From: Pseudomonadota bacterium
GTDB taxonomy: Bacteria > Pseudomonadota > Gammaproteobacteria > Halothiobacillales > Halothiobacillaceae
Length of the DNA stretch: 61,274 nt
NCBI GenBank assembly: GCA_021801265.1
Contig: JAJYYE010000009.1
Location: forward strand, 1 to 61,274
Direction: 5' to 3'
Positions 1 through 61,274 of this stretch are shown in pieces (within the stretch, counting starts at the first letter, position 1; the number at the start of each line of letters is the position of its first letter). A program made the position numbers and the translations under genes. The notes beneath the pieces were generated by a model. That model saw only the letters and a program-made list of their open reading frames with translations. It did no database searches and was not told where the DNA came from.

Positions 1-7
1 ATTAGAC

Positions 8-979
8 ATGCCCATCCACCATGCGACCCTGCACCAACTCAAGATCTTCGATGCCGTGGCCCGGCACATGAGCTTCGCCCGTGCCGCTGAGGAGCTGCAT
101 CTGACGCCGCCAGCCCTGTCCATCCAGGTCAGGCAGCTGGCCGAGGCCATCGGCCAGCCCCTCTTCGAGCAGATCGGCAAGAAAATATCTCTTACCGCCG
201 TCGGCCATGCCTCGTGGGCGGCCTGCCGGGACGTGCGCAACCGGCTGGAGCAGCTCACCCAGGAACTGGCCGCGCTCCAGGGGCTGGAGAAGGGCAGTCT
301 GAAGCTCGCCACCCTCGCTACGGCTAAATACTTTATCCCCCGCCTGTTGGGGGACTTCTGCACGAAACATCCCGGTATCGACACTACCCTGTTCATGGGC
401 AACCGGGAGGCCCTGCTGGAACGACTCGCCCGGAATCAGGACGACCTCTACATCCTGGGCCAACCGCCAGAACACATGAATGTCGTTACGGAACCTTTCG
501 CCGACAACCTCCTGGTGGTAGTGGCCAGCCCGAATCACCCGCTAGTGCCGGAAAAGAACATCGCCCCATCGCGCCTGCAGGACATTCCATTCATCCTGCG
601 CGAGCCGGGTTCGGGAACGCGCCTGGCCGCCGAGAAGTTCTTCGAGCGGCACGGTGTTGTTCTCAAGGCGCGCATGGAGTTGGGCAGCAACGAGGCCGTC
701 AAGCAGGTAGTGGCCGGTGGTTTGGGTGTGGCTGTTTTGTCCGCCAGTACGCTGCGCGCGGAACTCGCCAGTGGGGAACTGGCGGTACTCGACGTGCGTG
801 GTTTTCCGCTGGAGCGCAAGTGGTATGTGGTCTACCCGGCGGGAAAGCAGCTTACCCCGGCCACCAGGGCATTCATGGAATACCTGTTCGCCGCCGCGCC
901 CGCGCACTGGCTCGATCGGCCCCAGTCTCACGCCGTTGCGGCCCCTGCCGGGCGCAAGAGGCGGCCATCGCCAGGGTGA
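8..979 (+). CDS. cbbR: LysR-family transcriptional regulator, CbbR/RbcR-like
   Basis: Predicted activator of Calvin-cycle (RuBisCO) genes. The 323-residue protein has the usual LysR plan: an N-terminal winged helix-turn-helix (about residues 1-65, with the phrase PLFEQIGKKI that is typical of CbbR proteins) and a two-lobed effector domain (about 90-295, with REPGSGTR and GGLGVAVLS, the usual ligand-pocket segments). No cbb genes lie in this window. They may lie to the left, since CbbR is usually next to and divergent from them. The gene is visibly richer in G and C at third codon positions than the genes that follow. The family is secure; the CbbR identity is inferred from motif likeness. Confidence 0.8.
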   Translation: MPIHHATLHQLKIFDAVARHMSFARAAEELHLTPPALSIQVRQLAEAIGQPLFEQIGKKISLTAVGHASWAACRDVRNRLEQLTQELAALQGLEKGSLKLATLATAKYFIPRLLGDFCTKHPGIDTTLFMGNREALLERLARNQDDLYILGQPPEHMNVVTEPFADNLLVVVASPNHPLVPEKNIAPSRLQDIPFILREPGSGTRLAAEKFFERHGVVLKARMELGSNEAVKQVVAGGLGVAVLSASTLRAELASGELAVLDVRGFPLERKWYVVYPAGKQLTPATRAFMEYLFAAAPAHWLDRPQSHAVAAPAGRKRRPSPG

Positions 980-1073
980 GGGGGGGCTGGATCGATAAGT
1001 TCATGCAGCATCATGAGCTCAGACCCCATGACCCCGATCGCAATGATCCAAACTCGACTTTATTTTATTGCTT

Positions 1074-1628
1074 TTATTGCCCAGCGCGCGCATCACGCCA
1101 CGCCCCCGGTGCCAATTCGCCCAGCCGATAATCCCCAATTGCCACCCGAATCAGCCGCAGAGTGGGCAAGCCGACGGCGGCGGTCATGCGGCGTACTTGG
1201 CGATTTTTCCCTTCGGTAATCGTGAGTTCAAGCCAGCGTGTCGGGATATTTTGGCGAACCCGAATCGGCGGATTGCGCGGCCAGAGCCAGTCGGGCTCGG
1301 CGATTTCACGGCCAAGCGCAGGGCGGGTTTTACCGTCTTTAAGCGCTACCCCTGTCTGCAGGCAATTGAGCGCCATTGCAGTAATTTCACCCTCAACTTG
1401 AACAAGGTAGGTTTTCGGCTGTTTGGAATCCGGCTGGGTCAGACGCGCCTGAAGACGGCCATCGTCGGTCAAGAGCAGCAAGCCTTCGCTGTCGCGATCA
1501 AGTCTGCCTGCCGCGTACACATTCGGAATGGAAATATAGTCAGCCAGTGTTTTCGCGGCGCAGCCCGGCTCCACGGTAAACTGCGAGAGCACATTGTAAG
1601 GTTTGTTGAAGGCGATGAGTTGGCTCAT
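1074..1628 (-). CDS. rluE: RluE-type rRNA pseudouridine synthase
   Basis: Predicted large-subunit rRNA pseudouridine synthase of the RsuA/RluB/E/F family. In E. coli RluE modifies U2457 of 23S rRNA. The catalytic motif [16 protein letters not shown] carries the active-site Asp (GRLD), and the C-terminal motif [10 protein letters not shown] is typical of the family. The chosen start, [10 protein letters not shown], gives 184 residues and has a purine-rich ribosome site (AGGGCGGA) upstream. It begins 10 bases after the stop of the exonuclease gene. The short N-terminus, without an S4 domain, fits RluE better than RsuA. It is probably the last gene of a leftward malic enzyme-exonuclease-rluE unit. 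Confidence 0.85.
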
Positions 1629-1638
1629 TCCGCCCTGT

Positions 1639-2649
1639 TCACGCGGCGTTGATTTGGCTGTGCGCCACACGCGGCAGCCGTTGCCAGCGGGCGATGCGGT
1701 ATTCATCCACACCGGCTGCGCGCAGTAATTCGGGCAGATGCGCACCGATGCCCAGCCAGGGTTCGGGGTTGGTTGGGATGGGCAAATCGCAGACGATACC
1801 GGTGAGTTGACGGGATAAGCGCACCAGCGGTTCGTGCTCAACCAGCAATTTTTGCACGCGGGGCGCGCCACGAAATTTCATGCCGTACACGGCGGCGAGG
1901 TTGGCGTAGATGCCGTCGATGGTGCTGTGTTTTTTCAGCAAATTACCCGCAATGCGCGGACCGATGCCGGGCACGCCGGGAATGTTGTCGGCCGTATCGC
2001 CCGTCAAGGCAAGCCAGTCGGCAATTTGTTGGGGTTTCACGCCGAAATGTCGCTCAACATCACCGTAGGCCAACACCATTTGCCGCATGGGGTTGAACCA
2101 GCGATCATCGGGGCCGAGGAGTTGCGCCAGATCTTTATCGCCGGTGATGATGGTGATGGCGCGGGTCCGTCCACGCAATCGCTGCACCAACGTGCCGATG
2201 ACATCGTCAGCCTCATAACCCGGATAGTCGATGGCGGATAAACCCGCAGCTTCGGCCAGCGCGCGGCAACGGGGCAACTGCGCGGTGAGTTCCGCAGGTG
2301 CAGGCGGACGATGGCCTTTGTAATCGGGGTAAATTCGCTGGCGAAATTGGCGACTGCAGGGCGCATCAAACGTGCACACAATCAGCGGCCCATGTCCGGA
2401 ATGCGGCACCACGGCAGGGCTAATGTTTGGGCTGAACACAGATTCGAGCAGGGTAAGCAGTGCATCGGCGAAGCCTTGCAGCGCGCCCACCGGCTGGCCG
2501 CTGGCATCGCACAGCGTTTTATCCGCACCATGCCAGGCACGCCAAATCTGGGCATGCGAGTCGATCAGCCAAGCCCGGCTCATGGCACCACCCACCGCCA
2601 CCGAAGTATTCTTGGCGGCTTCCCTATCGACTACAACTGCTTCGCTCAT
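1639..2649 (-). CDS. 5'-3' exonuclease, PolI N-terminal domain family
   Basis: A free-standing flap-endonuclease-like 5' nuclease resembling the N-terminal domain of DNA polymerase I (Xni/ExoIX/YpcP type). Visible metal-site and helix-hairpin-helix motifs are [14 protein letters not shown] near the N-terminus, [21 protein letters not shown], and [16 protein letters not shown] (the HhH region). At 336 residues it is longer than E. coli Xni (about 250). The first ATG forms an ATGA overlap with the malic enzyme stop. Met23 ([10 protein letters not shown]) is also possible and would match the family's normal N-terminus. The likely role is removal of RNA primers or 5' flaps. Confidence 0.85.
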
Positions 2650-3911
2650 TGCGTGACCGGTTGTAGATAAGGGCGGTATGCGATGCGCGCCACGCCATCT
2701 TTCTCGGCAGCGGCGGCCACGGCGGCGGGCAGGCGTTCGATCAGACGCGGGTCGAAGGGTTTGGGCAGAATGTACTGATGGCCGAATTCCAGCCGATCCA
2801 GCCCATATACCGCCAGCACGGATGCGGGTACCGGCTCGCGCGCCAAGGCCGCCAGCGCGTCAACACAGGCGATTTTCATGTTCGGCGTGATGCGTGATGC
2901 GCGGCAATCGAGCGTGCCACGAAAAATAAACGGGAACGCCAATACATTGTTGACCTGATTGGGGTAATCGCTGCGGCCCGTCGCCATAATCAGATCATCG
3001 CGCACGGTATGCGCCAGTTCCGGGCGAATTTCCGGGTCTGGATTCGCCAGCGCGAATACCACGGGGCGCGCGGCCATGCTCGCCAACATCTCGGCGCTGA
3101 GCAGGTTCGGCGCAGACAGGCCGATAAACGCATCGGCACCGCACAACGCATCGTCGAGCGTGCGATCCGTCGTATCGGCAGCGACGGCCGCATGGTGCGG
3201 CGGCAAACCGACCAAATCCGTATGCAGCACACCGACTTTATCGACCACGCGCAGCTGGTCGCGGTTAAGCCCCATCTCCAACAGCAGATTCAGGGTCGCG
3301 GTACCGGCCGCGCCTGCGCCAACCAACACCAGGCGAATCTTGCTTAATTCTTTTTCTTGGATTTTCAGCGCGTTAACCAAACCCGCCGCAATAATAATCG
3401 CGGTGCCGTGCTGGTCATCGTGGAATACCGGGATATCCATCGCTTCAATCAGCGCTTGCTCGATTTCAAAGCAACGTGGCGCCGAAATGTCTTCTAAATT
3501 AATGCCACCAAAACTTGCGCCCAAGCGGCGCACCGTGTCGATAAACTCACTCGGCACCTGCGTTTCGACTTCTAAATCCACCGCATCAATGTTGGCAAAT
3601 TTCTTGAACAACAAGACCTTGCCTTCCATCACCGGCTTACTGGCCAGCGCGCCTAAATTCCCCAGCCCCAGAATGGCCGAGCCATCGGAAATCACGGCCA
3701 CCAAATTACCCTTGTTGGTGTAGCGATAGGCATCATCGGGGTTGGCCGCAATAGCGCGCACGGGTTCGGCCACACCGGGTGAATAGGCCAGCGCTAAATC
3801 GTACGCGGTGGCGGTGGGCTTGCTGATGGCGGTCGCGGTTTTACCGGGGATGGGCTGTTCGTGATAATCGAGTGCGGCTTGGCGCGGGTCGAGAAGGGGT
3901 GCGGGTATCAT
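2646..3911 (-). CDS. NADP-type malic enzyme, short form without PTA domain
   Basis: Oxidatively decarboxylates malate to pyruvate, giving NAD(P)H and CO2. The 421 residues cover the malic N domain (AYSPGVAEPV, YTNKGNLVAVISDGSAILGLGN, with substrate Tyr and Lys) and the NAD(P)-binding domain (FHDDQHGTA, LVGAGAAGTA, FALANPDPEI). The C-terminal phosphotransacetylase domain of E. coli MaeB is absent, so this is the short bacterial form. It is first in a leftward set and overlaps the exonuclease start by 4 bases. In an autotroph it may act as an anaplerotic or NADPH-producing step; that role is inferred. Confidence 0.93.
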   Translation of the reverse strand: MIPAPLLDPRQAALDYHEQPIPGKTATAISKPTATAYDLALAYSPGVAEPVRAIAANPDDAYRYTNKGNLVAVISDGSAILGLGNLGALASKPVMEGKVLLFKKFANIDAVDLEVETQVPSEFIDTVRRLGASFGGINLEDISAPRCFEIEQALIEAMDIPVFHDDQHGTAIIIAAGLVNALKIQEKELSKIRLVLVGAGAAGTATLNLLLEMGLNRDQLRVVDKVGVLHTDLVGLPPHHAAVAADTTDRTLDDALCGADAFIGLSAPNLLSAEMLASMAARPVVFALANPDPEIRPELAHTVRDDLIMATGRSDYPNQVNNVLAFPFIFRGTLDCRASRITPNMKIACVDALAALAREPVPASVLAVYGLDRLEFGHQYILPKPFDPRLIERLPAAVAAAAEKDGVARIAYRPYLQPVTQ

Positions 3912-3930
3912 GTCGGCTCTACAAAATTGA

Positions 3931-4095
3931 TCAATAAATGGTTGGGATTGAAATTATTTCGCCAGCGGGATTTGCCTCGGCGGGTTCATCAGCCTTGGGC
4001 TGGTACAGGTGGCAGTCATAATACTCTTGCGCGACCAGACAATTCAGACTTTTGAGCAATTCAATATCTGCAACCGTTTTCCTGCCTTCGGCCAT
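3931..4095 (-). CDS. Possible small or truncated protein, unrecognised
   Basis: A 54-codon frame beginning at an ATG in the flank of the IS3 remnant and ending in front of the malic enzyme gene. It contains KSLNCLVAQEYYDCHLYQP and an acidic Pro/Ala stretch. Its composition looks protein-like, but there is no convincing ribosome site. The start lies just outside the apparent insertion-sequence end, so this may be the 3' remnant of a gene cut by that element. No family recognised. Confidence 0.2.
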   Translation of the reverse strand: MAEGRKTVADIELLKSLNCLVAQEYYDCHLYQPKADEPAEANPAGEIISIPTIY

Positions 4096-4111
4096 TGCGG
4101 TTTGTCGTGGT

Positions 4112-4340
4112 CAAGTTTTTCGGACACCTTAGTTTGAGTACCCAAGGGTGTTTGCTGCGCTGAGTTTTTCGAAGGCATTGGGCAAGTCGAGTGGATTCGC
4201 CGGACGTTGTACAACCCGACGATCTCATCGGTGATATCCGTGCGGGCCTCTGCAGGGTTGACGTAATCTCGTTGCCAGACACGTTTCAGGTTCAGAAAGA
4301 AGCGTTCCATGACGGCGTTGTCCCAGCAAAGGTATCCACT
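4112..4340 (-). pseudogene. IS3-family transposase (OrfB) C-terminal remnant
   Basis: The leftward translation shows the end of an IS3-family DDE integrase: CWDNAVMERFFLNLK (with the catalytic Glu), RVWQRDY, then IVGLYNVRRIHST. After HST the match jumps frame to LPNAFEKLSAANTLG and then meets a stop, so there is a small deletion with frameshift. Two residues expected after LNLK (usually ME) are also missing. The upstream half of the transposase and OrfA are absent. A sequence like the IS terminal repeat (TGTCCGAAAAACTTGACC on the minus strand, about 4107-4125) follows. It is a dead fragment. Confidence 0.8.
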
Positions 4341-4372
4341 GGAATTAAACCACAACTTCTCCGCCTGTAGCA

Positions 4373-4404
4373 GGTAGCCCGGATGGCACGCCATCCGGGC
4401 TACC
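4373..4404. repeat. REP-like palindrome
   Basis: A perfect inverted repeat with two 15-base arms (GGTAGCCCGGATGGC and its complement) around an AC dinucleotide. It lies directly beside the IS3 remnant in intergenic DNA. Length and GC-rich character resemble repetitive extragenic palindromes. No second copy was noticed in this window. Confidence 0.65.
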
Positions 4405-4493
4405 GATACTTTTTCAGGATGGGCTCGCCTCCGACTCGCGCGATTAAATCCTGCGATGCGGCCTTCGTTGGGCAGCCAGCCAATTACGTCGGC

Positions 4494-5147
4494 TTATTGT
4501 GCAGGCACAATCAAAATATCGACGCGTCGATTCTGTGCCCGACCGGCAGCGGTAGCGTTGCTGGCAATGGGTTTGGTCATACCATAACCCATTGCTTGAA
4601 TACGATTGTAGGGCACACCATATTGCGCCAAGGCACTCGCCACGCTTTGCGCGCGGTTCTCGGAAAGCTGCTGGTTGTATACGGCTGAACCCGTTGAATC
4701 AGTGTTGCCTTCCACCCGCACGATTGTTCCGGGGTATTGATTAATGCTTTGCGCCAAATTTTGCAACACGGGCATAAACTGCGGGTTGAGTGACGCGCTG
4801 TTCGTGTTGAAGGTAATCGCTTCGGGCGCTTGCAAATGAATCCCATCGCCTTGGCGTTGAACTTGCACACCCGTATTGGCCATTTGTTGTTGCAATTGCG
4901 CGGCTTGTTTATCCATCTGGTTACCCAGCAAGCCGCCAATGCCCGCGCCCACCGCTGCGCCAATCAAGGTGCCGCCGGTTTTATTGCCTCTGCCGGCAAT
5001 TAAATTACCCGCCAAAGCACCCACGCCCGCACCCACCGTGGCGCCCGTCGCCGTTTTACCGTATTCGCCTTGGTAGGGATTTTGCGCACAGCCCGCTAAT
5101 ACGACGATTGATACCACCACACCCAACATCATCAGTTTCTTCATCAT
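4494..5147 (-). CDS. OmpA-family outer-membrane lipoprotein (YiaD-like)
   Basis: A 217-residue predicted lipoprotein. It has a signal peptide with lipobox VLAGC (Cys at about residue 19), then a glycine-zipper segment of small residues (about 33-75, GATVGAGVGALAG and GTLIGAAVGAGIGG), then a C-terminal OmpA/Pal peptidoglycan-binding domain (about 108-217) with VEGNTDSTGS and LSENRAQSVASAL. It probably ties the outer membrane to peptidoglycan. The start codon overlaps the bioF stop as ATGA, so it is co-translated with bioF. The second Met is an equally good start. Confidence 0.88.
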   Translation of the reverse strand: MMKKLMMLGVVVSIVVLAGCAQNPYQGEYGKTATGATVGAGVGALAGNLIAGRGNKTGGTLIGAAVGAGIGGLLGNQMDKQAAQLQQQMANTGVQVQRQGDGIHLQAPEAITFNTNSASLNPQFMPVLQNLAQSINQYPGTIVRVEGNTDSTGSAVYNQQLSENRAQSVASALAQYGVPYNRIQAMGYGMTKPIASNATAAGRAQNRRVDILIVPAQ

Positions 5148-6349
5148 CCGATACTCCCCAATTGTTTATATCGCCCTTCACGCCCTACTGTCTGCAGGTT
5201 TTCCAGTTCTGTCAACAACTGCTCAACCTGCCCCTGCGTGTGCAACGCGCTGAATGTGACCCGCAGGCGCGCCGAACCCACCGGCACCGTTGGCGGACGA
5301 ATCGCGGGAACCCATAACCCCGCCCGCTCCAGGTGCTGCGCAGCGGCTAACGCATCCACACTCTCGCCGATCAGTAGCGGCTGAATGGGCGTGGGTGAGG
5401 GCATCAGTGTGAATGTATCGGGCAAGCTTTTTTGAAATTGAGCGACGCGCGCGCGCCACGCGGCGCGGCGCTCATCTGCGGCTCGCACCAAATTCAAACT
5501 CGCTAACGTCGCCACTGCCAAGGCGGGCGGTTGCGCCGTGGTAAACAAATAACTGCGCGCGCGCTGCAATAACACCTCGATCGGCTGCATGGCACCGGCA
5601 ATAAACGCACCGGCCGTGCCGAAGGCTTTACCGAGCGTGCCCACCTGCAACACATAGTCAGGGATACCGTTCACCATCAAACCCAGTTCGGCTAATGAGC
5701 CCCGTCCGGCCTCGCCCCACACGCCAAAACCATGGGCATCGTCGATCACCAGCCACGCATCGAATTCTTCTGCCAGCGCCATGAGTTGGCCGAGCGGCGC
5801 GACGTCCCCATCCATGCTGAACACACCATCCGTCAGAATCATTTTCGTGCCGGTCGCGCGCGCGAGCTGACGGCGGGCATCATCCACATCCACATGGCGA
5901 TACCGCAGCAATTTCGCGCCCGACAGTTGGGCGGCATCCACCAGTGACGCATGATTCAACTTATCGGCAATCACAGTATCGCCACGCCCGACCAAGCCCC
6001 CCACCGCCGCCAGATTCGCCATGTAGCCGGTGGAAAACAGCAAGGCGCGCTCGGCCTGCAACCACTCGGCCAGCGCTACTTCCAATTCGGCATGCGGCTC
6101 GAAATGGCCATTAACCAGATGTGCGGCGCCCGCACCCACACCCCAGCGCGCTACCCCCGCCTGCAGGGCGGCGGCAATATCGGGATGATTCGCCAGCCCA
6201 AGATAATCGTTGCTGCAAAACGTGAGTTGCGCGCGCCCATCCACACGCATGGCGACGCCTTGCGGACTTTGCCCTGTGCGAAGTTTGCGTTCAAGGCCAT
6301 CGGCGCGGCGCGCATTTAACCACTGTGTCCAGTCGCGGGTTGTGATAAT
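5144..6349 (-). CDS. bioF: 8-amino-7-oxononanoate synthase
   Basis: PLP enzyme of biotin synthesis that condenses pimeloyl-ACP with alanine. Family motifs are clear: FCSNDYLGLA, HFEPHAELE, DKLNHASLVD, DDAHGFGVWG (PLP Asp and His) and GTLGKAFGTAG (catalytic Lys). Homology to E. coli BioF begins near the Arg-Asp-Trp around 6337. No ATG, GTG or TTG exists there in frame: the nearest upstream ATG (6466) lies inside the divergent kinase gene. An ATT at 6349 sits 6 bases after AAGGGG and is my tentative start. The gene is divergent from the histidine kinase and coupled to the lipoprotein gene. The other biotin gene seen, bioB, is 30 kb away. Confidence 0.9.
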   Translation of the reverse strand: MITTRDWTQWLNARRADGLERKLRTGQSPQGVAMRVDGRAQLTFCSNDYLGLANHPDIAAALQAGVARWGVGAGAAHLVNGHFEPHAELEVALAEWLQAERALLFSTGYMANLAAVGGLVGRGDTVIADKLNHASLVDAAQLSGAKLLRYRHVDVDDARRQLARATGTKMILTDGVFSMDGDVAPLGQLMALAEEFDAWLVIDDAHGFGVWGEAGRGSLAELGLMVNGIPDYVLQVGTLGKAFGTAGAFIAGAMQPIEVLLQRARSYLFTTAQPPALAVATLASLNLVRAADERRAAWRARVAQFQKSLPDTFTLMPSPTPIQPLLIGESVDALAAAQHLERAGLWVPAIRPPTVPVGSARLRVTFSALHTQGQVEQLLTELENLQTVGREGRYKQLGSIG

Positions 6350-6386
6350 TTCAATCCCCTTAATAAATCCACGAATTTCTAAATCT

Positions 6387-8348
6387 ATGCGCTTGCCCGT
6401 TAATATTTTTCTCTGGACCTTCGGCGCAACGCTCTTGCCCGTGTTGGCCTTGGTATGGGGCGTCACGGCCTACAGCGAGCATCGATTTCAATCGGAAGTC
6501 AACCGGGAAGTCAGTGACAACATCCAGTCACTCACCGGCGAAATCAATAACCGCTTGCGGTATGAACGTGAGGTGCTGCGCGGCATAGCCCATTCCCAAC
6601 CCATTCAAACCATGCTCAATGTGCTGGTGGCCTCGGCCCAAGGCATTCGCCACCCCGATCTTACCTCCGATCGCATTCGGGCCAATTCGTTCCTCGCCGG
6701 TTTGCAGCGCACGGTGCCGGGATTGGGCAGTATTCGCATACTGGATGCCGCCGGCAACACCGTAGTAAAAACCACGCTGGGCCGCGCCGCGCCACCCATG
6801 TTTCAAAGCCTCAGCCAAGTCAATTATGTCGAGGAGGAGCTGGAAAATCCGGCGTTTCTGCAGCAACTCAAAAATCTGCCGCTGGATGAAGTGAGCTTTA
6901 TCATGCTGCCTTCATCCCTCTGGGATGCCGCACCCAATCAATATCCCAGTATGTTGTACGGTATTTACCCGCTGAGCGATTTCGGCAGCGATCGGGCGGG
7001 TTATGTTGTGCTCAATACGTATGGCGAGTACCTCGATCAGATTCTGACGCTCTCGCCCAAACCGCGGGGTAGCCATGTGATGGTGATTGAGCACGACCCT
7101 GGCAACGCGCAACGCGATGGGCTGATTTTATATAACGATCAAACCGGCCGCGCGTTCACGACCCCGATGGAAGCACATCCCGGCAGTGCGCCCACCTATG
7201 CTCAAGCCTTGGATGAGGGCGCATTTTGGCAGTCTGCAGTCGCCCAATCCGATGGGATGTATCTGTCGCGCAGCGGCAAAACCCGGATTTATTTTCAAGA
7301 GTATCACCCCTACCCCAATAGCTTGGTTTCATGGTTTATTACCTTAAGGCTGCCCGCCACCGTGACTTCCGCTCCGTTTGAAGATATTCATCGCAGTTTA
7401 TGGGGGTTCACGGTGCTGGCCTTGGGTATCAGCCTGTTGCTGGCGGGCTTGGGCGCGCGATTTTTTTCCCGCCCCATTGTTCGCCTTGGCCGCACACTCA
7501 AACAATTTGCCGATGGAAATCGCCAGCAAAGCATTCCTGTCGATTCACGCACCACCGAAGTTCGGCAATTGCAGCAATCATTTCGGTATCTCACCGAGCA
7601 TCTCACCGATGAGGCACAAAAGCGGGAAGCCGCCGAACGACAAATGCTGCAACAAGCCAAACTCGCCTCGATTGGTGAAATGGCCGCGGGCATCGGTCAT
7701 GAAATCAATAATCCGCTGAATAATATTCTCACGTTAACCCGGCTCATGGCGCGACAAACGCACCCGGACCAAGCCGAGTTACGTGCCGATATTGACGATT
7801 TGCGGACCGAGGCATTGCGCGTGGGGCATATCGTGCGGGGTGTGATGAATTTTGCCCGCCAACTCCCACCAGAACATCAACCCACCGAAATTGCCCCGTG
7901 GCTGACCGAACTGATCGATCGCCTGCACCCGGAAGCCATTGAAGCAGATGTCTTTCTGGCACTGAAACTCAGCGACGCGCCCTGCACCGCCAGCTTCGAC
8001 CCGAACCAAATCGGCCAAGTGGTGATTAATCTCGTCCGCAATGCCATCCACGCCTCACCACCCAATAGCACCATCACCATTGAAGCAACCTGCCAAGCCG
8101 GGCAGTTCAGCTTAAGCGTGCTGGATGAAGGGGCTGGAGTTGAAGCCACCGCACGGGATAAAATTTTCGATCCGTTTTTCACCACCAAACCCGTCGATAA
8201 AGGTACGGGGCTGGGGTTGTCGATCAGCCTTGGTATCGTGCAATATCACGGCGGAAAATTAAATGTTGATAACCGCACAGACCGCTCCGGCGTGTGCGCC
8301 ACCTTGCAGTTACCGCGTGAAAAATCTACCCCGCGCGTGGGTGATTAA
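6387..8348 (+). CDS. Membrane sensor histidine kinase (NtrB-like kinase core), probable partner of the adjacent sigma-54 activator
   Basis: A 653-residue sensor kinase. TM1 lies at about residues 5-28 (FGATLLPVLALVWGV), with a large periplasmic sensor domain of about 300 residues that I do not recognise. TM2 lies near 335-355 (LALGISLLLAGLGARFF), followed by HAMP (about 357-410), a dimerisation domain with phospho-acceptor His438 in GHEINNPL, and an ATPase domain with N box (VVINLVRNAIHAS) and G boxes (DEGAGV, GTGLGLSI). The start at MRLPVNIF is chosen because hydrophobicity begins there and because upstream codons overlap bioF. The response-regulator gene starts 53 bases downstream. Position before soxYZ suggests it senses a sulfur compound or the redox state; this resembles the TspS/TspR pair I recall from Acidithiobacillus caldus. 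Confidence 0.9.
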   Translation: MRLPVNIFLWTFGATLLPVLALVWGVTAYSEHRFQSEVNREVSDNIQSLTGEINNRLRYEREVLRGIAHSQPIQTMLNVLVASAQGIRHPDLTSDRIRANSFLAGLQRTVPGLGSIRILDAAGNTVVKTTLGRAAPPMFQSLSQVNYVEEELENPAFLQQLKNLPLDEVSFIMLPSSLWDAAPNQYPSMLYGIYPLSDFGSDRAGYVVLNTYGEYLDQILTLSPKPRGSHVMVIEHDPGNAQRDGLILYNDQTGRAFTTPMEAHPGSAPTYAQALDEGAFWQSAVAQSDGMYLSRSGKTRIYFQEYHPYPNSLVSWFITLRLPATVTSAPFEDIHRSLWGFTVLALGISLLLAGLGARFFSRPIVRLGRTLKQFADGNRQQSIPVDSRTTEVRQLQQSFRYLTEHLTDEAQKREAAERQMLQQAKLASIGEMAAGIGHEINNPLNNILTLTRLMARQTHPDQAELRADIDDLRTEALRVGHIVRGVMNFARQLPPEHQPTEIAPWLTELIDRLHPEAIEADVFLALKLSDAPCTASFDPNQIGQVVINLVRNAIHASPPNSTITIEATCQAGQFSLSVLDEGAGVEATARDKIFDPFFTTKPVDKGTGLGLSISLGIVQYHGGKLNVDNRTDRSGVCATLQLPREKSTPRVGD

Positions 8349-8401
8349 GGTAAAAGCACCCGTTCGCTTTAAAAAACCTGAGAAAATCAAGTGAAAAACC
8401 C

Positions 8402-9778
8402 ATGAGCCAAAACCCCACGATCGCCTTTGTTGATGATGACCCGCGCGCCAGCGAATTATTTGCGCGCTTTGCCAAAACCGAAGGACTGAGCGTGCAGGGA
8501 TTTCAATCCGTCAGTGCTGCGCAAGCATGGCTGGGGAAACACTCGGCCGATTTAATTATTTCTGATCTGAAAATGCCGGGTTTGTCCGGGCTGGAGTTTT
8601 TAGAATGGGTGCGCGCACGCGACCAAACGATTCCCTTCATACTGATCACCGGATTCTCCACGCTCGATAACGCCATTGATGCCCTGCGTCTGGGGGCCAG
8701 CGATTTCATCAAAAAACCTTACGACCCTGAAGAGCTGGTACAACTGGCCCACCGCATGTTGCGCCACGAACCGGAATCCACGCCGGATTTTTCACAAGCC
8801 GAGCGAGCCATGTTGGGCAATTCGGCCGCCATTGCCGGGGTGTATCGCGTGATTGATAAAATCCGCGATGTGCGGATTAATGTGATGATCGAAGGCGAAT
8901 CCGGCAGCGGCAAAGAACTCGCCGCCCGTGCGATTCACGACCGCTCAGACTTCGCCGATAAGCCCTATATCGTCATCGACTGCGGCGCACTCACCGATAC
9001 CCTGCTCGAAAATGAACTGTTCGGCCACGAAAAAGGCGCATACACCGGCGCATCGAGCACCAAGCCCGGCCTCTTGGAAGTTGCCAGCGGCGGCACTGTA
9101 TTTTTGGATGAAATTGGCAATATCTCCGATGCCATGCAGGTCAAACTGCTCCGCGTGATTCAAGAGCAGCAAATCACCCGAGTGGGTGGCGTTACCCCGA
9201 TTAAGATTGATGTCCGGTTCATTGTTGCCAGCAATCGCGATTTAGCGCAAATGGTCGGCGAAGGCAGCTTCCGGCATGATCTCTATCATCGACTCCATGT
9301 CGTACGGCTGTGTATCCCGCCGTTGCGCGAGCGCAAGGAAGATATCCCCGTCCTGATCGAACATTTCATCCGGCATTTTGCCGCCCGCTACAACCGCCCC
9401 GCGGAACGCTTTGAAGCCGGGTGCATGGTCCGCATTTCGAACTACAACTGGCCCGGCAATATCCGCGAACTCAAAAACATGATCGAGCGCGCCGTGGCGC
9501 TGTCCAGCGGACCCGAAATTCGGCTCGATCAGGAAGCCGAAGCCACGCCGCCTTGGGCCTCCGCACGGATTCGCCATCCGGCACCGGGCGCTGCAGACAC
9601 CATTGATGCTGACCACCCCACCCTCGATACATTAGAGCGCCGGTACATTGAGAAACTGCTTAAGGAATACGAAGGCAATCGTGAAAAGACGGCGCAAACG
9701 CTCGGCATCAACAAATCCACCCTGTGGCGTAAACTGCAAGGCTACGACCAGTCAATCCAGGACGATATCTTGCCTTGA
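8402..9778 (+). CDS. NtrC-family sigma-54-dependent response regulator
   Basis: A 458-residue activator with three domains. The receiver (1-120) has phospho-acceptor Asp55 in ISDLKMPG and Lys in FIKKPYD. The AAA+ domain (about 135-370) has Walker A GESGSGKE, the sigma-54 contact loop GAYTGA near residue 211, Walker [11 protein letters not shown], and [12 protein letters not shown]-terminal Fis-type helix-turn-helix has [16 protein letters not shown]. All residues needed for sigma-54 activation look intact. It follows the kinase gene and precedes soxYZ, whose promoter has a strong -24/-12 sequence, so soxYZ is the obvious target. This is inference from position and promoter. Confidence 0.93.
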
Positions 9779-9909
9779 ATTTTGGCCTCTCCAGGGCAGC
9801 CCGTGATTCACGCGGTGTGAAAACCGCGATAACGGCAACCCGTCATTGGCCAATGATAGAAAAATTCACGGCAATTAATAAATTGATTATGCCGCAAAAT
9901 GCTGAGCAA

Positions 9910-9933
9910 AAATTGCACTTTGCAATTTGCAAT
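9910..9933. promoter_or_regulatory. Candidate upstream activator site for soxYZ
   Basis: A perfect inverted repeat AAATTGCA-CTT-TGCAATTT (9910-9928) is followed at once by another TTTGCAAT half-site. Its centre is about 90 bases before the predicted sigma-54 start point, the usual distance for an enhancer bound by an NtrC-type dimer. Binding by the adjacent regulator is inferred. Confidence 0.55.
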
Positions 9934-9980
9934 CCGCAAGAACAACTCACAAAAAACAAACAAAACAGTAGGTTAAAAGT

Positions 9981-9996
9981 TGGCACAAGCTATGCT
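9981..9996 (+). promoter_or_regulatory. Sigma-54 (-24/-12) promoter of soxYZ
   Basis: TGGCACAAGCTATGCT matches the sigma-54 consensus TGGCAC-N5-TTGCW at every position but one. GG (9982-9983) and GC (9994-9995) are exactly 10 bases apart. The transcript should start near 10006-10007, leaving a leader of about 36 bases before soxY with ribosome site GAGGAG at 10028. A sigma-54 activator gene lies just upstream. Confidence 0.8.
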
Positions 9997-10042
9997 GTAT
10001 ATTCAACGTGGTCTTCCACACAACATTGAGGAGTTCAGATCT

Positions 10043-10513
10043 ATGCAATCTAATCGTCGTGTATTTTTAAAAGGCAGCATGGCTGCGAGCGCTGTTGGCC
10101 TGGCTATTGGCGCCGGCTTGTTAACCCCACGCGCTGTTATGGCGGCCACATGGCCTGCTCAAGCGTATGACACCAAAGGCTTTGATGAGTCTCTGAAAGA
10201 TTTGTTCGGCGCTTCTGGCCCAACTGAATCCAAAGACATCACCGTTAAGGCACCTGATATCGCCGAAAACGGCGCCGTTGTTCCTGTCACGATTGAATCT
10301 GCGATTGCCGGTACCGACAACATCGCTATTCTGGTTAAAGGCAACCCAACTCCGTTGGTATGTAACTTCAAGTTCGATGGCGCACAACCGTTCATGTCTA
10401 CCCGTATTCGTATGGGCAAAACAGATGACGTAATTGGCGTTGCTCATGCGGGCGGCAAGCTGTACATGGCTTCCAAGCAAGTTAAAGTCACCATCGGCGG
10501 CTGCGGCGGTTAA
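10043..10513 (+). CDS. soxY: Thiosulfate oxidation carrier protein SoxY
   Basis: SoxY carries thiosulfate-derived sulfur on a C-terminal cysteine while other Sox enzymes oxidise it in the periplasm. The 156-residue precursor has a Tat signal (Arg5-Arg6 in NRRVFLKGS, cleavage near VMAA) and ends in GGCGG, the swinging-arm motif, with Cys154. The start has ribosome site GAGGAG 9 bases upstream. soxZ follows after 56 bases. No soxXA, soxB or soxCD is in the window, so the carrier pair is encoded apart from the rest of the pathway. Control is probably by the upstream two-component pair through the -24/-12 promoter. Confidence 0.97.
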   Translation: MQSNRRVFLKGSMAASAVGLAIGAGLLTPRAVMAATWPAQAYDTKGFDESLKDLFGASGPTESKDITVKAPDIAENGAVVPVTIESAIAGTDNIAILVKGNPTPLVCNFKFDGAQPFMSTRIRMGKTDDVIGVAHAGGKLYMASKQVKVTIGGCGG

Positions 10514-10569
10514 TTGCTCACGCAGTAACTGTTCCGGTCATTGAACTACGAATTAACGAGGTATTGATA

Positions 10570-10875
10570 ATGTCATCAATCAAAATGCGTATTAGCGCCG
10601 CTGGCGACGTTCTGGATGTTAAAAGCCTGATCGAGCACCCAATGGAAACAGGTCGTTTGAAAGATAAAGCGACAGGTCAATTGATCCCTGCTGACTACAT
10701 TCAGACGTTGACTGTTGCCGTCAACGACAAAACTGCCGTTGAAGCGAATCTGTCTGTAGCGGTTTCTAAAAACCCCTACATCAACGTGAAAGTTCCTGGC
10801 AAGAAAGGCGACAAGGTCACCATTACTTGGAACTCAAACATTGGCAAAACCGACACCCAAACTGAAACAGCCTAA
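10570..10875 (+). CDS. soxZ: Thiosulfate oxidation carrier complex protein SoxZ
   Basis: Partner of SoxY in the periplasmic SoxYZ heterodimer. The 101-residue protein is all-beta in character, with IKMRISAAGDVLDVKSLIEHPMETG at the N-terminus (quoted in part: LIEHPMETG is the family signature) and VTWN-like ITWNSNIG near the end. It has no signal peptide, as usual, because it is exported bound to SoxY. The ATG at 10570 has GAGG 8 bases upstream; a TTG two codons earlier is less likely. A strong terminator follows 56 bases after the stop. Confidence 0.96.
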   Translation: MSSIKMRISAAGDVLDVKSLIEHPMETGRLKDKATGQLIPADYIQTLTVAVNDKTAVEANLSVAVSKNPYINVKVPGKKGDKVTITWNSNIGKTDTQTETA

Positions 10876-10931
10876 TTAGCTGTTTGATAGATGCGGGGTT
10901 CACCCCGCTCTGCGGTTGTATCACTTAAAAT

Positions 10932-10958
10932 AAAAACCCGCTTCATGGCGGGTTTTTT
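10932..10958 (+). terminator. Rho-independent terminator after soxYZ
   Basis: Hairpin with 10-base arms AAAAACCCGC / GCGGGTTTTT around a 6-base loop, ending in a T run. A second GC-rich hairpin without a T run (GCGGGG-TTCA-CCCCGC, 10893-10908) lies between the soxZ stop and this terminator. The A/T-flanked stem could also work for leftward transcripts. Confidence 0.85.
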
Positions 10959-10984
10959 GTTGCCTGGGAAAAACCGTGGTTTGG

Positions 10985-11480
10985 CGAATTTTTTTGGTGA
11001 GACTGAGTGAGGATGACTCAAGCCTGAGCGCCACCTCAATCCTGGGACGACGTGCCTCCGGAGTGACCGGTGAATCAAAACTCACGATGAGCTTACCATC
11101 CCGCCCAATCACAGATACTGATGAAGATTCCACGTGGGATAATCGCCACCCACAGCCCGCGCCAGGGTTTTAGACAAGGGCGCGGTGTTGTGTGCACGCA
11201 CAGGGATTGTCTCAAACATCGGGAACTTGACCCCGTAGGTCAGCTGGCAAAAGTCTTGAATCTGATGCTCCAGCGTCGGATCTTGCCCGCCAAAATCATG
11301 GGGGGGGGGGAAACCCAATATCACCCGACCTTGTGCCTTAAAATCGGCAGACAACCCCGCTCAAGTTCTTTAAATTACGGTGTGTGGCCACACCCGTACG
11401 ACCTTGCCCGCAAAGAAGCTGGGCACAACGCCGCGTCCTGACGCTGGCAAGCTTGTACACCGTAAAGTGCAGCAAGGGAA
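10985..11480 (-). pseudogene. Decayed glutathione peroxidase gene
   Basis: Leftward translation shows pieces of a glutathione peroxidase in two frames. FAGKVV comes first, then TP-stop-FKELE, then a frame with QGRVILGFP, FGGQDP and YGVKFPMFETIPV ending at WNLHQYL. A 2-base shift then leads to IGRDGKLIVSFDSPVTPE. The segment that should carry the active-site Cys (SKCGFTPQ) is deleted, a Gln codon has become TAA, and a run of 11 G (11300-11310) replaces the conserved FPCNQFG codons. With at least four lesions this is a dead gene. It fills most of the gap between soxZ and the aminopeptidase gene. Confidence 0.8.
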
Positions 11481-11514
11481 CCCATCCATCGGAATCGTGG
11501 ACTGTGACAGGGCA

Positions 11515-12489
11515 TTAGATCCCTCGCCCATTTTCGTACTGCGCCCAACGCTCCGCAAACCGATCGGTGGCACGAATCAAAGCATCAACAATGCCCGGCT
11601 CGCTTGCGGCATGCCCGGCCTGCTCTACCACGGTCATCTGCGCCCTGGGCCACGCCTCGGCCAGTGCAAAAGCCTGGTCAATCGGGCATACCACATCATA
11701 CCGACCATGAATAATCTCACCCTCAATCGCGGCGAAATTCGCGGCTTGTGCCAGTAAGGGCGCATCACGCAAAAAAGCACCATGGGTAAAGTAATGATTT
11801 TCAATGCGTGCAATGGCGAGGGCATGCCGAGGGTCACCAAAAAAGTCCACGGTCGCGGCATCAGGCAACAAGGTTGCCGTACGACCTTCCCAAATCGACC
11901 ATGCCTTAGCCGCTTGCATGCGTGCCAGCTCATCCGCGCCGGTCAAGCGGCGGTGATAGGCGGCGACCAAATCACCGCGCTCATCCTCGGGAATCGGCGC
12001 GAGATAATCTACCCAATAATCGGGGAACAAGCGATGCGCACCGGCTTGATAAAACCACGCAACATCCTCATCCCGACATAAAAAAATGCCGCGTAAAATC
12101 ATCCCCAACACCCGTTCAGGGTGCGCTGCTGCGTAAGCCAGCGCCAATGTGGCCCCCCAAGAACCGCCAAACACCAGCCAACGCTCAATCTTCAAATGTT
12201 CGCGCACCTGCTCCAAATCGGCCACCAAGGCTTCGGTGGTATTACCCTCAAGATGCGCGTGGGGCGATGACCGCCCTGCCCCACGCTGATCGATTAAAAT
12301 GACGCGATAGTGATCAGGATCAAAAAACCGTCGATGCGTGGGCGTGCAGCCCGCACCGGGGCCGCCATGTAAAAACACGACAGGAATACCCTTCAACCGG
12401 CCGCATTCTTCGACGTGCAGCACATGCGGCGCGTCGACGGGAATACTGTGAGTAACCAACGGTTCTATCGCGGGATACAGTTCACGCAT
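11515..12489 (-). CDS. pip: Proline iminopeptidase
   Basis: Cytoplasmic alpha/beta-hydrolase that removes N-terminal proline from peptides. The 324-residue length is normal. The oxyanion motif HGGPGAG, the DQRGAGRS segment, and the nucleophile motif GGSWGATLAL with catalytic Ser are present. The acid and base residues are in HGRYDVVCP and QAGHAASEP. It lies divergent from the TtcA-family gene, with an 88-base gap that must hold both promoters. It ends beside the glutathione peroxidase remnant. Confidence 0.94.
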   Translation of the reverse strand: MRELYPAIEPLVTHSIPVDAPHVLHVEECGRLKGIPVVFLHGGPGAGCTPTHRRFFDPDHYRVILIDQRGAGRSSPHAHLEGNTTEALVADLEQVREHLKIERWLVFGGSWGATLALAYAAAHPERVLGMILRGIFLCRDEDVAWFYQAGAHRLFPDYWVDYLAPIPEDERGDLVAAYHRRLTGADELARMQAAKAWSIWEGRTATLLPDAATVDFFGDPRHALAIARIENHYFTHGAFLRDAPLLAQAANFAAIEGEIIHGRYDVVCPIDQAFALAEAWPRAQMTVVEQAGHAASEPGIVDALIRATDRFAERWAQYENGRGI

Positions 12490-12577
12490 CGTCTTGCTCC
12501 ATCGTTTCTGATCGACTCATCTTAGCCCTTCTCGATGCCTGTCGTACAATGCTCACGTCTTCACGCTGTTGTTACCC

Positions 12578-13390
12578 ATGAACGAATTCCCCCTTAACGC
12601 TCCAGACTTGCCATTGGCCGCGCCGAACATTGGCTGGCTGACGCCCAGTAAAAAACTCCAACGCACGGTGGCTCGCACCCTGATGGAGTTTTCTATGATC
12701 CAACCTGGTGACCGCATCCTGATCGGTCTTTCCGGTGGCAAGGACTCGCTTTCACTCCTGCATTGCTTAGCCCATGTGCAGCGGCGCGCGCCCATTGCGT
12801 TTGATCTGGCGGCCATTACCATCGACCCGCTGGTTGGCGGCTTTGATCCCGCGCCGCTGGTGCCTTACCTCGCGGCACTCGGCATCCCGTATTTTGTCGA
12901 ACGCGAAGATATCGTTGGTTTGGCCAACGAGCACATGCGTGGGGATTCTTACTGTGCGTTTTGTGCGCGCATGAAACGCGGCCTGCTCTACAAGGCGGCG
13001 CGGCGTGAGGGCTACACCGTGCTGGCGCTGGGGCAACATCTGGATGATTTGGCGGAAAGTTTTTTGATGAGCGCGTTTCACGGCGGCAAACTCAATACCA
13101 TGAAAGCACATTACCGCAACGATGCGGGTGATGTGCGCATCATCCGCCCCTTTGTGCGCGTGCGTGAGCGGATGCTCGCAGACTTCGCCGCGCACAATCA
13201 TCTGCCGGTGATTAAAGACAACTGCCCCGCCTGCTTCGCCAAACCGACTCAACGTGAACATTTCAAGCACGTACTGGCGGATGAGGAGCGCCTCAACCCC
13301 CAGCTGTTCCGCTCGCTGGCGGTCACACTCACCCCATTGATGCGCGATGGCTTGGCCACCGCGCTGGGGCCCAATGAGCTTGAACTGTGA
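12578..13390 (+). CDS. ttcA: TtcA-family tRNA thiolation ATPase (PP-loop)
   Basis: Member of the tRNA 2-thiocytidine synthetase family, which adenylates and thiolates C32 of tRNA using an Fe-S cluster. The ATP pyrophosphatase loop SGGKDS lies at about residues 52-57. Paired cysteines CAFC (about 125-128) and CPAC near residue 215 fit the cluster ligands, though the second pair differs from E. coli TtcA (NLCGSQ). At 270 residues it is shorter than E. coli TtcA (311). The start is the ATG at 12578. The stop overlaps the next gene's GTG start (GTGA). It may be a diverged TtcA relative. Confidence 0.8.
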   Translation: MNEFPLNAPDLPLAAPNIGWLTPSKKLQRTVARTLMEFSMIQPGDRILIGLSGGKDSLSLLHCLAHVQRRAPIAFDLAAITIDPLVGGFDPAPLVPYLAALGIPYFVEREDIVGLANEHMRGDSYCAFCARMKRGLLYKAARREGYTVLALGQHLDDLAESFLMSAFHGGKLNTMKAHYRNDAGDVRIIRPFVRVRERMLADFAAHNHLPVIKDNCPACFAKPTQREHFKHVLADEERLNPQLFRSLAVTLTPLMRDGLATALGPNELEL

Positions 13391-14328
13391 GCAAACGTAC
13401 CGCGCAAAGTCACGGTCGCCCGTTGCGCAGTGCGCTACGGCTTTTTTTACTGAGGAGTTTACTGCGGGTATTCGCCGCGCTCCCGCTACGCCTGAGCCAC
13501 ACCATCGGTATCGGATTCGGTTGGCTGGCCTGGGCAACGCACAGCGCGATGCGCAAAACGGCAGAAGAAAACATTCAGCGCTGCCTGCCGGAACTATCCC
13601 CCGATGAACAGCGTCAACTCGTGCGCGAAACCTTACACGAAACAGGCAAGACCATCACTGAACTGGGCATGATCTGGCAGGGATCAAAATCCCGCATCGA
13701 ATCTTTGGCCACACAAATCGAAGGGCAGGAAATTCTGGAGCAGGCATTGGCCGCCGGGCATGGCGCGATCTTACTCGCCCCACATAGCGGCGCCTGGGAG
13801 CTGGGTGGGTTATACACCGCGACGCGCACACCGATGACAACCTTGTACCGCCCGCCGCGGGAACCCGCGTTTGAAGAATTAATGAACCGAGCCCGCGAAC
13901 GCTTTGGCGCCCAATTGGTCCCCGCCAACCGCCATGGCGTCAAAGCCTTGTTGCTTGCACTGCGACGGGGAGAAGTCGTCGCGATTCTACCCGACCAGGA
14001 ACCGAGTGTCGGTGAAGGCGAATTCGCCCCTTTTTTTGGTCAACCCGCCTACACGGTGACGTTGATTCATCATTTAATGCAAAAAACCGGTGCCATCGCC
14101 ATTTTGGGCAGAACCGAACGCTTGCCTCGCGGACAAGGGTATAGCCTGCATTATTTCGCTGCACCGGCCGGGATGTATGATCCGGATCCCGCCATCGCGC
14201 TGGCGGCGCTGAATGCAGGAGTTGAGCAGATGGTTCGCGAAAATCCGGCGCAGTATCAATGGGTGTACCGACGGTTTCGGCGGCAGCCTGTGCACCCATT
14301 CAAAGCACAAGTCACCCCCTACGAATAA
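13387..14328 (+). CDS. LpxL/LpxM-type lysophospholipid acyltransferase
   Basis: Inner-membrane acyltransferase of the lipid A late-acyltransferase (HtrB) family, 313 residues. A basic N-terminus with one membrane segment (about 15-40) leads to the catalytic HX4E motif HSGAWE, then DQEPSVGEGEFAPFFG, the usual substrate-site region. It uses a GTG start overlapping the ttcA-like stop by 4 bases. It converges with a second gene of the same family, the two ends overlapping by 10 bases. It could add a secondary acyl chain to lipid A; the exact substrate cannot be told from sequence. Confidence 0.88.
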   Translation: MSKRTAQSHGRPLRSALRLFLLRSLLRVFAALPLRLSHTIGIGFGWLAWATHSAMRKTAEENIQRCLPELSPDEQRQLVRETLHETGKTITELGMIWQGSKSRIESLATQIEGQEILEQALAAGHGAILLAPHSGAWELGGLYTATRTPMTTLYRPPREPAFEELMNRARERFGAQLVPANRHGVKALLLALRRGEVVAILPDQEPSVGEGEFAPFFGQPAYTVTLIHHLMQKTGAIAILGRTERLPRGQGYSLHYFAAPAGMYDPDPAIALAALNAGVEQMVRENPAQYQWVYRRFRRQPVHPFKAQVTPYE

Positions 14329-15251
14329 GGATCAGAACGATCTTGCGCCGCCGTTTTAAAGAGCTTGAGTGACCACATATACTGCGGAGGATCATCCAGA
14401 ATCAGGTGTTCAAGCGCCTGATTAATGACCGTAGCCGCGCTGCGATCCGCATTGATGGTCACTGTGATGGGGGGTAAAATTAGCAGCCGGTACATGCCAT
14501 TGCGCAGATTGATTTGTCCGAGGAGCGGATAGATGGGTGCGTGCCCCAGTGTCGCGATTTTTCCCGCCAAGGGTACGGTAGCTTTTTCCACCCCAAACAG
14601 GGGGGCAAATACCGAGTCCGCCGCACCCAGATCTTCATCGGCAATATAAAAAAAACCTTGGTTTAAACGCAACTGCCTGACATGTGGCTTCAAGCCTTGC
14701 TCACGGGGGTAAACCCGCGCGCCATGCCGCACCCGCCCCCGCTCAAACAGCCAATTTAACAACGGATTTCGGCCAAACGGTTTAAACATGGCGGAGCCAC
14801 TCATGTTCAGCGTAATGTAATGTCCGATCCACTCAAGCCCCGCGCTGTGCCCCGTCAACATGACGCCCCCGGTATGAATCAAATCTTGAAGCAGAGCGGG
14901 ATCACTCACAGTGGTGTGCGCCTGTAAATATTCGGGGCTTCTAAACCAGAGTCGTCCTAAATCAAGCAGCGCGTAGGCCTGAAGTTTAAAGTGCTGCGCC
15001 TGCCATAACTGCCGCTGGCTGAACGATGTCTCGGGGAAGCACAGCGCTAAATTGCGCTCAACAATCCGGCGCCGCTTGGGGTATGCGCGCTGATACACCG
15101 CAGCCAAACTGCAGGCCAAGGTATAACGCCACCCGTGCGGCAAAAAACCAAGCAACCCTAAACCGCCTACCGCGAGCCAAATCAACCAATACCGTGGACA
15201 CAGAAATACCCGACTGAACGGCTGATTGAAGCGATGCGGTACGGCGGGCAT
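14319..15251 (-). CDS. LpxL-type lauroyl/myristoyl acyltransferase
   Basis: A second HtrB-family acyltransferase, 310 residues. A membrane segment near 22-45 (LIWLAVGGLGLLGFLPHGW) precedes the catalytic HX4E motif HSAGLE. DEDLGAADSVFAPLFG is the counterpart of the conserved DHxxG segment, and QYMWSLKLFKT closes the domain. Its start is 4 bases from the trkH stop, so it is probably the last gene of the leftward def-to-trkH run. It is clearly diverged from its convergent neighbour, so not a recent tandem copy. Confidence 0.88.
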   Translation of the reverse strand: MPAVPHRFNQPFSRVFLCPRYWLIWLAVGGLGLLGFLPHGWRYTLACSLAAVYQRAYPKRRRIVERNLALCFPETSFSQRQLWQAQHFKLQAYALLDLGRLWFRSPEYLQAHTTVSDPALLQDLIHTGGVMLTGHSAGLEWIGHYITLNMSGSAMFKPFGRNPLLNWLFERGRVRHGARVYPREQGLKPHVRQLRLNQGFFYIADEDLGAADSVFAPLFGVEKATVPLAGKIATLGHAPIYPLLGQINLRNGMYRLLILPPITVTINADRSAATVINQALEHLILDDPPQYMWSLKLFKTAAQDRSDPYS

Positions 15252-15254
15252 CAG

Positions 15255-16706
15255 TTAACGACGCCAAAACATCGGTAAAAACAGCACCAGCACGGTAAAA
15301 ATCTCTAACCGCCCCAAGATCATCGAAATCGTGCCGACCCAAAGCGTTCCCGTGGAGGCACTGGCAAACGTGCTCGCAACGCTGCCCAATCCGGGTCCGG
15401 CACTCGTGAGCGTACCGATGGCACCGCCCAAGGCGGAGACGGGATCCAAACCGGTAGCCATCATCGCGAAGAAAATCACGACAAAAACAAATACATAGGC
15501 AGCAAAAAATGCCCAAACTGCGCTGATAACCGTAGGGTTAATCGCCCGACCACTGAGTTTTACGACAAATTCGGCATGTGGATGCACCAATTTCCGCAGC
15601 TCATTTAACCCTTGGCGCGTGAGCAGCAACAAGCGCACGGTTTTCAGGCCGCCCGCCGTTGACCCCGCACACCCCCCAATCAATGCCGTGGCCAGCACCA
15701 ATACCGGCAGGAAAATGGGCCACGGCGTGCTATCAACCAGGGTAAATCCCGTGGTAGTCATCATCGAAACCAAGGTAAACAGCCCCCAGCGCGCGCCCCA
15801 CAGCCATTCGGCAGTGGGGCGCGAAATGACCACGGTCAATACAATGAGGGCGAAAAAGAGTGCCAAAATAAGCAGGAAGAATTTGAACTCCGAGCTTTTG
15901 CCATAAGCACGGATGGAGCCATGTTTGATCGCAAGATAATGAAGCGCCATCGGAGTGCCGCCTAAAATCATAAACACAACGGCAGTCAGCTCCATCGGAA
16001 AACTGTTAAAAAAACCGAAGCTGGCATCGTGGGTAGAAAACCCGCCCGTAGAAATGGTCGAAAAAGCATGACCCACCGCATCAAACCAGGTCATACCTTC
16101 GAGCTTGAACAAAATCGCGCAGAGCAAGGTTAGGCCCGCATAGACAATCCACAACGCTTTCGCCGTTTCTGAAATGCGCCCAGAAAGCCGCTCATCTTTC
16201 ATCGGCCCTGAGATTTCGGATTTATACAGTTGCATTCCGCCCACGCCCAAGAGCGGCATGAAGGCCACGACCAATACGATAATCCCCAAACCGCCGAGCC
16301 ATTGCAGTTGTTGGCGATAGAACAGCAGGGATTTAGGCATGTCATCCAACCCAACCAGGACGGTCGAGCCAGTCGTGGTAATGCCGGAAACAGATTCGAA
16401 CACCGCTTGGCTGAAATTGATGTGCAAACTCGGCTGCAAGTAAATGGGCAGCGCACCCATGAGCCCCAGCACGACCCAGAATGACACCACAATCAGCAAG
16501 CCATCGCGCAGCTTGAGCTCTCGCCGATAATTGCGCAGGGGCAACCACAGCATTGCGCCCAAGACAAAGGCCACCACAAAACTGGTTTCGAACGGCACTA
16601 AATCCGCATCACCCATCATCCAGCCGACCAACCAAGGCGGAATAAAAGTCAGGCCGAACACCATCAGCAACACGCCGAGCACCCGGAAAACGACAATAAA
16701 CTGCAT
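15255..16706 (-). CDS. trkH: Trk potassium uptake protein TrkH
   Basis: Membrane-embedded K+ channel subunit of the Trk system, 483 residues with about ten membrane-crossing segments and four pore loops. The selectivity-filter glycines are in SGITTTGST, ISTGGFST, MTTTGFTLV and GTLTSAGPG, and GCAGSTAGGLK gives the conserved loop near the gate. It lies 17 bases after trkA, its regulatory partner. Uptake of K+ is expected to be controlled by NAD(H) or ATP binding to TrkA. Confidence 0.96.
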   Translation of the reverse strand: MQFIVVFRVLGVLLMVFGLTFIPPWLVGWMMGDADLVPFETSFVVAFVLGAMLWLPLRNYRRELKLRDGLLIVVSFWVVLGLMGALPIYLQPSLHINFSQAVFESVSGITTTGSTVLVGLDDMPKSLLFYRQQLQWLGGLGIIVLVVAFMPLLGVGGMQLYKSEISGPMKDERLSGRISETAKALWIVYAGLTLLCAILFKLEGMTWFDAVGHAFSTISTGGFSTHDASFGFFNSFPMELTAVVFMILGGTPMALHYLAIKHGSIRAYGKSSEFKFFLLILALFFALIVLTVVISRPTAEWLWGARWGLFTLVSMMTTTGFTLVDSTPWPIFLPVLVLATALIGGCAGSTAGGLKTVRLLLLTRQGLNELRKLVHPHAEFVVKLSGRAINPTVISAVWAFFAAYVFVFVVIFFAMMATGLDPVSALGGAIGTLTSAGPGLGSVASTFASASTGTLWVGTISMILGRLEIFTVLVLFLPMFWRR

Positions 16707-16723
16707 GGGGAAATCGTACCGGG

Positions 16724-18100
16724 TTAGAAAAAGCCAAAGCGCACAGTGAACAACTGTTCAATGTCGCGGACGTGGCGTTTATCGGTGAGGAAGAGAATCA
16801 CATGGTCATTGGATTCAATCACACTATCGTGGTGCGCGATCAATACTGCCCCATCGCGGAGTAAGGCGCCTATGGTGGTACCCGGGGGTAATTTCAGTGC
16901 ATCGACCCGCCGCCCAACCACTTGGGATGTAGTCGTATCGCCACGTGCAATGATTTCCATCGCCTCCGCCGCCCCCCGCCGCAATGAATGCACACTAACC
17001 ACATCCCCCCGACGCAGGCGGGTAATCAGGCTGCCGATGGTGATGTTATGCGGCGAGAGCGCAATATCGATGCTGCCCATGTGAATCAGATCCACATACT
17101 CACTGCGATTGACGATACACATCACCTTGCGCGCACCCAGCCGCTTAGCCAGCATCGCTGCGAGAATATTATCCTCGTCATCGTTGGTGAGTGCGAGGAA
17201 CACATCCATGTCTTCAATATTTTCTTCAACCAATAATTCGCTATCGGTAGCCGATCCCGTCAGCACAATCGTGTGATTGAGGTCAGCACTGAGTTTGCGC
17301 GCCTTCTCAGAATTATTGCTGATGAGTTTGACTTGAAAACGCGACTCGAGTGCAGCGGCCAACCCACCGCCAATATTGCCGCCTCCGGCGATCATGATGC
17401 GCCGGTAGGGGCGATCCAGCTGGCGCATCACACTCATCACCTTGCGGATATCTTCAGATCGGGCAAGGAAAAACACCTCATCATCGGCTTCAATCACTGT
17501 CGCACCATCCGGGTGCAACGGCGTATCTCGCCGGAAAATTGCGGCCACCCGTGCCTCGACATCCGGCAGCAAAGCCGACAGATATCGGATCGGCCGACCG
17601 ACCAACGGTCCATCGGCATCCGCGCTCATCCCGATCAGTCGTAGTTTGCCGTCCGCAAAATCGCGCACCTGCAAGGCATCGGGGTATTCGATCAGCCGCA
17701 CGATGTAATCCTTGATCAAGCGTTCCGGGCTAATCATGTAATCGACCGCAATGGCGTTGTTATCGAACAAGGCGGGATGATCGAGAAAATCGGTGGCGCG
17801 AATCCGCGCAATTTTGGTTGGTGTGCGGTACAACGTCCAAGCCACTTCACACGCCAACATGTTCGTTTCATCAGAACTGGTCACTGCAATCAGCACATCA
17901 GCATCGGCCGCTCCTGCAGCACCCAGCACGCTGGGTTGAGCGCCGTACCCCTGCACGGTGCGGATATCCAGCCGCTCCTGCAAGCGCAATAGGGCAGATG
18001 CGTCAGTATCCACGACCGTCACTGAGTTGCGCGTTTCCTGCGATAAAACAGTTGCCAGCGAGGCGCCGACCTGACCAGCGCCCAAGATGATGATTTTCAT
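16724..18100 (-). CDS. trkA: Trk system potassium regulatory protein TrkA
   Basis: Peripheral gating protein of the Trk K+ channel, 458 residues. It holds two tandem RCK modules, each with a nucleotide-binding Rossmann core (ILGAGQVGASLA at the N-terminus, IAGGGNIGGGLAAALE near residue 235) and a C-terminal TrkA-C domain (LALTNDDEDNILAAMLAKRLG between). It lies between ntrX and trkH on the same strand. Coupling of ntrYX and trkAH is a known arrangement in proteobacteria. Confidence 0.96.
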   Translation of the reverse strand: MKIIILGAGQVGASLATVLSQETRNSVTVVDTDASALLRLQERLDIRTVQGYGAQPSVLGAAGAADADVLIAVTSSDETNMLACEVAWTLYRTPTKIARIRATDFLDHPALFDNNAIAVDYMISPERLIKDYIVRLIEYPDALQVRDFADGKLRLIGMSADADGPLVGRPIRYLSALLPDVEARVAAIFRRDTPLHPDGATVIEADDEVFFLARSEDIRKVMSVMRQLDRPYRRIMIAGGGNIGGGLAAALESRFQVKLISNNSEKARKLSADLNHTIVLTGSATDSELLVEENIEDMDVFLALTNDDEDNILAAMLAKRLGARKVMCIVNRSEYVDLIHMGSIDIALSPHNITIGSLITRLRRGDVVSVHSLRRGAAEAMEIIARGDTTTSQVVGRRVDALKLPPGTTIGALLRDGAVLIAHHDSVIESNDHVILFLTDKRHVRDIEQLFTVRFGFF

Positions 18101-18115
18101 GGTTATCTCAGTGAG

Positions 18116-19501
18116 TTAACTACGTTCGTTAGCGCTAATGCCCAACGATTTCAATTTGCGGTACAGATTGGTACGCTCCATGCCGGTCAAGCGGGCCAGT
18201 TCAGTCATCGAACCCTCGCAGCTTTTGAGTTGCGCCAGCAAATAGCGCCGTTCGAATTCATCACGGGCATCACGCAAGGGCAGGTCGAGATTCAGTGAAA
18301 TCAATGTGGCGACCACGGCTGCCTGGCTATCGGCCAACGTCGGCAAAAAACCCAAGGCCCGTTGCACCTCTTGCTCGTCGATTACCTCGCCCGTGCCGAG
18401 AATCAACATGCGTTGAACGAGATTTTTAAGCTCGCGCACATTGCCCGGCCACGTATGCGCTTTGAGCAAATTACGCGCGCCGATCGTGAGTTCGCGCTTG
18501 GGCAAGCCTTCGATCCGGTGCGCCGCTTCCAAATAATACGTCAGGAGAATGGGCACATCTTCCACGTGATGCCGTAAAGGTTCGATGGGCAACGGCACCA
18601 CAGAGAGGTGATAAAACAAATCCTCGCGGAATTTGCCCAAGCGTACTTCTGCTTCCAAATCTTTACGGGTCGCGGCGACCACGCGCACATCGACGTGGAC
18701 GGGGTCGGCACCCCCCACGCGGAAAAATGTTTGGTTTTCGAGTGCGGAAATGAGCTGCATTTGGGTTTGCTCATCCATATCCGCCGCTTCAGCAATAAAC
18801 AAGGTGCCGCCGTTGGCCTGCTCAAGCAAACCGTAGCGAATCTTACCATCCTCTTCTGAGCCAAAGAGCTCCACTGCCGCGTTTTGACGCCCACCCATCG
18901 CCACACCCCCGGTATCAATAAACGGGAAATGTCGCCGGGGTGAGTGATGATGGATGTACCGTGCCAAGGCTTGTTTGCCCGTGCCGGGCTCGCCGGAAAT
19001 TAACACCCAGGCATCATGACCGGCCACCTTTTTGGCCTGCGCACGCAACGTCGTCATGTATTCGCTATCGCCAATCAGCTCAAACGGATCGGGTGCGCTA
19101 CGCTTGAGTTGATCATTCTCCCGACTCAAACGCGAGTTTTCCAGCCCGTGCTCAATCAGCAGCAGGAGTTTATCGAGTGAAATCGGCTTTTCGATAAAAT
19201 CAAATGCACCCAATCGCGTGGCCTCAACCGCAGTTTCCACCGTGCCATGCCCTGACATCATGATGACCGGCCAAACCAGTTGATCTTGTTCATGCCATTC
19301 GCGCAGCAAGGCAATACCATCCTGCCCCGGCATCCAGATATCCAGCAAAATCAAATCGGGACGACGTGTCGCAATGGAGGCACGCGCCTCATTGGCATCA
19401 GCTGCGGTGGATACGGTGTAGCCTTCATCCGCCAGCAATTCAGCCAGCAGGTTGCGGATTTCGACTTCGTCGTCAACGACCAGGATGTGTCCAATACTCA
19501 T
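18116..19501 (-). CDS. ntrX: NtrX-type response regulator with degenerate AAA+ domain
   Basis: Response regulator paired with NtrY, 461 residues. The receiver has phospho-acceptor Asp54 (LLDIWMPG). The AAA+ domain keeps Walker A (GEPGTGKQ), but the GAFTGA loop that contacts sigma-54 is replaced (FGSEEDGKIRYGLLEQA). Walker B reads LFIAEAAD, with Ala where the first acidic residue should be. A Fis-type helix-turn-helix closes the protein (RLTGMERTNLYRKL). Loss of GAFTGA is common in NtrX, so it likely acts without sigma-54. The start overlaps the ntrY stop as ATGA. Confidence 0.92.
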   Translation of the reverse strand: MSIGHILVVDDEVEIRNLLAELLADEGYTVSTAADANEARASIATRRPDLILLDIWMPGQDGIALLREWHEQDQLVWPVIMMSGHGTVETAVEATRLGAFDFIEKPISLDKLLLLIEHGLENSRLSRENDQLKRSAPDPFELIGDSEYMTTLRAQAKKVAGHDAWVLISGEPGTGKQALARYIHHHSPRRHFPFIDTGGVAMGGRQNAAVELFGSEEDGKIRYGLLEQANGGTLFIAEAADMDEQTQMQLISALENQTFFRVGGADPVHVDVRVVAATRKDLEAEVRLGKFREDLFYHLSVVPLPIEPLRHHVEDVPILLTYYLEAAHRIEGLPKRELTIGARNLLKAHTWPGNVRELKNLVQRMLILGTGEVIDEQEVQRALGFLPTLADSQAAVVATLISLNLDLPLRDARDEFERRYLLAQLKSCEGSMTELARLTGMERTNLYRKLKSLGISANERS

Positions 19502-22056
19502 GGTTTTTCAGCACTACTCGGTGGGTCTAAATCGGAAGGAGCGATCAAGGTTTGTTCAGGACGTTGCTCGGGCGTTTGCGCAGTGCGAAACAAATCCTGC
19601 GGAATATTATGCCCAGAACGCGGCATGAACGTCACAGATTCTGCGCGGTGGGCATCGGCTGAACCCGCCTCGGCGACGTGGAAGTCAAGTGGCGCCCCTC
19701 GATGGAATTGGGTCTCAAGATCGGGCGAATCGAGCGGCAAGCGAATCATAATGCGCGCGCCCGTGACGGCATGGGCTGAATCGGGTACCGAATCACCATC
19801 GCCCGAAGCCCGTGTGATGGAATCGGCCAAGGGCTCGCCTACCGTATCGGCAGGCACTACGTCAACCGACAGCAACTCTTGTCGATTGGCTGCAGTCACC
19901 ACACCGCCATGCTCTTCGACGATTTTTTTCACAATGGCCAAGCCCAGTCCAGACCCCTTTGGCCGGGTGGTAGCATAAGGCTCGAACAATCGATCAATCA
20001 TTGTTTCCGGGAAACCTGGGCCATTATCGGCCACGGTGAGCTCGACCAAAGCCAACCCGCCTTCTTGATGCAAGCTCGTCGTCACCGTCACCAACGGCTC
20101 GCCGCTTGAGCAGCCCAGTTCACTGAGGGCCTGCTGGGCATTGCGAATTAAATTGTGCAGCACTTGCCGAATCCGCCCAACATCTGCCCGCACCAACAAC
20201 GGTTCGCCGGCTGAGATATGCAGCACAGGAATTTCGCCGCCTTTATACAAATCAATGACCTCGCCCACCAACTCATCTAGATTGAGCGCGGTCAGATTCA
20301 TTTGCGGCGACCGGGCATATTCGGCGAACTCATTGACCATGAGTTTCATGGCTTCTACCTGATTGATAATGGTTCGCGTGGAACGATCCAGAATCTGTGC
20401 GGATTCCTCTTCAAGCGTGCCGAGCAAACGCCGCCGCATGCGTTCGGCAGATAATTGGATTGGGGTCAGCGGGTTTTTAATTTCATGCGCCAAGCGCCGC
20501 GCCACTTCCGACCACGCCGCATCCCGCTGGGCTTGCAGCAAGGTGGTCACATCCTCAAACACCATGACAAAACCGCCGGTTACATCATCGGCAGGCAGTG
20601 CCGCCACGCGGCTTAACAGGACTTTACGTCCCGCGTCGCCCATAATGCGAACCTGCGCCTCAACGGTTGCCCCGGCTGGCAATTGCCCCGGGTCCAACAG
20701 GTTGCCAAACGCGGCACAAATTGGCTCTAAATGCGGGTAAGTCTGACAAATCTCGGCCAAGGTACAGCCGTCAATATGCTGGCTGGTGATGCTGAGCAGC
20801 TGGGTCACAATCGAATTGCTGCGGGTAATGCGGCCATCGGGCGCGAGGGTCAGCACCCCGGACGACAAATGCTGGATGACAGTTTCCAGGTAATCGCGCT
20901 CTTGGTCGGCGACTTCCTGCAATTGCTGCATCACCTGATGCGCCCGACGCACGCGCGCGGTCATCGTATTGAACGATTGCACGAGCTGTCCCAAATCATC
21001 CCGCCGATCAACCGGCAGTCTCAAACTGTAATCCCCTTCGGCTACGGCTTTTGTACCTGCGGCCAATTCGCGTATCGGCGCCAGTAATTTACGGGCGGCG
21101 ATAAACGCCAGCCACACCGCCGTCAATAACGACAGTAACAGCGCCAGCGTTAAGGCAAAGGTAAAAGTTTTCTTGAGCGATTTATGTAAAAAAATCAGCG
21201 AGCGATATTCATTAAATGCCGCCTGCACACTGCTCGACAGCTGATTGGCGCGCGGGGAAATGGAATACAGCGCTTGCAACACTTGATTACTGCCATCGCC
21301 GGTTAAACCTGCTGTCAGCGGCACCACCACGCGAATGCGCATCGTATCGCTGCCGCCCGGATCAAGCCCGATAAAATCTTTGCCCGCGCGCGCATGGCTT
21401 AAGGCGGTTTCATCCGGGCGAGAGGGCACAATTTCCTGCAAGTCATCTGATGCGGAAGCCACAATCAGATTGCGCTGGCCGAAAATAGTCATTTCGTGCG
21501 CACCCGTATTGCGCCGCACGGAATTCAGATCCAGCGCGATTAAATCGCCCGAAATGCCTTTGAGTTGCTGTGCAGCGCGTACCGTTTCATTCATGGCCGT
21601 GCGCATTTGGCCATCAAAAGCCATTTGCGACAGCGATAACGCATCATTCATGGCTTGTTCGACTTGCACATCAAACCAGGAATCGATGCCCCGTTGAATA
21701 AATGACACCGAGAAATAAAACACAATCAGCACCGGGATGGTGGTGAGCCCCACAAATGTCAGCACCAGCCGTGCCGTGAGCCGCGCACCCGGCGTGCCGC
21801 GTCGATAATGGCTGAACAGGCGGACAATATGCGCCAACACCACAAAGGCCAGAAACAAAATACCCAACGCACTCAGACCCAGCAGTGTCAGATAGAGATG
21901 CTCCGGCTGATCCGCCCGTTGCAGCGATTCCGAGATCAGGTACATCAGCACCAGCAGCAGCACAACCACCATCATGCTGATGGGTGGCACTAACCGCCGA
22001 ATCCACCGCGCATAAAATGCGCCCCATTTCAAACCAAACGCCATACCCGACTTCAT
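19498..22056 (-). CDS. ntrY: NtrY-type membrane sensor histidine kinase
   Basis: An 852-residue kinase. Three N-terminal membrane segments lie within the first 130 residues, followed by a periplasmic region of about 160 residues and a further segment (FALTLALLLSLLTAVWLAF). HAMP, a PAS domain (about 375-480), the H box RLAHEIKNPLTP, and an ATPase domain with NLIRNAQQAL and GSGLGLAIVKKI follow. A stretch of about 50 acidic, low-complexity residues is inserted near the end of the ATPase domain, and the C-terminal tail is Pro/Gln-rich. The start is the ATG at 22056, which overlaps the DUF4390 stop as ATGA. In other proteobacteria NtrYX senses redox or nitrogen state. Confidence 0.92.
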   Translation of the reverse strand: MKSGMAFGLKWGAFYARWIRRLVPPISMMVVVLLLVLMYLISESLQRADQPEHLYLTLLGLSALGILFLAFVVLAHIVRLFSHYRRGTPGARLTARLVLTFVGLTTIPVLIVFYFSVSFIQRGIDSWFDVQVEQAMNDALSLSQMAFDGQMRTAMNETVRAAQQLKGISGDLIALDLNSVRRNTGAHEMTIFGQRNLIVASASDDLQEIVPSRPDETALSHARAGKDFIGLDPGGSDTMRIRVVVPLTAGLTGDGSNQVLQALYSISPRANQLSSSVQAAFNEYRSLIFLHKSLKKTFTFALTLALLLSLLTAVWLAFIAARKLLAPIRELAAGTKAVAEGDYSLRLPVDRRDDLGQLVQSFNTMTARVRRAHQVMQQLQEVADQERDYLETVIQHLSSGVLTLAPDGRITRSNSIVTQLLSITSQHIDGCTLAEICQTYPHLEPICAAFGNLLDPGQLPAGATVEAQVRIMGDAGRKVLLSRVAALPADDVTGGFVMVFEDVTTLLQAQRDAAWSEVARRLAHEIKNPLTPIQLSAERMRRRLLGTLEEESAQILDRSTRTIINQVEAMKLMVNEFAEYARSPQMNLTALNLDELVGEVIDLYKGGEIPVLHISAGEPLLVRADVGRIRQVLHNLIRNAQQALSELGCSSGEPLVTVTTSLHQEGGLALVELTVADNGPGFPETMIDRLFEPYATTRPKGSGLGLAIVKKIVEEHGGVVTAANRQELLSVDVVPADTVGEPLADSITRASGDGDSVPDSAHAVTGARIMIRLPLDSPDLETQFHRGAPLDFHVAEAGSADAHRAESVTFMPRSGHNIPQDLFRTAQTPEQRPEQTLIAPSDLDPPSSAEKP

Positions 22057-22703
22057 GATTGCGGCACCGACCACAAGAACCAATTGCTGCTGAGTGTCCA
22101 GCGAGAATCAAACAGCGCAGGGAAACGCAAGGGCAACGGCAGTTTGTTGATATCGAGCACCATCCGCACACGCCCCACTAAATGGGCGGGCGCCACCAGA
22201 CGTTGTGCCGAGCAGATCGGCCAGGCGCGCACCCGTTGCATGGAGCGCAAAGCTCCGTCCAGGGTACTGTAACTGCGCGCTTCATGCTCCAGCACATCAG
22301 TCACCAGCCAGGTTTTCGAGAGCGCGTGAAACTCCAACCGATAGTGCCGATCATCTGCTGCAATGGTGCGGGCCATCCACCAATCGCGGGGCTCATCAAT
22401 CACGGCTTGCAAAGTCAAATTGATGGGAATGGCATTTTGCATCGCCTCGACCATTTCCGGATCAAAAGCCAGTTTAAGATCAACATCCAAGTACACCATG
22501 TCTTCACGGACTTCGGCATGGGCATCGGTGATCGTGGCACTTGAGGCCATGGCTCCGGGCACAAACCCCACCAAACACAGCAGCAAAAATCCAGCGCCCG
22601 GACGTAAAACCCGTCGTCGCCAAAGCGCACCGCGCCCACCGCAAGCGATTTCTGCACCGTCGAACGAATTGTCGAGCGAATTAATGTTTTTCCAGCACAG
22701 CAT
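22053..22703 (-). CDS. DUF4390 exported protein
   Basis: Protein of unknown function (DUF4390) commonly encoded between rsmB and ntrY. A signal peptide (LLLCLVGFVPGAMA) is followed by a mature domain rich in beta strands: YLDVDLKLAFDPEM, then LTLQAVIDEPRDWW, and WPICSAQRL near the C-terminus. The start is uncertain. No standard start codon lies between the rsmB stop and the signal peptide, so an ATG inside the end of rsmB (22703, or 22715/22718) must be used. The stop overlaps ntrY. It probably functions in the envelope with NtrY; that is guesswork from synteny. Confidence 0.75.
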   Translation of the reverse strand: MLCWKNINSLDNSFDGAEIACGGRGALWRRRVLRPGAGFLLLCLVGFVPGAMASSATITDAHAEVREDMVYLDVDLKLAFDPEMVEAMQNAIPINLTLQAVIDEPRDWWMARTIAADDRHYRLEFHALSKTWLVTDVLEHEARSYSTLDGALRSMQRVRAWPICSAQRLVAPAHLVGRVRMVLDINKLPLPLRFPALFDSRWTLSSNWFLWSVPQS

Positions 22704-24213
22704 AGAAAAAGCCATCATGACCTTGCGATTGAGGGAAAGCCTGCTGCCCGAGTACGCGGTCGCCGACACGCATCGGCTGGCCCCAAGCCACATCCAAGGG
22801 GTGTGAGCGGGCATCGGGATGTCTATTCAGGAAAGCGGCAACCTGCGCCGCATTCTCCGCATTAAGAATGGAACAGGTGGCATAGACCATGCGCCCACCC
22901 ACACGCAACAATGACCACAGCGCATCCATAATCACCCGTTGCCGCGCCACCAACACGGGCAAATCTTCCGGGCGGCGCAAGCGTTTAATATCGGGGTGGC
23001 GGCGAATCACGCCCGTCGCCGAACAGGGCACGTCCGCCAAAATGCGATCGAACAACACGCCATCCCACCATTGCTCAGGAACGCCCGCATCACCCACAAT
23101 CAAACGCGCGACCGCCTGTCCTCGCTCCAGGTTTTCTTGCACCCGAGCCATACGCATCGTATCGATATCCACCGCCGTTACCTGACACAACGGTTCATGC
23201 TGCAAGATCGCCAAGGTTTTGCCGCCCGGCGCGCTACAGGCATCCAGTACCGTTTGGCCGGGGGCCAAATTCAATAAATCCACCACCCATTGGGCGGCTT
23301 CGTCTTGCACCGATACGCGTCCCTCTGCAAAGCCGGGTAACCGCTCCACGTCCAACGGCTGCACCAGGTTAACGCCGCGCGAAGAATACGGTGTGGGCTG
23401 CGCCTCGATCGTAGCGGCCGCCAAGAATTCGATATAGGCCGCGCGCGGATCAGCCACACGCAGGGTCATCGGGGGATGTGTTGCCAGCGCCTCGCCCACC
23501 GCAGATGCCTGAGCGGCACCCCAATCTTGCTGCAACGTCGCAAATAACCAGTCCGGCAAGCGCGCCTGAATTGCGGGGCTCGTTTGTGCAAACGGATCAA
23601 GCCCTTCCGCGATTTGTCGTGAGGCGCGGCGCAGCACCGCATTGAGCAACCCGGTTGCCCAAGGATGACCGAGTTCGCGTGCGGCCTGCACCGTTGAGTT
23701 CACCGAGCGTGAGGCCTCACGTCGTGCGCCCCGAATCCGCTCCAGCCCCACCAGCAGCAATAGTGAAATAATGGCGGATTTCGCAGGAATCGGGCGCTCC
23801 AATAAGCTTTCGCGCCAAAAAACCAAGGCCTCATAGTGCCGCAACACTTCATAACCCATTGCTTGTACCAGCCCGCGATGCACGGGTTGAGCCTGGCTTA
23901 AAACCCGACTCAAGGCGCTATCAAGCGATATGCCTTGCGTGGTTACCGCCAGTAAGAGCTGCGCGGCCAGAGCTTCGGGCGAGAGTTGAGGCAAAGTGCG
24001 ATAATTTACCCGTGCAGGTCGATCCGGATCGACCTTGGCCGCAGGACGGTGAGCAGGTCGACCCGGATCGGGGTGCTGAGTCGTCACTTGAGCCGATCGA
24101 TCAGAGCGCGGGTTGCCTTGCGCGGCCCGAGTGGCCGCCCCCCAGATAGAGGCGGCCTGCGTTGCCGCATCCACGGATGGCGTGGCCGGTGGTTTTTTGA
24201 ACGAATCAACCAA
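22681..24213 (-). CDS. rsmB: 16S rRNA (cytosine-967-C5)-methyltransferase
   Basis: SAM-dependent methylase of C967 in 16S rRNA. The NusB-like RNA-binding domain spans about residues 78-210, and the methyltransferase domain about 220-508 with DACSAPGGKT (SAM site), VTAVDIDTMRM, ADVPCSATGVIRRHP (catalytic Cys) and YATCSI (second Cys). At 510 residues it is about 80 longer than E. coli RsmB (429). The extra part is a Pro/Arg/Asp-rich N-terminus of about 75 residues with a repeated D-P-(D/G)-R-P phrase, likely disordered. The start overlaps the fmt stop by 8 bases. Confidence 0.93.
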   Translation of the reverse strand: MVDSFKKPPATPSVDAATQAASIWGAATRAAQGNPRSDRSAQVTTQHPDPGRPAHRPAAKVDPDRPARVNYRTLPQLSPEALAAQLLLAVTTQGISLDSALSRVLSQAQPVHRGLVQAMGYEVLRHYEALVFWRESLLERPIPAKSAIISLLLLVGLERIRGARREASRSVNSTVQAARELGHPWATGLLNAVLRRASRQIAEGLDPFAQTSPAIQARLPDWLFATLQQDWGAAQASAVGEALATHPPMTLRVADPRAAYIEFLAAATIEAQPTPYSSRGVNLVQPLDVERLPGFAEGRVSVQDEAAQWVVDLLNLAPGQTVLDACSAPGGKTLAILQHEPLCQVTAVDIDTMRMARVQENLERGQAVARLIVGDAGVPEQWWDGVLFDRILADVPCSATGVIRRHPDIKRLRRPEDLPVLVARQRVIMDALWSLLRVGGRMVYATCSILNAENAAQVAAFLNRHPDARSHPLDVAWGQPMRVGDRVLGQQAFPQSQGHDGFFYAVLEKH

Positions 24214-25141
24214 AACGGGTACCTAATAGATGATGATGACGGGCAAAATCGGCAGCTGAAATTCGCTTGCCACCCGCTTGCTGACAGGCTAACACCCTGA
24301 GACCGCCGGTGGCGGTGGCGACGACAAAACCGTGCGCATCTACCGCAACAACGGTTCCCGGCGCGGCGGCCGGGCTGTGCGGTTCAGCAACGGCCCACCA
24401 AATGCGTAGCGCTTCCCCTTTGAACAGGGTAAACGCCACCGGCCAAGGATCAAACGCACGCACGCGTCGCGCCAGGACATCCCCAGGCTCGCGCCAATCG
24501 AGCAAGCCCTCCGCCTTGGCCAGCTTCGCCGCGTAACAAGCAAGCGCATCATCCTGAATTTCAGGCTTAAGCGTGCCGGCCACAATGCCCGGCAGTGCCG
24601 CCATCAATGCGCGCGCGCCCAGTTCGGCCAAACGGTCATGCAGGGTAGCGGCGGTATCCGTGGGCGCGATCGGCTCGATAACTTTGTACAGCATGGCGCC
24701 GGTATCCAGCCCCTGCGCCATCTGCATAATCGTAATCCCCGTCTCACAATCGCCCGCTTCAATGGCTCGGGCAATCGGTGCTGCACCGCGCCAACGGGGC
24801 AGCACCGAAGCATGAATATTGATGGCGCCCAGCCTTGGGGTATCCAAAACCGGCACCGGTAAAATCAGACCATACGCGGCGACAATCATCACATCCGGCC
24901 GATGGGCGGCCAATATTTTCTGTGCCTCGGCATCCCGCAACGAGGGCGGTTGCTCCACCGCGATGCCCAGCGCCATAGCCGTTTCTTTCACCGGCGAGGG
25001 CATCAGCTTTTGGCCACGCCCCGCCGGGCGATCGGGTTGGGTATATACTGCCACCAACTCTACTGTCGCGTCGGTGGACAGCGCCTGCAGTGCGGGCACG
25101 GCGAACTGCGGTGTGCCCGCATAAATCACCCGAATACTCAT
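24206..25141 (-). CDS. fmt: Methionyl-tRNA formyltransferase
   Basis: Formylates initiator Met-tRNA using 10-formyl-tetrahydrofolate, 311 residues. The catalytic core shows INIHASVLPRWRGAAPI (Asn and His of the active site) and GLDTGAML (Asp). A C-terminal OB-fold domain follows. The stop of def overlaps its start as ATGA, so def and fmt are translationally coupled, the standard gammaproteobacterial pairing. Confidence 0.97.
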   Translation of the reverse strand: MSIRVIYAGTPQFAVPALQALSTDATVELVAVYTQPDRPAGRGQKLMPSPVKETAMALGIAVEQPPSLRDAEAQKILAAHRPDVMIVAAYGLILPVPVLDTPRLGAINIHASVLPRWRGAAPIARAIEAGDCETGITIMQMAQGLDTGAMLYKVIEPIAPTDTAATLHDRLAELGARALMAALPGIVAGTLKPEIQDDALACYAAKLAKAEGLLDWREPGDVLARRVRAFDPWPVAFTLFKGEALRIWWAVAEPHSPAAAPGTVVAVDAHGFVVATATGGLRVLACQQAGGKRISAADFARHHHLLGTRFG

Positions 25142-25668
25142 ACAAAATCCTTGGCATCCAGTGCTTTCTGACGTTGGACTTTCTCAAGTTTTTTTCGAAT
25201 CCGCTGCTGCTTGAGTGGCGAAAGATAATCAATAAACAGCTTGCCATTAAGATGATCGATTTCGTGTTGAATACAGATCGCCAGCAAGCCACTGGTGGTG
25301 AGCTCAAACTCGGTGCCATGGATCGTTTGCGCCCGCACACTCACCGTTTCGGCGCGCATCACTTTATCGTTGACATCGGGAATCGAGAGACACCCCTCTT
25401 CCGACTCGATCAAGCCCTGCCGATCCAGAATGAGGGGATTGATAAACACCAACGGCGCCGGCGATTGCCCGTCATCCGCACAATCGGCCACAAAAAGGCG
25501 CTGCTGAACATCCACCTGCGTGGCGGCCAAACCGACACCCCGAGATTCATACATCGTCGTCAACATCTGTTCGGTTACCCGCGCTAATCGCGCATCAAAC
25601 TGCGTTACGTCGGTCGCCACGCGCCGGAGCCGCTCATCAGGAAAAAGTACAATCTCAAGTAACGACAT
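25138..25668 (-). CDS. def: Peptide deformylase
   Basis: Metalloenzyme that removes the formyl group from new proteins. The three family motifs are GVGLAATQV, EEGCLSIP (metal Cys) and QHEIDHLNG (two metal His and the catalytic Glu). I chose the internal ATG at 25668 (MSLLEIVLFPDERLRRVA), which aligns with the N-terminus of E. coli Def and gives 176 residues; the longer frame adds five unlikely residues. It is the first gene of the leftward def-fmt-rsmB run, divergent from the LysM lipoprotein gene. Confidence 0.97.
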   Translation of the reverse strand: MSLLEIVLFPDERLRRVATDVTQFDARLARVTEQMLTTMYESRGVGLAATQVDVQQRLFVADCADDGQSPAPLVFINPLILDRQGLIESEEGCLSIPDVNDKVMRAETVSVRAQTIHGTEFELTTSGLLAICIQHEIDHLNGKLFIDYLSPLKQQRIRKKLEKVQRQKALDAKDFV

Positions 25669-26012
25669 ACACACCAAGACCAAAAATCACAAAACCAAAA
25701 AAGAAAACCCATCTGAACCGAAAAAAGCAGTAACACAACCTAAAATCCGCAGTACCACAGCGCTCCGCCCGAGGGTAAATTCAGACCCAGCGCAGAGAAA
25801 ACCCGCAAGAACAGGTCGACAAGAACCCGTTCTTTAAAACGTACCGCAATTCACCGGTAGACGCCGTGCGCAAATTCTTTTACAAATAACCGGATTTACC
25901 GCAACATTGTACGCGAGCCTAGGCTGTGCACCATGGACTTTATCTAAACATAACGTCCGCGCCTCGTCTAATGTTGCCCCCGTTTTCGGCTGAAAACCCA
26001 AGGATGTTGCCC
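25669..26012. other. Divergent intergenic region between def and the LysM gene
   Basis: About 340 bases without a gene. The def side is A-rich on the plus strand and the middle is ordinary in composition. It must contain promoters in both directions. A TTTACA at 25879 is a possible -35 for the rightward LysM-dprA genes, but I see no good -10 at the right spacing. No tRNA, repeat or strong hairpin noticed. Confidence 0.4.
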
Positions 26013-27200
26013 ATGAGATCGTCAAAAGGATTACCGGTTCTACTCTCGTTATCCCTCACCACCGCCCTATTGGCTGGTTGCGCCGCCGAGCGCCCGCCGG
26101 TCAATCTGGCGAACTTGCCCACAACTCAGGATAGTCTGCCACTCGGCGCCACGCGAGGTCCGGTCAAGGGCACGCTAACCCCTGAAGAAACCAAGGCGCA
26201 GTTCATCTCGCTCAAAGCGGATGAATACACGGTGAAAAAAGGCGATACGCTGTGGTCGATTGCCAATCATTTCCTCAAGGATCCGTACTACTGGCCGGAG
26301 ATTTGGTACGACAATCCCCAAATTCGAAACCCGCATAAAATTTATCCCGGGGATAAAATTGGCATCATGTACATCGGCGGCAAAGCGCGCTTAGGCATTA
26401 CGATGCGGCCGCATATGCGTTATGAAGCGCTACCGCCCGCCGTGAATGCCATTCCACTGGATACCCTGAAGCCCTTCCTCTCCTACGACCAGGTCATGAG
26501 TGAAAACGCGCTGAATGCAGCGCCCTATGTGCTCGCCAATCGGGATGACGCCTTGGCATCGAGCCTAGGCGATGTGCTGTATGCGCGCCCTGAGCTCAGG
26601 GGCGCGAATGATGATTACGCCATTGTTGGCAAAGGCAAGGCCCTGATTGATCCGGTATCCGGGGAATTGTTGGGTTACCGTGCCATTTATAAAGGCGAAG
26701 CGCAGATCACCCAACGAGGCGATCCAACGACGTTGCACATCACAAAAAGCCAGCGGGAAATCCTGAATGGTGATCACTTAGTACCCATCGTCAGCGAACC
26801 CTTCGATCACGATGTCACACCGAGCATTCCCGCAGTACCGATTGACGCCGTGGTCATCGACATCCCCGATGCCTTGACGCAGGTGGCTACTTATCAAGTG
26901 GTAATTATCAATGCCGGCAGCCGTAACGGCTTGGTGGTCGGCGATATGCTGCGCATCAGCAAACCGGGTCGGGTGGTGAGTGATCAATACACCAAGAATG
27001 AGCAGGAACTCAACAAAAATGCGAAGCCGGAAGGCTTTGAGCTCCCCAAACCGCCGCAAGTCAAATTGCCAGATTTCCCGATCGGCACCGCCATGGTGTT
27101 CCGTACCTATGATCGCGTCAGTTTGGCTCTGGTCGTGCAAACCAAACGCCCCATTCGAATCGGTGACTTAGCGCAAACGCCGACCGCCGACCTCGATTGA
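26013..27200 (+). CDS. LysM-domain lipoprotein
   Basis: A 395-residue predicted envelope lipoprotein. The signal peptide carries lipobox LLAGC (Cys about 22) and is followed by a LysM peptidoglycan-binding domain (about 69-116, YTVKKGDTLWSIANHFL, ending NPHKIYPGDKI). About 270 residues of beta-rich sequence of unknown role then include VINAGSRNGLVVGDMLRI. Its place between def and dprA is conserved in many proteobacteria. The ATG at 26013 is preferred because AAGG lies 9 bases upstream; the ATG at 26004 is also possible. Confidence 0.87.
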   Translation: MRSSKGLPVLLSLSLTTALLAGCAAERPPVNLANLPTTQDSLPLGATRGPVKGTLTPEETKAQFISLKADEYTVKKGDTLWSIANHFLKDPYYWPEIWYDNPQIRNPHKIYPGDKIGIMYIGGKARLGITMRPHMRYEALPPAVNAIPLDTLKPFLSYDQVMSENALNAAPYVLANRDDALASSLGDVLYARPELRGANDDYAIVGKGKALIDPVSGELLGYRAIYKGEAQITQRGDPTTLHITKSQREILNGDHLVPIVSEPFDHDVTPSIPAVPIDAVVIDIPDALTQVATYQVVIINAGSRNGLVVGDMLRISKPGRVVSDQYTKNEQELNKNAKPEGFELPKPPQVKLPDFPIGTAMVFRTYDRVSLALVVQTKRPIRIGDLAQTPTADLD

Positions 27201-27239
27201 CCGATATCGATCAAGGCTACGGATCAAGATCTCATTTTG

Positions 27240-28400
27240 ATGGCCACCTTATTAACGCCCGACCCACTCGAACGTCGGGCGTTATTGTTTTTAATCACCA
27301 TCAATGGCATGGGCCCCAAACGCTTACGCCGCCTGCTGGATGCCTATGAGAGCAACCAAGCCGCGCTCGCCGCCTCAGCAGCGGACTGGGAACGACTCGG
27401 CTTACCCGCCTCACTGGCTCGCCAAAATCCGCGCGGTGATGCAGCTCGGGTGCAAATCATGCTGGATTGGTTAGGACAGGATAACCAGCATCATCTCTTA
27501 ACGACCACGGATGCTGCCTACCCCGAGCTACTAAAAACGCTACCTGATGCGCCTGCCGCCCTATTTGGGCGCGGTGATATCCGATTGTTGCAAGAACCGC
27601 AACTCGCCATCGTCGGTTCACGCAGCCCGACCGGAGGTGGTCTGAATAATGCCCGCGCTTTTGCGCGTCATTTATCAACCCAAGGATTTGTGATTACCAG
27701 CGGCCTCGCGCTCGGAATTGATGCGGCGGCACATCGGGGTGCGCTGGCCGCGGGGGGCGCCACCATTGCCGTGATGGGCACCGGCCCCGATGTGATTTAC
27801 CCCCGTGAGCACGCCGCGCTGAGCGAGGAAATTGTGCAAGCAGGCGGGCTATTGGTGAGCGAGTGGCCGCCCGGCACCACCGCGCGTAAAGAGCATTTCC
27901 CTCGGCGTAACCGCCTGATTAGCGGCATGGCGGAAGGCGTGCTGGTGGTTGAGGCCAGCTTGCAAAGCGGCTCGCTCATTACCGCCCGTCTTGCCGCCGA
28001 GCAGGGGCGGGAGGTGTTTGCCATTCCGGGCTCCATCCATAATCCATTAAGCCGGGGTGCGCATCGCTTGATTCGCGATGGTGCCAAACTTGTTGAAACC
28101 GGGCAGGATATTTTTGAGGAACTGGCCGCCAGCCTAGGGGCGCGGCTACGCCAAGCGCCCCCCGATGCCCCGCTAAATGACACCGAAATTCAAGACACCA
28201 ATACGGACCTCACTCTGCCGGGGCTGGACCCGGCACAGCAACAGCTACTTGACCGGCTTGGCTTCGACCCCCAGTCGGCCGATGCACTGATTGCAGCGAG
28301 TGGATTGACCCCCGCCGCAGTTTCCTCCATCCTCCTCATGCTTGAACTGGCCGGATATGTCACCACCTTACCGGGTGGGCTCTATTCGCGAACGGCCTAA
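27240..28400 (+). CDS. dprA: DNA-processing protein DprA
   Basis: Binds incoming single-stranded DNA and loads RecA during natural transformation. The 386-residue protein has an N-terminal helix-hairpin-helix/SAM-like part (about 1-70), the Rossmann-like DprA core with SRSPTGGGLNNARAFA, SGLALGIDAAAH and GTGPDVIYPREH, and a C-terminal winged-helix domain (about 315-386). comF and a ComEA-like gene elsewhere in the window fit a competence capacity. The start is ATG at 27240; a TTG lies directly before it. Confidence 0.96.
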   Translation: MATLLTPDPLERRALLFLITINGMGPKRLRRLLDAYESNQAALAASAADWERLGLPASLARQNPRGDAARVQIMLDWLGQDNQHHLLTTTDAAYPELLKTLPDAPAALFGRGDIRLLQEPQLAIVGSRSPTGGGLNNARAFARHLSTQGFVITSGLALGIDAAAHRGALAAGGATIAVMGTGPDVIYPREHAALSEEIVQAGGLLVSEWPPGTTARKEHFPRRNRLISGMAEGVLVVEASLQSGSLITARLAAEQGREVFAIPGSIHNPLSRGAHRLIRDGAKLVETGQDIFEELAASLGARLRQAPPDAPLNDTEIQDTNTDLTLPGLDPAQQQLLDRLGFDPQSADALIAASGLTPAAVSSILLMLELAGYVTTLPGGLYSRTA

Positions 28401-28477
28401 GCCAGTGCAGAATGCCTACGCCCGATCGTGGCGGCGAGGTTTTAACCGGCGCCCAGAAAAACGTCCTGAGAGAATTC

Positions 28478-28972
28478 ATGAAAGAAACCGTGCTTGATTT
28501 ACTGATGTATTTATTTGAAAACCACATGGAAGAAGAGCCGCATCTGCCGCCAGAACCCTTGCGCATGGACTTGCAACAGAAATTGCTCGCCGCCGGTTAT
28601 GAATCAGACGAAATTAGCCGGGCATTTTCTTGGCTCGATGGCGCGAGTGAGTCACCGTCTTTAGCGCTGGCCAATGTGGTCGCCAATATGCCAAAGCCCA
28701 GTTCGTTTCGCATTTATACCGATGAAGAACAAGCCGTACTGGACCTCGACGCGCGCGGGTTCTTGTTACAACTTGAAGAAATCGGCGTGCTGAGTAGCAA
28801 CACCCGAGAAACGGTGATCGAACGCGCACTGGCGCTGGATCACGACGATATGGATCTCGACGACATCAAATGGGTGGTGATGCTGGTGTTATTTGCCCGT
28901 CCCGGCGAGGAAGCCGCCTTCGCCTGGATGGAAGAACTCGTCTTCGCTGAACCCACTGATCTATTACATTAA
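28478..28972 (+). CDS. smg: Smg family protein (DUF494)
   Basis: Small acidic protein of unknown function that in many gammaproteobacteria lies between dprA and topA, as here. The chosen start, MKETVLDLLMYLFENH, follows GAGAG and matches the family N-terminus, giving 164 residues against 157 in E. coli. The frame is open further upstream. The sequence is helical and acidic, with paired-repeat character and no membrane segments. A link to DNA processing or topoisomerase is only suggested by synteny. Confidence 0.9.
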   Translation: MKETVLDLLMYLFENHMEEEPHLPPEPLRMDLQQKLLAAGYESDEISRAFSWLDGASESPSLALANVVANMPKPSSFRIYTDEEQAVLDLDARGFLLQLEEIGVLSSNTRETVIERALALDHDDMDLDDIKWVVMLVLFARPGEEAAFAWMEELVFAEPTDLLH

Positions 28973-29004
28973 TCGCCCAGAATTTTGAGACTGCCCAATC
29001 CATC

Positions 29005-31557
29005 ATGAGTCAAACGCTTGTCATCGTCGAATCGCCCGCCAAGGCGAAAACCATTAAAAAATACCTGGGCCCCGGCTTTGAGGTGTTGGCCTCTTACGGC
29101 CATGTCCGGGATCTCATCCCCAAAGACGGCGCCGTGGACACCACCCATGATTTTGCGATGCATTATGCATTGATCGACAAAAACATCCGTCATGTTGATG
29201 CCATCAAAAAAGCGCTCAAAGCCGCCGATACCCTCCTGCTCGCGACTGACCCCGACCGCGAAGGTGAGGCCATTTCTTGGCATTTATATGAATTACTGGC
29301 GGAAGCCAACCTCTTGAAAAACAAAACCGCTCGCCGGGTCGTATTCTACGAAATCACCAAAAAAGCGGTGCAAGAAGCCGTTGCAAATCCCCGTGATCTC
29401 TCGCTCGATTTGATCAATGCCCAACAAGCACGGCGTGCGCTGGATTATCTGGTGGGTTTCAACTTATCGCCATTGCTGTGGAAAAAAATAAATCCGGGTT
29501 TATCGGCCGGACGCGTGCAAAGCCCTGCCCTGCGATTGATTGTTGAGCGCGAACAGGAAATTGAAGCATTTAAGCCACAAGAATACTGGACGATAACAGC
29601 CGATTGCCTAGCGACCGATCAGGCCAAACCACAACGTTTTAATGCCCGACTCCTCACCCTTGATGGCCAAAAAGTTGAGCAGTTTACACTCGCCAACGCA
29701 GCCGATGCCGATGCCGCGCGCAATCGGTTGCTCGCCGCCGCCAATGGCATGCTCACCGTGCGCCTGGTGGAAAAACGTGAACGCCGCCGGAATCCCTCGC
29801 CGCCGTTCACTACCTCGACGCTCCAGCAAGAAGGTGTGCGCAAGCTCGGACTATCCGCATCCCGCGTGATGCGTCTCGCGCAGGAGCTCTATGAAGGCGT
29901 GGACATTGGCTCTGGCTCGGTGGGCTTAATTAGCTATATGCGAACCGATTCGGTGACGCTATCCAACGATGCACTCGCTGAAATCCGGGCACATATTGGC
30001 GATAAATATGGCTCACCTTATCTCCCCGCCAGCCCGGTTCAATACAAAACCAAATCCAAAAATGCACAAGAAGCACATGAAGCGATTCGCCCTACGGCAG
30101 TGGCCAACACACCGGATGCCGTGCGCGCATTTCTGAATAAAGACCAATTCCGGCTGTACGAAATGATTTTTAAACGCGCGGTCGCCTCGCAGATGACCCC
30201 GGCCGTATACGATCAGGTTTCGGTTGATTTGGCTGCCGGTGCACCTCACGCCTTCCGCGCCACGGGTTCCACCCTCAAATTCCCCGGCTTTATCGCCCTC
30301 TACCGGGAAGATGAAGACGACAACACCGGCGATAATGATGAAGATCGCCGCCTGCCACCGCTGGCCGTGGGCGATAAAATCGGCCTGGAAGACATCGCGG
30401 CCGATCAACACTTCACCGAGCCACCACCGCGGTTTACCGAAGCCAGTTTGGTCAAAACGCTGGAAGAGTATGGCATTGGTCGCCCATCGACCTACGCCAG
30501 CATTATTTCCACCCTGCAAGCGCGGGAATACGTGCTGCTCGATCAACGGCGCTTCAAACCCACCGATATCGGCCGAGTGGTGAATGGGTTCCTGACCGAC
30601 CATTTCCGCGATATCGTCGATTACGAGTTCACCGCCAAGCTTGAAGATGACCTTGATGCCGTTTCCCGGGGTGAACGCGACTGGGTACCGCTGATGCGCG
30701 CTTTTTGGGATCCGTTCCATGAGCGCATCATCCACACCGCCGAGAACGTCAGTCGTCAAGATGCCGCACAGGGGCGCGAAATTGGTATTGATCCGAAATC
30801 CGGCAAGCCCGTCAGCGTGCGGCTGGGGCGGTTTGGCCCCTTCGCGCAAATCGGCACAAAAGACGACGAAGACAAGCCCAAATTCGCCTCGCTCAAGCGT
30901 AGCCAGAGTATTGCAACCATCACGCTTGAAGAAGCGCTCGACCTGTTCCAGTTGCCCAGAAAACTCGGTGAAACCCCCGAAGGCGAGCCCATTGAAGTTG
31001 CGATTGGCCGCTTTGGGCCCTTCGTCAAATTCGGCAAAATGTACGCATCGCTCGGCAAGGATGATGACCCATACACCATTGATCTTGAGCGCGCACTCGT
31101 CATTATCGAAACCAAAAAACTCGCTGAAATCAATCGGTATATCACCCAATTTGAGGGCGGAGTTTCAGTGCAAAACGGACGTTATGGCCCCTACATCACC
31201 GATGGCAATAAAAATGCAAAAATCCCGAAAGACCAGGACCCCAAATCGTTGACTTTAGACGAGTGCCTGGCATTGCTTGCGGCAGCGCCGGAAAAGAAAA
31301 AAACTGCCCGAGGAAAAGCTGCGGCTAAAACATCAGCAAAATCAACGACGGCCAAGAAGACTGCGCCCAAAACCCAAAAAAAGGCCCCAAAAGACGCCAC
31401 TCAAACTCCGGCTAAAAAAACCACAGCGACGAAAACAACACGCGCTAAAAAAACTGCTGAACCGAGCGCCGAACGCACCACGGAGCAGCCCGCCACCCCA
31501 ACGGCGGCTAAGAAGGCCCCTCGCACGCGCAAAACCGCTGCGCCCGTCAAGGAATAA
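29005..31557 (+). CDS. topA: DNA topoisomerase I with Lys/Ala-rich tail and no zinc fingers
   Basis: Relaxes negatively supercoiled DNA, 850 residues. The Toprim domain (about 3-115, VIVESPAKAKTI and TDPDREGEAISWH) and the type IA core carry the active-site Tyr311 in LISYMRTDS. The C-terminus has two or three Topo_C-type repeats (GRFGPFAQIG, GRFGPFVKFG, GRYGPYITDG) in place of the zinc fingers of E. coli TopA. It then ends in a Lys/Ala/Thr-rich tail of about 90 residues (762-850), histone H1-like in composition, probably for non-specific DNA binding. Confidence 0.96.
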   Translation: MSQTLVIVESPAKAKTIKKYLGPGFEVLASYGHVRDLIPKDGAVDTTHDFAMHYALIDKNIRHVDAIKKALKAADTLLLATDPDREGEAISWHLYELLAEANLLKNKTARRVVFYEITKKAVQEAVANPRDLSLDLINAQQARRALDYLVGFNLSPLLWKKINPGLSAGRVQSPALRLIVEREQEIEAFKPQEYWTITADCLATDQAKPQRFNARLLTLDGQKVEQFTLANAADADAARNRLLAAANGMLTVRLVEKRERRRNPSPPFTTSTLQQEGVRKLGLSASRVMRLAQELYEGVDIGSGSVGLISYMRTDSVTLSNDALAEIRAHIGDKYGSPYLPASPVQYKTKSKNAQEAHEAIRPTAVANTPDAVRAFLNKDQFRLYEMIFKRAVASQMTPAVYDQVSVDLAAGAPHAFRATGSTLKFPGFIALYREDEDDNTGDNDEDRRLPPLAVGDKIGLEDIAADQHFTEPPPRFTEASLVKTLEEYGIGRPSTYASIISTLQAREYVLLDQRRFKPTDIGRVVNGFLTDHFRDIVDYEFTAKLEDDLDAVSRGERDWVPLMRAFWDPFHERIIHTAENVSRQDAAQGREIGIDPKSGKPVSVRLGRFGPFAQIGTKDDEDKPKFASLKRSQSIATITLEEALDLFQLPRKLGETPEGEPIEVAIGRFGPFVKFGKMYASLGKDDDPYTIDLERALVIIETKKLAEINRYITQFEGGVSVQNGRYGPYITDGNKNAKIPKDQDPKSLTLDECLALLAAAPEKKKTARGKAAAKTSAKSTTAKKTAPKTQKKAPKDATQTPAKKTTATKTTRAKKTAEPSAERTTEQPATPTAAKKAPRTRKTAAPVKE

Positions 31558-31933
31558 GGGGCCACCTACGTCAGATGAATACTCCTTTGCCACCGTGTTT
31601 ACAGGTAACTGAATTGCGGCAGGGGGCCGTCACGGTCTTGCGCATATCCTCGCGCATGAATGCCGACGACATCACTATGCGCGCTCCGATGATCATGCCC
31701 CCCGCAGGCGGCGAACCGTCCGGTCAACTGCGGGGTAAACCGGCCGGTGGCGATTACGGGTGCCATGCCCTCGCCCCGAACCGCACTGCGAACGGCTTAC
31801 CACGTTGATCGGTATCAACGGCGTCGTGCTGCATTATCGCGGTACAGGCGGTCGGTTAGCCACCGAGGGGTTCGAATTTAATCAACATCGGCCGGTGTGT
31901 GCCGCTTCGGCGCATTGCCGCGGTTAAAACGCC
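31558..31933. other. Intergenic region between topA and tsaC, possible decayed small gene
   Basis: About 375 bases with no recognised gene. A plus-strand frame from an ATG at 31575 runs to 31808. After a one-frame shift another open stretch continues to 31926 (GINGVVLHYRG, GFEFNQHRP). Together they might be an old frameshifted gene, but I recognise no family. A small hairpin, CGTTGAT-CGGT-ATCAACG, lies at 31803-31820. No clear terminator after topA. Confidence 0.3.
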
Positions 31934-32488
31934 ATGCCAACTGCCTTTCAATTGCGCCAAGCACGCGACACGATCCACGCGGGTGGGGTAGTGGCCTACC
32001 CCACTGAAGCCGTATTTGGCTTGGGTTGCGATCCAGAAAACGAAGACGCCGTGCAAAAAATACTCAAGCTAAAACAACGGGATTGGCGCAAGGGCCTGAT
32101 TTTAATCGCGGCGACAGTCGATCAAATCCGGCCGTGGATCAACCTGCCGCAGGAAGCCTTAGCGCCAATTTCTGCCTACTGGCCGGGCCCCGTCACGTGG
32201 GTGGTTCCCGCCAGCGCGGGTGCGCCCGATTGGATCACCGGCGGGCGCAAGGAGATTGCGGTACGCATCACCGCACACCCCGTTGCTGCCGCCCTCGCCG
32301 CCACCTTCGGTGGTGCACTGGTCTCCACCAGCGCCAACCCGGCAGCCTCCCCCCCGGCGCGTGGCCCACTAACCGTTCGACACTATTTTGGACAGCATTT
32401 GGATTTGATTATGAGTGGCGAAGTTAATCATGGCGCGCAACCGACCCCCATCCGCCATTGGCGCACCGGTGAATGGCTTCGCAGCTAA
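31934..32488 (+). CDS. tsaC: L-threonylcarbamoyladenylate synthase, TsaC/YrdC family
   Basis: Makes threonylcarbamoyl-AMP for the t6A37 modification of ANN-decoding tRNAs. The 184 residues match single-domain TsaC: GGVVAYPTEAVFGLGCDP, KLKQRDWRKGLILI (ATP and threonine site), YWPGPVTWVVP, and VSTSANPA. It lies after topA and before hemF, the order seen in E. coli relatives. Confidence 0.95.
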   Translation: MPTAFQLRQARDTIHAGGVVAYPTEAVFGLGCDPENEDAVQKILKLKQRDWRKGLILIAATVDQIRPWINLPQEALAPISAYWPGPVTWVVPASAGAPDWITGGRKEIAVRITAHPVAAALAATFGGALVSTSANPAASPPARGPLTVRHYFGQHLDLIMSGEVNHGAQPTPIRHWRTGEWLRS

Positions 32489-32617
32489 ACTCACTTGAAT
32501 GCATGGCCGACACAACGGGGCGGTGGCGCCCATGCCGTTATTCAAAAATTGGCGGTGGATACTACGCCCCGCCCCCAAACTCCGGCACGAGACGCCCGGC
32601 GATTTATCTTTTTGGCC

Positions 32618-32626
32618 TGATATAAT
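32618..32626 (+). promoter_or_regulatory. Extended -10 promoter for hemF
   Basis: TGATATAAT is a perfect extended -10 box (TGn followed by TATAAT at 32621-32626), 52 bases before the first hemF ATG. No good -35 hexamer is visible, as is common for extended -10 promoters. It lies in the 189-base gap after tsaC. Confidence 0.55.
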
Positions 32627-32644
32627 GCCCCTTCACTTCGCCCC

Positions 32645-32674
32645 TATCGGGGTGCCCCTATTCATCCCCCGATA
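32645..32674 (+). promoter_or_regulatory. Leader hairpin in front of hemF
   Basis: Arms TATCGGGG (32645-32652) and CCCCGATA (32667-32674) can pair around a 14-base loop, ending 3 bases before the ATG at 32678. It has no T run, so it is not a terminator. It could hide the ribosome site of the first ATG and favour the second one at 32690. Function is unproven. Confidence 0.35.
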
Positions 32675-32677
32675 ACC

Positions 32678-33631
32678 ATGGGAAAAATCATGCTCGATAT
32701 TCAACGTGTCCGCGAGTACCTCATTGATCTGCAAGATCGCATTGTGATGGGCCTCGAAGCCTTTGAGCCGGCAGCCCGCTTTATCCCTGATGATTGGCAG
32801 CGCCCGGACGGAGAATCCTTAAGTGGTTTGGGGCGCGGACGCATACTGGAAGGCGGTGCCGTGTTCGAGCGGGCGGGCATTAATTTCTCCGATGTACGCG
32901 GCCAAAAGTTACCGCCTTCCGCCACGGCGCATCGCCCCGATTTAGCAGGGGGGCAATTTGAAGCCATGGGCGTATCATTGGTGATTCATCCGCGCAATCC
33001 GTATGCGCCTACCTCACACGCCAACGTGCGGTTTTTCTCGGCAGAAAAAGAAGGCCATGAGCCCATCTGGTGGTTTGGCGGTGGCTTTGATCTCACGCCT
33101 TATTACGGGTTCACCGAAGATGCGGTACATTGGCATCAGCAATCCCAGCAAGCCTGCGCACCCTTTGGGGATGCGTTGTACCCGCGTTTCAAACAGTGGT
33201 GCGATGAATATTTTTGGCTCAAACACCGCCATGAGCCGCGCGGGGTGGGTGGGGTGTTCTTTGATGATTTTGGCGCCGATGGCACCGTCGATTTTGAGTC
33301 CGCATTTGGCTTGATGCGCTCGGTCGGCGACCACTATCTGCCCGCATACACCCCGATTGTAGAACGGCGCCGAGACACCCCCTATGGCGAACGCGAACGC
33401 GATTTCCAGCTCTATCGGCGTGGGCGGTATGTGGAGTTCAACCTCGTGTGCGACCGCGGCACGCTATTTGGTTTGCAGTCCGGTGGACGCACGGAATCGA
33501 TCTTAATGTCGATGCCACCAGAGGTGCGGTGGCGGTATAACTGGACGCCCGAGCCAGACAGCCCCGAGGCTGAGCTGTATCGTGAATTTCTCCGCCCGCG
33601 TGATTGGTTGGCTGAGCACAATCACGGGTAA
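32678..33631 (+). CDS. hemF: Oxygen-dependent coproporphyrinogen III oxidase
   Basis: Haem pathway enzyme that oxidatively decarboxylates coproporphyrinogen III to protoporphyrinogen IX using O2. Family blocks are near complete: [63 protein letters not shown] and [10 protein letters not shown]. It is 317 residues long from the first ATG, or 313 from the ATG at 32690, which has GGGAAAA before it. Its stop abuts the convergent nuclease stop. The enzyme implies aerobic growth. Confidence 0.97.
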
Positions 33632-34471
33632 TTAGCGCGTTGACACCGTGATTGAACGTGGGGATTCAATCGGCATTCGCCATTCTTGATAGCGATTGCG
33701 ATCCGGCACCAGCCAGCCGCGCGCTTTGATCGTTTCGCCGCGCCAGGTCGAAAAATCCACCCCATTAAACGTACTCCAAACCCGCGCGGGTATCTGCAGC
33801 GCGACACGACCTTCCAGATTCACCCACACAGTTTTTCGGGTTTGATGCACTGACACCACCTTGCCGCGAATAATCGCCGCGCCTTGGACATCGGCAGGAA
33901 CGCCCTTCCCGGTATCAATACCGGGCGAATATTCAGCAGAGCGCCAAATACCCACCTGGTGTTGTTCCGCTTGGTGCTCAATAGCCGTCAAGCAATCCGC
34001 CAAAACAAGATTCGGTGGCATATACACAGCCATCGCCATGCCTTGCGCCACTAATTCCGCCTGAATGGATTGGCCATCTGGCATAAAAAGGTAGGCAATT
34101 TTCCGACCATAACGATCTTCCGGTTCTTCGCCATACTGCACCAGTAAGCGATTACGCGATTGAGCCAGCAAGGCTTGCAGCGACTGGCGACTGGCATCAC
34201 CAAAGGATTCGGCCGGTTTGGCCGGACGATCGTTGTAGGCTGGGTGCGCCACTTCTGGCGCATCAATCCCGGCCAAGCGTACCCGCTCACCGGTGGTGAG
34301 GCGAACAGTATCGCCGTCATCGACATAACCGACTACCGCCGCCACCGCGTGATCGGGCGCTGGACAGGCAACAGATGGCCCCGCCTGTACAGGTGCCCCT
34401 ATCAGTAAACTGACCCATAAAAAAAAGACACCCCGCCACACTAGGCCAGGTGTCTTTTTGGGCAAACCCAT
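33632..34471 (-). CDS. Secreted thermonuclease-like (SNase fold) protein
   Basis: A 279-residue exported protein. The signal peptide (KK, then VFFLWVSLLIGAPVQA) is followed by a staphylococcal nuclease domain (about 48-175) with YVDDGDTVRL, RLAGIDAPEVAHP, EDRYGRKIAYLF and a trailing AEYSPGID. The key Arg, Asp and Glu positions of the active site look kept. About 90 residues of unknown role follow. The N-terminal codons overlap a strong terminator-shaped hairpin (34419-34459), discussed separately. It probably degrades extracellular or periplasmic DNA/RNA. It lies downstream of rpmE2. Confidence 0.83.
   Translation of the reverse strand: MGLPKKTPGLVWRGVFFLWVSLLIGAPVQAGPSVACPAPDHAVAAVVGYVDDGDTVRLTTGERVRLAGIDAPEVAHPAYNDRPAKPAESFGDASRQSLQALLAQSRNRLLVQYGEEPEDRYGRKIAYLFMPDGQSIQAELVAQGMAMAVYMPPNLVLADCLTAIEHQAEQHQVGIWRSAEYSPGIDTGKGVPADVQGAAIIRGKVVSVHQTRKTVWVNLEGRVALQIPARVWSTFNGVDFSTWRGETIKARGWLVPDRNRYQEWRMPIESPRSITVSTR
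34419..34459 (-). terminator. Terminator-like hairpin inside the nuclease signal-peptide codons
   Basis: Read leftward: AAAAAGACACC, a 16-base loop, GGTGTCTTTTTTTT. The 11-base stem and eight T residues look like a good Rho-independent terminator. It lies 35-75 bases after the rpmE2 stop and so probably ends that transcript, yet it is within codons 5-18 of the nuclease gene. Confidence 0.65.
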
Positions 34472-34493
34472 CACAGCGCCGAAAGGGCTGTGA

Positions 34494-34739
34494 TTATTTG
34501 CGGCCGTAGCGATTGAGGAATTTATCCACTTGCTTGGCCGTACTGGAATCCATCCGCTTGCCGGTGTAGAACGGGTGACTTGCAGATGAAATTTCAATTT
34601 TAACCAAAGGATATTCTTCGCCATCGGTCCATTTAATGGTTTCTTTGGCGCGAATGGTTGAACGGGTCAACGTCGCGAAATCCGAAGCCAAATCCTGAAA
34701 CACGACAGGACGATAATTAGGGTGAATGTCTGGTTTCAT
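34494..34739 (-). CDS. rpmE2: 50S ribosomal protein L31, type B (zinc-independent)
   Basis: An 81-residue L31 of the C-minus type: no cysteines, with [10 protein letters not shown] and [13 protein letters not shown] as family markers. In other bacteria this form replaces the zinc-containing L31 when zinc is scarce and is often under Zur. I could not find a convincing Zur box upstream, and no second rpmE lies in the window, so it may be the only L31. A hairpin (34471-34493) follows the stop at once. Confidence 0.96.
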
Positions 34740-34893
34740 GGAGGATACCTTGAGAAAAATGATTCTGAAAAATGTTTGCGGGTAATCGGTTTAATCGCTG
34801 CCCAATCAAAGCGGCGAAAATAGCCCAAAGCACGATCAGGACAATGATTGGTTTATTAAGGGCGGCGATCTTACCGTAAAGATACGGTATCAT
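34717..34893 (-). CDS. Possible small membrane protein before rpmE2
   Basis: A 58-codon frame between comF and rpmE2 that overlaps the rpmE2 start by 23 bases. It would encode one hydrophobic span ([16 protein letters not shown]) followed by a basic end. It has no good ribosome site, and the stretch also includes an inverted repeat (TACCGTA-AAGA-TACGGTA, 34872-34889) that could be an operator for rpmE2 instead. Weak call. Confidence 0.2.
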
Positions 34894-34924
34894 CAACAGA
34901 AAACTTGCCGTCACCCCCCCGCCT

Positions 34925-35644
34925 CTATTGATCAGGGCGCGGTGTTCTTGCCAGAACCCATACCGTAACCCGCTGCGCACCGGCTTGTTTTAACACGGTA
35001 GCAAGGCTTGCTGCTGAGCTTCCGGTCGTCATCACATCATCCACAATCGCCACATGCGCTGGCAGGGATTGGCGCACTTCAAACGCGTGGCGCAAGCTTT
35101 TACGCCGCGCCGCCGCATCCAGGCCACTCTGTGGTGGGCTGGCTTTTACCCTCACCACCGCCTGCCCCAGTACAGGCAGTGCGAGGAATTTACCCAGGTG
35201 ATCGGCAATCAAACGCGCTTGATTAAAACCCCGCAACGCGCGTCGCTGCGGGTGAATAGGCATGGGAATCAATGCGTCGGGCCAATCTTGGCGCGGCAGG
35301 GGATACCGCTGCTCAAGCCGAGCCATCAACGGCAGCAGCAACGCGGGCAACACCCAAGGCTGACGCTGGAATTTAAGTTGATGCACCAGATGCCGGGTAG
35401 CCGCATGAAAATCAAGCCCCGCTTCGGCGCGATCGAAGTGGGGCAAGCGATTTGCGCAATCAGGGCACAATACATCGGCCAGAGGGACTCGAATGGCACA
35501 CTGCGGACAACGCGGCTCTATCCCCTTCGGGATCCACGCCGACACGCAGCGCGGACACAATCCTGCATCGCCAATCGTTGCGGCACCACACAAGAAGCAC
35601 GGCGCGGGAATCAGCATTCGGGTTAGGTTAGCCAGAAATTTCAT
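34925..35644 (-). CDS. comF: ComF family protein (double zinc ribbon phosphoribosyltransferase fold)
   Basis: A 239-residue protein linked to DNA uptake in competent bacteria (also called GntX). The N-terminus has zinc-binding cysteine pairs (CFLC, CPRC, CPQC, CPDC within residues 16-65). The C-terminus is a phosphoribosyltransferase fold with the PRPP motif VAIVDDVMTTGSS near residue 200. It is divergent from the small membrane protein gene at 35684. With dprA and the ComEA-like gene it suggests natural transformation. Confidence 0.92.
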   Translation of the reverse strand: MKFLANLTRMLIPAPCFLCGAATIGDAGLCPRCVSAWIPKGIEPRCPQCAIRVPLADVLCPDCANRLPHFDRAEAGLDFHAATRHLVHQLKFQRQPWVLPALLLPLMARLEQRYPLPRQDWPDALIPMPIHPQRRALRGFNQARLIADHLGKFLALPVLGQAVVRVKASPPQSGLDAAARRKSLRHAFEVRQSLPAHVAIVDDVMTTGSSAASLATVLKQAGAQRVTVWVLARTPRPDQ

Positions 35645-35683
35645 GCTACATTCATGAGTCCATGCTTATAGGGAGGTCATCCC

Positions 35684-36106
35684 ATGTCCGAATTTGCACA
35701 CGTGCCGCTTGATGCCGATAACACGCCCAAAATTGCCACCGGCGCTTCCGCTCGCCGTGCGGCCAAGTGGTTCAATTATGGCACTTTGGTGGCCGTCTTA
35801 ATGCCTTTACCGCTCGCGATTTTCTGGACCGGGATGTCGATGCTCATTTACGCACTCAATAAGCATCACCCCAACCCGAAAGTAGGCTATTACACCCAGT
35901 TAGCGGCTTATCGCTTTTATGGGGTCGCTGGTTCTGCGGTGGCGGTTGCCGTTTTTTTCCCGCCAAAAATTATTTTCTATTTGGTTATTTGGGCAATTGC
36001 AGCGGTGATCCTCGTGCCATGGACAATTTATGATCTCTATCGCATCAATCACGACACATGGACCGATTCCGTCATAGAGCCCCATGTGCCATTCAATGAC
36101 GAATAA
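35684..36106 (+). CDS. Membrane protein of unknown function
   Basis: A 140-residue protein, not assigned to a family. After a polar N-terminus of about 30 residues there are two or three hydrophobic spans: TLVAVLMPLPLAIFWTGMSM near 35-57, GVAGSAVAVAVFFP near 78-92, and FYLVIWAIAAVILVPW near 95-112. A short acidic tail is probably cytoplasmic. The ribosome site GGGAGG lies 9 bases before the ATG. It is followed by bioB after 37 bases on the same strand, so the two may share a transcript. Confidence 0.75.
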   Translation: MSEFAHVPLDADNTPKIATGASARRAAKWFNYGTLVAVLMPLPLAIFWTGMSMLIYALNKHHPNPKVGYYTQLAAYRFYGVAGSAVAVAVFFPPKIIFYLVIWAIAAVILVPWTIYDLYRINHDTWTDSVIEPHVPFNDE

Positions 36107-36143
36107 ATAAACCCACCACCATTCGACCTTAAAGAGGTGCTTT

Positions 36144-37244
36144 TTGTCCGCGTCGCTCACACAAGAACTGCCCGTTCATCATTCAGTGGCTCAAGCTGAG
36201 CCAACCCAATGGACTACAGCACAGGCTCTGGCCCTGTTCGACCTGCCCTTCAATGACTTGGTGTTTCAAGCACATCAAGTCCATCGCGCGCAGTTTGATG
36301 CCAATGCGGTGCAAATCAGCACCCTGCTCTCGATTAAAACGGGCGCGTGCCCGGAGGACTGTGCTTATTGCGCACAAAGCGCGCGGTACGATACCGGACT
36401 GGAACGCGAACGACTACTGCCACTATCTGAAGTGCGTGAGTCCGCTCTACGTGCCCGCGAATCGGGGGCGACCCGATTTTGTATGGGCGCAGCCTGGCGC
36501 AACCCGACAGATAAACAGCTCGAAAACGTGATTGACATGGTGCATGTCGTCAAAGAAATCGGTATGGAAGCGTGCCTCACACTGGGTATGTTGACCCGCC
36601 CGCAGGCGGAGCGTCTCAAGGAAGCCGGGCTCGATTATTACAACCACAACATCGACACCTCGCCCGAATTTTATGGTGAAGTGATCTCCACTCGCCAATT
36701 CCAAGACCGCATCGACACCATCAGCCACGTACGTGACAGCGGCATCAACGTCTGCTCGGGTGGCATTTTGGGCATGGGCGAATCGCGGGAAGACCGCGCG
36801 TCATTTCTCGTGAGCTTAGCCAATTTGCCCCGCCCGCCGGAATCGGTACCGCTCAATATGCTGGTGCGAATCCCCGGCACACCGATGGCTGGCCTGCCCA
36901 CACTTGATCCCATTGAATTTATTCGCACGGTGGCCGTAGCGCGCATCCTAATGCCCACTTCGCATGTGCGGCTTTCCGCCGGACGCGAAGGCATGAGTGA
37001 TGAAGCACAGGCGTGGTGCTTCTTCGCGGGCGCAAACAGCATTTTCTACGGTGACAAGCTCCTCACCACCGGGAACGCCGATCAAAATCACGATCAGGCA
37101 CTGTTCGACAAGCTCGGTATTCATCCCTTGATACCCGAAGGATTTACTTCGCTGCCGTTAACTCAAGAGGACGAAGAAGACGATTGCACCAGCCCGATGG
37201 GCGGCTGTGGTAACGGTGGCTGCGGACATGCACATCATCACTAA
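36144..37244 (+). CDS. bioB: Biotin synthase with Cys/His-rich C-terminal tail
   Basis: Radical-SAM enzyme that inserts sulfur into dethiobiotin. The 4Fe-4S motif [10 protein letters not shown] (three cysteines), [26 protein letters not shown] and RLSAGREGM are typical. It starts at TTG, supported by AGAGG 6 bases upstream; no ATG is near. At 366 residues it is about 20 longer than E. coli BioB (346). The added end reads [19 protein letters not shown], three cysteines and four histidines in 19 residues, probably a metal- or Fe-S-binding tail. A hairpin terminator candidate follows. Confidence 0.97.
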
Positions 37245-37266
37245 TTGATGGCGTAAAACCCACAAA

Positions 37267-37294
37267 TAAGGCGCACGATCCACGCCTTACTTTA
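37267..37294 (+). terminator. Candidate terminator after bioB
   Basis: Hairpin TAAGGCG / CGCCTTA around a 9-base loop (37267-37289), followed by CTTTAT. The stem is short and the T run poor, so this is a weak terminator. The rest of the gap to trpE (to 37359) holds nothing else I can identify. Confidence 0.45.
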
Positions 37295-37359
37295 TCTGAG
37301 CTGCCTCAACAAGCACAGCAATGTGCGGCGCGCGCGCACTGATCAATAAATTAACGCAG

Positions 37360-38868
37360 TTAACGATGTTCTAGCGCCCCATCCACGCCCGCCTGCGCCA
37401 CGGCAGCGGCGCGAAATAAGGCGCGACGTTTGTTCATGGTTTCTTCCCACTCGTTGGCGGGGATTGAGTCCGCGACGATGCCACCGCCAGCTTGGATATG
37501 CAGTTCGCCGTCCTTGAGCACACCGGTGCGGATGGCAATCGCGGTATCCATATTGCCGTTCCATGCCCAGTAGCCCACCGCACCAGCGTACACGCCGCGT
37601 TTGACCGGTTCGATTTCGTCAATAATCTCCAGCGCGCGGATTTTCGGCGCACCGCTCACGGTGCCTGCAGGGAAGGTCGCGCGCAACACGTCGATGGCAT
37701 TCAAACCCGAACGCAATTGGCCTGTGACTTGCGAAACGATGTGCATCACATGTGAGTAACGCTCGATGATCATGCGCTCCTCAAGTTTGACTGTGCCGAT
37801 TTCGGCGACGCGCCCGGTATCGCTTCGCCCCAGATCGATGAGCATGACGTGTTCGGCGATTTCTTTCGGATCGCTCAATAAATCACGCTCGAGCGCCATA
37901 TCTTCGGCATGGGTTTTGCCGCGCGGGCGGGTTCCTGCAATCGGGCGCACCGTAATTTCACCATCTTCCAAACGCGCCAGAATTTCCGGGCTGGAGCCGA
38001 TGACGTGGTGATCGCCGCAATCAATGAAATACATATACGGCGACGGGTTGAGGCCGCGCAACGCACGATACAAATCAATCGGCGGTGCGTCATAGGCGAT
38101 GGTCATGCGTTGGCTCGGCACCACTTGCATGACGTCCCCCGCCACGATGTACGCCCGAATTTTTAGCACGGCCGCCTCATAGCCTTCTCGGGTAAAGCTG
38201 GCTTTGAAATCGTTTTCGTTGATCGCCCGAGGGCGCGCCAGTGGTTGATAGCGAACCCGTTCTTCATACAAGCGGCGCACCAGTTTATCCAGATGTTGAT
38301 TGCCTTGCGCCAAGGCATCCGGGATATTGGGGTCAATCAAAGTGACAAGCAAGAGACTGCTGGACAGGTTGTCCACCACCACAACCTGCTCCGACACCAT
38401 CAATAAAATATCGGGTGTACCGAGCGGATCAGGCTTAACGGGGCGCACCGCGAGCTTGGGCTCGATGTAGCGAATGGTTTCAAAGGCGAAATATCCCACA
38501 AGCCCACCATGAAAACGCGGCATGCCCGCCGGTTCAAACACGCGATAGCGCGCCTTGAATGTTTCCACCCAGGCCAGTGGATCGGCGGCCTCCGCAGTTT
38601 CGATGAGCGCATTGTCCCGACGCACTTCGATTGTTTGGCCATACACCCGCAATACGGTACGTGCCGCAAGGCCAATAATCGAATAACGTCCCCAGCGCTC
38701 GCCGCCCATCACCGACTCAAATAGATAGCTATTGGGCACATCGGCGAGTTTGCGATACACCGACAGCGGCGTATCGTAATCACCCGAAATGGCGCGGGTG
38801 AGTGGAACGCGGTTGTAGCCCTCGCGGGCTAGCTGGCTGAGTTGATCGGCGGTGGGCACAAACGACAT
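37360..38868 (-). CDS. trpE: Anthranilate synthase component I
   Basis: First step of tryptophan synthesis: chorismate plus ammonia from TrpG to anthranilate. The 502 residues show [16 protein letters not shown] (feedback-site region), [32 protein letters not shown] and [12 protein letters not shown], the chorismate-binding blocks. trpG is not adjacent. gph lies upstream on the same strand after 128 bases. I saw no leader peptide or attenuator in that gap. Confidence 0.96.
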
Positions 38869-38996
38869 GGCAGAATCCTAAACAGAATGAGGGGCAAAAG
38901 TTAAGCGGGCGCGCTCAGTAAAACAACAGGCTTTGGCGTGGGTTAGCGTTGCCATCGCTGTGCAATTACTACGGCTGCGCTCGCTGTTTGCACTCG

Positions 38997-39674
38997 TTAT
39001 TTCCCAATCCAGTTCGGGAATTCGGCCATTGAGTCAATTACCGCATCGGGGTGATAATTGCGAATATCTTCGCCGTGGTTGTAGCCATAGCTCATGCAGA
39101 TAATCGAAAAACCCGCTGCGCGCGCGGCTTTCACATCGGAGATGGAGTCGCCGATCATCAAGGCTTCGTTCGGGTGAATATGAAACCAGCCCGCGGCATA
39201 AATGAGCGGGGCGGGCTCGGGCTTTTTCATCGGCAGGGTGTCGCCCGCAATCACGGTTTCAAATAAATCGAGCAAACCCATGTCTTGAAGCAAGGGCAGC
39301 GTGAATGCCGCCGCTTTATTGGTAACGCACCCCACGCGCAAGCCCAAAGACTTCACATAGGCAATGCCCTCAAACACCCCCGCAAATACGCAAGAATATT
39401 TGCCGTTGCTTTCCGCATACAAGCGTTTGAAAATCGGCATAGCCTTGCCGAACAACGCGGCATCGGGGGTGCCGTGCAAATCGTCGGTTAAGGCGCGCTC
39501 GACCAAGCGTTCAATACCATTGCCCACCCAGTTGCGCACACCGGCTTCGGCGCGATGCGGCATGCCGAGCTCGTCCATCATTTGGTTCACCGCCACCATC
39601 AAATCGGGTACGGAATCAATCAGCGTGCCGTCCAGATCGAATAGCACCATTTTTGGGGTAAAACGCTGCGCCAT
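38997..39674 (-). CDS. gph: Phosphoglycolate phosphatase
   Basis: HAD-family phosphatase that clears 2-phosphoglycolate, which in autotrophs arises from RuBisCO oxygenase activity. The 225-residue protein has HAD motif I FDLDGTLIDS with nucleophile Asp, motif II in VTNKAA, motif III Lys in KKPEPAP, and motif IV GDSISDVKAA. Its start overlaps the rpe stop as TAATG, so rpe and gph are coupled. With a CbbR-like regulator in the window, a Calvin-cycle role is likely. Confidence 0.94.
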   Translation of the reverse strand: MAQRFTPKMVLFDLDGTLIDSVPDLMVAVNQMMDELGMPHRAEAGVRNWVGNGIERLVERALTDDLHGTPDAALFGKAMPIFKRLYAESNGKYSCVFAGVFEGIAYVKSLGLRVGCVTNKAAAFTLPLLQDMGLLDLFETVIAGDTLPMKKPEPAPLIYAAGWFHIHPNEALMIGDSISDVKAARAAGFSIICMSYGYNHGEDIRNYHPDAVIDSMAEFPNWIGK

Positions 39675-40417
39675 TATTTTTTAGCCTTGGCTTTGGCTTT
39701 ACTTTCGCCTTTTGCCGTACCTTTGGTGTGGGCTTTGGCGAGTTCCGCGCGCATTTCGGCCAACACAGTGTCGTAGCGGTTGACATCGCTCGGATTGGCT
39801 TTACCGAATAAGGCCGAGCCCGAAACAAAGGTATCCACGCCCGCTTCGGCGATTTCACGAATATTTGCGGGCGTAACGCCGCCGTCGATTTCCAGGCGAA
39901 TATCGGTGCGGCCTGATGCATCAATAATTTTTCGCACTTGACGGGCTTTATCCAGCACATAGGGGATGAATTTCTGGCCACCAAAACCGGGGTTCACCGA
40001 CATCAATAGAATCATGTCCACTTTTTCAAGCGCGTACTCGAGGATGTCGAGCGGGGTGGCGGGGTTGAATACCAAGCCTGATTTGCAACCGCAATCCCGA
40101 ATTAATTGCAGGCTACGATCCACGTGCTCGGAGGCTTCGGGATGGAAGGTGATATAAGTCGCGCCTGCTTTGGCAAAGTCGGGGATGATCCGATCGACGG
40201 GTTTAACCATCAAATGCACGTCAATTGGCGCGGTAACCCCATGCTTACGCAGGGCTTCACACACCAAGGGGCCGATGGTCAGATTCGGCACGTAATGGTT
40301 ATCCATGACGTCAAAATGCACCCAGTCGGCGCCAGAAGCGAGCACTTTATCGACTTCATCGCCCAAGGCGGCGAAGTTGGCAGACAAAATACTCGGTGCA
40401 ATGATGAAATCTGACAT
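39674..40417 (-). CDS. rpe: Ribulose-phosphate 3-epimerase with Lys-rich tail
   Basis: Interconverts ribulose 5-phosphate and xylulose 5-phosphate (pentose phosphate and Calvin cycles). The (beta/alpha)8 barrel shows [47 protein letters not shown] and LEIDGGV, with metal ligands His and Asp in place. The 247 residues include an added C-terminal tail of about 20 residues rich in Lys and Ala (KAKAKAKK), absent from E. coli Rpe. It is transcribed before gph. Confidence 0.96.
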
Positions 40418-40508
40418 GAGAAATACCCATCCGTTAAATTAAAAAACTCAAAACAATGTACCCGAATCATCGGCAAAAATTAAGTCCGAGTCGCATCCCC
40501 GACCGTGA

Positions 40509-41108
40509 TTATGGGGCGGTTTTAGGCGGCAAGGTGTCAATTCGGGCATCGGTCAATCTTTTTCTCACCCCCGCCAATTGGCTTTCCACCATGGGGCCGA
40601 TTTGAATCCGATAATACTGCTTACCGTTAACCGTCGCAGCGCGCACATCCGAGCTAAAGCCCTGCATGGCAATCTCTGCCTTGCGCCGATCAGCTTCAGC
40701 CTGGGTCGCGAACGAGCCCGCTTGAATCCAAAAGGTACGCTCAGCCGCCTTGGGTGGCGCGTCACTGGCCGAATCAGGCGATGCGGGTGTAGTCGGGGAC
40801 ACCGGTTTCTGAGACGGAACCGACTTTTCCGGCGGCGCGGGAATCACCGGGCCATTATTTTGTTGCGGCAGCAAGGTATAAAACTCAAAGTCAGGCTTTG
40901 CTGGAGGTTTATCCTCCGGCTTTTTAACCGAGCGCGCATCTTGCTGGGACGTTGCCGAACCAATGTGCGCATCTTTTTTCCAAAGCTGCGCCGCCACATA
41001 GGCCAGCAAGGCCACGGCAACCACCAGCAAAAGGACAATCCACTTGCCCGCTGCGTTAGGCTCGTTGCTCCGCCGTCGGTTGGCGGGGCTGCGTTTAGTT
41101 TGTGCCAT
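40509..41108 (-). CDS. SPOR-domain membrane protein (FtsN-like)
   Basis: A 199-residue single-pass inner-membrane protein. A short basic cytoplasmic end leads to one hydrophobic span (about 24-43, WIVLLLVVAVALLAYVAAQL), a Pro/Ser/Lys-rich linker (about 55-125), and a C-terminal SPOR domain (about 127-196, FWIQAGSFATQAEADRRKAE and YYRIQIGP) that binds denuded peptidoglycan at the division site. Its place just after argS matches FtsN-like genes in many gammaproteobacteria. Whether it is the essential FtsN cannot be told. Confidence 0.87.
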   Translation of the reverse strand: MAQTKRSPANRRRSNEPNAAGKWIVLLLVVAVALLAYVAAQLWKKDAHIGSATSQQDARSVKKPEDKPPAKPDFEFYTLLPQQNNGPVIPAPPEKSVPSQKPVSPTTPASPDSASDAPPKAAERTFWIQAGSFATQAEADRRKAEIAMQGFSSDVRAATVNGKQYYRIQIGPMVESQLAGVRKRLTDARIDTLPPKTAP

Positions 41109-41159
41109 GAATGTGCTTTTCCATCAATGAGATATTTCCCTTGCGGTTGGTCGCCTTGA

Positions 41160-42938
41160 TTACATCTCTTCCGGCGCACTCATACCGAGCAAGCCCAAGC
41201 CATTCACCAGAACTTGGCGCGTGGCGACAATTAAATTGAGCCGCGCATCGCGTAGTGGGGCGTCGTCGGCGACCAAAAAGGCATGCGCATTGTAATAGGC
41301 ATGAAATTCTTGCGCCAAATCGCGTAAATAATGCACCAGTTGGTGCGGCTCCAGGCCAATCGCTGCGCGTTGCACCGTATCGGCAAACTGACTTAAGCGT
41401 TTAAACAAGGCTTGCTCGTGCGTTTCAGTCAACCGCGCGTACGCGCTTCGACCATTGCCAACATCATGGGCAAACCCACGCAACGGCAACTGGCGAAATA
41501 CGCTACACACGCGCGCATGCGCATATTGAATGTAATACAACGGGTTATCATTTGATTGGCTTTTCGCCAAATCCAAATCAAAGTCTAAATGCTGTGCCGC
41601 CGCCCGCATGATGTAGAAAAAGCGTGCCGCTTCATTGCCGACTTCTTCCCGCAATTCGCGCAGGGTGACGAAACTCCCTGAACGCGTGGACATTTGCACC
41701 CGCTCGCCCCCGCGATACAAAATCGCAAACTGCACCAATGAGACATCCAGCTTGGCCGCATCGAAGCCCAGGGCGGTGAGTGCGGCTTTGACGCGAGGCA
41801 CATAACCGTGGTGATCGGCGCCCCAAATATCAATCACGCGATCAAAACCACGCTCGAATTTTTCCATGTGGTAGGCGATATCCGAGGCAAAGTAGGTGCT
41901 CTGGCCGTTATCGCGCCGCACGACACGGTCTTTATCATCGCCAAATTCGGTGGATTTGAACCACAATGCACCGTTCTGCTCGTAAATAAAGCCCTTTTCT
42001 TGAAGCCGGACAATAGCACGCTCAATCAGGCCTCGATCCTCCAGCGATTGCTCGGAATACCAATGCTCATATTCAACGCCAAATTCCAGCAAATCCTCCC
42101 GAATATCCGCGAGAATCGCATTGAGTCCGGCATCAAACACGGTTTTATATCCTGCGGCACCGAGCAGCGACTTCGCCCGCTCAATGACCGCATCAATATA
42201 TTCGTCTTTATCACCGCCCTGGGGCTCATCGAGCGGTAAATTTTCGAAAACAGACACGGCGGGCGCCGTGAACGCATCGCCATGCACGGCTTTAAGTGTT
42301 TGAGCAATCTCAAAAATATAACCTTCTGACTTATAACCATTAGTCGGGAATATCAGTGTCGCGCCGCATTGCTCTAAATAGCGCAACCAGATGCTCACAC
42401 ACAAAATGTGCATCTGCCGACCGGCATCGTTGACGTAATATTCACGGTGAACTTCATAGCCTATCGCCGCCAGCAAATCGGCCACCACCGCACCATAGGC
42501 CGCACCCCGCCCGTGCCCGACATGCAATGGCCCTGTTGGATTGGCAGATACAAATTCCACCTGGATTTTTTGCCCCGCGCCGTACTGGCCACGACCAAAC
42601 TGCGCACCTGAAGCCATGATGCTATCGATCAAAGCAAAGGCCGCCGCTGGTTCCACAAAAAAATTCAGGAAGCCTGGGCCTGCAATCTCAATGGATCTAA
42701 TGCCATCACGCGCCGTCAGGGCTTCGAGCAATCGTTCGGCGGCCACACGCGGCGCCACACCCATCGGTTTGGCAATTTGCAGCGCAATATTGGTGGCGAA
42801 ATCACCGTGCGAGGGATCTTTGGGCACCGATAGCGCAGGCGTTACGGTCACGGCGGCATCCAGCATGCCTTGCGCTTGCAAGCGGTGCACGGCACCGAGC
42901 AGGCTTTGTTCGATTTGGGCTTTCAATTCATTTTCCAC
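41160..42938 (-). CDS. argS: Arginyl-tRNA synthetase
   Basis: Class I synthetase, 592 residues. The N-terminal tRNA-binding domain is followed by the HIGH-type motif [32 protein letters not shown], and the KMSKS region reading VQMSTRSG, a normal substitution for ArgRS. The anticodon-binding domain closes the protein. A 51-base gap separates it from the SPOR gene on the same strand. The 169-base gap on its other side is shared with divergent folE. Confidence 0.97.
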
Positions 42939-43107
42939 GTAAAGGTATCGCGATAGCCGGGTAGTTTATCTTGCCTACCCTGCATCGGGCAAAGAACTGC
43001 AGCCAATTTCAGCCTATTCCCGAGTAAATTTGACGGAATTCCCGTAAAAACACCTTGAGCAACTGCTAAAGTAACCGGACACACAGCCCTCAGAGCCCAA
43101 ACCCACC

Positions 43108-43725
43108 ATGACTGCACTGCACGAAGATGACTTCCCCGAACCCATTGCCCAAGACCAAGACCGGGTGGCAACCATAGCGGGGGCTATCCACACCATTCTA
43201 GGCGCACTGGGCGAAGACCCCAATCGCGAAGGTCTGCAAAAAACACCTCAACGTGTCGCCAAGGCATTGATTTACCTAACCCAAGGCTCAAACAAACCGC
43301 TGAATGATGCCGTTGGCGATGCCCTGTTTGCTTCAAATAATGATGAGCTGGTCGTAGTACGCAATATTGAGTTTTATAGCCTGTGCGAACATCACATGCT
43401 GCCCATTATCGGCCATGTCGATATTGGCTATATACCGCAAGGCCGCGTGATTGGGCTATCGAAACTCGCCCGCATTGTCGATCTCTATGCCCGCCGGTTG
43501 CAGATTCAAGAAAACATGACACAGCAAATTGCCGACGCCGTCCAGCAATCCACTCAAGCGCTCGGCGTGGCAGTTCAGGTTCGGGCAGCGCATATGTGCA
43601 TGGCCATGCGCGGAGTAGAGAAAATCAACTCCGAAACCATTACATCGAAAATGCTGGGCGCATTCCGAGAAGACGGCCAGGCGCGCAACGAATTTTTGCA
43701 ACTCATCGGTCAAGGTCGTAAATGA
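43108..43725 (+). CDS. folE: GTP cyclohydrolase I
   Basis: Converts GTP to dihydroneopterin triphosphate, the first step of folate and pterin synthesis. The 205 residues show [22 protein letters not shown] (zinc Cys and His), [17 protein letters not shown], and [20 protein letters not shown]. It is immediately followed by a FolM-like gene with an ATGA overlap, so the pair probably supplies a reduced pterin (tetrahydromonapterin) as well as folate. Confidence 0.97.
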
Positions 43726-44444
43726 GTCAAGCGCGCACGCTCGTGATTACCGGCGTTGGGCGGCGCATTGGCGCGCACTTAGCCGCGCATTATTTGGCGC
43801 AAGGGGATCGCGTGATCGGCACATACCGCGAATCCAACGAAACGATTACGCGCCTTGAAGCGCAGGGGTTAATTGCCGTGCCTTGCGATTTAACCGTGCC
43901 CGCCGACGTCAGTCACTTGGTGGCAAATATCAGTCGATACGTGCAAACCGTGGATGCGCTCGTGCATAACGCCTCGGTTTGGTTTGATGATGCAGTCTGT
44001 GAGACGGATGCCCACAAAATCCACGAACTGTATGAGGTGCATGTCACCGCCCCCATCACCCTGACACTGCAACTGCAGCAAGCCATCCCCGCTGTCTCGA
44101 CCCATGGCCAAGCTGGGCGACTTGTCGTATTCATCACCGATGCACAATGCCTTGCGGGGGGAAGCGATCATGCGCACTACTTTGCATCAAAAGCGGCGGC
44201 CGAAAGCGCCGCCCGCTCATTGGCCCAAAAACTCGCCCCGCATACACGCGTTAATACCCTCGCGCCCGGCCTAATTCTTTTTTATCCCCATGATGATGCG
44301 GCAGCTCGGTCGGCGCGACTCAGGCACAACTTACTCCCCTTTGAGCCCGGAGCCCGAGTGATCGCCCAAACATTGGATTATTTTTTGTCCTGCCCCGCCC
44401 TTGATGCCACACGGATCACCGTGGACTGTGGCTATACGGCCTAA
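43722..44444 (+). CDS. folM: FolM-like dihydromonapterin reductase (SDR family)
   Basis: Short-chain dehydrogenase/reductase of 240 residues. Its Arg-rich cofactor motif TGVGRRIG and HNASVWF, FITD, YFASKAA (catalytic Tyr and Lys) and [15 protein letters not shown] match E. coli FolM more closely than general SDRs. FolM makes tetrahydromonapterin and has dihydrofolate reductase side activity. The overlap with folE supports a pterin role. A strong terminator follows 17 bases after the stop. Confidence 0.82.
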
Positions 44445-44461
44445 AGCACACATTCGCAAAA

Positions 44462-44488
44462 AAAAAGCCCGGATGTACCGGGCTTTTT
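44462..44488 (+). terminator. Rho-independent terminator after folE-folM
   Basis: Perfect 11-base arms AAAAAGCCCGG / CCGGGCTTTTT with loop ATGTA. Flanking A and T runs make it usable in both directions, so it may also serve the leftward His/Lys-rich gene at 44545. Confidence 0.9.
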
Positions 44489-44544
44489 CACCATCACTCA
44501 GAAATCGCTCAAGTTTTTAAACTTGAGCACACCCAACCAAAGGC

Positions 44545-44775
44545 TTACTTTGCCGCCGGCGCTATTTTCTTAGCGTGGTGCTTTTTAACGATGTGTTTTT
44601 TAACGTGCTTTTTCACGACTTTCATCGGGTGGTGCTTAACCATGTGATGCTTAACCACGTGATGCTTGGCAACATGATCCATTGGCGCAGGCTCTGCAGC
44701 CATAACCACGCTAGAGGCAACCATTGCACCTGCGACACACACACCCATCACCCACTTCATTGCATTTGTGCTCAT
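44545..44775 (-). CDS. Small secreted His/Lys-rich repeat protein
   Basis: A 76-residue exported protein of no family I recognise. A signal peptide (about 1-26, VMGVCVAGAMVASSVVMAA) is followed by about 50 residues built from short repeats such as KHHVV, KHHMV, KHHP, KKHV and KKHI, ending KIAPAAK. The mature part is almost only His, Lys, Val, Met, Ala and Pro, so it is strongly basic. The start at 44775 is supported by GAAAGG 7 bases upstream. It might bind metal (Cu, Ni, Zn, Co) or polyanions, or act in acid stress like Asr; all inferred from composition. Confidence 0.75.
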   Translation of the reverse strand: MSTNAMKWVMGVCVAGAMVASSVVMAAEPAPMDHVAKHHVVKHHMVKHHPMKVVKKHVKKHIVKKHHAKKIAPAAK

Positions 44776-45113
44776 ACCGATACCTTTCAAAAATAATTAT
44801 TACAGAGGCGATTAATCATACGCCCGCTATTTATTAAAAACCAGCACCGGATTAAAACAAAAAAACAATACAATTCAATTAATTAACAAAAAATATGCGG
44901 GCTATTTGCAAATTTGCAACAAAAAAATGACTTACCCCGTAATCAATGGCCTTGCTTCACAACTGGATCACGCTAACGCGCGTAGCACAGCAGATTAAGC
45001 CCGGTGCGCATCAAAAAAATCGTCCGCAGATACTCATCATTGGGGTGTTAGCGGGCTGCTTCAGGAATCGGCACGGGTGGGCGCGGAACGACCAACCAAC
45101 CAAATCTCGGGGG
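44776..45113. other. AT-rich intergenic region with TTGCAAATTTGCAA palindrome
   Basis: About 340 bases without a recognised gene, the most AT-rich stretch of the window. It is upstream of the His/Lys-rich gene and downstream of the ABC permease. A perfect 14-base palindrome TTGCAAATTTGCAA lies at 44906-44919, about 130 bases before the small gene's start. It resembles the TTGCA repeats in front of soxY. TATGAT (minus strand, near 44830) is a possible -10. I found no -24/-12 promoter here. Confidence 0.45.
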
Positions 45114-45902
45114 TTAAACCCATAAGCGGCGCCGAACCATCGCGACAGCCAGATAAAAACTCAAGACGGCAAAACCACTTAAAACGGCTAAATGAGCCCC
45201 AATCTGCGTAACCGGCTGCCCCACAATCACCGGGCGGATCACCTCTACCGCATGGGTCAAGGGCAAAAACTGCACCACGGCCTGCAACGCGGCAGGAAAG
45301 CTATCCGTCGGGAAAAACACACCGGATAACATGAACATTGGCGTAACGATCAAAACAAAGTAATAATTGAAAAAATCATAACTGCCCGCCACGGCGCTCA
45401 TGATGATCGCCGGCCCCGCAAAGGCCAGCCCCATCAAAAACACGACCGGCAAAGCCCACAACGCCATCCAGCCACCCGGGACCGCGCCCAGCACGGCCGC
45501 CACGACCAGAATCGCCACCGCACTGAATAAACCTTTCAGCGCCGCCCAGATAATTTCGCCCAGCACAATATCGTCAATATCCATGGGCGTGGCCATCATT
45601 GCGTCATAGGTTTTCTGGGGCACCATGCGGGTGAATACCGAGTACATCCCCTCAAAACTCACCGTAGTCATCGCGGATGAGGCCACCACACCCGAGGCCA
45701 AAAACACGAGATACGGCAATCCAGCCACCGTACCGACCCAATGCCCCAAACCCAAACCCAAACCCAATAAATAAATGAGCGGCTCACCAAAATTCAGCAC
45801 GATAGCGGGCCCCATTAATTTGCGCCAAACGAGGAAATTACGTTCCAGCACCGCTATAGCCGCCCAACGGAAATGCGGCAATGCCCAAATAGATCGGCTC
45901 AT
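45114..45902 (-). CDS. ABC-2 type transporter permease, NodJ family
   Basis: Membrane subunit of an exporter, 262 residues with six predicted spans. TVSFEGMYSVFTRMVPQKTY and DAMMATPMDIDDIVLGE are typical of the NodJ/ABC-2 family. It overlaps its ATPase partner by 4 bases and lies downstream of waaA in the same leftward unit, which suggests export of a lipid- or sugar-linked surface compound. The substrate is unknown. Confidence 0.9.
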   Translation of the reverse strand: MSRSIWALPHFRWAAIAVLERNFLVWRKLMGPAIVLNFGEPLIYLLGLGLGLGHWVGTVAGLPYLVFLASGVVASSAMTTVSFEGMYSVFTRMVPQKTYDAMMATPMDIDDIVLGEIIWAALKGLFSAVAILVVAAVLGAVPGGWMALWALPVVFLMGLAFAGPAIIMSAVAGSYDFFNYYFVLIVTPMFMLSGVFFPTDSFPAALQAVVQFLPLTHAVEVIRPVIVGQPVTQIGAHLAVLSGFAVLSFYLAVAMVRRRLWV

Positions 45903-46846
45903 TCCCTCAGCCCCCGTCCGGTTAATCGCAAAAACACGTCCTCCATACCCGCGCGGCGGTGAATAATGGTGAGCTCGGGCGCATCGGCCAAAAATTCAAG
46001 TATTGGCATCGGTGCATGGGTGTAGATATAAACCGCCGTGCCTTGGCGCTCGGCATGGGCACTCATCGAGCGCAAAGTCATAAATAATGCTTCGCTCACC
46101 TCGCCGCGCAGCTCGATCACATCGCTTTCCACATGCCGATGAATTAAATCCGTGGGCGAACCCTGATCGAGTATCCGCCCCTGATCCATCACCACCAACT
46201 CATCGCACAAGCGCTCGGCCTCTTCCATATAGTGCGTGGTGAGAATCAAGGTCACACCGCGTGCCTGCAATTCGGCCAGCCGCGCCCAAATCACATGCCG
46301 AACTTGTGGATCCAGCCCCGTGGTGGGTTCATCGAGCACCACGATCTCCGGATCATTAATGAGCGCGCGCGCAATGGTGAGCCGTCGCTTCATGCCGCCA
46401 CTTAAGGTGTCAACCTTGGCTTGCGCCTTGTGCGTTAATTCGGAAAATTCCAGCAACGCCTCAACCCGTGCCGCCACGGTCGCCCGTTTGAGGCCAAAAA
46501 AACGGGCGTACATAAACAAGTTTTCCCGCACGGTAAAATCCGGATCGAGATTATCCGACTGCGGCACCAGCCCCACCCGCGCCCGAATCGCCCGCGCCGC
46601 CTGGGGCAGAGCCTGCCCTAAAATCGACAAGCTGCCCGCATCAAAATCCGCCAGCCCCATCAACATTTTTAACGTGGTGGTTTTGCCCGCACCATTGGGG
46701 CCAAGAAAACCGAAGCACTGTCCTGGTTTGATGGAAAAATCAATACCATCAACCGCTCGCAACGTGCCAAATGATTTCACCAACCCCGACGCCTGCACCA
46801 CTGGTGATTTGAGCAGGGGGGTACTTTGCTTTGCCAATCCGGTCAT
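45899..46846 (-). CDS. ABC transporter ATP-binding protein, NodI/DrrA type
   Basis: ATPase subunit of 315 residues. Walker A is FLGPNGAGKTT, the Q-loop is in VGLVPQSDN, the signature is LSGGMKRRLTIARAL, and Walker B is IVVLDEPTTGLD. A C-terminal extension of about 80 residues after the ATPase core is normal for this subfamily. Its start overlaps the waaA stop, and its stop overlaps the permease start, so waaA-ATPase-permease is a three-gene coupled operon. Confidence 0.94.
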   Translation of the reverse strand: MTGLAKQSTPLLKSPVVQASGLVKSFGTLRAVDGIDFSIKPGQCFGFLGPNGAGKTTTLKMLMGLADFDAGSLSILGQALPQAARAIRARVGLVPQSDNLDPDFTVRENLFMYARFFGLKRATVAARVEALLEFSELTHKAQAKVDTLSGGMKRRLTIARALINDPEIVVLDEPTTGLDPQVRHVIWARLAELQARGVTLILTTHYMEEAERLCDELVVMDQGRILDQGSPTDLIHRHVESDVIELRGEVSEALFMTLRSMSAHAERQGTAVYIYTHAPMPILEFLADAPELTIIHRRAGMEDVFLRLTGRGLRE

Positions 46847-48153
46847 CCTGCATCCCCATCCTTCTCATTACTATTGAGTTTGGTCGATGACACGACACGC
46901 ACATCGTCCAAAATTGGCGCTAAGGCATCCACAATCCGCTGTGTCGCACCCCGGTTCGCCTGCACAACCGCATAGGCACGCGCCCCCATTGCAGACCAAT
47001 GCGTTGGCTGTGCCCATGCCGATTGCACCGCTGTGGCGACATCTACCGCATCACCGACAAAATGTACCGCATCGTTCGCGGCAAGCTCACGATACACGGC
47101 CCGGAAATTTCGCACCCGCGGCCCACTCAGCACCGCACGCCGGAACAAGGCCGGTTCAATCGGGTTATGGCCGCCCGTTCGCACCAACGAGCCGCCCATA
47201 AAAATCACGGCAATGGCGGAAAAAAACCGCATCAACTGCCCCGTTTGGTCGATAAGAAGTACCTGAGTTGCCACTTCAACGGCCCCGCCGCTGCGTGTGT
47301 GAGAAAATTGCTGCGCAACCAACCCCCGCGCGGCAATTAATGCGCGCACAGCGGATGCGCGCTCCGGGTGGCGCGGCGCCAAGACCAGCAGCGCCTGCGG
47401 GTGCAGGGCTAACAAGGCCCCATGCGCCTCAAGCAACAATGCCTCTTCGCCTTCATGCGTGCTCGCCGCCAACCACACTGGCCGCGCACCCACCGACCAG
47501 GGCGCCACCGCGCGTTCGGCCAAATCGAATTTCACATTCCCACAATCCAAAATCTGCACGGTCATCACAGGCGGTGCCAAAGCCACAAACCGATCGCGAT
47601 CCACTGCCGACTGCGCACAGATCAGCGTCAATCGGGCGAGCGTTTCGCGCAAAAGCGCCCCTCCCCATCGCTGATAGCGACCAGACGATTGATCCGATAA
47701 ACGCGCATTGACGACCGCTACCGGTACATTCATTTGCGCAGACAATCGAATTAAATTGGGCCACAACTCTGTTTCCATCACAATCATCAAGCGCGGCAGT
47801 AACCGATGCAACGCCGCACGCTGCGCAAAAGCGTAGTCGAACGGTGCATAAAAATGCGGCACGCCCAATTCGCGTGCCGCATTGGCACCTGTTTCTGTCG
47901 TGGTACTCACCACCAAAGGCAAATTAGGCCAGCGGCGTTGCAAGGCTGTGATTAACGCTGCCGCCGCCCGAACCTCGCCCAATGATACTGCATGCAGCCA
48001 AATCCCCCCCGACGGCACATCCGCAGGCAAGCGGCCAAACTGCGCGAATAACACCCGCTGATGTTTAGGGGCGCGGAAAAAACGCCGTAGTGAGTCGAGC
48101 ATCAACCAAGGAAATAATATGAAGAGCAGGAATGAATACATCCACGCGGTCAT
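46843..48153 (-). CDS. waaA: Kdo transferase
   Basis: 3-deoxy-D-manno-octulosonic acid transferase (KdtA) that adds Kdo to lipid IVA, joining lipid A to the LPS core. A membrane anchor at the N-terminus (MYSFLLFILFPWLML) is followed by a GT30 domain with WLHAVSLGEVRAA (catalytic Glu), VVSTTTETGANAA, METELWPN and a GT-B donor domain (FMGGSLVRTGGHNPIEPA). About 436 residues. I chose the ATG at 48153 because GAGAGG lies 9 bases before it; an ATG at 48174 is also in frame. A waaA gene anchors this region to LPS assembly. Confidence 0.94.
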   Translation of the reverse strand: MTAWMYSFLLFILFPWLMLDSLRRFFRAPKHQRVLFAQFGRLPADVPSGGIWLHAVSLGEVRAAAALITALQRRWPNLPLVVSTTTETGANAARELGVPHFYAPFDYAFAQRAALHRLLPRLMIVMETELWPNLIRLSAQMNVPVAVVNARLSDQSSGRYQRWGGALLRETLARLTLICAQSAVDRDRFVALAPPVMTVQILDCGNVKFDLAERAVAPWSVGARPVWLAASTHEGEEALLLEAHGALLALHPQALLVLAPRHPERASAVRALIAARGLVAQQFSHTRSGGAVEVATQVLLIDQTGQLMRFFSAIAVIFMGGSLVRTGGHNPIEPALFRRAVLSGPRVRNFRAVYRELAANDAVHFVGDAVDVATAVQSAWAQPTHWSAMGARAYAVVQANRGATQRIVDALAPILDDVRVVSSTKLNSNEKDGDAG

Positions 48154-48257
48154 TCGCAGCATCCTCTCAGTCATGTTAAGAATAAACGCGGTGCATTATG
48201 CCCAAATCCAAGCAACAACCCATAACAACGCACCCGAGTGCCTGTTAAAATCTCCGC

Positions 48258-49184
48258 ATGAATCCTGAACTTAACTTGATCCAAAAAATACAACTCGCAT
48301 TGGCCTCGTTCCCGCTGCATTTGTTAGCCGCATTGCCGCAAACGGCACGTTTGAAATTGGGCCAAACGATAGGCCGGGGGGTGGGCATCCTGATCAGAAA
48401 ACGCCGCCACATCATGGTGCATAACCTAACTCTCGCCTTCCCCAAACAAAGCCACGATTGGCGACAGACAGTCATTCGGCAGCATTTAGAACGCCTGGGC
48501 GAGGATGCAATGGAATCATTTTGGGGCTGGTATGGCAACACCCGCCGCCCCCCCGAACACACCGTGATGGGTGCCGAGCATATCGAAGCCGCCCTTGCCC
48601 GCGGCCAAGGCGTCATTTTGAACGCAGGCCATTTCACCCCCGGCGATTTTGCCGTATACCTCGCCGCCCAACACTGGCCGATTCACGCCGTATATCGCCC
48701 AAATAACAACCCGGTGATCGACGAACTCATCAATCATGGCCGCCGCAAACATGTAATACAGTTAATTGATCGGGAAAATACCCGAGGGATGATTCGCATA
48801 TTAAGGCAAGGCGGAATTCTCTGGACCGCCGCCGATCAAAGTTACCATGGGAAACAAAGCGCCTACTTGCCCTTTTTCAACATCAAATGCGCCACCAGTA
48901 CCGCCATTCCCGCGATGGCACGGATGGGCAATGCGGTTGTCCTGCCGTTTTATGTACGCCGTGAAGGCGGGCGCTACCAAATAGTGATCCACGCACCGCT
49001 TGAGCACCTACCCAGCGGCGATGATGTCGCTGATACGGCGCGCCTTGTTACCGTTTTGGAGGCAGAAATCCGCACTGAACCCAGCGCCTATTTGTGGGGG
49101 CATCGGCGGTATAAGAACCTCGCCCCAAAAGACTTCGCAGGGGAGACGGCCAAGGATGCGGACAGTAATTTCACCAAAAATTAG
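48258..49184 (+). CDS. LpxL-type lipid A acyltransferase (HX4D variant)
   Basis: Third member of the HtrB family in this window, 308 residues. It has an N-terminal hydrophobic segment (LALASFPLHLLAALP), catalytic motif HFTPGD (His-X4-Asp), NNNPVIDELI, DQSYHGKQSAYLPFF and a closing WGHRRYKNLA. It is divergent from waaA by an 83-base gap and overlaps the convergent glycosyltransferase end by 4 bases. Nearness to waaA makes a true lipid A acylation role more likely here than for the pair near 14 kb. Confidence 0.9.
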   Translation: MNPELNLIQKIQLALASFPLHLLAALPQTARLKLGQTIGRGVGILIRKRRHIMVHNLTLAFPKQSHDWRQTVIRQHLERLGEDAMESFWGWYGNTRRPPEHTVMGAEHIEAALARGQGVILNAGHFTPGDFAVYLAAQHWPIHAVYRPNNNPVIDELINHGRRKHVIQLIDRENTRGMIRILRQGGILWTAADQSYHGKQSAYLPFFNIKCATSTAIPAMARMGNAVVLPFYVRREGGRYQIVIHAPLEHLPSGDDVADTARLVTVLEAEIRTEPSAYLWGHRRYKNLAPKDFAGETAKDADSNFTKN

Positions 49185-50302
49185 CCAGGAACTATCCACA
49201 TCGATGGCGTACGCCGTAGCGCGTTGATTTTCTGGTGAATCACCGAGGGCTCAAACACCGTGTGGGCGCGCTCGGCACAACGCGCGCCGATTTCGGCACA
49301 ATAATCCGGATACGACATTAAAGACGTCAATTCCCGCGCCAAAGCATCGACCGTCGGTTCCACCAGAATCCCCGCATCACCCACAACTTCGGGCAATCCC
49401 CCACGGTTTGAGGCAATCACCGCGCAACCGCCCGCCATACCCTCAAGTGCCGTGCGTCCGAATGGCTCATCCCACAACGATGGCACTACGGCAATCGCCG
49501 CTGAATTAAACGCAGCAATAACCTCAGCGTAACGCTGATACCCCTCAAACTGAACCTGTGAGGCAAGTACCGGATCGCTCTTAACCTGTTGTTGCAACTG
49601 CCGCTCATAGGTGTGATGCAAGCCCTTTTGTCCAAAATAGCGCGCACCGATCAAGCGTGCACGCCATTGCGGAAAATTGGGCAAAACGCGCCCTAATGCC
49701 TCAACCAAAATATGCACACCTTTTTCTGCCACCATTCGCCCGACAAAAATAATCTCCGCATTTTTCGGCGACTTGGCCGTCAACTGCACCACATCTACCG
49801 TATTGGGCACAACAAAAACCCGACTACACGCGGCTTCAGGCAATTCCACGCATAACCGCCCCCGAACATAATCACTCACACAAACGACATAATCAGCCAA
49901 TTCAACAATCGCACGGCGCTCAGCCCGTGTTTTCAAACCCCGAATCAATTGGGGATCGTTATGCAAATACAGGGCAACAGGAAAACCGAGCCGAATCAAC
50001 GGCAACAAGAGATGTGCCCGATTATGAACTTCAAGCCGATGGGGTTGATGCAATCGAGCCGACTGAACGATCGCCCGCAGATAGCGATGACTTTGTCGTC
50101 CAAGCCACCACCAAGCCGGGCGCAACGGTCGAAAAATCTTAGACACCACCAACGGCGCGGCCTGCAACGGGTCACCCCAAGCCTCCAGCGAGGCATCAGC
50201 CGGTGCATCCGCTAACTGACCGGCCACAGTGAGCGCAATAGCCCCCGCATATCCCACCGAAAACTGTTCCCGATGCGGCAGGACAATGGCTGTTTCAAGC
50301 AT
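49181..50302 (-). CDS. GT4-type glycosyltransferase
   Basis: GT-B fold glycosyltransferase of 373 residues. The donor half holds EIIFVGRMVAEKGVHILVEAL, VVPSLWDEPFGRTALEGMAGG (the Glu-X7-Glu nucleotide-sugar motif) and a Gly-Gly-Leu-Pro-Glu-Val phrase. The start at 50302 makes a short overlap with the ligase stop, while the longest frame would overlap by 56 bases. It is probably translated with the O-antigen ligase-like gene and adds a sugar to the LPS core. Donor and acceptor unknown. Confidence 0.87.
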   Translation of the reverse strand: MLETAIVLPHREQFSVGYAGAIALTVAGQLADAPADASLEAWGDPLQAAPLVVSKIFRPLRPAWWWLGRQSHRYLRAIVQSARLHQPHRLEVHNRAHLLLPLIRLGFPVALYLHNDPQLIRGLKTRAERRAIVELADYVVCVSDYVRGRLCVELPEAACSRVFVVPNTVDVVQLTAKSPKNAEIIFVGRMVAEKGVHILVEALGRVLPNFPQWRARLIGARYFGQKGLHHTYERQLQQQVKSDPVLASQVQFEGYQRYAEVIAAFNSAAIAVVPSLWDEPFGRTALEGMAGGCAVIASNRGGLPEVVGDAGILVEPTVDALARELTSLMSYPDYCAEIGARCAERAHTVFEPSVIHQKINALRRTPSMWIVPG

Positions 50303-51593
50303 GATGGTTTGCAAAAGGAACCCGTGCCCGAGCCAAAGCCCAAGCCACACCTGTCCAAATCACCGCCGCCGTCCAGCCGTTAAAATACTCCATTGAGCTT
50401 TGCAGCGGCCAAAAAGACGTCAATAAAACCGCCCCCCCAAAATAAGCCTGCATCGGTTGGCTCCGGCGAAACGCATCGCGGATCAAGAGAATAAACAAAA
50501 ACCCGACCATCGCCACAAAAGCTAAAAATGCCAAAATGCCCCCCTCAGCCAGCATGCCGGTGTAGAAATTATGCGGATGAATCACGCAACTCGTTTCAAA
50601 CCCGAACTTGGGATATTGGGCCTTGTATGTTGGCAAATAGTCATTGCAATACGCCATAAATTGCCGCGCACCAACCCCCGTCCAAGGTCGTGCCTGAAAT
50701 TCTGCCCAGGCGGACATAAAGTTGAGGCCGTACACTGTGCTATCCAGGTGCGTGATGGTCTGCCAGCTCGAATCGATCGTACGCTGCACCATTTGTGGTT
50801 GTTTTGCCGCCACCACACCGGCCGCAAGCGCGACAGCAACAAGTCCTGCCAGTAATAGCCGCCGCCATTGCGGCACATGAATCAAGATACCGATGATGAC
50901 CACCAAGCTACCGAGCATAAAGGTCAAAAACGCGGCGCGCTCTCCCGTCAAAAACAAGACCAGGGCACCAATACCGGATGTCGCGACCAATACCCAAAGC
51001 GCCCATTTGGGCCGCCTACGCAACATCGCATAAAACAGGGTGGCCAGACCGATAAACCAAACGCGATCGGTAAAGGTACCGACCATGGGATGCGCAAATG
51101 GCCCAGACAAACGCAGTGGGCCAAAGCTGGGGTATCCGAATAAATCCCGGCCAAATACGTACTGAATGATCGTATCGATGACGATAAATCCGATAATGGT
51201 CAGCATCGCCCACTCAAATAGCGCTAACGCACGCGGGCGACTCACGAACAGCCAAATCAAAACAGCCGCAAAAATCGGCCAGCGCAAGGCTAAAATTGCA
51301 CTCATGGCCGAATAACCGGGATTCAAAGAGAACGGGGCCAATACGAGCAAAATCAAAGACACCGCCGCCGCCGCGTAGAACCACTCTGCCGCCAGCCAGG
51401 AAAAATCTTTGCGCCGAATTGCCACCCCAAGACCAATGATCACCGTCAAACCAACGGCAATTTCGGCAGGTACTCGTTTGAACAGCACCATGACCGGTAA
51501 AATCAATACCGCAAACAGAATGAGTTGCTCGACCCGCGGGTGCTTTGCGCCTGCCGTTACCGACGCATGAATTGCTTTGCCTGACTCGGGCAT
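50295..51593 (-). CDS. O-antigen ligase-like (Wzy_C/WaaL) membrane protein
   Basis: A 432-residue polytopic protein with about eleven hydrophobic spans. It has the large periplasmic loop typical of WaaL: WTGVGARQFMAYCND with its Arg, then IHPHNFYTGMLAEGGILAF, where the conserved HxHN-like His lies. WaaL joins undecaprenyl-linked glycan to the lipid A core. The family also holds Wzy polymerases and glycoprotein ligases, so the exact role is open, but neighbours point to LPS. Confidence 0.85.
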   Translation of the reverse strand: MPESGKAIHASVTAGAKHPRVEQLILFAVLILPVMVLFKRVPAEIAVGLTVIIGLGVAIRRKDFSWLAAEWFYAAAAVSLILLVLAPFSLNPGYSAMSAILALRWPIFAAVLIWLFVSRPRALALFEWAMLTIIGFIVIDTIIQYVFGRDLFGYPSFGPLRLSGPFAHPMVGTFTDRVWFIGLATLFYAMLRRRPKWALWVLVATSGIGALVLFLTGERAAFLTFMLGSLVVIIGILIHVPQWRRLLLAGLVAVALAAGVVAAKQPQMVQRTIDSSWQTITHLDSTVYGLNFMSAWAEFQARPWTGVGARQFMAYCNDYLPTYKAQYPKFGFETSCVIHPHNFYTGMLAEGGILAFLAFVAMVGFLFILLIRDAFRRSQPMQAYFGGAVLLTSFWPLQSSMEYFNGWTAAVIWTGVAWALARARVPFANHHA

Positions 51594-51750
51594 GAATTTA
51601 TCCTAAAAAATTGCACGAATATCGATTCGCGCCAGTATCGCAAAAAACACCCACTGTAAGCCAGCGCTCCATCTGCACCCTATTGGGGCTAAAAACGGCT
51701 ACAATTCGACGAGGTTTTCGTCGTTATGTCTCCGCCTTTGAGCGACTTTT

Positions 51751-52461
51751 ATGCACAATATTCTCTGTATCAAATGGGGCACCGCCTATGGCGCGCTCTA
51801 TGTTAATCGACTTTTGCACATGGCCAAGCGCCATATGCAGCTACCATTTCGGTTTATTTGCCTAACTGACGATGCAACCGACATCGATCCTGAGGTTGAA
51901 ATTCGCCCCATCCCCGATGTCGCACAACCCCAGCACAATCATCTTTCCCCATGGCGCAAACTGGCGGTTTTTTCGCCCGATTTGGCAGACATTCAAGGAA
52001 AAACTTTATTTTTGGATTTGGATGTTGTTATCGTCGATGATTTGACAGTATTTTTTGAAGGGTTCGATGACCTCACGATTATCGAAAACTGGACTCAGCC
52101 GGGGCGCGGCATTGGCAATTCCTCGGTGTTTTTATTTCGCCCCGGCACACATCCAGATATTTTCCAGCAATATCAAAGTAATGCGGAAAATATCTCCCGC
52201 CACTATGGCAACGAGCAAACCTATTTCTCTCAACAAATTACTGATCTCAAATACTGGCCGAAACATTGGTGCCGGAGTTTCAAATTCCACGCCATTCCCA
52301 CATGGCCCTGGCGCCTGATTCAAACCCCGCGCCTGCCCGAGGGATGCCGTATTTTGGTGTTCCATGGCCGCCCAAACCCGGATGCGGCGATTGCGGGTGC
52401 ATACTCGAGCTGGCGCAAGTTTTATCGGCCCGCCCCTTGGATTGCGGATTACTGGCAATGA
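51751..52461 (+). CDS. GT8-like glycosyltransferase
   Basis: A 236-residue cytoplasmic protein with a GT-A look. Near residue 90 the phrase LFLDLDVVIVDDL holds the DXD metal motif in a setting like GT8 galactosyl- and glucosyltransferases. NSSVFLFRPG and an HGRPNPD end motif also fit. It starts a rightward pair with the DUF535 gene (ATGA overlap). The upstream 157 bases to the ligase start must hold divergent promoters. It probably extends the surface glycan. Confidence 0.78.
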   Translation: MHNILCIKWGTAYGALYVNRLLHMAKRHMQLPFRFICLTDDATDIDPEVEIRPIPDVAQPQHNHLSPWRKLAVFSPDLADIQGKTLFLDLDVVIVDDLTVFFEGFDDLTIIENWTQPGRGIGNSSVFLFRPGTHPDIFQQYQSNAENISRHYGNEQTYFSQQITDLKYWPKHWCRSFKFHAIPTWPWRLIQTPRLPEGCRILVFHGRPNPDAAIAGAYSSWRKFYRPAPWIADYWQ

Positions 52462-53372
52462 CACCAACGCTACCAACTGCTGCCGAACTGTATCCGACAG
52501 ACCACATCAAGCGACTTTTATATCGGCTGCGCTGCCTGTGGTTTGTGGCCTGCACACGTCAATGGCATGACTTTTTAACAAGCCAGGATTGGCTGCTTGA
52601 GCTGACGCACCTGAAACCCAAGCTACTGGAACGCATCCATCGGCCTTATCAGCAGGCCCACCTTAGCTGCCCCGCACGGCTTGCGCGCGTGATCGAACAT
52701 TACACCGCTTGCCAAGCGGCAAACTGGCAGGCAATTTGTCTGCATCTTGCTCGCCAACCTTGGACGCTGTGTACCCTTCGCGTCAAAGATGGTACCGCAT
52801 ACCGCATCATGCTGTGGATGCGCGAGTCCGCACACAAGGAAGGAGAATGGCTCCTCTGCCTGCACCCCGTCGACAATGAAACGCCGTTATATAGCCTTTC
52901 CCTGAGCCTGCGGCTCACCCGCTCAAGCAAGGATCGCGTTTTATTTATCGGCGGCTTGCAAGGCCCGGCGGGGGATGAAGCTCGCGAAACGGTACGGCAA
53001 CTCACACGCCAGTGTTACGGCGAGCGCCCGCGCAGCTTGCTTTTGGACGTGACGCGCGCGCTCGCCGCAGCTTCGGGTTGCGCGCAGCTTGATCTCGTCA
53101 GCAGCCAGTCGCACATCTACAACCATCGGCGCAAGCGCAAAAAGCTATTTTTTGATTATGACCAGTTCGCGCTCGAGGAAGGCGGCACGCAAACGGATGA
53201 TGCGACCTGGGCTTTGCCCTTAAAACATGCTGCGCGGAACCTGACAGAAATCCCCTCAAAAAAACGGGCAGAATACAGCCGTAAGCAAGCCTTGCTCGAA
53301 CGCATCACCTTGGATGTGGACAGCGAAATCGGGCGGCTCATCACAACACACGCCATCAATCCAAATGCGTAA
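52458..53372 (+). CDS. DUF535 (VirK/YbjX family) protein
   Basis: A 304-residue protein of the VirK/YbjX family, whose biochemical role is unknown. VirK-type proteins have been linked to outer-membrane integrity and peptide resistance. Matching parts are LYSLSLSLR, VLFIGGLQGP, LDLVSSQSHIYNHRRKRKKLFFDYD (only the part SQSHIYNH is highly conserved) and the LP-rich end. I use the ATG at 52458, which overlaps the GT8-like stop. Coupling to a sugar transferase supports a surface role. Confidence 0.8.
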   Translation: MTPTLPTAAELYPTDHIKRLLYRLRCLWFVACTRQWHDFLTSQDWLLELTHLKPKLLERIHRPYQQAHLSCPARLARVIEHYTACQAANWQAICLHLARQPWTLCTLRVKDGTAYRIMLWMRESAHKEGEWLLCLHPVDNETPLYSLSLSLRLTRSSKDRVLFIGGLQGPAGDEARETVRQLTRQCYGERPRSLLLDVTRALAAASGCAQLDLVSSQSHIYNHRRKRKKLFFDYDQFALEEGGTQTDDATWALPLKHAARNLTEIPSKKRAEYSRKQALLERITLDVDSEIGRLITTHAINPNA

Positions 53373-54171
53373 AAAACCCTTGGCTCATGCCAATGCGAAA
53401 ATCTTGTTCCCGCCACCAGCGCCGATTGAGGGCGCGTTCGATATCTTGTGCGCCCTGCACGAGCCGCCGCGAAGGATGGCTAAACACACGCGGCAACACT
53501 TGGTCGCGCATCCACGCAGTACGAATCAATACCGACTGATTACTCCATCCCCAGTATCGTGATGAAACACGGTGGATATCCGCCGAAAGCCGATCGATCT
53601 CGGGATGACGCGCCTCGGCATTGTTGATACACAATGGCGCTGAACCCAGAAGCCGCCGCGCCTTCAAAGGCCTAAGCCAACGCCGCCAAGCCGAGGCTGT
53701 CTGCCGCCCAGGACACGACCAATAGCGGCAATATTTCGCACACACATTGAATTTCGCGCCAGGATACGGAATCGACCGCAATTGGCAAGCATCAAGCTCG
53801 CCTCGCGCCAGCCAATCTCGCGCTTCTTGCAAACGCCGATGAACAACATGCGGCGACTCTATCACGGGGCAATCATTTTCGAGCATCAACGTAAACGGTT
53901 CAGGCGTGTGTGCGAGCATGGCTTGCCAGGCTGGGGCAATACCAATATTCGCTGGCGAGCCAAAAACCTCCAGGCCAAAGCGCTCGGCGACTTCACGATC
54001 CCGCGCATTGATTTCCTGAAAAAAAATACGTTTGCGGTGGATGAGATCAAGCAAGCCCGCGTTCTGCAGGCTTGCGAGCATGTGCTCCAAACGATCCCAA
54101 CGCTGCCAACTTAAAATCCATAAGCTGACGTCGTCAAGGTTCATCGAAACAGAATCATGAGGATGCGGCAT
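53356..54171 (-). CDS. Glycosyltransferase-like protein (GT-A look)
   Basis: A 271-residue protein that starts like a GT2 enzyme (SLWILSWQRWDRLEHMLASL), keeps an acidic LENDCPVIE near residue 95 where a DXD would be, and ends with conserved aromatic-basic stretches. I judge it a glycosyltransferase by fold likeness, not by family certainty. It converges on DUF535 with a 17-base overlap and lies 9 bases after the oxygenase gene on its own strand. Met10 is an alternative start. Confidence 0.65.
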   Translation of the reverse strand: MPHPHDSVSMNLDDVSLWILSWQRWDRLEHMLASLQNAGLLDLIHRKRIFFQEINARDREVAERFGLEVFGSPANIGIAPAWQAMLAHTPEPFTLMLENDCPVIESPHVVHRRLQEARDWLARGELDACQLRSIPYPGAKFNVCAKYCRYWSCPGRQTASAWRRWLRPLKARRLLGSAPLCINNAEARHPEIDRLSADIHRVSSRYWGWSNQSVLIRTAWMRDQVLPRVFSHPSRRLVQGAQDIERALNRRWWREQDFRIGMSQGFFTHLD

Positions 54172-54180
54172 ACGCGTGGA

Positions 54181-54810
54181 TCAACCTCGCGTAAACCAGC
54201 GTTTGATTTTCGCCGAAAGCCCGTGCCGCCATTGACTGCGGCGCACAGCAGCCTCATCCACCACCCAGTTCAGCTGGATGCTACGGCGCTGACCGACAAA
54301 GGGTTTATGGCCGTGCCATGCGTTTTCGGTATTCACGAACGCGAGCAAAGTGCCTGCATCGGGCGATACTTCATCGAACCAATCCTCCACATGATCGGAG
54401 CGCAGCAAGCGCAAACCACCATCTTCGGGGTTCCAGCCGCTATTCAGATAGAGCAAAACGGTCACGACTTTCGATCTCGAATCGGTATGCACACGACCAT
54501 CTTGCGGTCCACTGTAGCCGCGAATGGTGATGGTGGTGGGTTTGCCGACCAGGTCAACGCCGAGTTTTTCAGAGAATTTTTTAGCCGCTTCTTCACTTTC
54601 AAGATACTCAACGAGTTTCACAAACGAAGGGCCGCTTTTAAGCTCATTCATTGGGAAACTACCGCGCTTCGGCACATCAGGGAAATCGCGATCAATCTCC
54701 TCCATCGCCGCTTTGGGCACAAAACGGCGCGCCACAAAATGCACAAATGGCGCACGCACCACCGGTGCGGCATCGAAAGCGTTTAAATCGATTAAGTTTT
54801 GTTTCGTCAT
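54181..54810 (-). CDS. 2-oxoglutarate/Fe(II) oxygenase (prolyl 4-hydroxylase-like)
   Basis: A 209-residue non-haem iron oxygenase. The facial triad is visible: His108 and Asp110 in VHTDS and a distal His166 in NAWHGHKP, with the 2-oxoglutarate Arg176 in RRSIQLNW. The jelly-roll core spans about 90-182. It has no signal peptide, so it acts in the cytosol. It is embedded 3 bases from one GT4 gene and 9 bases from another glycosyltransferase-like gene, so a sugar or lipid-sugar precursor is a likely substrate. Hydroxylation of Kdo by KdoO is a known precedent for such chemistry on LPS. Confidence 0.86.
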   Translation of the reverse strand: MTKQNLIDLNAFDAAPVVRAPFVHFVARRFVPKAAMEEIDRDFPDVPKRGSFPMNELKSGPSFVKLVEYLESEEAAKKFSEKLGVDLVGKPTTITIRGYSGPQDGRVHTDSRSKVVTVLLYLNSGWNPEDGGLRLLRSDHVEDWFDEVSPDAGTLLAFVNTENAWHGHKPFVGQRRSIQLNWVVDEAAVRRSQWRHGLSAKIKRWFTRG

Positions 54811-54813
54811 GAT

Positions 54814-55893
54814 TTATTTCTCACTCAATGCATGTGTGGATGCTAACACACGGTCATACAACGCGAGCGTCTCCCGCCCTTGTCGCTCGATGCTAAATTG
54901 GCTTCGAGCCGTCTTTTTCGCGGCCAGGCCCAATGCCTTCGCTTTGGCCGGATTGTGCAGCAACGCGCTGACCGCGATTGCGATTTCACTCGGGTTCGCA
55001 GGTTCGATGAGTAAGCCATTTTGAGTGGGCCGAACCATTTCGGGAATAGCGCCCGTTCGCGTTCCTACACAGGGCAAGCCTATACTCATAGCCTCAAGAA
55101 ACGCCAAACAAAACCCCTCCTTGATGCTGGGCTGGAGATACACATCGGCGGCTCTCAGCAGATCCGGCACGTCCTGCCGCGCACCCAAAAACGTGACGCG
55201 GGAAGCCACGCCGAGCTTATTCGCCAACCTTTTCAGCTCAGCTTCCAGTACGCCGGCACCAACGAGCACCAGCTGCGCTTGGGGCGTATGCCCTAAAATC
55301 TGCGGCAACGCTTCGATGGCGAACGCATGTCCCTTCGCTGGCACAAGCCGGGCGACGCACAACACAATAAGGCGATCACTTAACGCCAACTGGGCGCGCA
55401 CCCGCGCTCGATTTGCAGCATCACACTCAATCGGCGTAATAGCATTGTGCACCACGGAACAACGCTCAGCAGGAAACCCACAATCCAGTAATGATTGTCG
55501 CACCTGTTGAGAAACGCACAACACATACCCTGCGGTGCGGAAGGGCTTAAGACTTTTAACGATATTGTGTGCGGTCGCTATCCAAGGAACGGAACCATTC
55601 GTTCGAGCCACCATCGCCGCAGAACGCGGCATATGGGCGTGAATAAGCACGGGTTTGTTTTGCTGAATTATTCGTCGTATTCGCCAGAGCGTGAATGGAT
55701 TCCACCGTCCACCACGACCGAAAATAAAACACTCAATGCCTGCCGCATTAAGGGCATCACTTAACGCCCCCACGTGCGGCATGGCCACGGCGACCGCAAG
55801 ACCCGTTGCGATCTGAATACGGCTTAAATCGAGCACATGTTGCTCTGCGCCACCGATGTCTGTTGAACTGATCACGTGCAAAATCCGCATCAC
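54814..55893 (-). CDS. GT4-type glycosyltransferase
   Basis: A 359-residue GT-B enzyme. The acceptor half begins ILHVISSTDIGGAEQHVLDL, with the family's Gly-Gly loop. The donor half shows LVPAKGHAFAIEALP, LVGAGVLEAELKRLA, and QPSIKEGFCLAFLEAMSIGLP (Glu-X7-Glu). Similar to WaaG/WbpH-like transferases that act on LPS core or O-chains. It lies between the oxygenase and another GT4 on the same strand, an apparent leftward operon of four genes. Confidence 0.9.
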   Translation of the reverse strand: MMRILHVISSTDIGGAEQHVLDLSRIQIATGLAVAVAMPHVGALSDALNAAGIECFIFGRGGRWNPFTLWRIRRIIQQNKPVLIHAHMPRSAAMVARTNGSVPWIATAHNIVKSLKPFRTAGYVLCVSQQVRQSLLDCGFPAERCSVVHNAITPIECDAANRARVRAQLALSDRLIVLCVARLVPAKGHAFAIEALPQILGHTPQAQLVLVGAGVLEAELKRLANKLGVASRVTFLGARQDVPDLLRAADVYLQPSIKEGFCLAFLEAMSIGLPCVGTRTGAIPEMVRPTQNGLLIEPANPSEIAIAVSALLHNPAKAKALGLAAKKTARSQFSIERQGRETLALYDRVLASTHALSEK

Positions 55894-55917
55894 GCACCAA
55901 GCTCCATGTAATACAGG

Positions 55918-57051
55918 TTACCGTCGCGATTGAATAAGTTCGTCATAAACGCTCATGGTTTGCGCTTGCATCGCTGCCAACGTGAATGGACGATCGAGCG
56001 ATATGGGGGGCGCGCCATTTTGGCACCAATTCCGTAATTTAATGACCGCCGCATCCCAATCCCCCAAGGCAATGGCACCTTCAGGATACATCGCAGCGAG
56101 TTGCTCGCCCACGCCGCCATGCGCGTAACCCAGCACGGGTTTACCCAAACTCAAGGCTTCTAAACTCACGCGGCCAAATGCTTCAGCATCAGTAGACAGC
56201 GAAAGCACAACGTCACTCACCGCCATAATGTTTTTCAAATCCGAACGCTGGCCGGTGAGCGTAACCGCCGACGCCAAGCCCATCTCAATGATTTTCATTT
56301 CAATTTCTTGCAGAAAATGCTGCTTTCGAGGATGCGCCTCACCAACGATGAGTGCATGGACGGGAATACCGTTCGCCAGTAAACACTGCACGATTCCCAG
56401 CAAGTCGAGCTGGCCTTTCCAGCGCGTAATCCGCCCCGGCAAGGTAATCACCCACTTACCCGCCAGTTGGGGAAACTCCGCTTGCCATAAAGCTTGCCAA
56501 CGCGCATCCGGCATAAAACTTGGCGCGTAGCTGTCAGGATCGACCCCGCGATAGATGCGGGTGATGCGCTCGGCGGCCACAGCGGGATAATACCGGGCTA
56601 TGTAGCGCACAATCATGTCAGAGACAGCGATCACTCGCTCGCCCTTCACCATCACCGCGCTGTATGCATTTGGGGTATACGGGCCGTGGACGGTCGTCAC
56701 CAATCGAGGGCGGGTGGCTTTATCCATACCGCGCCACGCCAGCCAGCCAATCCAAGCCGGCACGCGTGAACGAAGATGCAGAATATCCACAGCACGCGAC
56801 AGCAATAAATCCCTGACAACGCGCACATAGCGCAAGGTACTCAAAGACTTTTTGCCGATCGGCAACGTGATGTGTTCAGCACCAAGCGCTTCCAACTCAG
56901 CCACCATGCGCCCGCCACCAGACACCACAATGGCCCGATGACCTGCGGCAATCAGCGCGGCGGCAATCTCGATCGTGCCGCGCTCAACACCCCCGCTTTC
57001 CAGCGCTGGCAGCAGTTGCATCACCGTCATGGATGAGCAGCGCTTGAGCAT
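55918..57051 (-). CDS. GT4-type glycosyltransferase
   Basis: A GT-B transferase that begins VMQLLPALESGGVERGTIEI, continues with LHLRSRVPAWIGWLAWRGM, and has a donor half with LPGRITRWKGQLDLLGI, GQRSDLKNIMAVSDVVLSLST and GRVSLEALSLGKPVLGYAHGG (Glu-X7 type site). The start is uncertain. The longest frame begins at 57156, only 18 bases from the divergent oxygenase, so I prefer an ATG near 57051 (or 57030). First gene of the leftward glycosyltransferase-oxygenase set. Confidence 0.88.
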   Translation of the reverse strand: MLKRCSSMTVMQLLPALESGGVERGTIEIAAALIAAGHRAIVVSGGGRMVAELEALGAEHITLPIGKKSLSTLRYVRVVRDLLLSRAVDILHLRSRVPAWIGWLAWRGMDKATRPRLVTTVHGPYTPNAYSAVMVKGERVIAVSDMIVRYIARYYPAVAAERITRIYRGVDPDSYAPSFMPDARWQALWQAEFPQLAGKWVITLPGRITRWKGQLDLLGIVQCLLANGIPVHALIVGEAHPRKQHFLQEIEMKIIEMGLASAVTLTGQRSDLKNIMAVSDVVLSLSTDAEAFGRVSLEALSLGKPVLGYAHGGVGEQLAAMYPEGAIALGDWDAAVIKLRNWCQNGAPPISLDRPFTLAAMQAQTMSVYDELIQSRR

Positions 57052-57174
57052 TGGTGATTCTGATATTTTGGGCGTGAGGGGCATGCGGCGTACACTGGTT
57101 AAACTTTTAGCGATAAGGGGTTTATTATACGCGCCTGACTCGCTCACATTGCTCATATCTCAAAGGCCACGCGT

Positions 57175-57858
57175 ATGTCCGATTTTGCCCCTCTCGATCT
57201 TGTTAAAACCAGCCTGCTGCATTCATTCGCCAGCGCGGAGCAACGGGAGTCACCCTATCGGCACTGGCGATTGCAGGATGTGCTGCCGTTTGAAATCGCT
57301 CAATCCATTGCACTACTGCCATTTACCCCGCCCGTGATCGACGATACCGGCGGCAGGCGAGAAACGCATAACGAATCTAGGCGATTTTTCGATCAAGATG
57401 CGATCAAAAAACTCCCGACCTGTGCCGCAGTTGCTCATGCCCTTCAATCGCCTGAGCTAATTGCCATTATCGAACAACGATGTGGTTTGGATCTCATTGG
57501 CACCAATTTGCGGATTGAGTATGCGCTGGATACTCAAGGTTTTTGGCTTGAACGCCATACCGATTTGGGGGTAAAAAAATTCACGATGTTGGCGTATATG
57601 TCTGAAGATGCCGAACATGAAAACTGGGGCACGGATATTTACGCAGACAAAGAGTCTCCCGCGCAACGCGTGCCCGCCGTGTTCAATACGGCCATGATCT
57701 TTGTCCCGTCCAGCAACACTTGGCATGGCTTTGAACCACGAAAAATCAACGGAGTTCGGCGCACATTGATTATTAACTATGTCACGCATGAATGGCGCAA
57801 CCGGCACGAACTGGCATTCCCGAACACCCCTATTGGCTCACCCACTGGCAAATCATAA
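57175..57858 (+). CDS. 2-oxoglutarate/Fe(II) oxygenase-like protein
   Basis: A second, distinct iron oxygenase of 227 residues. His128 and Asp130 (RHTDLGVKKFTM) with His184 in NTWHGFEP and Arg195 or Arg196 in GVRRTLIINY complete a triad plus 2-oxoglutarate ligand. The N-terminal 110 residues are unlike the gene at 54181. No signal peptide. Its stop overlaps the ELM1-like start as TAATG. It is divergent from a GT4 gene, so both cluster oxygenases flank the same glycosyltransferases. Substrate unknown, perhaps a surface-sugar precursor. Confidence 0.8.
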   Translation: MSDFAPLDLVKTSLLHSFASAEQRESPYRHWRLQDVLPFEIAQSIALLPFTPPVIDDTGGRRETHNESRRFFDQDAIKKLPTCAAVAHALQSPELIAIIEQRCGLDLIGTNLRIEYALDTQGFWLERHTDLGVKKFTMLAYMSEDAEHENWGTDIYADKESPAQRVPAVFNTAMIFVPSSNTWHGFEPRKINGVRRTLIINYVTHEWRNRHELAFPNTPIGSPTGKS

Positions 57859-58883
57859 TGGCCGAAGTCGGATTAACCGCAACCTCGTCAGCCATACCTC
57901 ATTCCTCGCCCAAAATCTGGTTGCTCACGAACGATGCGGTGGGATTGCGCAATCAAGCCATCGGTTTGGCAGAGCATATCGGCTGGCCGTTTGAGCTCAA
58001 GCTGGTCAACTTAACCAAGCCTTGGCGCTGGCTGCCGGGGCATTGGTTGCCCCGAGCACACACCAAACTCACGCCGGAATCATCGCCCTTGCAGGCACCG
58101 TGGCCGGATATGATTATTTCCTGTGGTCGGCTCGGCGCCGCCGCCGCGCTCGGTGTCAAACGCGCAACGGGTGGCCAAGTATTTACGGTGCATATTCAAA
58201 ACCCCCAAATGCCGCATCATCTGGTTGATTTAATCGCACCGCCGCGCCATGACGGATTATCAGGCCCGAATGTGATTAATACGCGGGGGGCGCTCCATCA
58301 CGTCACCCCAGAAAAAATCGCCCGTGCAATCGCTGAACAAACTTCCCAGCACCCCGATCTCCCGCGAATCAAGCAGAATCAGCGCGTGATTGGGGTTTTG
58401 ATTGGCGGGAGCAACGCAACAGCAATACTTACCCCAGACAAAAGCCGACAATTAATCGCATTACTGATAACTGCCGCAAGCGCACAAAACGCTCACTTGT
58501 GGATCACGGCCTCTCGGCGCACGGGTAATGAAAATATCGCCGCCATGCGTGACGCGATAAGTGGCTCATCTCATTGGTTTTGGGATAACACAGGCGAAAA
58601 CCCCTATCACGCCATTTTGGGCATGGCAGATTATTTGATTGTCACCGGGGATTCTGTATCAATGGTGTCAGAAGCGGCATCTACGGGAAAGCCGGTTTAT
58701 ACCTTGGATTTTGATGGGTACTCAGGCCGACTGAATGATTTTCACCGATCGTTAAGAGAAGAGGGCGTCACCCGGCCATTCCAAGGCGAACTTGCCGTTT
58801 GGGCCTATGAACCCGTTAACGACACGCCGCAAATCGCCACACTTATTCGGGAACGATTTCATCATCATCAAGGGCACGTATAG
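57858..58883 (+). CDS. ELM1/GtrOC1-like protein (DUF1022, GT-B look)
   Basis: A 341-residue protein of the 'mitochondrial fission ELM1' family, named for a plant homologue but in bacteria often found among LPS genes. Features include WLLTNDAVGLRNQAIGLAE at the N-terminus, HIQNPQMPHHLVDLIAPPRHD, GVLIGGSNAT, and VTGDSVSMVSEAASTGKPVY, which look like a nucleotide-sugar GT-B site. The start at 57858 gives a TAATG coupling to the oxygenase gene. A role in sugar transfer or export of a modified glycan is plausible. Confidence 0.82.
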   Translation: MAEVGLTATSSAIPHSSPKIWLLTNDAVGLRNQAIGLAEHIGWPFELKLVNLTKPWRWLPGHWLPRAHTKLTPESSPLQAPWPDMIISCGRLGAAAALGVKRATGGQVFTVHIQNPQMPHHLVDLIAPPRHDGLSGPNVINTRGALHHVTPEKIARAIAEQTSQHPDLPRIKQNQRVIGVLIGGSNATAILTPDKSRQLIALLITAASAQNAHLWITASRRTGNENIAAMRDAISGSSHWFWDNTGENPYHAILGMADYLIVTGDSVSMVSEAASTGKPVYTLDFDGYSGRLNDFHRSLREEGVTRPFQGELAVWAYEPVNDTPQIATLIRERFHHHQGHV

Positions 58884-58912
58884 AAGATTAACCGTTAAAA
58901 GTCATGGCGCGA

Positions 58913-59062
58913 TCAGTCTTGATTGTGGGTTGATGCAGCGAGATCCCGCCGAATCAGTCGACGGATCACCACATAAATACCGACGTGCAATGCAATTGCC
59001 ACAATAACGATAACGATAATCATTGCAACTAATGCGGGATTATTCTCGACTAAAGTGCTCAT
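58913..59062 (-). CDS. Small single-span membrane protein (49 residues)
   Basis: A short frame with clear protein character: MSTLVENNPALVAM, a hydrophobic span of Ile, Val and Ala (about 14-33), then a basic segment YVVIRRLIRRDL and a polar end. The topology should be N-out, C-in. It begins 15 bases after the stop of the CHCC zinc-finger gene on the same strand, so it is probably the third gene of the ilvE unit. No family recognised; conservation in relatives would settle it. Confidence 0.55.
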   Translation of the reverse strand: MSTLVENNPALVAMIIVIVIVAIALHVGIYVVIRRLIRRDLAASTHNQD

Positions 59063-59077
59063 TAATCCCAAATGCAC

Positions 59078-59290
59078 TTAATCAACGAGACGATATACCG
59101 TGCTGCAATAAATACAACGCGCCATATCGCCTGGGGTTTCTAAATGGATATAAACCCGAGGATGCGCGTTCCAGAGGAGCTCATCCTCACGCGGGCAATA
59201 CACAGGTAAATCTGCCTGTTGAACCAGAACCTCACACGCAGCACTCGCCATTTTGAATGAATCCGGATGGGCCGCAGTATCCGGATTCAT
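59078..59290 (-). CDS. CHCC zinc-finger domain protein
   Basis: A 70-residue protein of the zf-CHCC family, related to the complex I accessory subunit NDUFS6. The ligands are Cys32 (LPVYCP), His43 (WNAHPRVYI), Cys59 and Cys62 (ARCIYCSTVYRLVD). The ATG at 59290 forms an ATGA overlap with the ilvE stop; a longer frame would lie inside ilvE. The pairing of this protein with ilvE is common in beta- and gammaproteobacteria. Function not known. Confidence 0.88.
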   Translation of the reverse strand: MNPDTAAHPDSFKMASAACEVLVQQADLPVYCPREDELLWNAHPRVYIHLETPGDMARCIYCSTVYRLVD

Positions 59291-60222
59291 GCCCGCTCCT
59301 CGGTGAAATTCAACCAAGGATTAAACTCCGCATCGAATCGGCCATGCACGAGATCGAAATAAGCTGACTGCAAGCGCTCCGTAATCGGGCCGCGAGTGCC
59401 ACGCCCAATCAGACGGTTATCCACTTCTCGAATCGGCGTAACTTCCGCTGCAGTTCCGGTAAAGAAGGCTTCATCCGCAATATAAACCTCATCACGGGTG
59501 ATGCGTTTTTCAATCACTTGATAGCCAAATCGCTGAGCCAAAGTGATGATGGTACGGCGGGTAATGCCATCCAGCGCTGCTGTCAGGTCGGGTGTATACA
59601 AGACGCCATCACGCACAAGAAAAATATTTTCCCCTGAACCCTCGGCAACAAACCCTTGGGTATCCAACAACATCGCCTCGTCATAACCATCTTGCGTCGC
59701 TTCCCGCAGCGCCATCATGGAATTCATATAAGCGCCCGTCGCCTTGGCTTTACACATGGTGACATTGACATGATGCCGAGAATAGCTCGATGTTTTGATC
59801 CGGATACCCCTCTGAATGTTTTCCGCACCCAAATAGGCACCCCACTCCCATGCGGCAACCACCACATGCACCTTCAAATTATCTGCACGTAAACCCATGC
59901 CTTCCGAGCCATAAAAAACCAAGGGGCGCATATAGGCGCTCTCCAGTTGATTTTCGCGAATGACTTGCCGGTGCGCATCGTTAATAACGCTTTCGGTATA
60001 AGGCATGGGCATACCGAGAATTTTGGCAGAGTTGGCGAGCCGACGGGTATGGTCTTCAAGTCGGAAAATAGCCGTACCACGATCCGTTTTATAGGCGCGC
60101 ACACCCTCAAAGCAACCCATACCGTAGTGCAAGCTATGTGTCAGAACATGTATTTGAGCAGCGCGCCACTCAACCATCTCACCGTCAAACCAGATAAAAC
60201 CGTCTCGATCATCCATCGACAT
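59287..60222 (-). CDS. ilvE: Branched-chain amino acid aminotransferase
   Basis: PLP class IV aminotransferase for the last step of Val, Leu and Ile synthesis, 311 residues. MDDRDGFIWFDGEMV, HSLHYGMGCFEGVRAY, KAKATGAYMNSMMALREA (with the PLP Lys), DTQGFVAEGSGENIF and VYIADEAFFTGTAAEVTPI are typical of IlvE. It is the first gene of a leftward unit with the zinc-finger and small membrane genes. The 216-base upstream gap holds no gene; I see no leader peptide or attenuator. Confidence 0.96.
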   Translation of the reverse strand: MSMDDRDGFIWFDGEMVEWRAAQIHVLTHSLHYGMGCFEGVRAYKTDRGTAIFRLEDHTRRLANSAKILGMPMPYTESVINDAHRQVIRENQLESAYMRPLVFYGSEGMGLRADNLKVHVVVAAWEWGAYLGAENIQRGIRIKTSSYSRHHVNVTMCKAKATGAYMNSMMALREATQDGYDEAMLLDTQGFVAEGSGENIFLVRDGVLYTPDLTAALDGITRRTIITLAQRFGYQVIEKRITRDEVYIADEAFFTGTAAEVTPIREVDNRLIGRGTRGPITERLQSAYFDLVHGRFDAEFNPWLNFTEERA

Positions 60223-60438
60223 CGTGGAGCCTCACAATTCAGCAAAAATAATTCATAAAAAACGAGGCATTCATCGCAAGGGGGGAGAAAGCCCCAGCAA
60301 GGCAACTCGCGAAACGGGCTTAACTATATAGTTTCCGTTGAAAATACCCAGTGATCACCCGTCAAAACAAGCTTCAACGAGCAATAATACACCACGGATA
60401 CTCTTGAGGCGATGAACAGAACGATGAAATGGGGTGAC

Positions 60439-60636
60439 TCATCCACCGCCGATGGCATGAACCAGTTCAAGGCGATCATTAGCGTTCAGGATAGTAGTCG
60501 AAAATGAATGACGAGGAAGAATCTCGCCATTAAGCTCAACCGCGAGTCGACGCTGGTGAAACTGCAGTGCCAGAAGCAAGTCGAAAACAGACGAATTCAT
60601 TCGAATTTGTCGGGGTTCTCCATTCACAACTATCAT
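60439..60636 (-). CDS. thiS: Sulfur carrier protein ThiS
   Basis: Small ubiquitin-like sulfur donor for the thiazole of thiamine. The 65 residues end in AIGGG with the reactive C-terminal Gly-Gly, after LELVHAIGG, and include VELNGEILPR, the family's central phrase. The ATG at 60636 follows GGAAG closely; a TTG six codons earlier is also in frame. No thiG or other thi gene lies in the window, at least on this side, unless downstream genes were moved. Confidence 0.88.
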   Translation of the reverse strand: MIVVNGEPRQIRMNSSVFDLLLALQFHQRRLAVELNGEILPRHSFSTTILNANDRLELVHAIGGG

Positions 60637-60703
60637 TACTTCCGTTGCAATCAATCAACCTCCAACCTGCCTGCCCAAAAAGAAAAGGCAGGCAGAGTAA
60701 ATA

Positions 60704-61000
60704 TTATTTTTTAACCGGTTGCGCCGACTTTGCTTGCTCAACTGCAAAATGTTCCTTGAACATCAGATAGTTTTTATCCCCAATTCCTTTGACATCCTTG
60801 AGCTCTTCAACAGATTTGAACCCATGATGCGCCTTGCGATACGCCTCAATGGCACCCGCCAACTTAGGGCCGATACCTTTAACGGACTGTAACTGCTCTG
60901 TCGTCGCTGTGTTCAAATCCAACTTATCCACCGCATAAGCCGATGACATGCCCATTATTAACAAAAAACCCAGTACCCAAGCTCTAATCCAAGAATTCAT
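60704..61000 (-). CDS. ComEA-like helix-hairpin-helix protein
   Basis: A 98-residue exported protein. A signal peptide (WVLGFLLIMGMSSAYA) precedes tandem helix-hairpin-helix motifs (LNTATTEQLQSVKGIGPKLA and VEELKDVKGIG), the DNA-binding part of ComEA. The end is a Lys-rich tail. The ribosome site GGGAG lies 6 bases upstream. Such short ComEA relatives act as periplasmic DNA receptors in gammaproteobacterial competence. It lies just downstream of the rRNA terminator. Confidence 0.9.
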   Translation of the reverse strand: MNSWIRAWVLGFLLIMGMSSAYAVDKLDLNTATTEQLQSVKGIGPKLAGAIEAYRKAHHGFKSVEELKDVKGIGDKNYLMFKEHFAVEQAKSAQPVKK

Positions 61001-61148
61001 AGCCCGCTCCCTTCGATGATAAATACGAATTACCTGAATGGCACCAAGAAAATTCGCAACCTTCAGATATTGAAGGTGTTAATAATCTATCAGAAATAAT
61101 ACGAGGGAATCAACAAAAATAACATTTCACTGAAATTGTTTATATGTT

Positions 61149-61182
61149 AAAAACCCCCCACGGGGTGAAGGTGGGGGGTTTT
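61149..61182 (-). terminator. Terminator of the rRNA operon
   Basis: Arms AAAACCCCCCAC / GTGGGGGGTTTT (12 base pairs, loop of 9) followed, reading leftward, by TTTTT. It lies about 10 bases after the predicted 3' end of 5S rRNA and so ends that operon. Confidence 0.9.
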
Positions 61183-61191
61183 AGGGATTGG

Positions 61192-61274
61192 GAGCCTGGC
61201 GTTGACCTACTTTCACATGGGGAGACCCCACACTATCATCGGCGATGCAGCGTTTCACTTCTGTGTTCGGGATG
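61192..61274 (-). rRNA. rrf: 5S ribosomal RNA, 3' part (runs off the window)
   Basis: The last 83 bases are the complement of the 3' end of a bacterial 5S rRNA: minus-strand GTGAAACGCTGCATCGCCGA, GGGGTCTCCCCATGTGAAAG and the 3' closing CAACGCCAGGCTCC. The 5' third, with the pairing TGCCTGG, lies beyond the right edge. A 23S-16S operon should continue to the right. Confidence 0.93.

Follow-up and report, generated by a model that had tools for sequence, protein, structure and literature searches.

The pairing of genes for ELM1-family proteins with genes for 2-oxoglutarate (2OG)/Fe(II) oxygenases recurs in many bacteria and predicts a chemical modification of the Kdo region of lipopolysaccharide (LPS) that has not yet been described. 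In the window, the 61,274-nucleotide stretch of DNA that was analysed, the cluster at 46843-58883 is the LPS inner-core locus of Halothiobacillus, with waaA and lpxL upstream and ilvE downstream, and it carries two such oxygenases, OxyA and OxyB. The best reading is that they belong to a new LPS-core oxygenase family acting on Kdo or an adjacent sugar. We propose, with a probability of about 0.55, that OxyA and OxyB oxidise the Kdo region of the Halothiobacillus inner core, most simply by hydroxylating Kdo, in the cytoplasm during assembly.

The first-pass annotation had described six tightly packed genes at 53356-58883. These open reading frames are real and correctly placed, and the cluster exceeds those bounds, since the segment 46843-53372 also holds waaA, lpxL, a third GT4 gene, an O-antigen-ligase-like gene and two others. 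The product of waaA/kdtA (46843-48174, minus strand), the Kdo transferase onto lipid IVA, matched the NCBIfam lipid IV(A) Kdo transferase model (E 1.6e-114) with a score of 382.7 bits, below the equivalog cut-off of 438 bits. Next are genes for an lpxL/htrB-type lipid A acyltransferase (48258-49184, plus; TIGR02207, E 1.2e-65, below cut-off), the GT4 glycosyltransferase GT4a (49181-50350, minus; PF00534, E 1.1e-28) and an O-antigen ligase-like membrane protein of the WaaL type (50295-51593, minus; PF04932, E 2.8e-16). The product of 51751-52461 (plus) is a possible glycosyltransferase, perhaps of the GT8 type; it had no Pfam or NCBIfam match, and a homologue is present in the sister-genus locus L189 (223 bits). 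The gene for a DUF535 protein (52266-53372, plus; PF04393, E 5.1e-71) probably starts further in, near 52458, and the Pfam match begins at residue 82. The protein encoded at 53356-54171 (minus) is of unknown family; it had been called GT-A-like, a label that searches of Pfam, NCBIfam and PDB sequences did not support. Of two sister-genus genomes whose corresponding locus was read, one has a homologue there (L189, 187 bits; none in L190), and the gene is therefore probably real.

The rest of the cluster encodes OxyA (54181-54810, minus; PF13640, E 5.5e-11), GT4b (54814-55893, minus; PF00534, E 1.5e-40), which lies 3 bp upstream of OxyA, GT4c (55918-57156, minus; PF13439, E 4.3e-25), whose true start is probably downstream of 57156, OxyB (57175-57858, plus; PF13640, E 6.4e-6) and a KdoT-like, ELM1-family GT-B protein (57858-58883, plus; PF06258 Mito_fiss_Elm1, E 1.2e-98). 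The assignment of two GT4 enzymes to the six-gene segment is thus borne out by Pfam, as is the ELM1-like nature of the last product. Beyond it lies a gene at 59287-60222 (minus), presumably for an ilvE-type aminotransferase, which often flanks the ELM1/GT4c locus: 15 of the 30 ELM1 loci obtained from the class sample contain a homologue.

Both oxygenases matched PF13640 (2OG-FeII_Oxy_3) above the cut-off, OxyB barely so (27.5 against 27 bits). The catalytic residues are intact, as had been claimed: H108, D110, H166 and R175 of OxyA are invariant in 31 of 31 aligned rows, and H128, D130, H184 and R195 of OxyB in 19 of 19. Together with the Pfam and fold matches, these residues, which correspond to the HxD...H metal triad and the 2OG-binding Arg of the double-stranded beta-helix, place both proteins in the 2OG/Fe(II) oxygenase superfamily. 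The view that the two are unrelated, with unlike N-terminal halves, had to be abandoned, because they are homologous by BLASTP (28% over 143 aa, E 4e-11) and their profiles align with a probability of 99.1% over 179 columns (residues 10-193 of OxyA with 16-213 of OxyB). Judged by these alignments, which cover the greater part of both proteins, OxyA and OxyB are paralogues of ancient origin. An HxDxxxK motif occurs in every row of both alignments (31/31 and 19/19) and also in PolD and PasI; it is absent from the KdoO consensus and from the third PF13640 protein of the genome, a stronger match (93 bits) encoded on contig C8. Both genes were present in 10 of 10 Halothiobacillus genomes searched, and in the core locus wherever it was read. 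The host is a sulfur bacterium. In the tree, Halothiobacillus OxyB groups with the ELM1-linked L089 (support 99/91), and Halothiobacillus OxyA groups with the ELM1-linked L094/L096 with weak support (90/56).

The ELM1 gene is coupled to one of the oxygenase genes, as first noted, by a start-stop overlap (TAATG): the last base of the OxyB stop codon TAA (57856-57858) is also the first of an ATG, at 57858, that is in frame with ELM1. This ATG is the likely start, the longest open reading frame opening at 57792. KdoT, an ELM1-family protein of Acinetobacter, has been shown to be a CMP-Kdo transferase (JBC, Dec 2025); its acceptor is Kdo2-lipid IVA. Passages of PMC10936431 and PMC12856342 report that Acinetobacter ELM1 proteins transfer Kdo or complement the loss of Kdo transfer, and that a Rickettsia protein does so partly. 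The protein of the locus falls in the KdoT family (PF06258) and carries the SRRT motif of KdoT, in which the second Arg is important for activity, as ASRRTGNEN. Because SRRT is present in 17 of the 19 class-sample ELM1 proteins that were scored, the motif is not diagnostic of Kdo transfer; by analogy with KdoT, the protein would nevertheless be a Kdo transferase. The locus resembles the KdoT/GnaT (A1S_2903/LpsB) Kdo-extension system in that an SRRT-bearing member of the ELM1 family is encoded close to an LPS-type GT4 and further core genes, and GT4c is a candidate counterpart of LpsB/GnaT. GT4c-type genes often accompany ELM1: in 18 of the 30 ELM1 loci obtained from the class sample, the window being one of the 18, a homologue is adjacent to ELM1 or separated from it by a single gene. 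The Acinetobacter system differs in that oxygenase, dioxygenase and hydroxylase have 0 occurrences in the main texts of PMC10936431 and PMC12856342.

On the favoured reading of this gene set, WaaA would put Kdo on lipid IVA, the ELM1 protein, as a KdoT-type enzyme, would add a further Kdo, and GT4c and the other transferases would lengthen the core chain. OxyA and OxyB would act in the cytoplasm while the core is being assembled, most simply by hydroxylating a Kdo that either WaaA or the ELM1 protein has attached. Their job would be akin to that of KdoO, carried out by a different superfamily branch with a fold nearest to enzymes tied to octosyl acid. We infer that Kdo rather than a neighbouring sugar is the substrate and that each enzyme has its own target position or residue; any assignment of the carbon that they oxidise would be conjectural. 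The doubly oxidised surface structure suggested by the first-pass annotation may be the outcome. Its proposal that the oxygenases act on the core glycan gains from the conserved neighbourhood, the studied ELM1 Kdo transferases and the fold matches; its notion of two unrelated enzymes is wrong.

The linkage was examined in 369 gammaproteobacterial genomes, with the window included once in the counts. Six of the 9 OxyB places had an ELM1 match no more than 250 bp away (5 of 8 if the window is left out), and 7 of the 23 OxyA places had one within 5 kb. All 8 OxyB-bearing genomes have ELM1, as compared with 80 of 369 overall. OxyA is not dependent on ELM1, for which 9 of the 20 OxyA-bearing genomes had no match, nor does ELM1 need an oxygenase: two sister-genus genomes (G014, G016) keep waaA-lpxL-GT4c-ELM1-ilvE without one. 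In the sample of 172 alphaproteobacterial genomes, OxyA lay within 500 bp of ELM1 at 17 of 40 places, and in 12 of the 14 ELM1-linked loci fetched (of 19) the oxygenase gene is on the same strand between ELM1 and a gene for a 630-aa protein. The order in L234 is ELM1-OxyB-OxyA. By a simple estimate, the chance of an ELM1 gene within 5 kb is 0.4-0.6% per place. Three lineages (Halothiobacillus, G041 and G447) have both oxygenases and ELM1 together in a single locus.

Wide occurrence of the oxygenases apart from glycosyltransferases would speak against a role in the core, and here the result was mixed. In gammaproteobacteria, an LPS inner-core or lipid A gene was near 19 of 27 oxygenase loci and none was found at 8; in alphaproteobacteria, 19 of the 40 OxyA places were within 2 kb of ELM1 and 21 had no listed ELM1 within 5 kb. 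Seven of these 21 were read, and no LPS core gene was seen among the homologues and few neighbours tested. Some family members are outside LPS loci. A tandem OxyA-OxyB subclade, also found on two plasmids, adjoins a gene for a Rid-domain protein and not LPS genes (L086, L087, L088, L057). In Aerophototrophica and in two Acidocella species, OxyA and OxyB form tandem pairs that had no LPS gene among the neighbours tested, and ELM1 is elsewhere in these genomes; the Aerophototrophica OxyB groups with the Halothiobacillus protein. G395 (1.9 Mb, L056) has OxyB and no ELM1 match.

KdoO is the sole Kdo-oxidising enzyme family that we found in the literature and family libraries searched. Passages of PMC8533242 describe it as an Fe(II)/2OG oxygenase that oxidises inner-core Kdo during assembly, the Yersinia enzyme acting after KdtA on the assembled inner core. 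The KdoO consensus shares the HxD motif. KdoO is, however, a separate sequence family. Neither OxyA nor OxyB matched PF11004 at E-values up to 1, and hhalign of their profiles against it gave probabilities of 1.7 and 0.7%, which rules them out as members of the KdoO sequence family. None of the 10 Halothiobacillus genomes had a PF11004 match. KdoO co-occurs with OxyB in 2 of 8 gammaproteobacterial genomes (G159, G271) and with OxyA in 1 of 20 (G159). Because OxyA is directly upstream of kdoO in G159, with the matches 188 bp apart, it is not simply a KdoO replacement. LpxO, the lipid A 2-hydroxylase, is also a 2OG oxygenase acting on LPS, of a different Pfam family (Asp/Asn beta-hydroxylase type) that neither OxyA nor OxyB matched in the Pfam search.

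The predicted models of OxyA (pLDDT 92.4) and OxyB (pLDDT 84.9) have PasI and PolD as their best fold matches: Z 22.3 (rmsd 2.2, 185 aligned) and 21.2 (2.1, 181) for OxyA, and Z 18.6 (rmsd 2.6, 191 aligned) and 18.1 (2.8, 187) for OxyB. PolD and PasI are both 2OG oxygenases with a link to octosyl acid, which is a sugar acid of eight carbons. They are also the closest PDB sequences by profile (OxyA: PolD E 3.6e-18, PasI 1.4e-16; OxyB: PasI E 9.4e-5, PolD 0.0018), and the HxDxxxK motif is common to all four; OxyB as a lone query found no PDB relative by sequence. Identity in the structure alignments is only 20-24% to OxyA and 12-14% to OxyB. In addition, PolD comes from a nucleoside antibiotic pathway, where its role is still called putative in part of PMC5365060, whereas the context of OxyA and OxyB is the LPS core and not a nucleoside-antibiotic cluster. 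Likeness between predicted models and solved folds does not fix the substrate.

A possible alternative, though on balance an unlikely one, is that OxyA and OxyB act on a core sugar next to Kdo, such as a heptose or the residue added by GT4b or GT4c, for instance to give a hydroxy or acid form. In gammaproteobacteria, 6 of 27 loci have OxyA directly next to a gene for a GT9 heptosyltransferase, and at one of them also next to an HldE-type gene, and these six genomes are among those without an ELM1 match. OxyA closely follows GT4b in the window, and in G002 it is directly preceded by an asparagine-synthase-type amidotransferase gene, an enzyme kind able to amidate carboxylates. Against this, the ELM1 link holds in two classes and extends to every OxyB-bearing gammaproteobacterial genome, no GT9 gene was found among the core-locus proteins scanned with Pfam and NCBIfam, and the nearest folds are tied to octosyl acid. 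Kdo is a donor, acceptor or product for KdoT, heptosyltransferase I and KdoO. That the enzymes tailor a soluble metabolite outside LPS, their location being secondary, is doubtful: the Rid-linked and plasmid-borne subclade, the Aerophototrophica and Acidocella pairs and several alphaproteobacterial OxyA genes would fit it, but the copies in Halothiobacillus group with ELM1-linked proteins in the tree (weakly so for OxyA) and were in the core locus wherever it was read.

We consider it very unlikely that OxyA and OxyB are protein hydroxylases of the prolyl hydroxylase type, perhaps of a core-assembly enzyme. PHD2, OGFOD1/Tpa1 and the Pseudomonas EF-Tu hydroxylase do appear in the fold lists, but with either model every protein hydroxylase scores below PasI and PolD (PasI against Tpa1/OGFOD1, Z 22.3 against 17.6 for OxyA and 18.6 against 16.0 for OxyB), and the C8 protein offers a separate, stronger PF13640 match. 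Hydroxylation of Kdo or CMP-Kdo before transfer, with ELM1 transferring the modified sugar, seems equally improbable. The tight coupling of oxygenase and transferase genes would suit such an order, and the PasI structure holds a free phosphorylated ligand whose name, in the structure title, reads as an octosyl acid; yet CMP-Kdo is short-lived (PMC12856342), Yersinia KdoO works on the assembled core, and OxyA also occurs without ELM1.

Kdo, an eight-carbon sugar acid, is one of the most highly conserved sugars in LPS. If oxidation of the Kdo region by OxyA and OxyB is correct, they would form a second Kdo-oxidation family, unlike KdoO in sequence and tied to a newly recognised Kdo transferase, and would give a gene-level handle on Kdo modification in many Gram-negative bacteria and a recurrent partner set for bacterial ELM1 proteins. 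Such a change would alter the acid stability of LPS and perhaps its recognition. No enzyme activity or LPS structure was found for any family member. The prediction could bear on alphaproteobacteria such as Granulibacter and Acetobacter pasteurianus, in whose LPS the hydroxylated sugar Ko is present according to passages of PMC8036547; these name no Ko-forming gene, and the one "hydroxylase" in its main text belongs to the title of a reference on a Kdo hydroxylase.

A more speculative and rather improbable extension is that OxyA and then OxyB act on the ELM1-added Kdo and go beyond hydroxylation, for example by side-chain oxidation or C-C cleavage, to an undescribed ulosonic acid. If so, the ELM1-OxyA-630-aa operon would be a widespread, unrecognised Kdo-tailoring module, and the 630-aa protein a new enzyme or scaffold family. 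Cleavage and oxidation of this kind have been proposed for the PolD/PolK pair on octosyl acid. In a PADLOC scan of 8 cluster proteins, only OxyA matched, to a generic CRISPR-associated "2OG" model (E 1.7e-8).

The genome that holds the window is 2.66 Mb in size, and its nearest named relatives are Halothiobacillus genomes (OxyB identity 71-80%). The six genes singled out by the first-pass annotation (53356-58883) form the right-hand section of an LPS core locus, which ends on the right at an ilvE-type gene (59287-60222, minus strand). The locus comprises waaA, an lpxL-type acyltransferase gene, three GT4 genes (GT4a, 49181-50350; GT4b, 54814-55893; GT4c, 55918-57156; all minus strand), an O-antigen-ligase-like gene, a DUF535 gene, two genes that matched no family (51751-52461 and 53356-54171), the oxygenase genes OxyA (54181-54810, minus strand) and OxyB (57175-57858, plus strand), and ELM1 (57858-58883, plus strand). 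The DUF535 gene (52266-53372), presumably of the VirK/YbjX type, overlaps the 3' part of the preceding gene and converges on 53356-54171.

OxyB lies exactly between GT4c and ELM1, and its stop codon and the probable start codon of ELM1 overlap. Both oxygenases were present in all 10 Halothiobacillus genomes searched; neither had a strong match in the other 17 genomes of the family, where the top score was an OxyA match at E 7.9e-8. Two sister-genus genomes keep the order waaA, lpxL, GT4c, ELM1, ilvE without oxygenases, and the oxygenases therefore look like additions to an older LPS core locus. Within Halothiobacillus, the outer part of the locus varies: the slot beside OxyA can hold an asparagine-synthase-type amidotransferase gene (L110 5846-7678) or a polysaccharide deacetylase gene with a GT2 gene (L111 6240-7840). 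A scan of the GT4c-OxyB intergenic region found no promoter. A TATAAT on the minus strand falls within the annotated GT4c N-terminus, which suggests, without proving it, that GT4c starts later than annotated.

OxyA and OxyB both scored above the PF13640 cut-off, OxyB barely so. The metal triad and the 2-oxoglutarate-binding arginine were invariant in all 31 OxyA sequences of alignment A1, which omits from 35 the divergent L109 and three rows of the same genus, and in all 19 OxyB sequences of alignment A2, which omits two same-genus rows from 21. The cluster reported by the first-pass annotation is real, with two corrections: the oxygenases, there called unrelated, are homologous by sequence and by profile comparison, and the label GT-A-like for 53356-54171, a gene with no family match, was not confirmed. 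A 54-row tree, built without the genus loci L113-L118 and including the short, divergent L092 OxyB that is absent from A2, placed OxyA and OxyB in two distinct clades with a long branch between them. In this tree, the Halothiobacillus OxyB clustered with good support with an ELM1/waaA/lpxL-linked gene of genome G248, and the Halothiobacillus OxyA clustered with ELM1-linked genes with weak support. OxyA matched nothing in a phage collection, and a phage origin was rejected on that ground; a viral fold search with OxyA returned only generic 2-oxoglutarate oxygenases, and a scan of 8 cluster proteins against defence models gave no support for a defence system.

Structure prediction, which the first-pass annotation had proposed, gave models of good confidence (pLDDT 92.4 for OxyA and 84.9 for OxyB). 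When solved structures were compared, the best matches were PasI and PolD for both OxyA (Z 22.3 and 21.2) and OxyB (Z 18.6 and 18.1), followed by Tpa1/OGFOD1 (Z 17.6 and 16.0, respectively) and then by prolyl hydroxylases. A single-sequence search of the PDB linked OxyA to PolD (E 1e-7) and returned no match for OxyB, and profile searches linked OxyA to PolD (E 3.6e-18) and OxyB to PasI (E 9.4e-5). According to one report, PolD together with PolK is proposed to cleave octosyl acid, which is an eight-carbon sugar acid, between C6' and C7', as a putative function (PMC5365060). The compound name in the title of the PasI structure reads as octosyl acid phosphate. Kdo, too, is an eight-carbon sugar acid. 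The motif HxDxxxK is common to OxyA, OxyB, PolD and PasI but is missing from the KdoO consensus; a third PF13640 protein of the genome also lacks it.

The possibility that OxyA and OxyB are themselves KdoO was rejected, as neither matched PF11004 and profile-profile similarity was negligible. KdoO structures were absent among the best 50 fold matches listed per model, an absence that excludes nothing. KdoO, aligned from 17 of the 22 sequences found (A4), was not found in the Halothiobacillus genomes searched. On contig C12 of genome G159 (L095 9703-11320), OxyA lies directly upstream of kdoO on the same strand, an arrangement that hints at distinct roles for the two families. In the gammaproteobacterial sample, kdoO and ELM1 occurred together in 2 of the 29 kdoO genomes (G159 and G271), both of which also carry OxyB beside ELM1. 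We found no evidence for a same-locus exchange with KdoO in sister genomes (G332/G104 and G273/G368), as no GT9 homologue was seen beside kdoO in the two genomes with KdoO (L182 and L183). Elsewhere, kdoO adjoins a gene with a GT9-like match of 89 bits (G162, L185 9886-12427) or, in G249 (L187 9885-11607), a gene homologous to 51751-52461 of the window (200 bits).

According to two papers, bacterial ELM1-like proteins had no known function before Acinetobacter A1S_2903 was identified as KdoT; this enzyme uses CMP-Kdo to add a third Kdo and depends in the cell on the GT4 enzyme GnaT (LpsB) (PMC10936431, PMC12856342). The window ELM1 matches PF06258 and carries an SRRT motif. Among the 30 class-sample ELM1 loci for which DNA was returned (window included), a GT4c homologue adjoined ELM1 or lay one gene off in 18, and an ilvE homologue was present in 15. 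These neighbours mark the ELM1 locus as a recurrent Kdo/GT4 locus, and the window ELM1 has a putative role in Kdo addition. Among open-access matches, only an unrelated plant paper came up for ELM1 with an oxygenase, although this search mostly lacked subscription papers and so does not show absence from print; a search for KdoT with Kdo and oxygenase found KdoT only in a 2025 JBC paper among the open-access matches listed. In genome G041, OxyA-OxyB is followed by two consecutive ELM1-family genes (L085 10227-12787; second match, contig C50, 85746-86711).

Across 369 gammaproteobacterial genomes, OxyA was found in 20, OxyB in 8 and both in 5 (Fisher p 1.4e-5, genome relatedness ignored); in the four such genomes outside Halothiobacillus, the two genes lie in tandem, separated by 86-141 bp. 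ELM1 was present in all 8 OxyB-bearing and 11 of the 20 OxyA-bearing genomes, versus 80 of 369 overall. Counting the window, 6 of the 9 OxyB places had ELM1 no more than 250 bp away, and 7 of the 23 OxyA places had it within 5 kb. The co-occurrence of oxygenases with glycosyltransferases expected by the first-pass annotation held in part: 19 of 27 distinct loci are near an LPS inner-core or lipid A gene, with ELM1 within 5 kb in 11, a GT9 heptosyltransferase adjoining OxyA in a further 6 (five by Pfam, one by phmmer only), kdoO adjoining in one and, in one, a lipid A acyltransferase gene roughly 500 bp off. The remaining 8, of which three are tandem pairs and five are single OxyA genes, had no such gene among the neighbours scanned; one of them, L109, has a GT4 gene beside OxyA. 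APH-type kinase genes upstream of OxyB-ELM1 (L090 8405-9397; L091 3379-4557) and sulfotransferase genes near ELM1 and OxyA (L097 4751-6109; L106 7299-8261) hint at further core decorations.

In 172 alphaproteobacterial genomes, sampled independently, OxyA was found in 31, at 40 places, at least 19 of which (in 19 genomes) were within 2 kb of ELM1. Since as many as 138 of these genomes have an ELM1, it is adjacency rather than co-presence that is informative. The linkage count dropped one of two fragment rows of G559 and left out ELM1 rows of oxygenase-free genomes; the chance estimate assumed rough mean genome sizes and random placement and, like the Fisher tests, ignored relatedness. We fetched 14 of the 19 ELM1-linked places and 6 of the other 21, with L054 already at hand. 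Open reading frames outside the window were the longest open frames, matched ones being preferred, so that neighbour starts are approximate and some genes under longer frames are hidden. In 12 of the 14 ELM1-linked loci, ELM1, one or more oxygenases and a 630-aa protein that fits no known family form a same-strand run; L234 has OxyB and OxyA together and further frames before the 630-aa gene, and in L229 this gene is split over two overlapping frames. It also adjoins OxyA, near ELM1, at three gammaproteobacterial loci. The protein, usually encoded by the gene after OxyA (L227-L238, L093, L094 and L096), has many invariant residues (A3, 14 rows), matched nothing in Pfam or NCBIfam and had only an insignificant PDB match. 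It was found in none of 19 relatives, including all 10 Halothiobacillus, a weak negative because the sample included no genome in which a match was already known.

From the observed genes, active-site residues, linkage and fold, we infer a substrate, a position and an order of action for the two enzymes. In Halothiobacillus, whose searched genomes yielded no KdoO, OxyA and OxyB would oxidise the Kdo region of the LPS inner core, with hydroxylation as the simplest reaction; we put the probability of this reading at roughly 55%. The first-pass interpretation, oxygenation of the LPS core glycan, was correct in kind and can be made more specific by placing Kdo at its centre. LPS-core oxygenation is a known kind of modification, of which OxyA and OxyB would be a new variant with a putative role. 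The main alternative is that the substrate is a heptose or another sugar neighbouring Kdo. The GT9-linked OxyA genes sit in genomes without ELM1, and 9 of the 20 OxyA-bearing gammaproteobacterial genomes lack ELM1 altogether, which makes a neighbouring sugar more likely and Kdo less so; we still regard the neighbouring sugar as a rather unlikely target. Hydroxylation of Kdo or CMP-Kdo before transfer seems to us very improbable.

Oxidation of the Kdo region is proposed for LPS-linked members only, to which the Halothiobacillus OxyA and OxyB belong by location; the family is broader than the ELM1-linked LPS loci. About half of the alphaproteobacterial OxyA places were not near ELM1 among the matches listed, and the tandem pairs of Aerophototrophica and Acidocella had no LPS gene among the neighbours tested. 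A mobile-looking tandem OxyA-OxyB subclade (L086 7784-10427, L087 161-3221, L088 8135-10817, L057 8059-10747, L150 7147-8513 and L151 7279-8645) adjoins, at its four chromosomal loci (three gammaproteobacterial, one alphaproteobacterial), a gene whose product carries a Ribonuc_L-PSP (Rid) domain at the C-terminus, or a homologue of this gene; we take the product to be chorismatase-like. The same subclade occurs on Acidiphilium and Acidithiobacillus plasmids, one with a Rid gene 3.6 kb off and the other with no Rid gene in the stretch shown. On the Acidiphilium plasmid, the stretch about 3.6-7 kb from the tandem pair carries a Rid gene, an SCP2 gene and two genes for U32 peptidases, an annotation that, we assume, resembles that of oxygen-independent ubiquinone biosynthesis genes.
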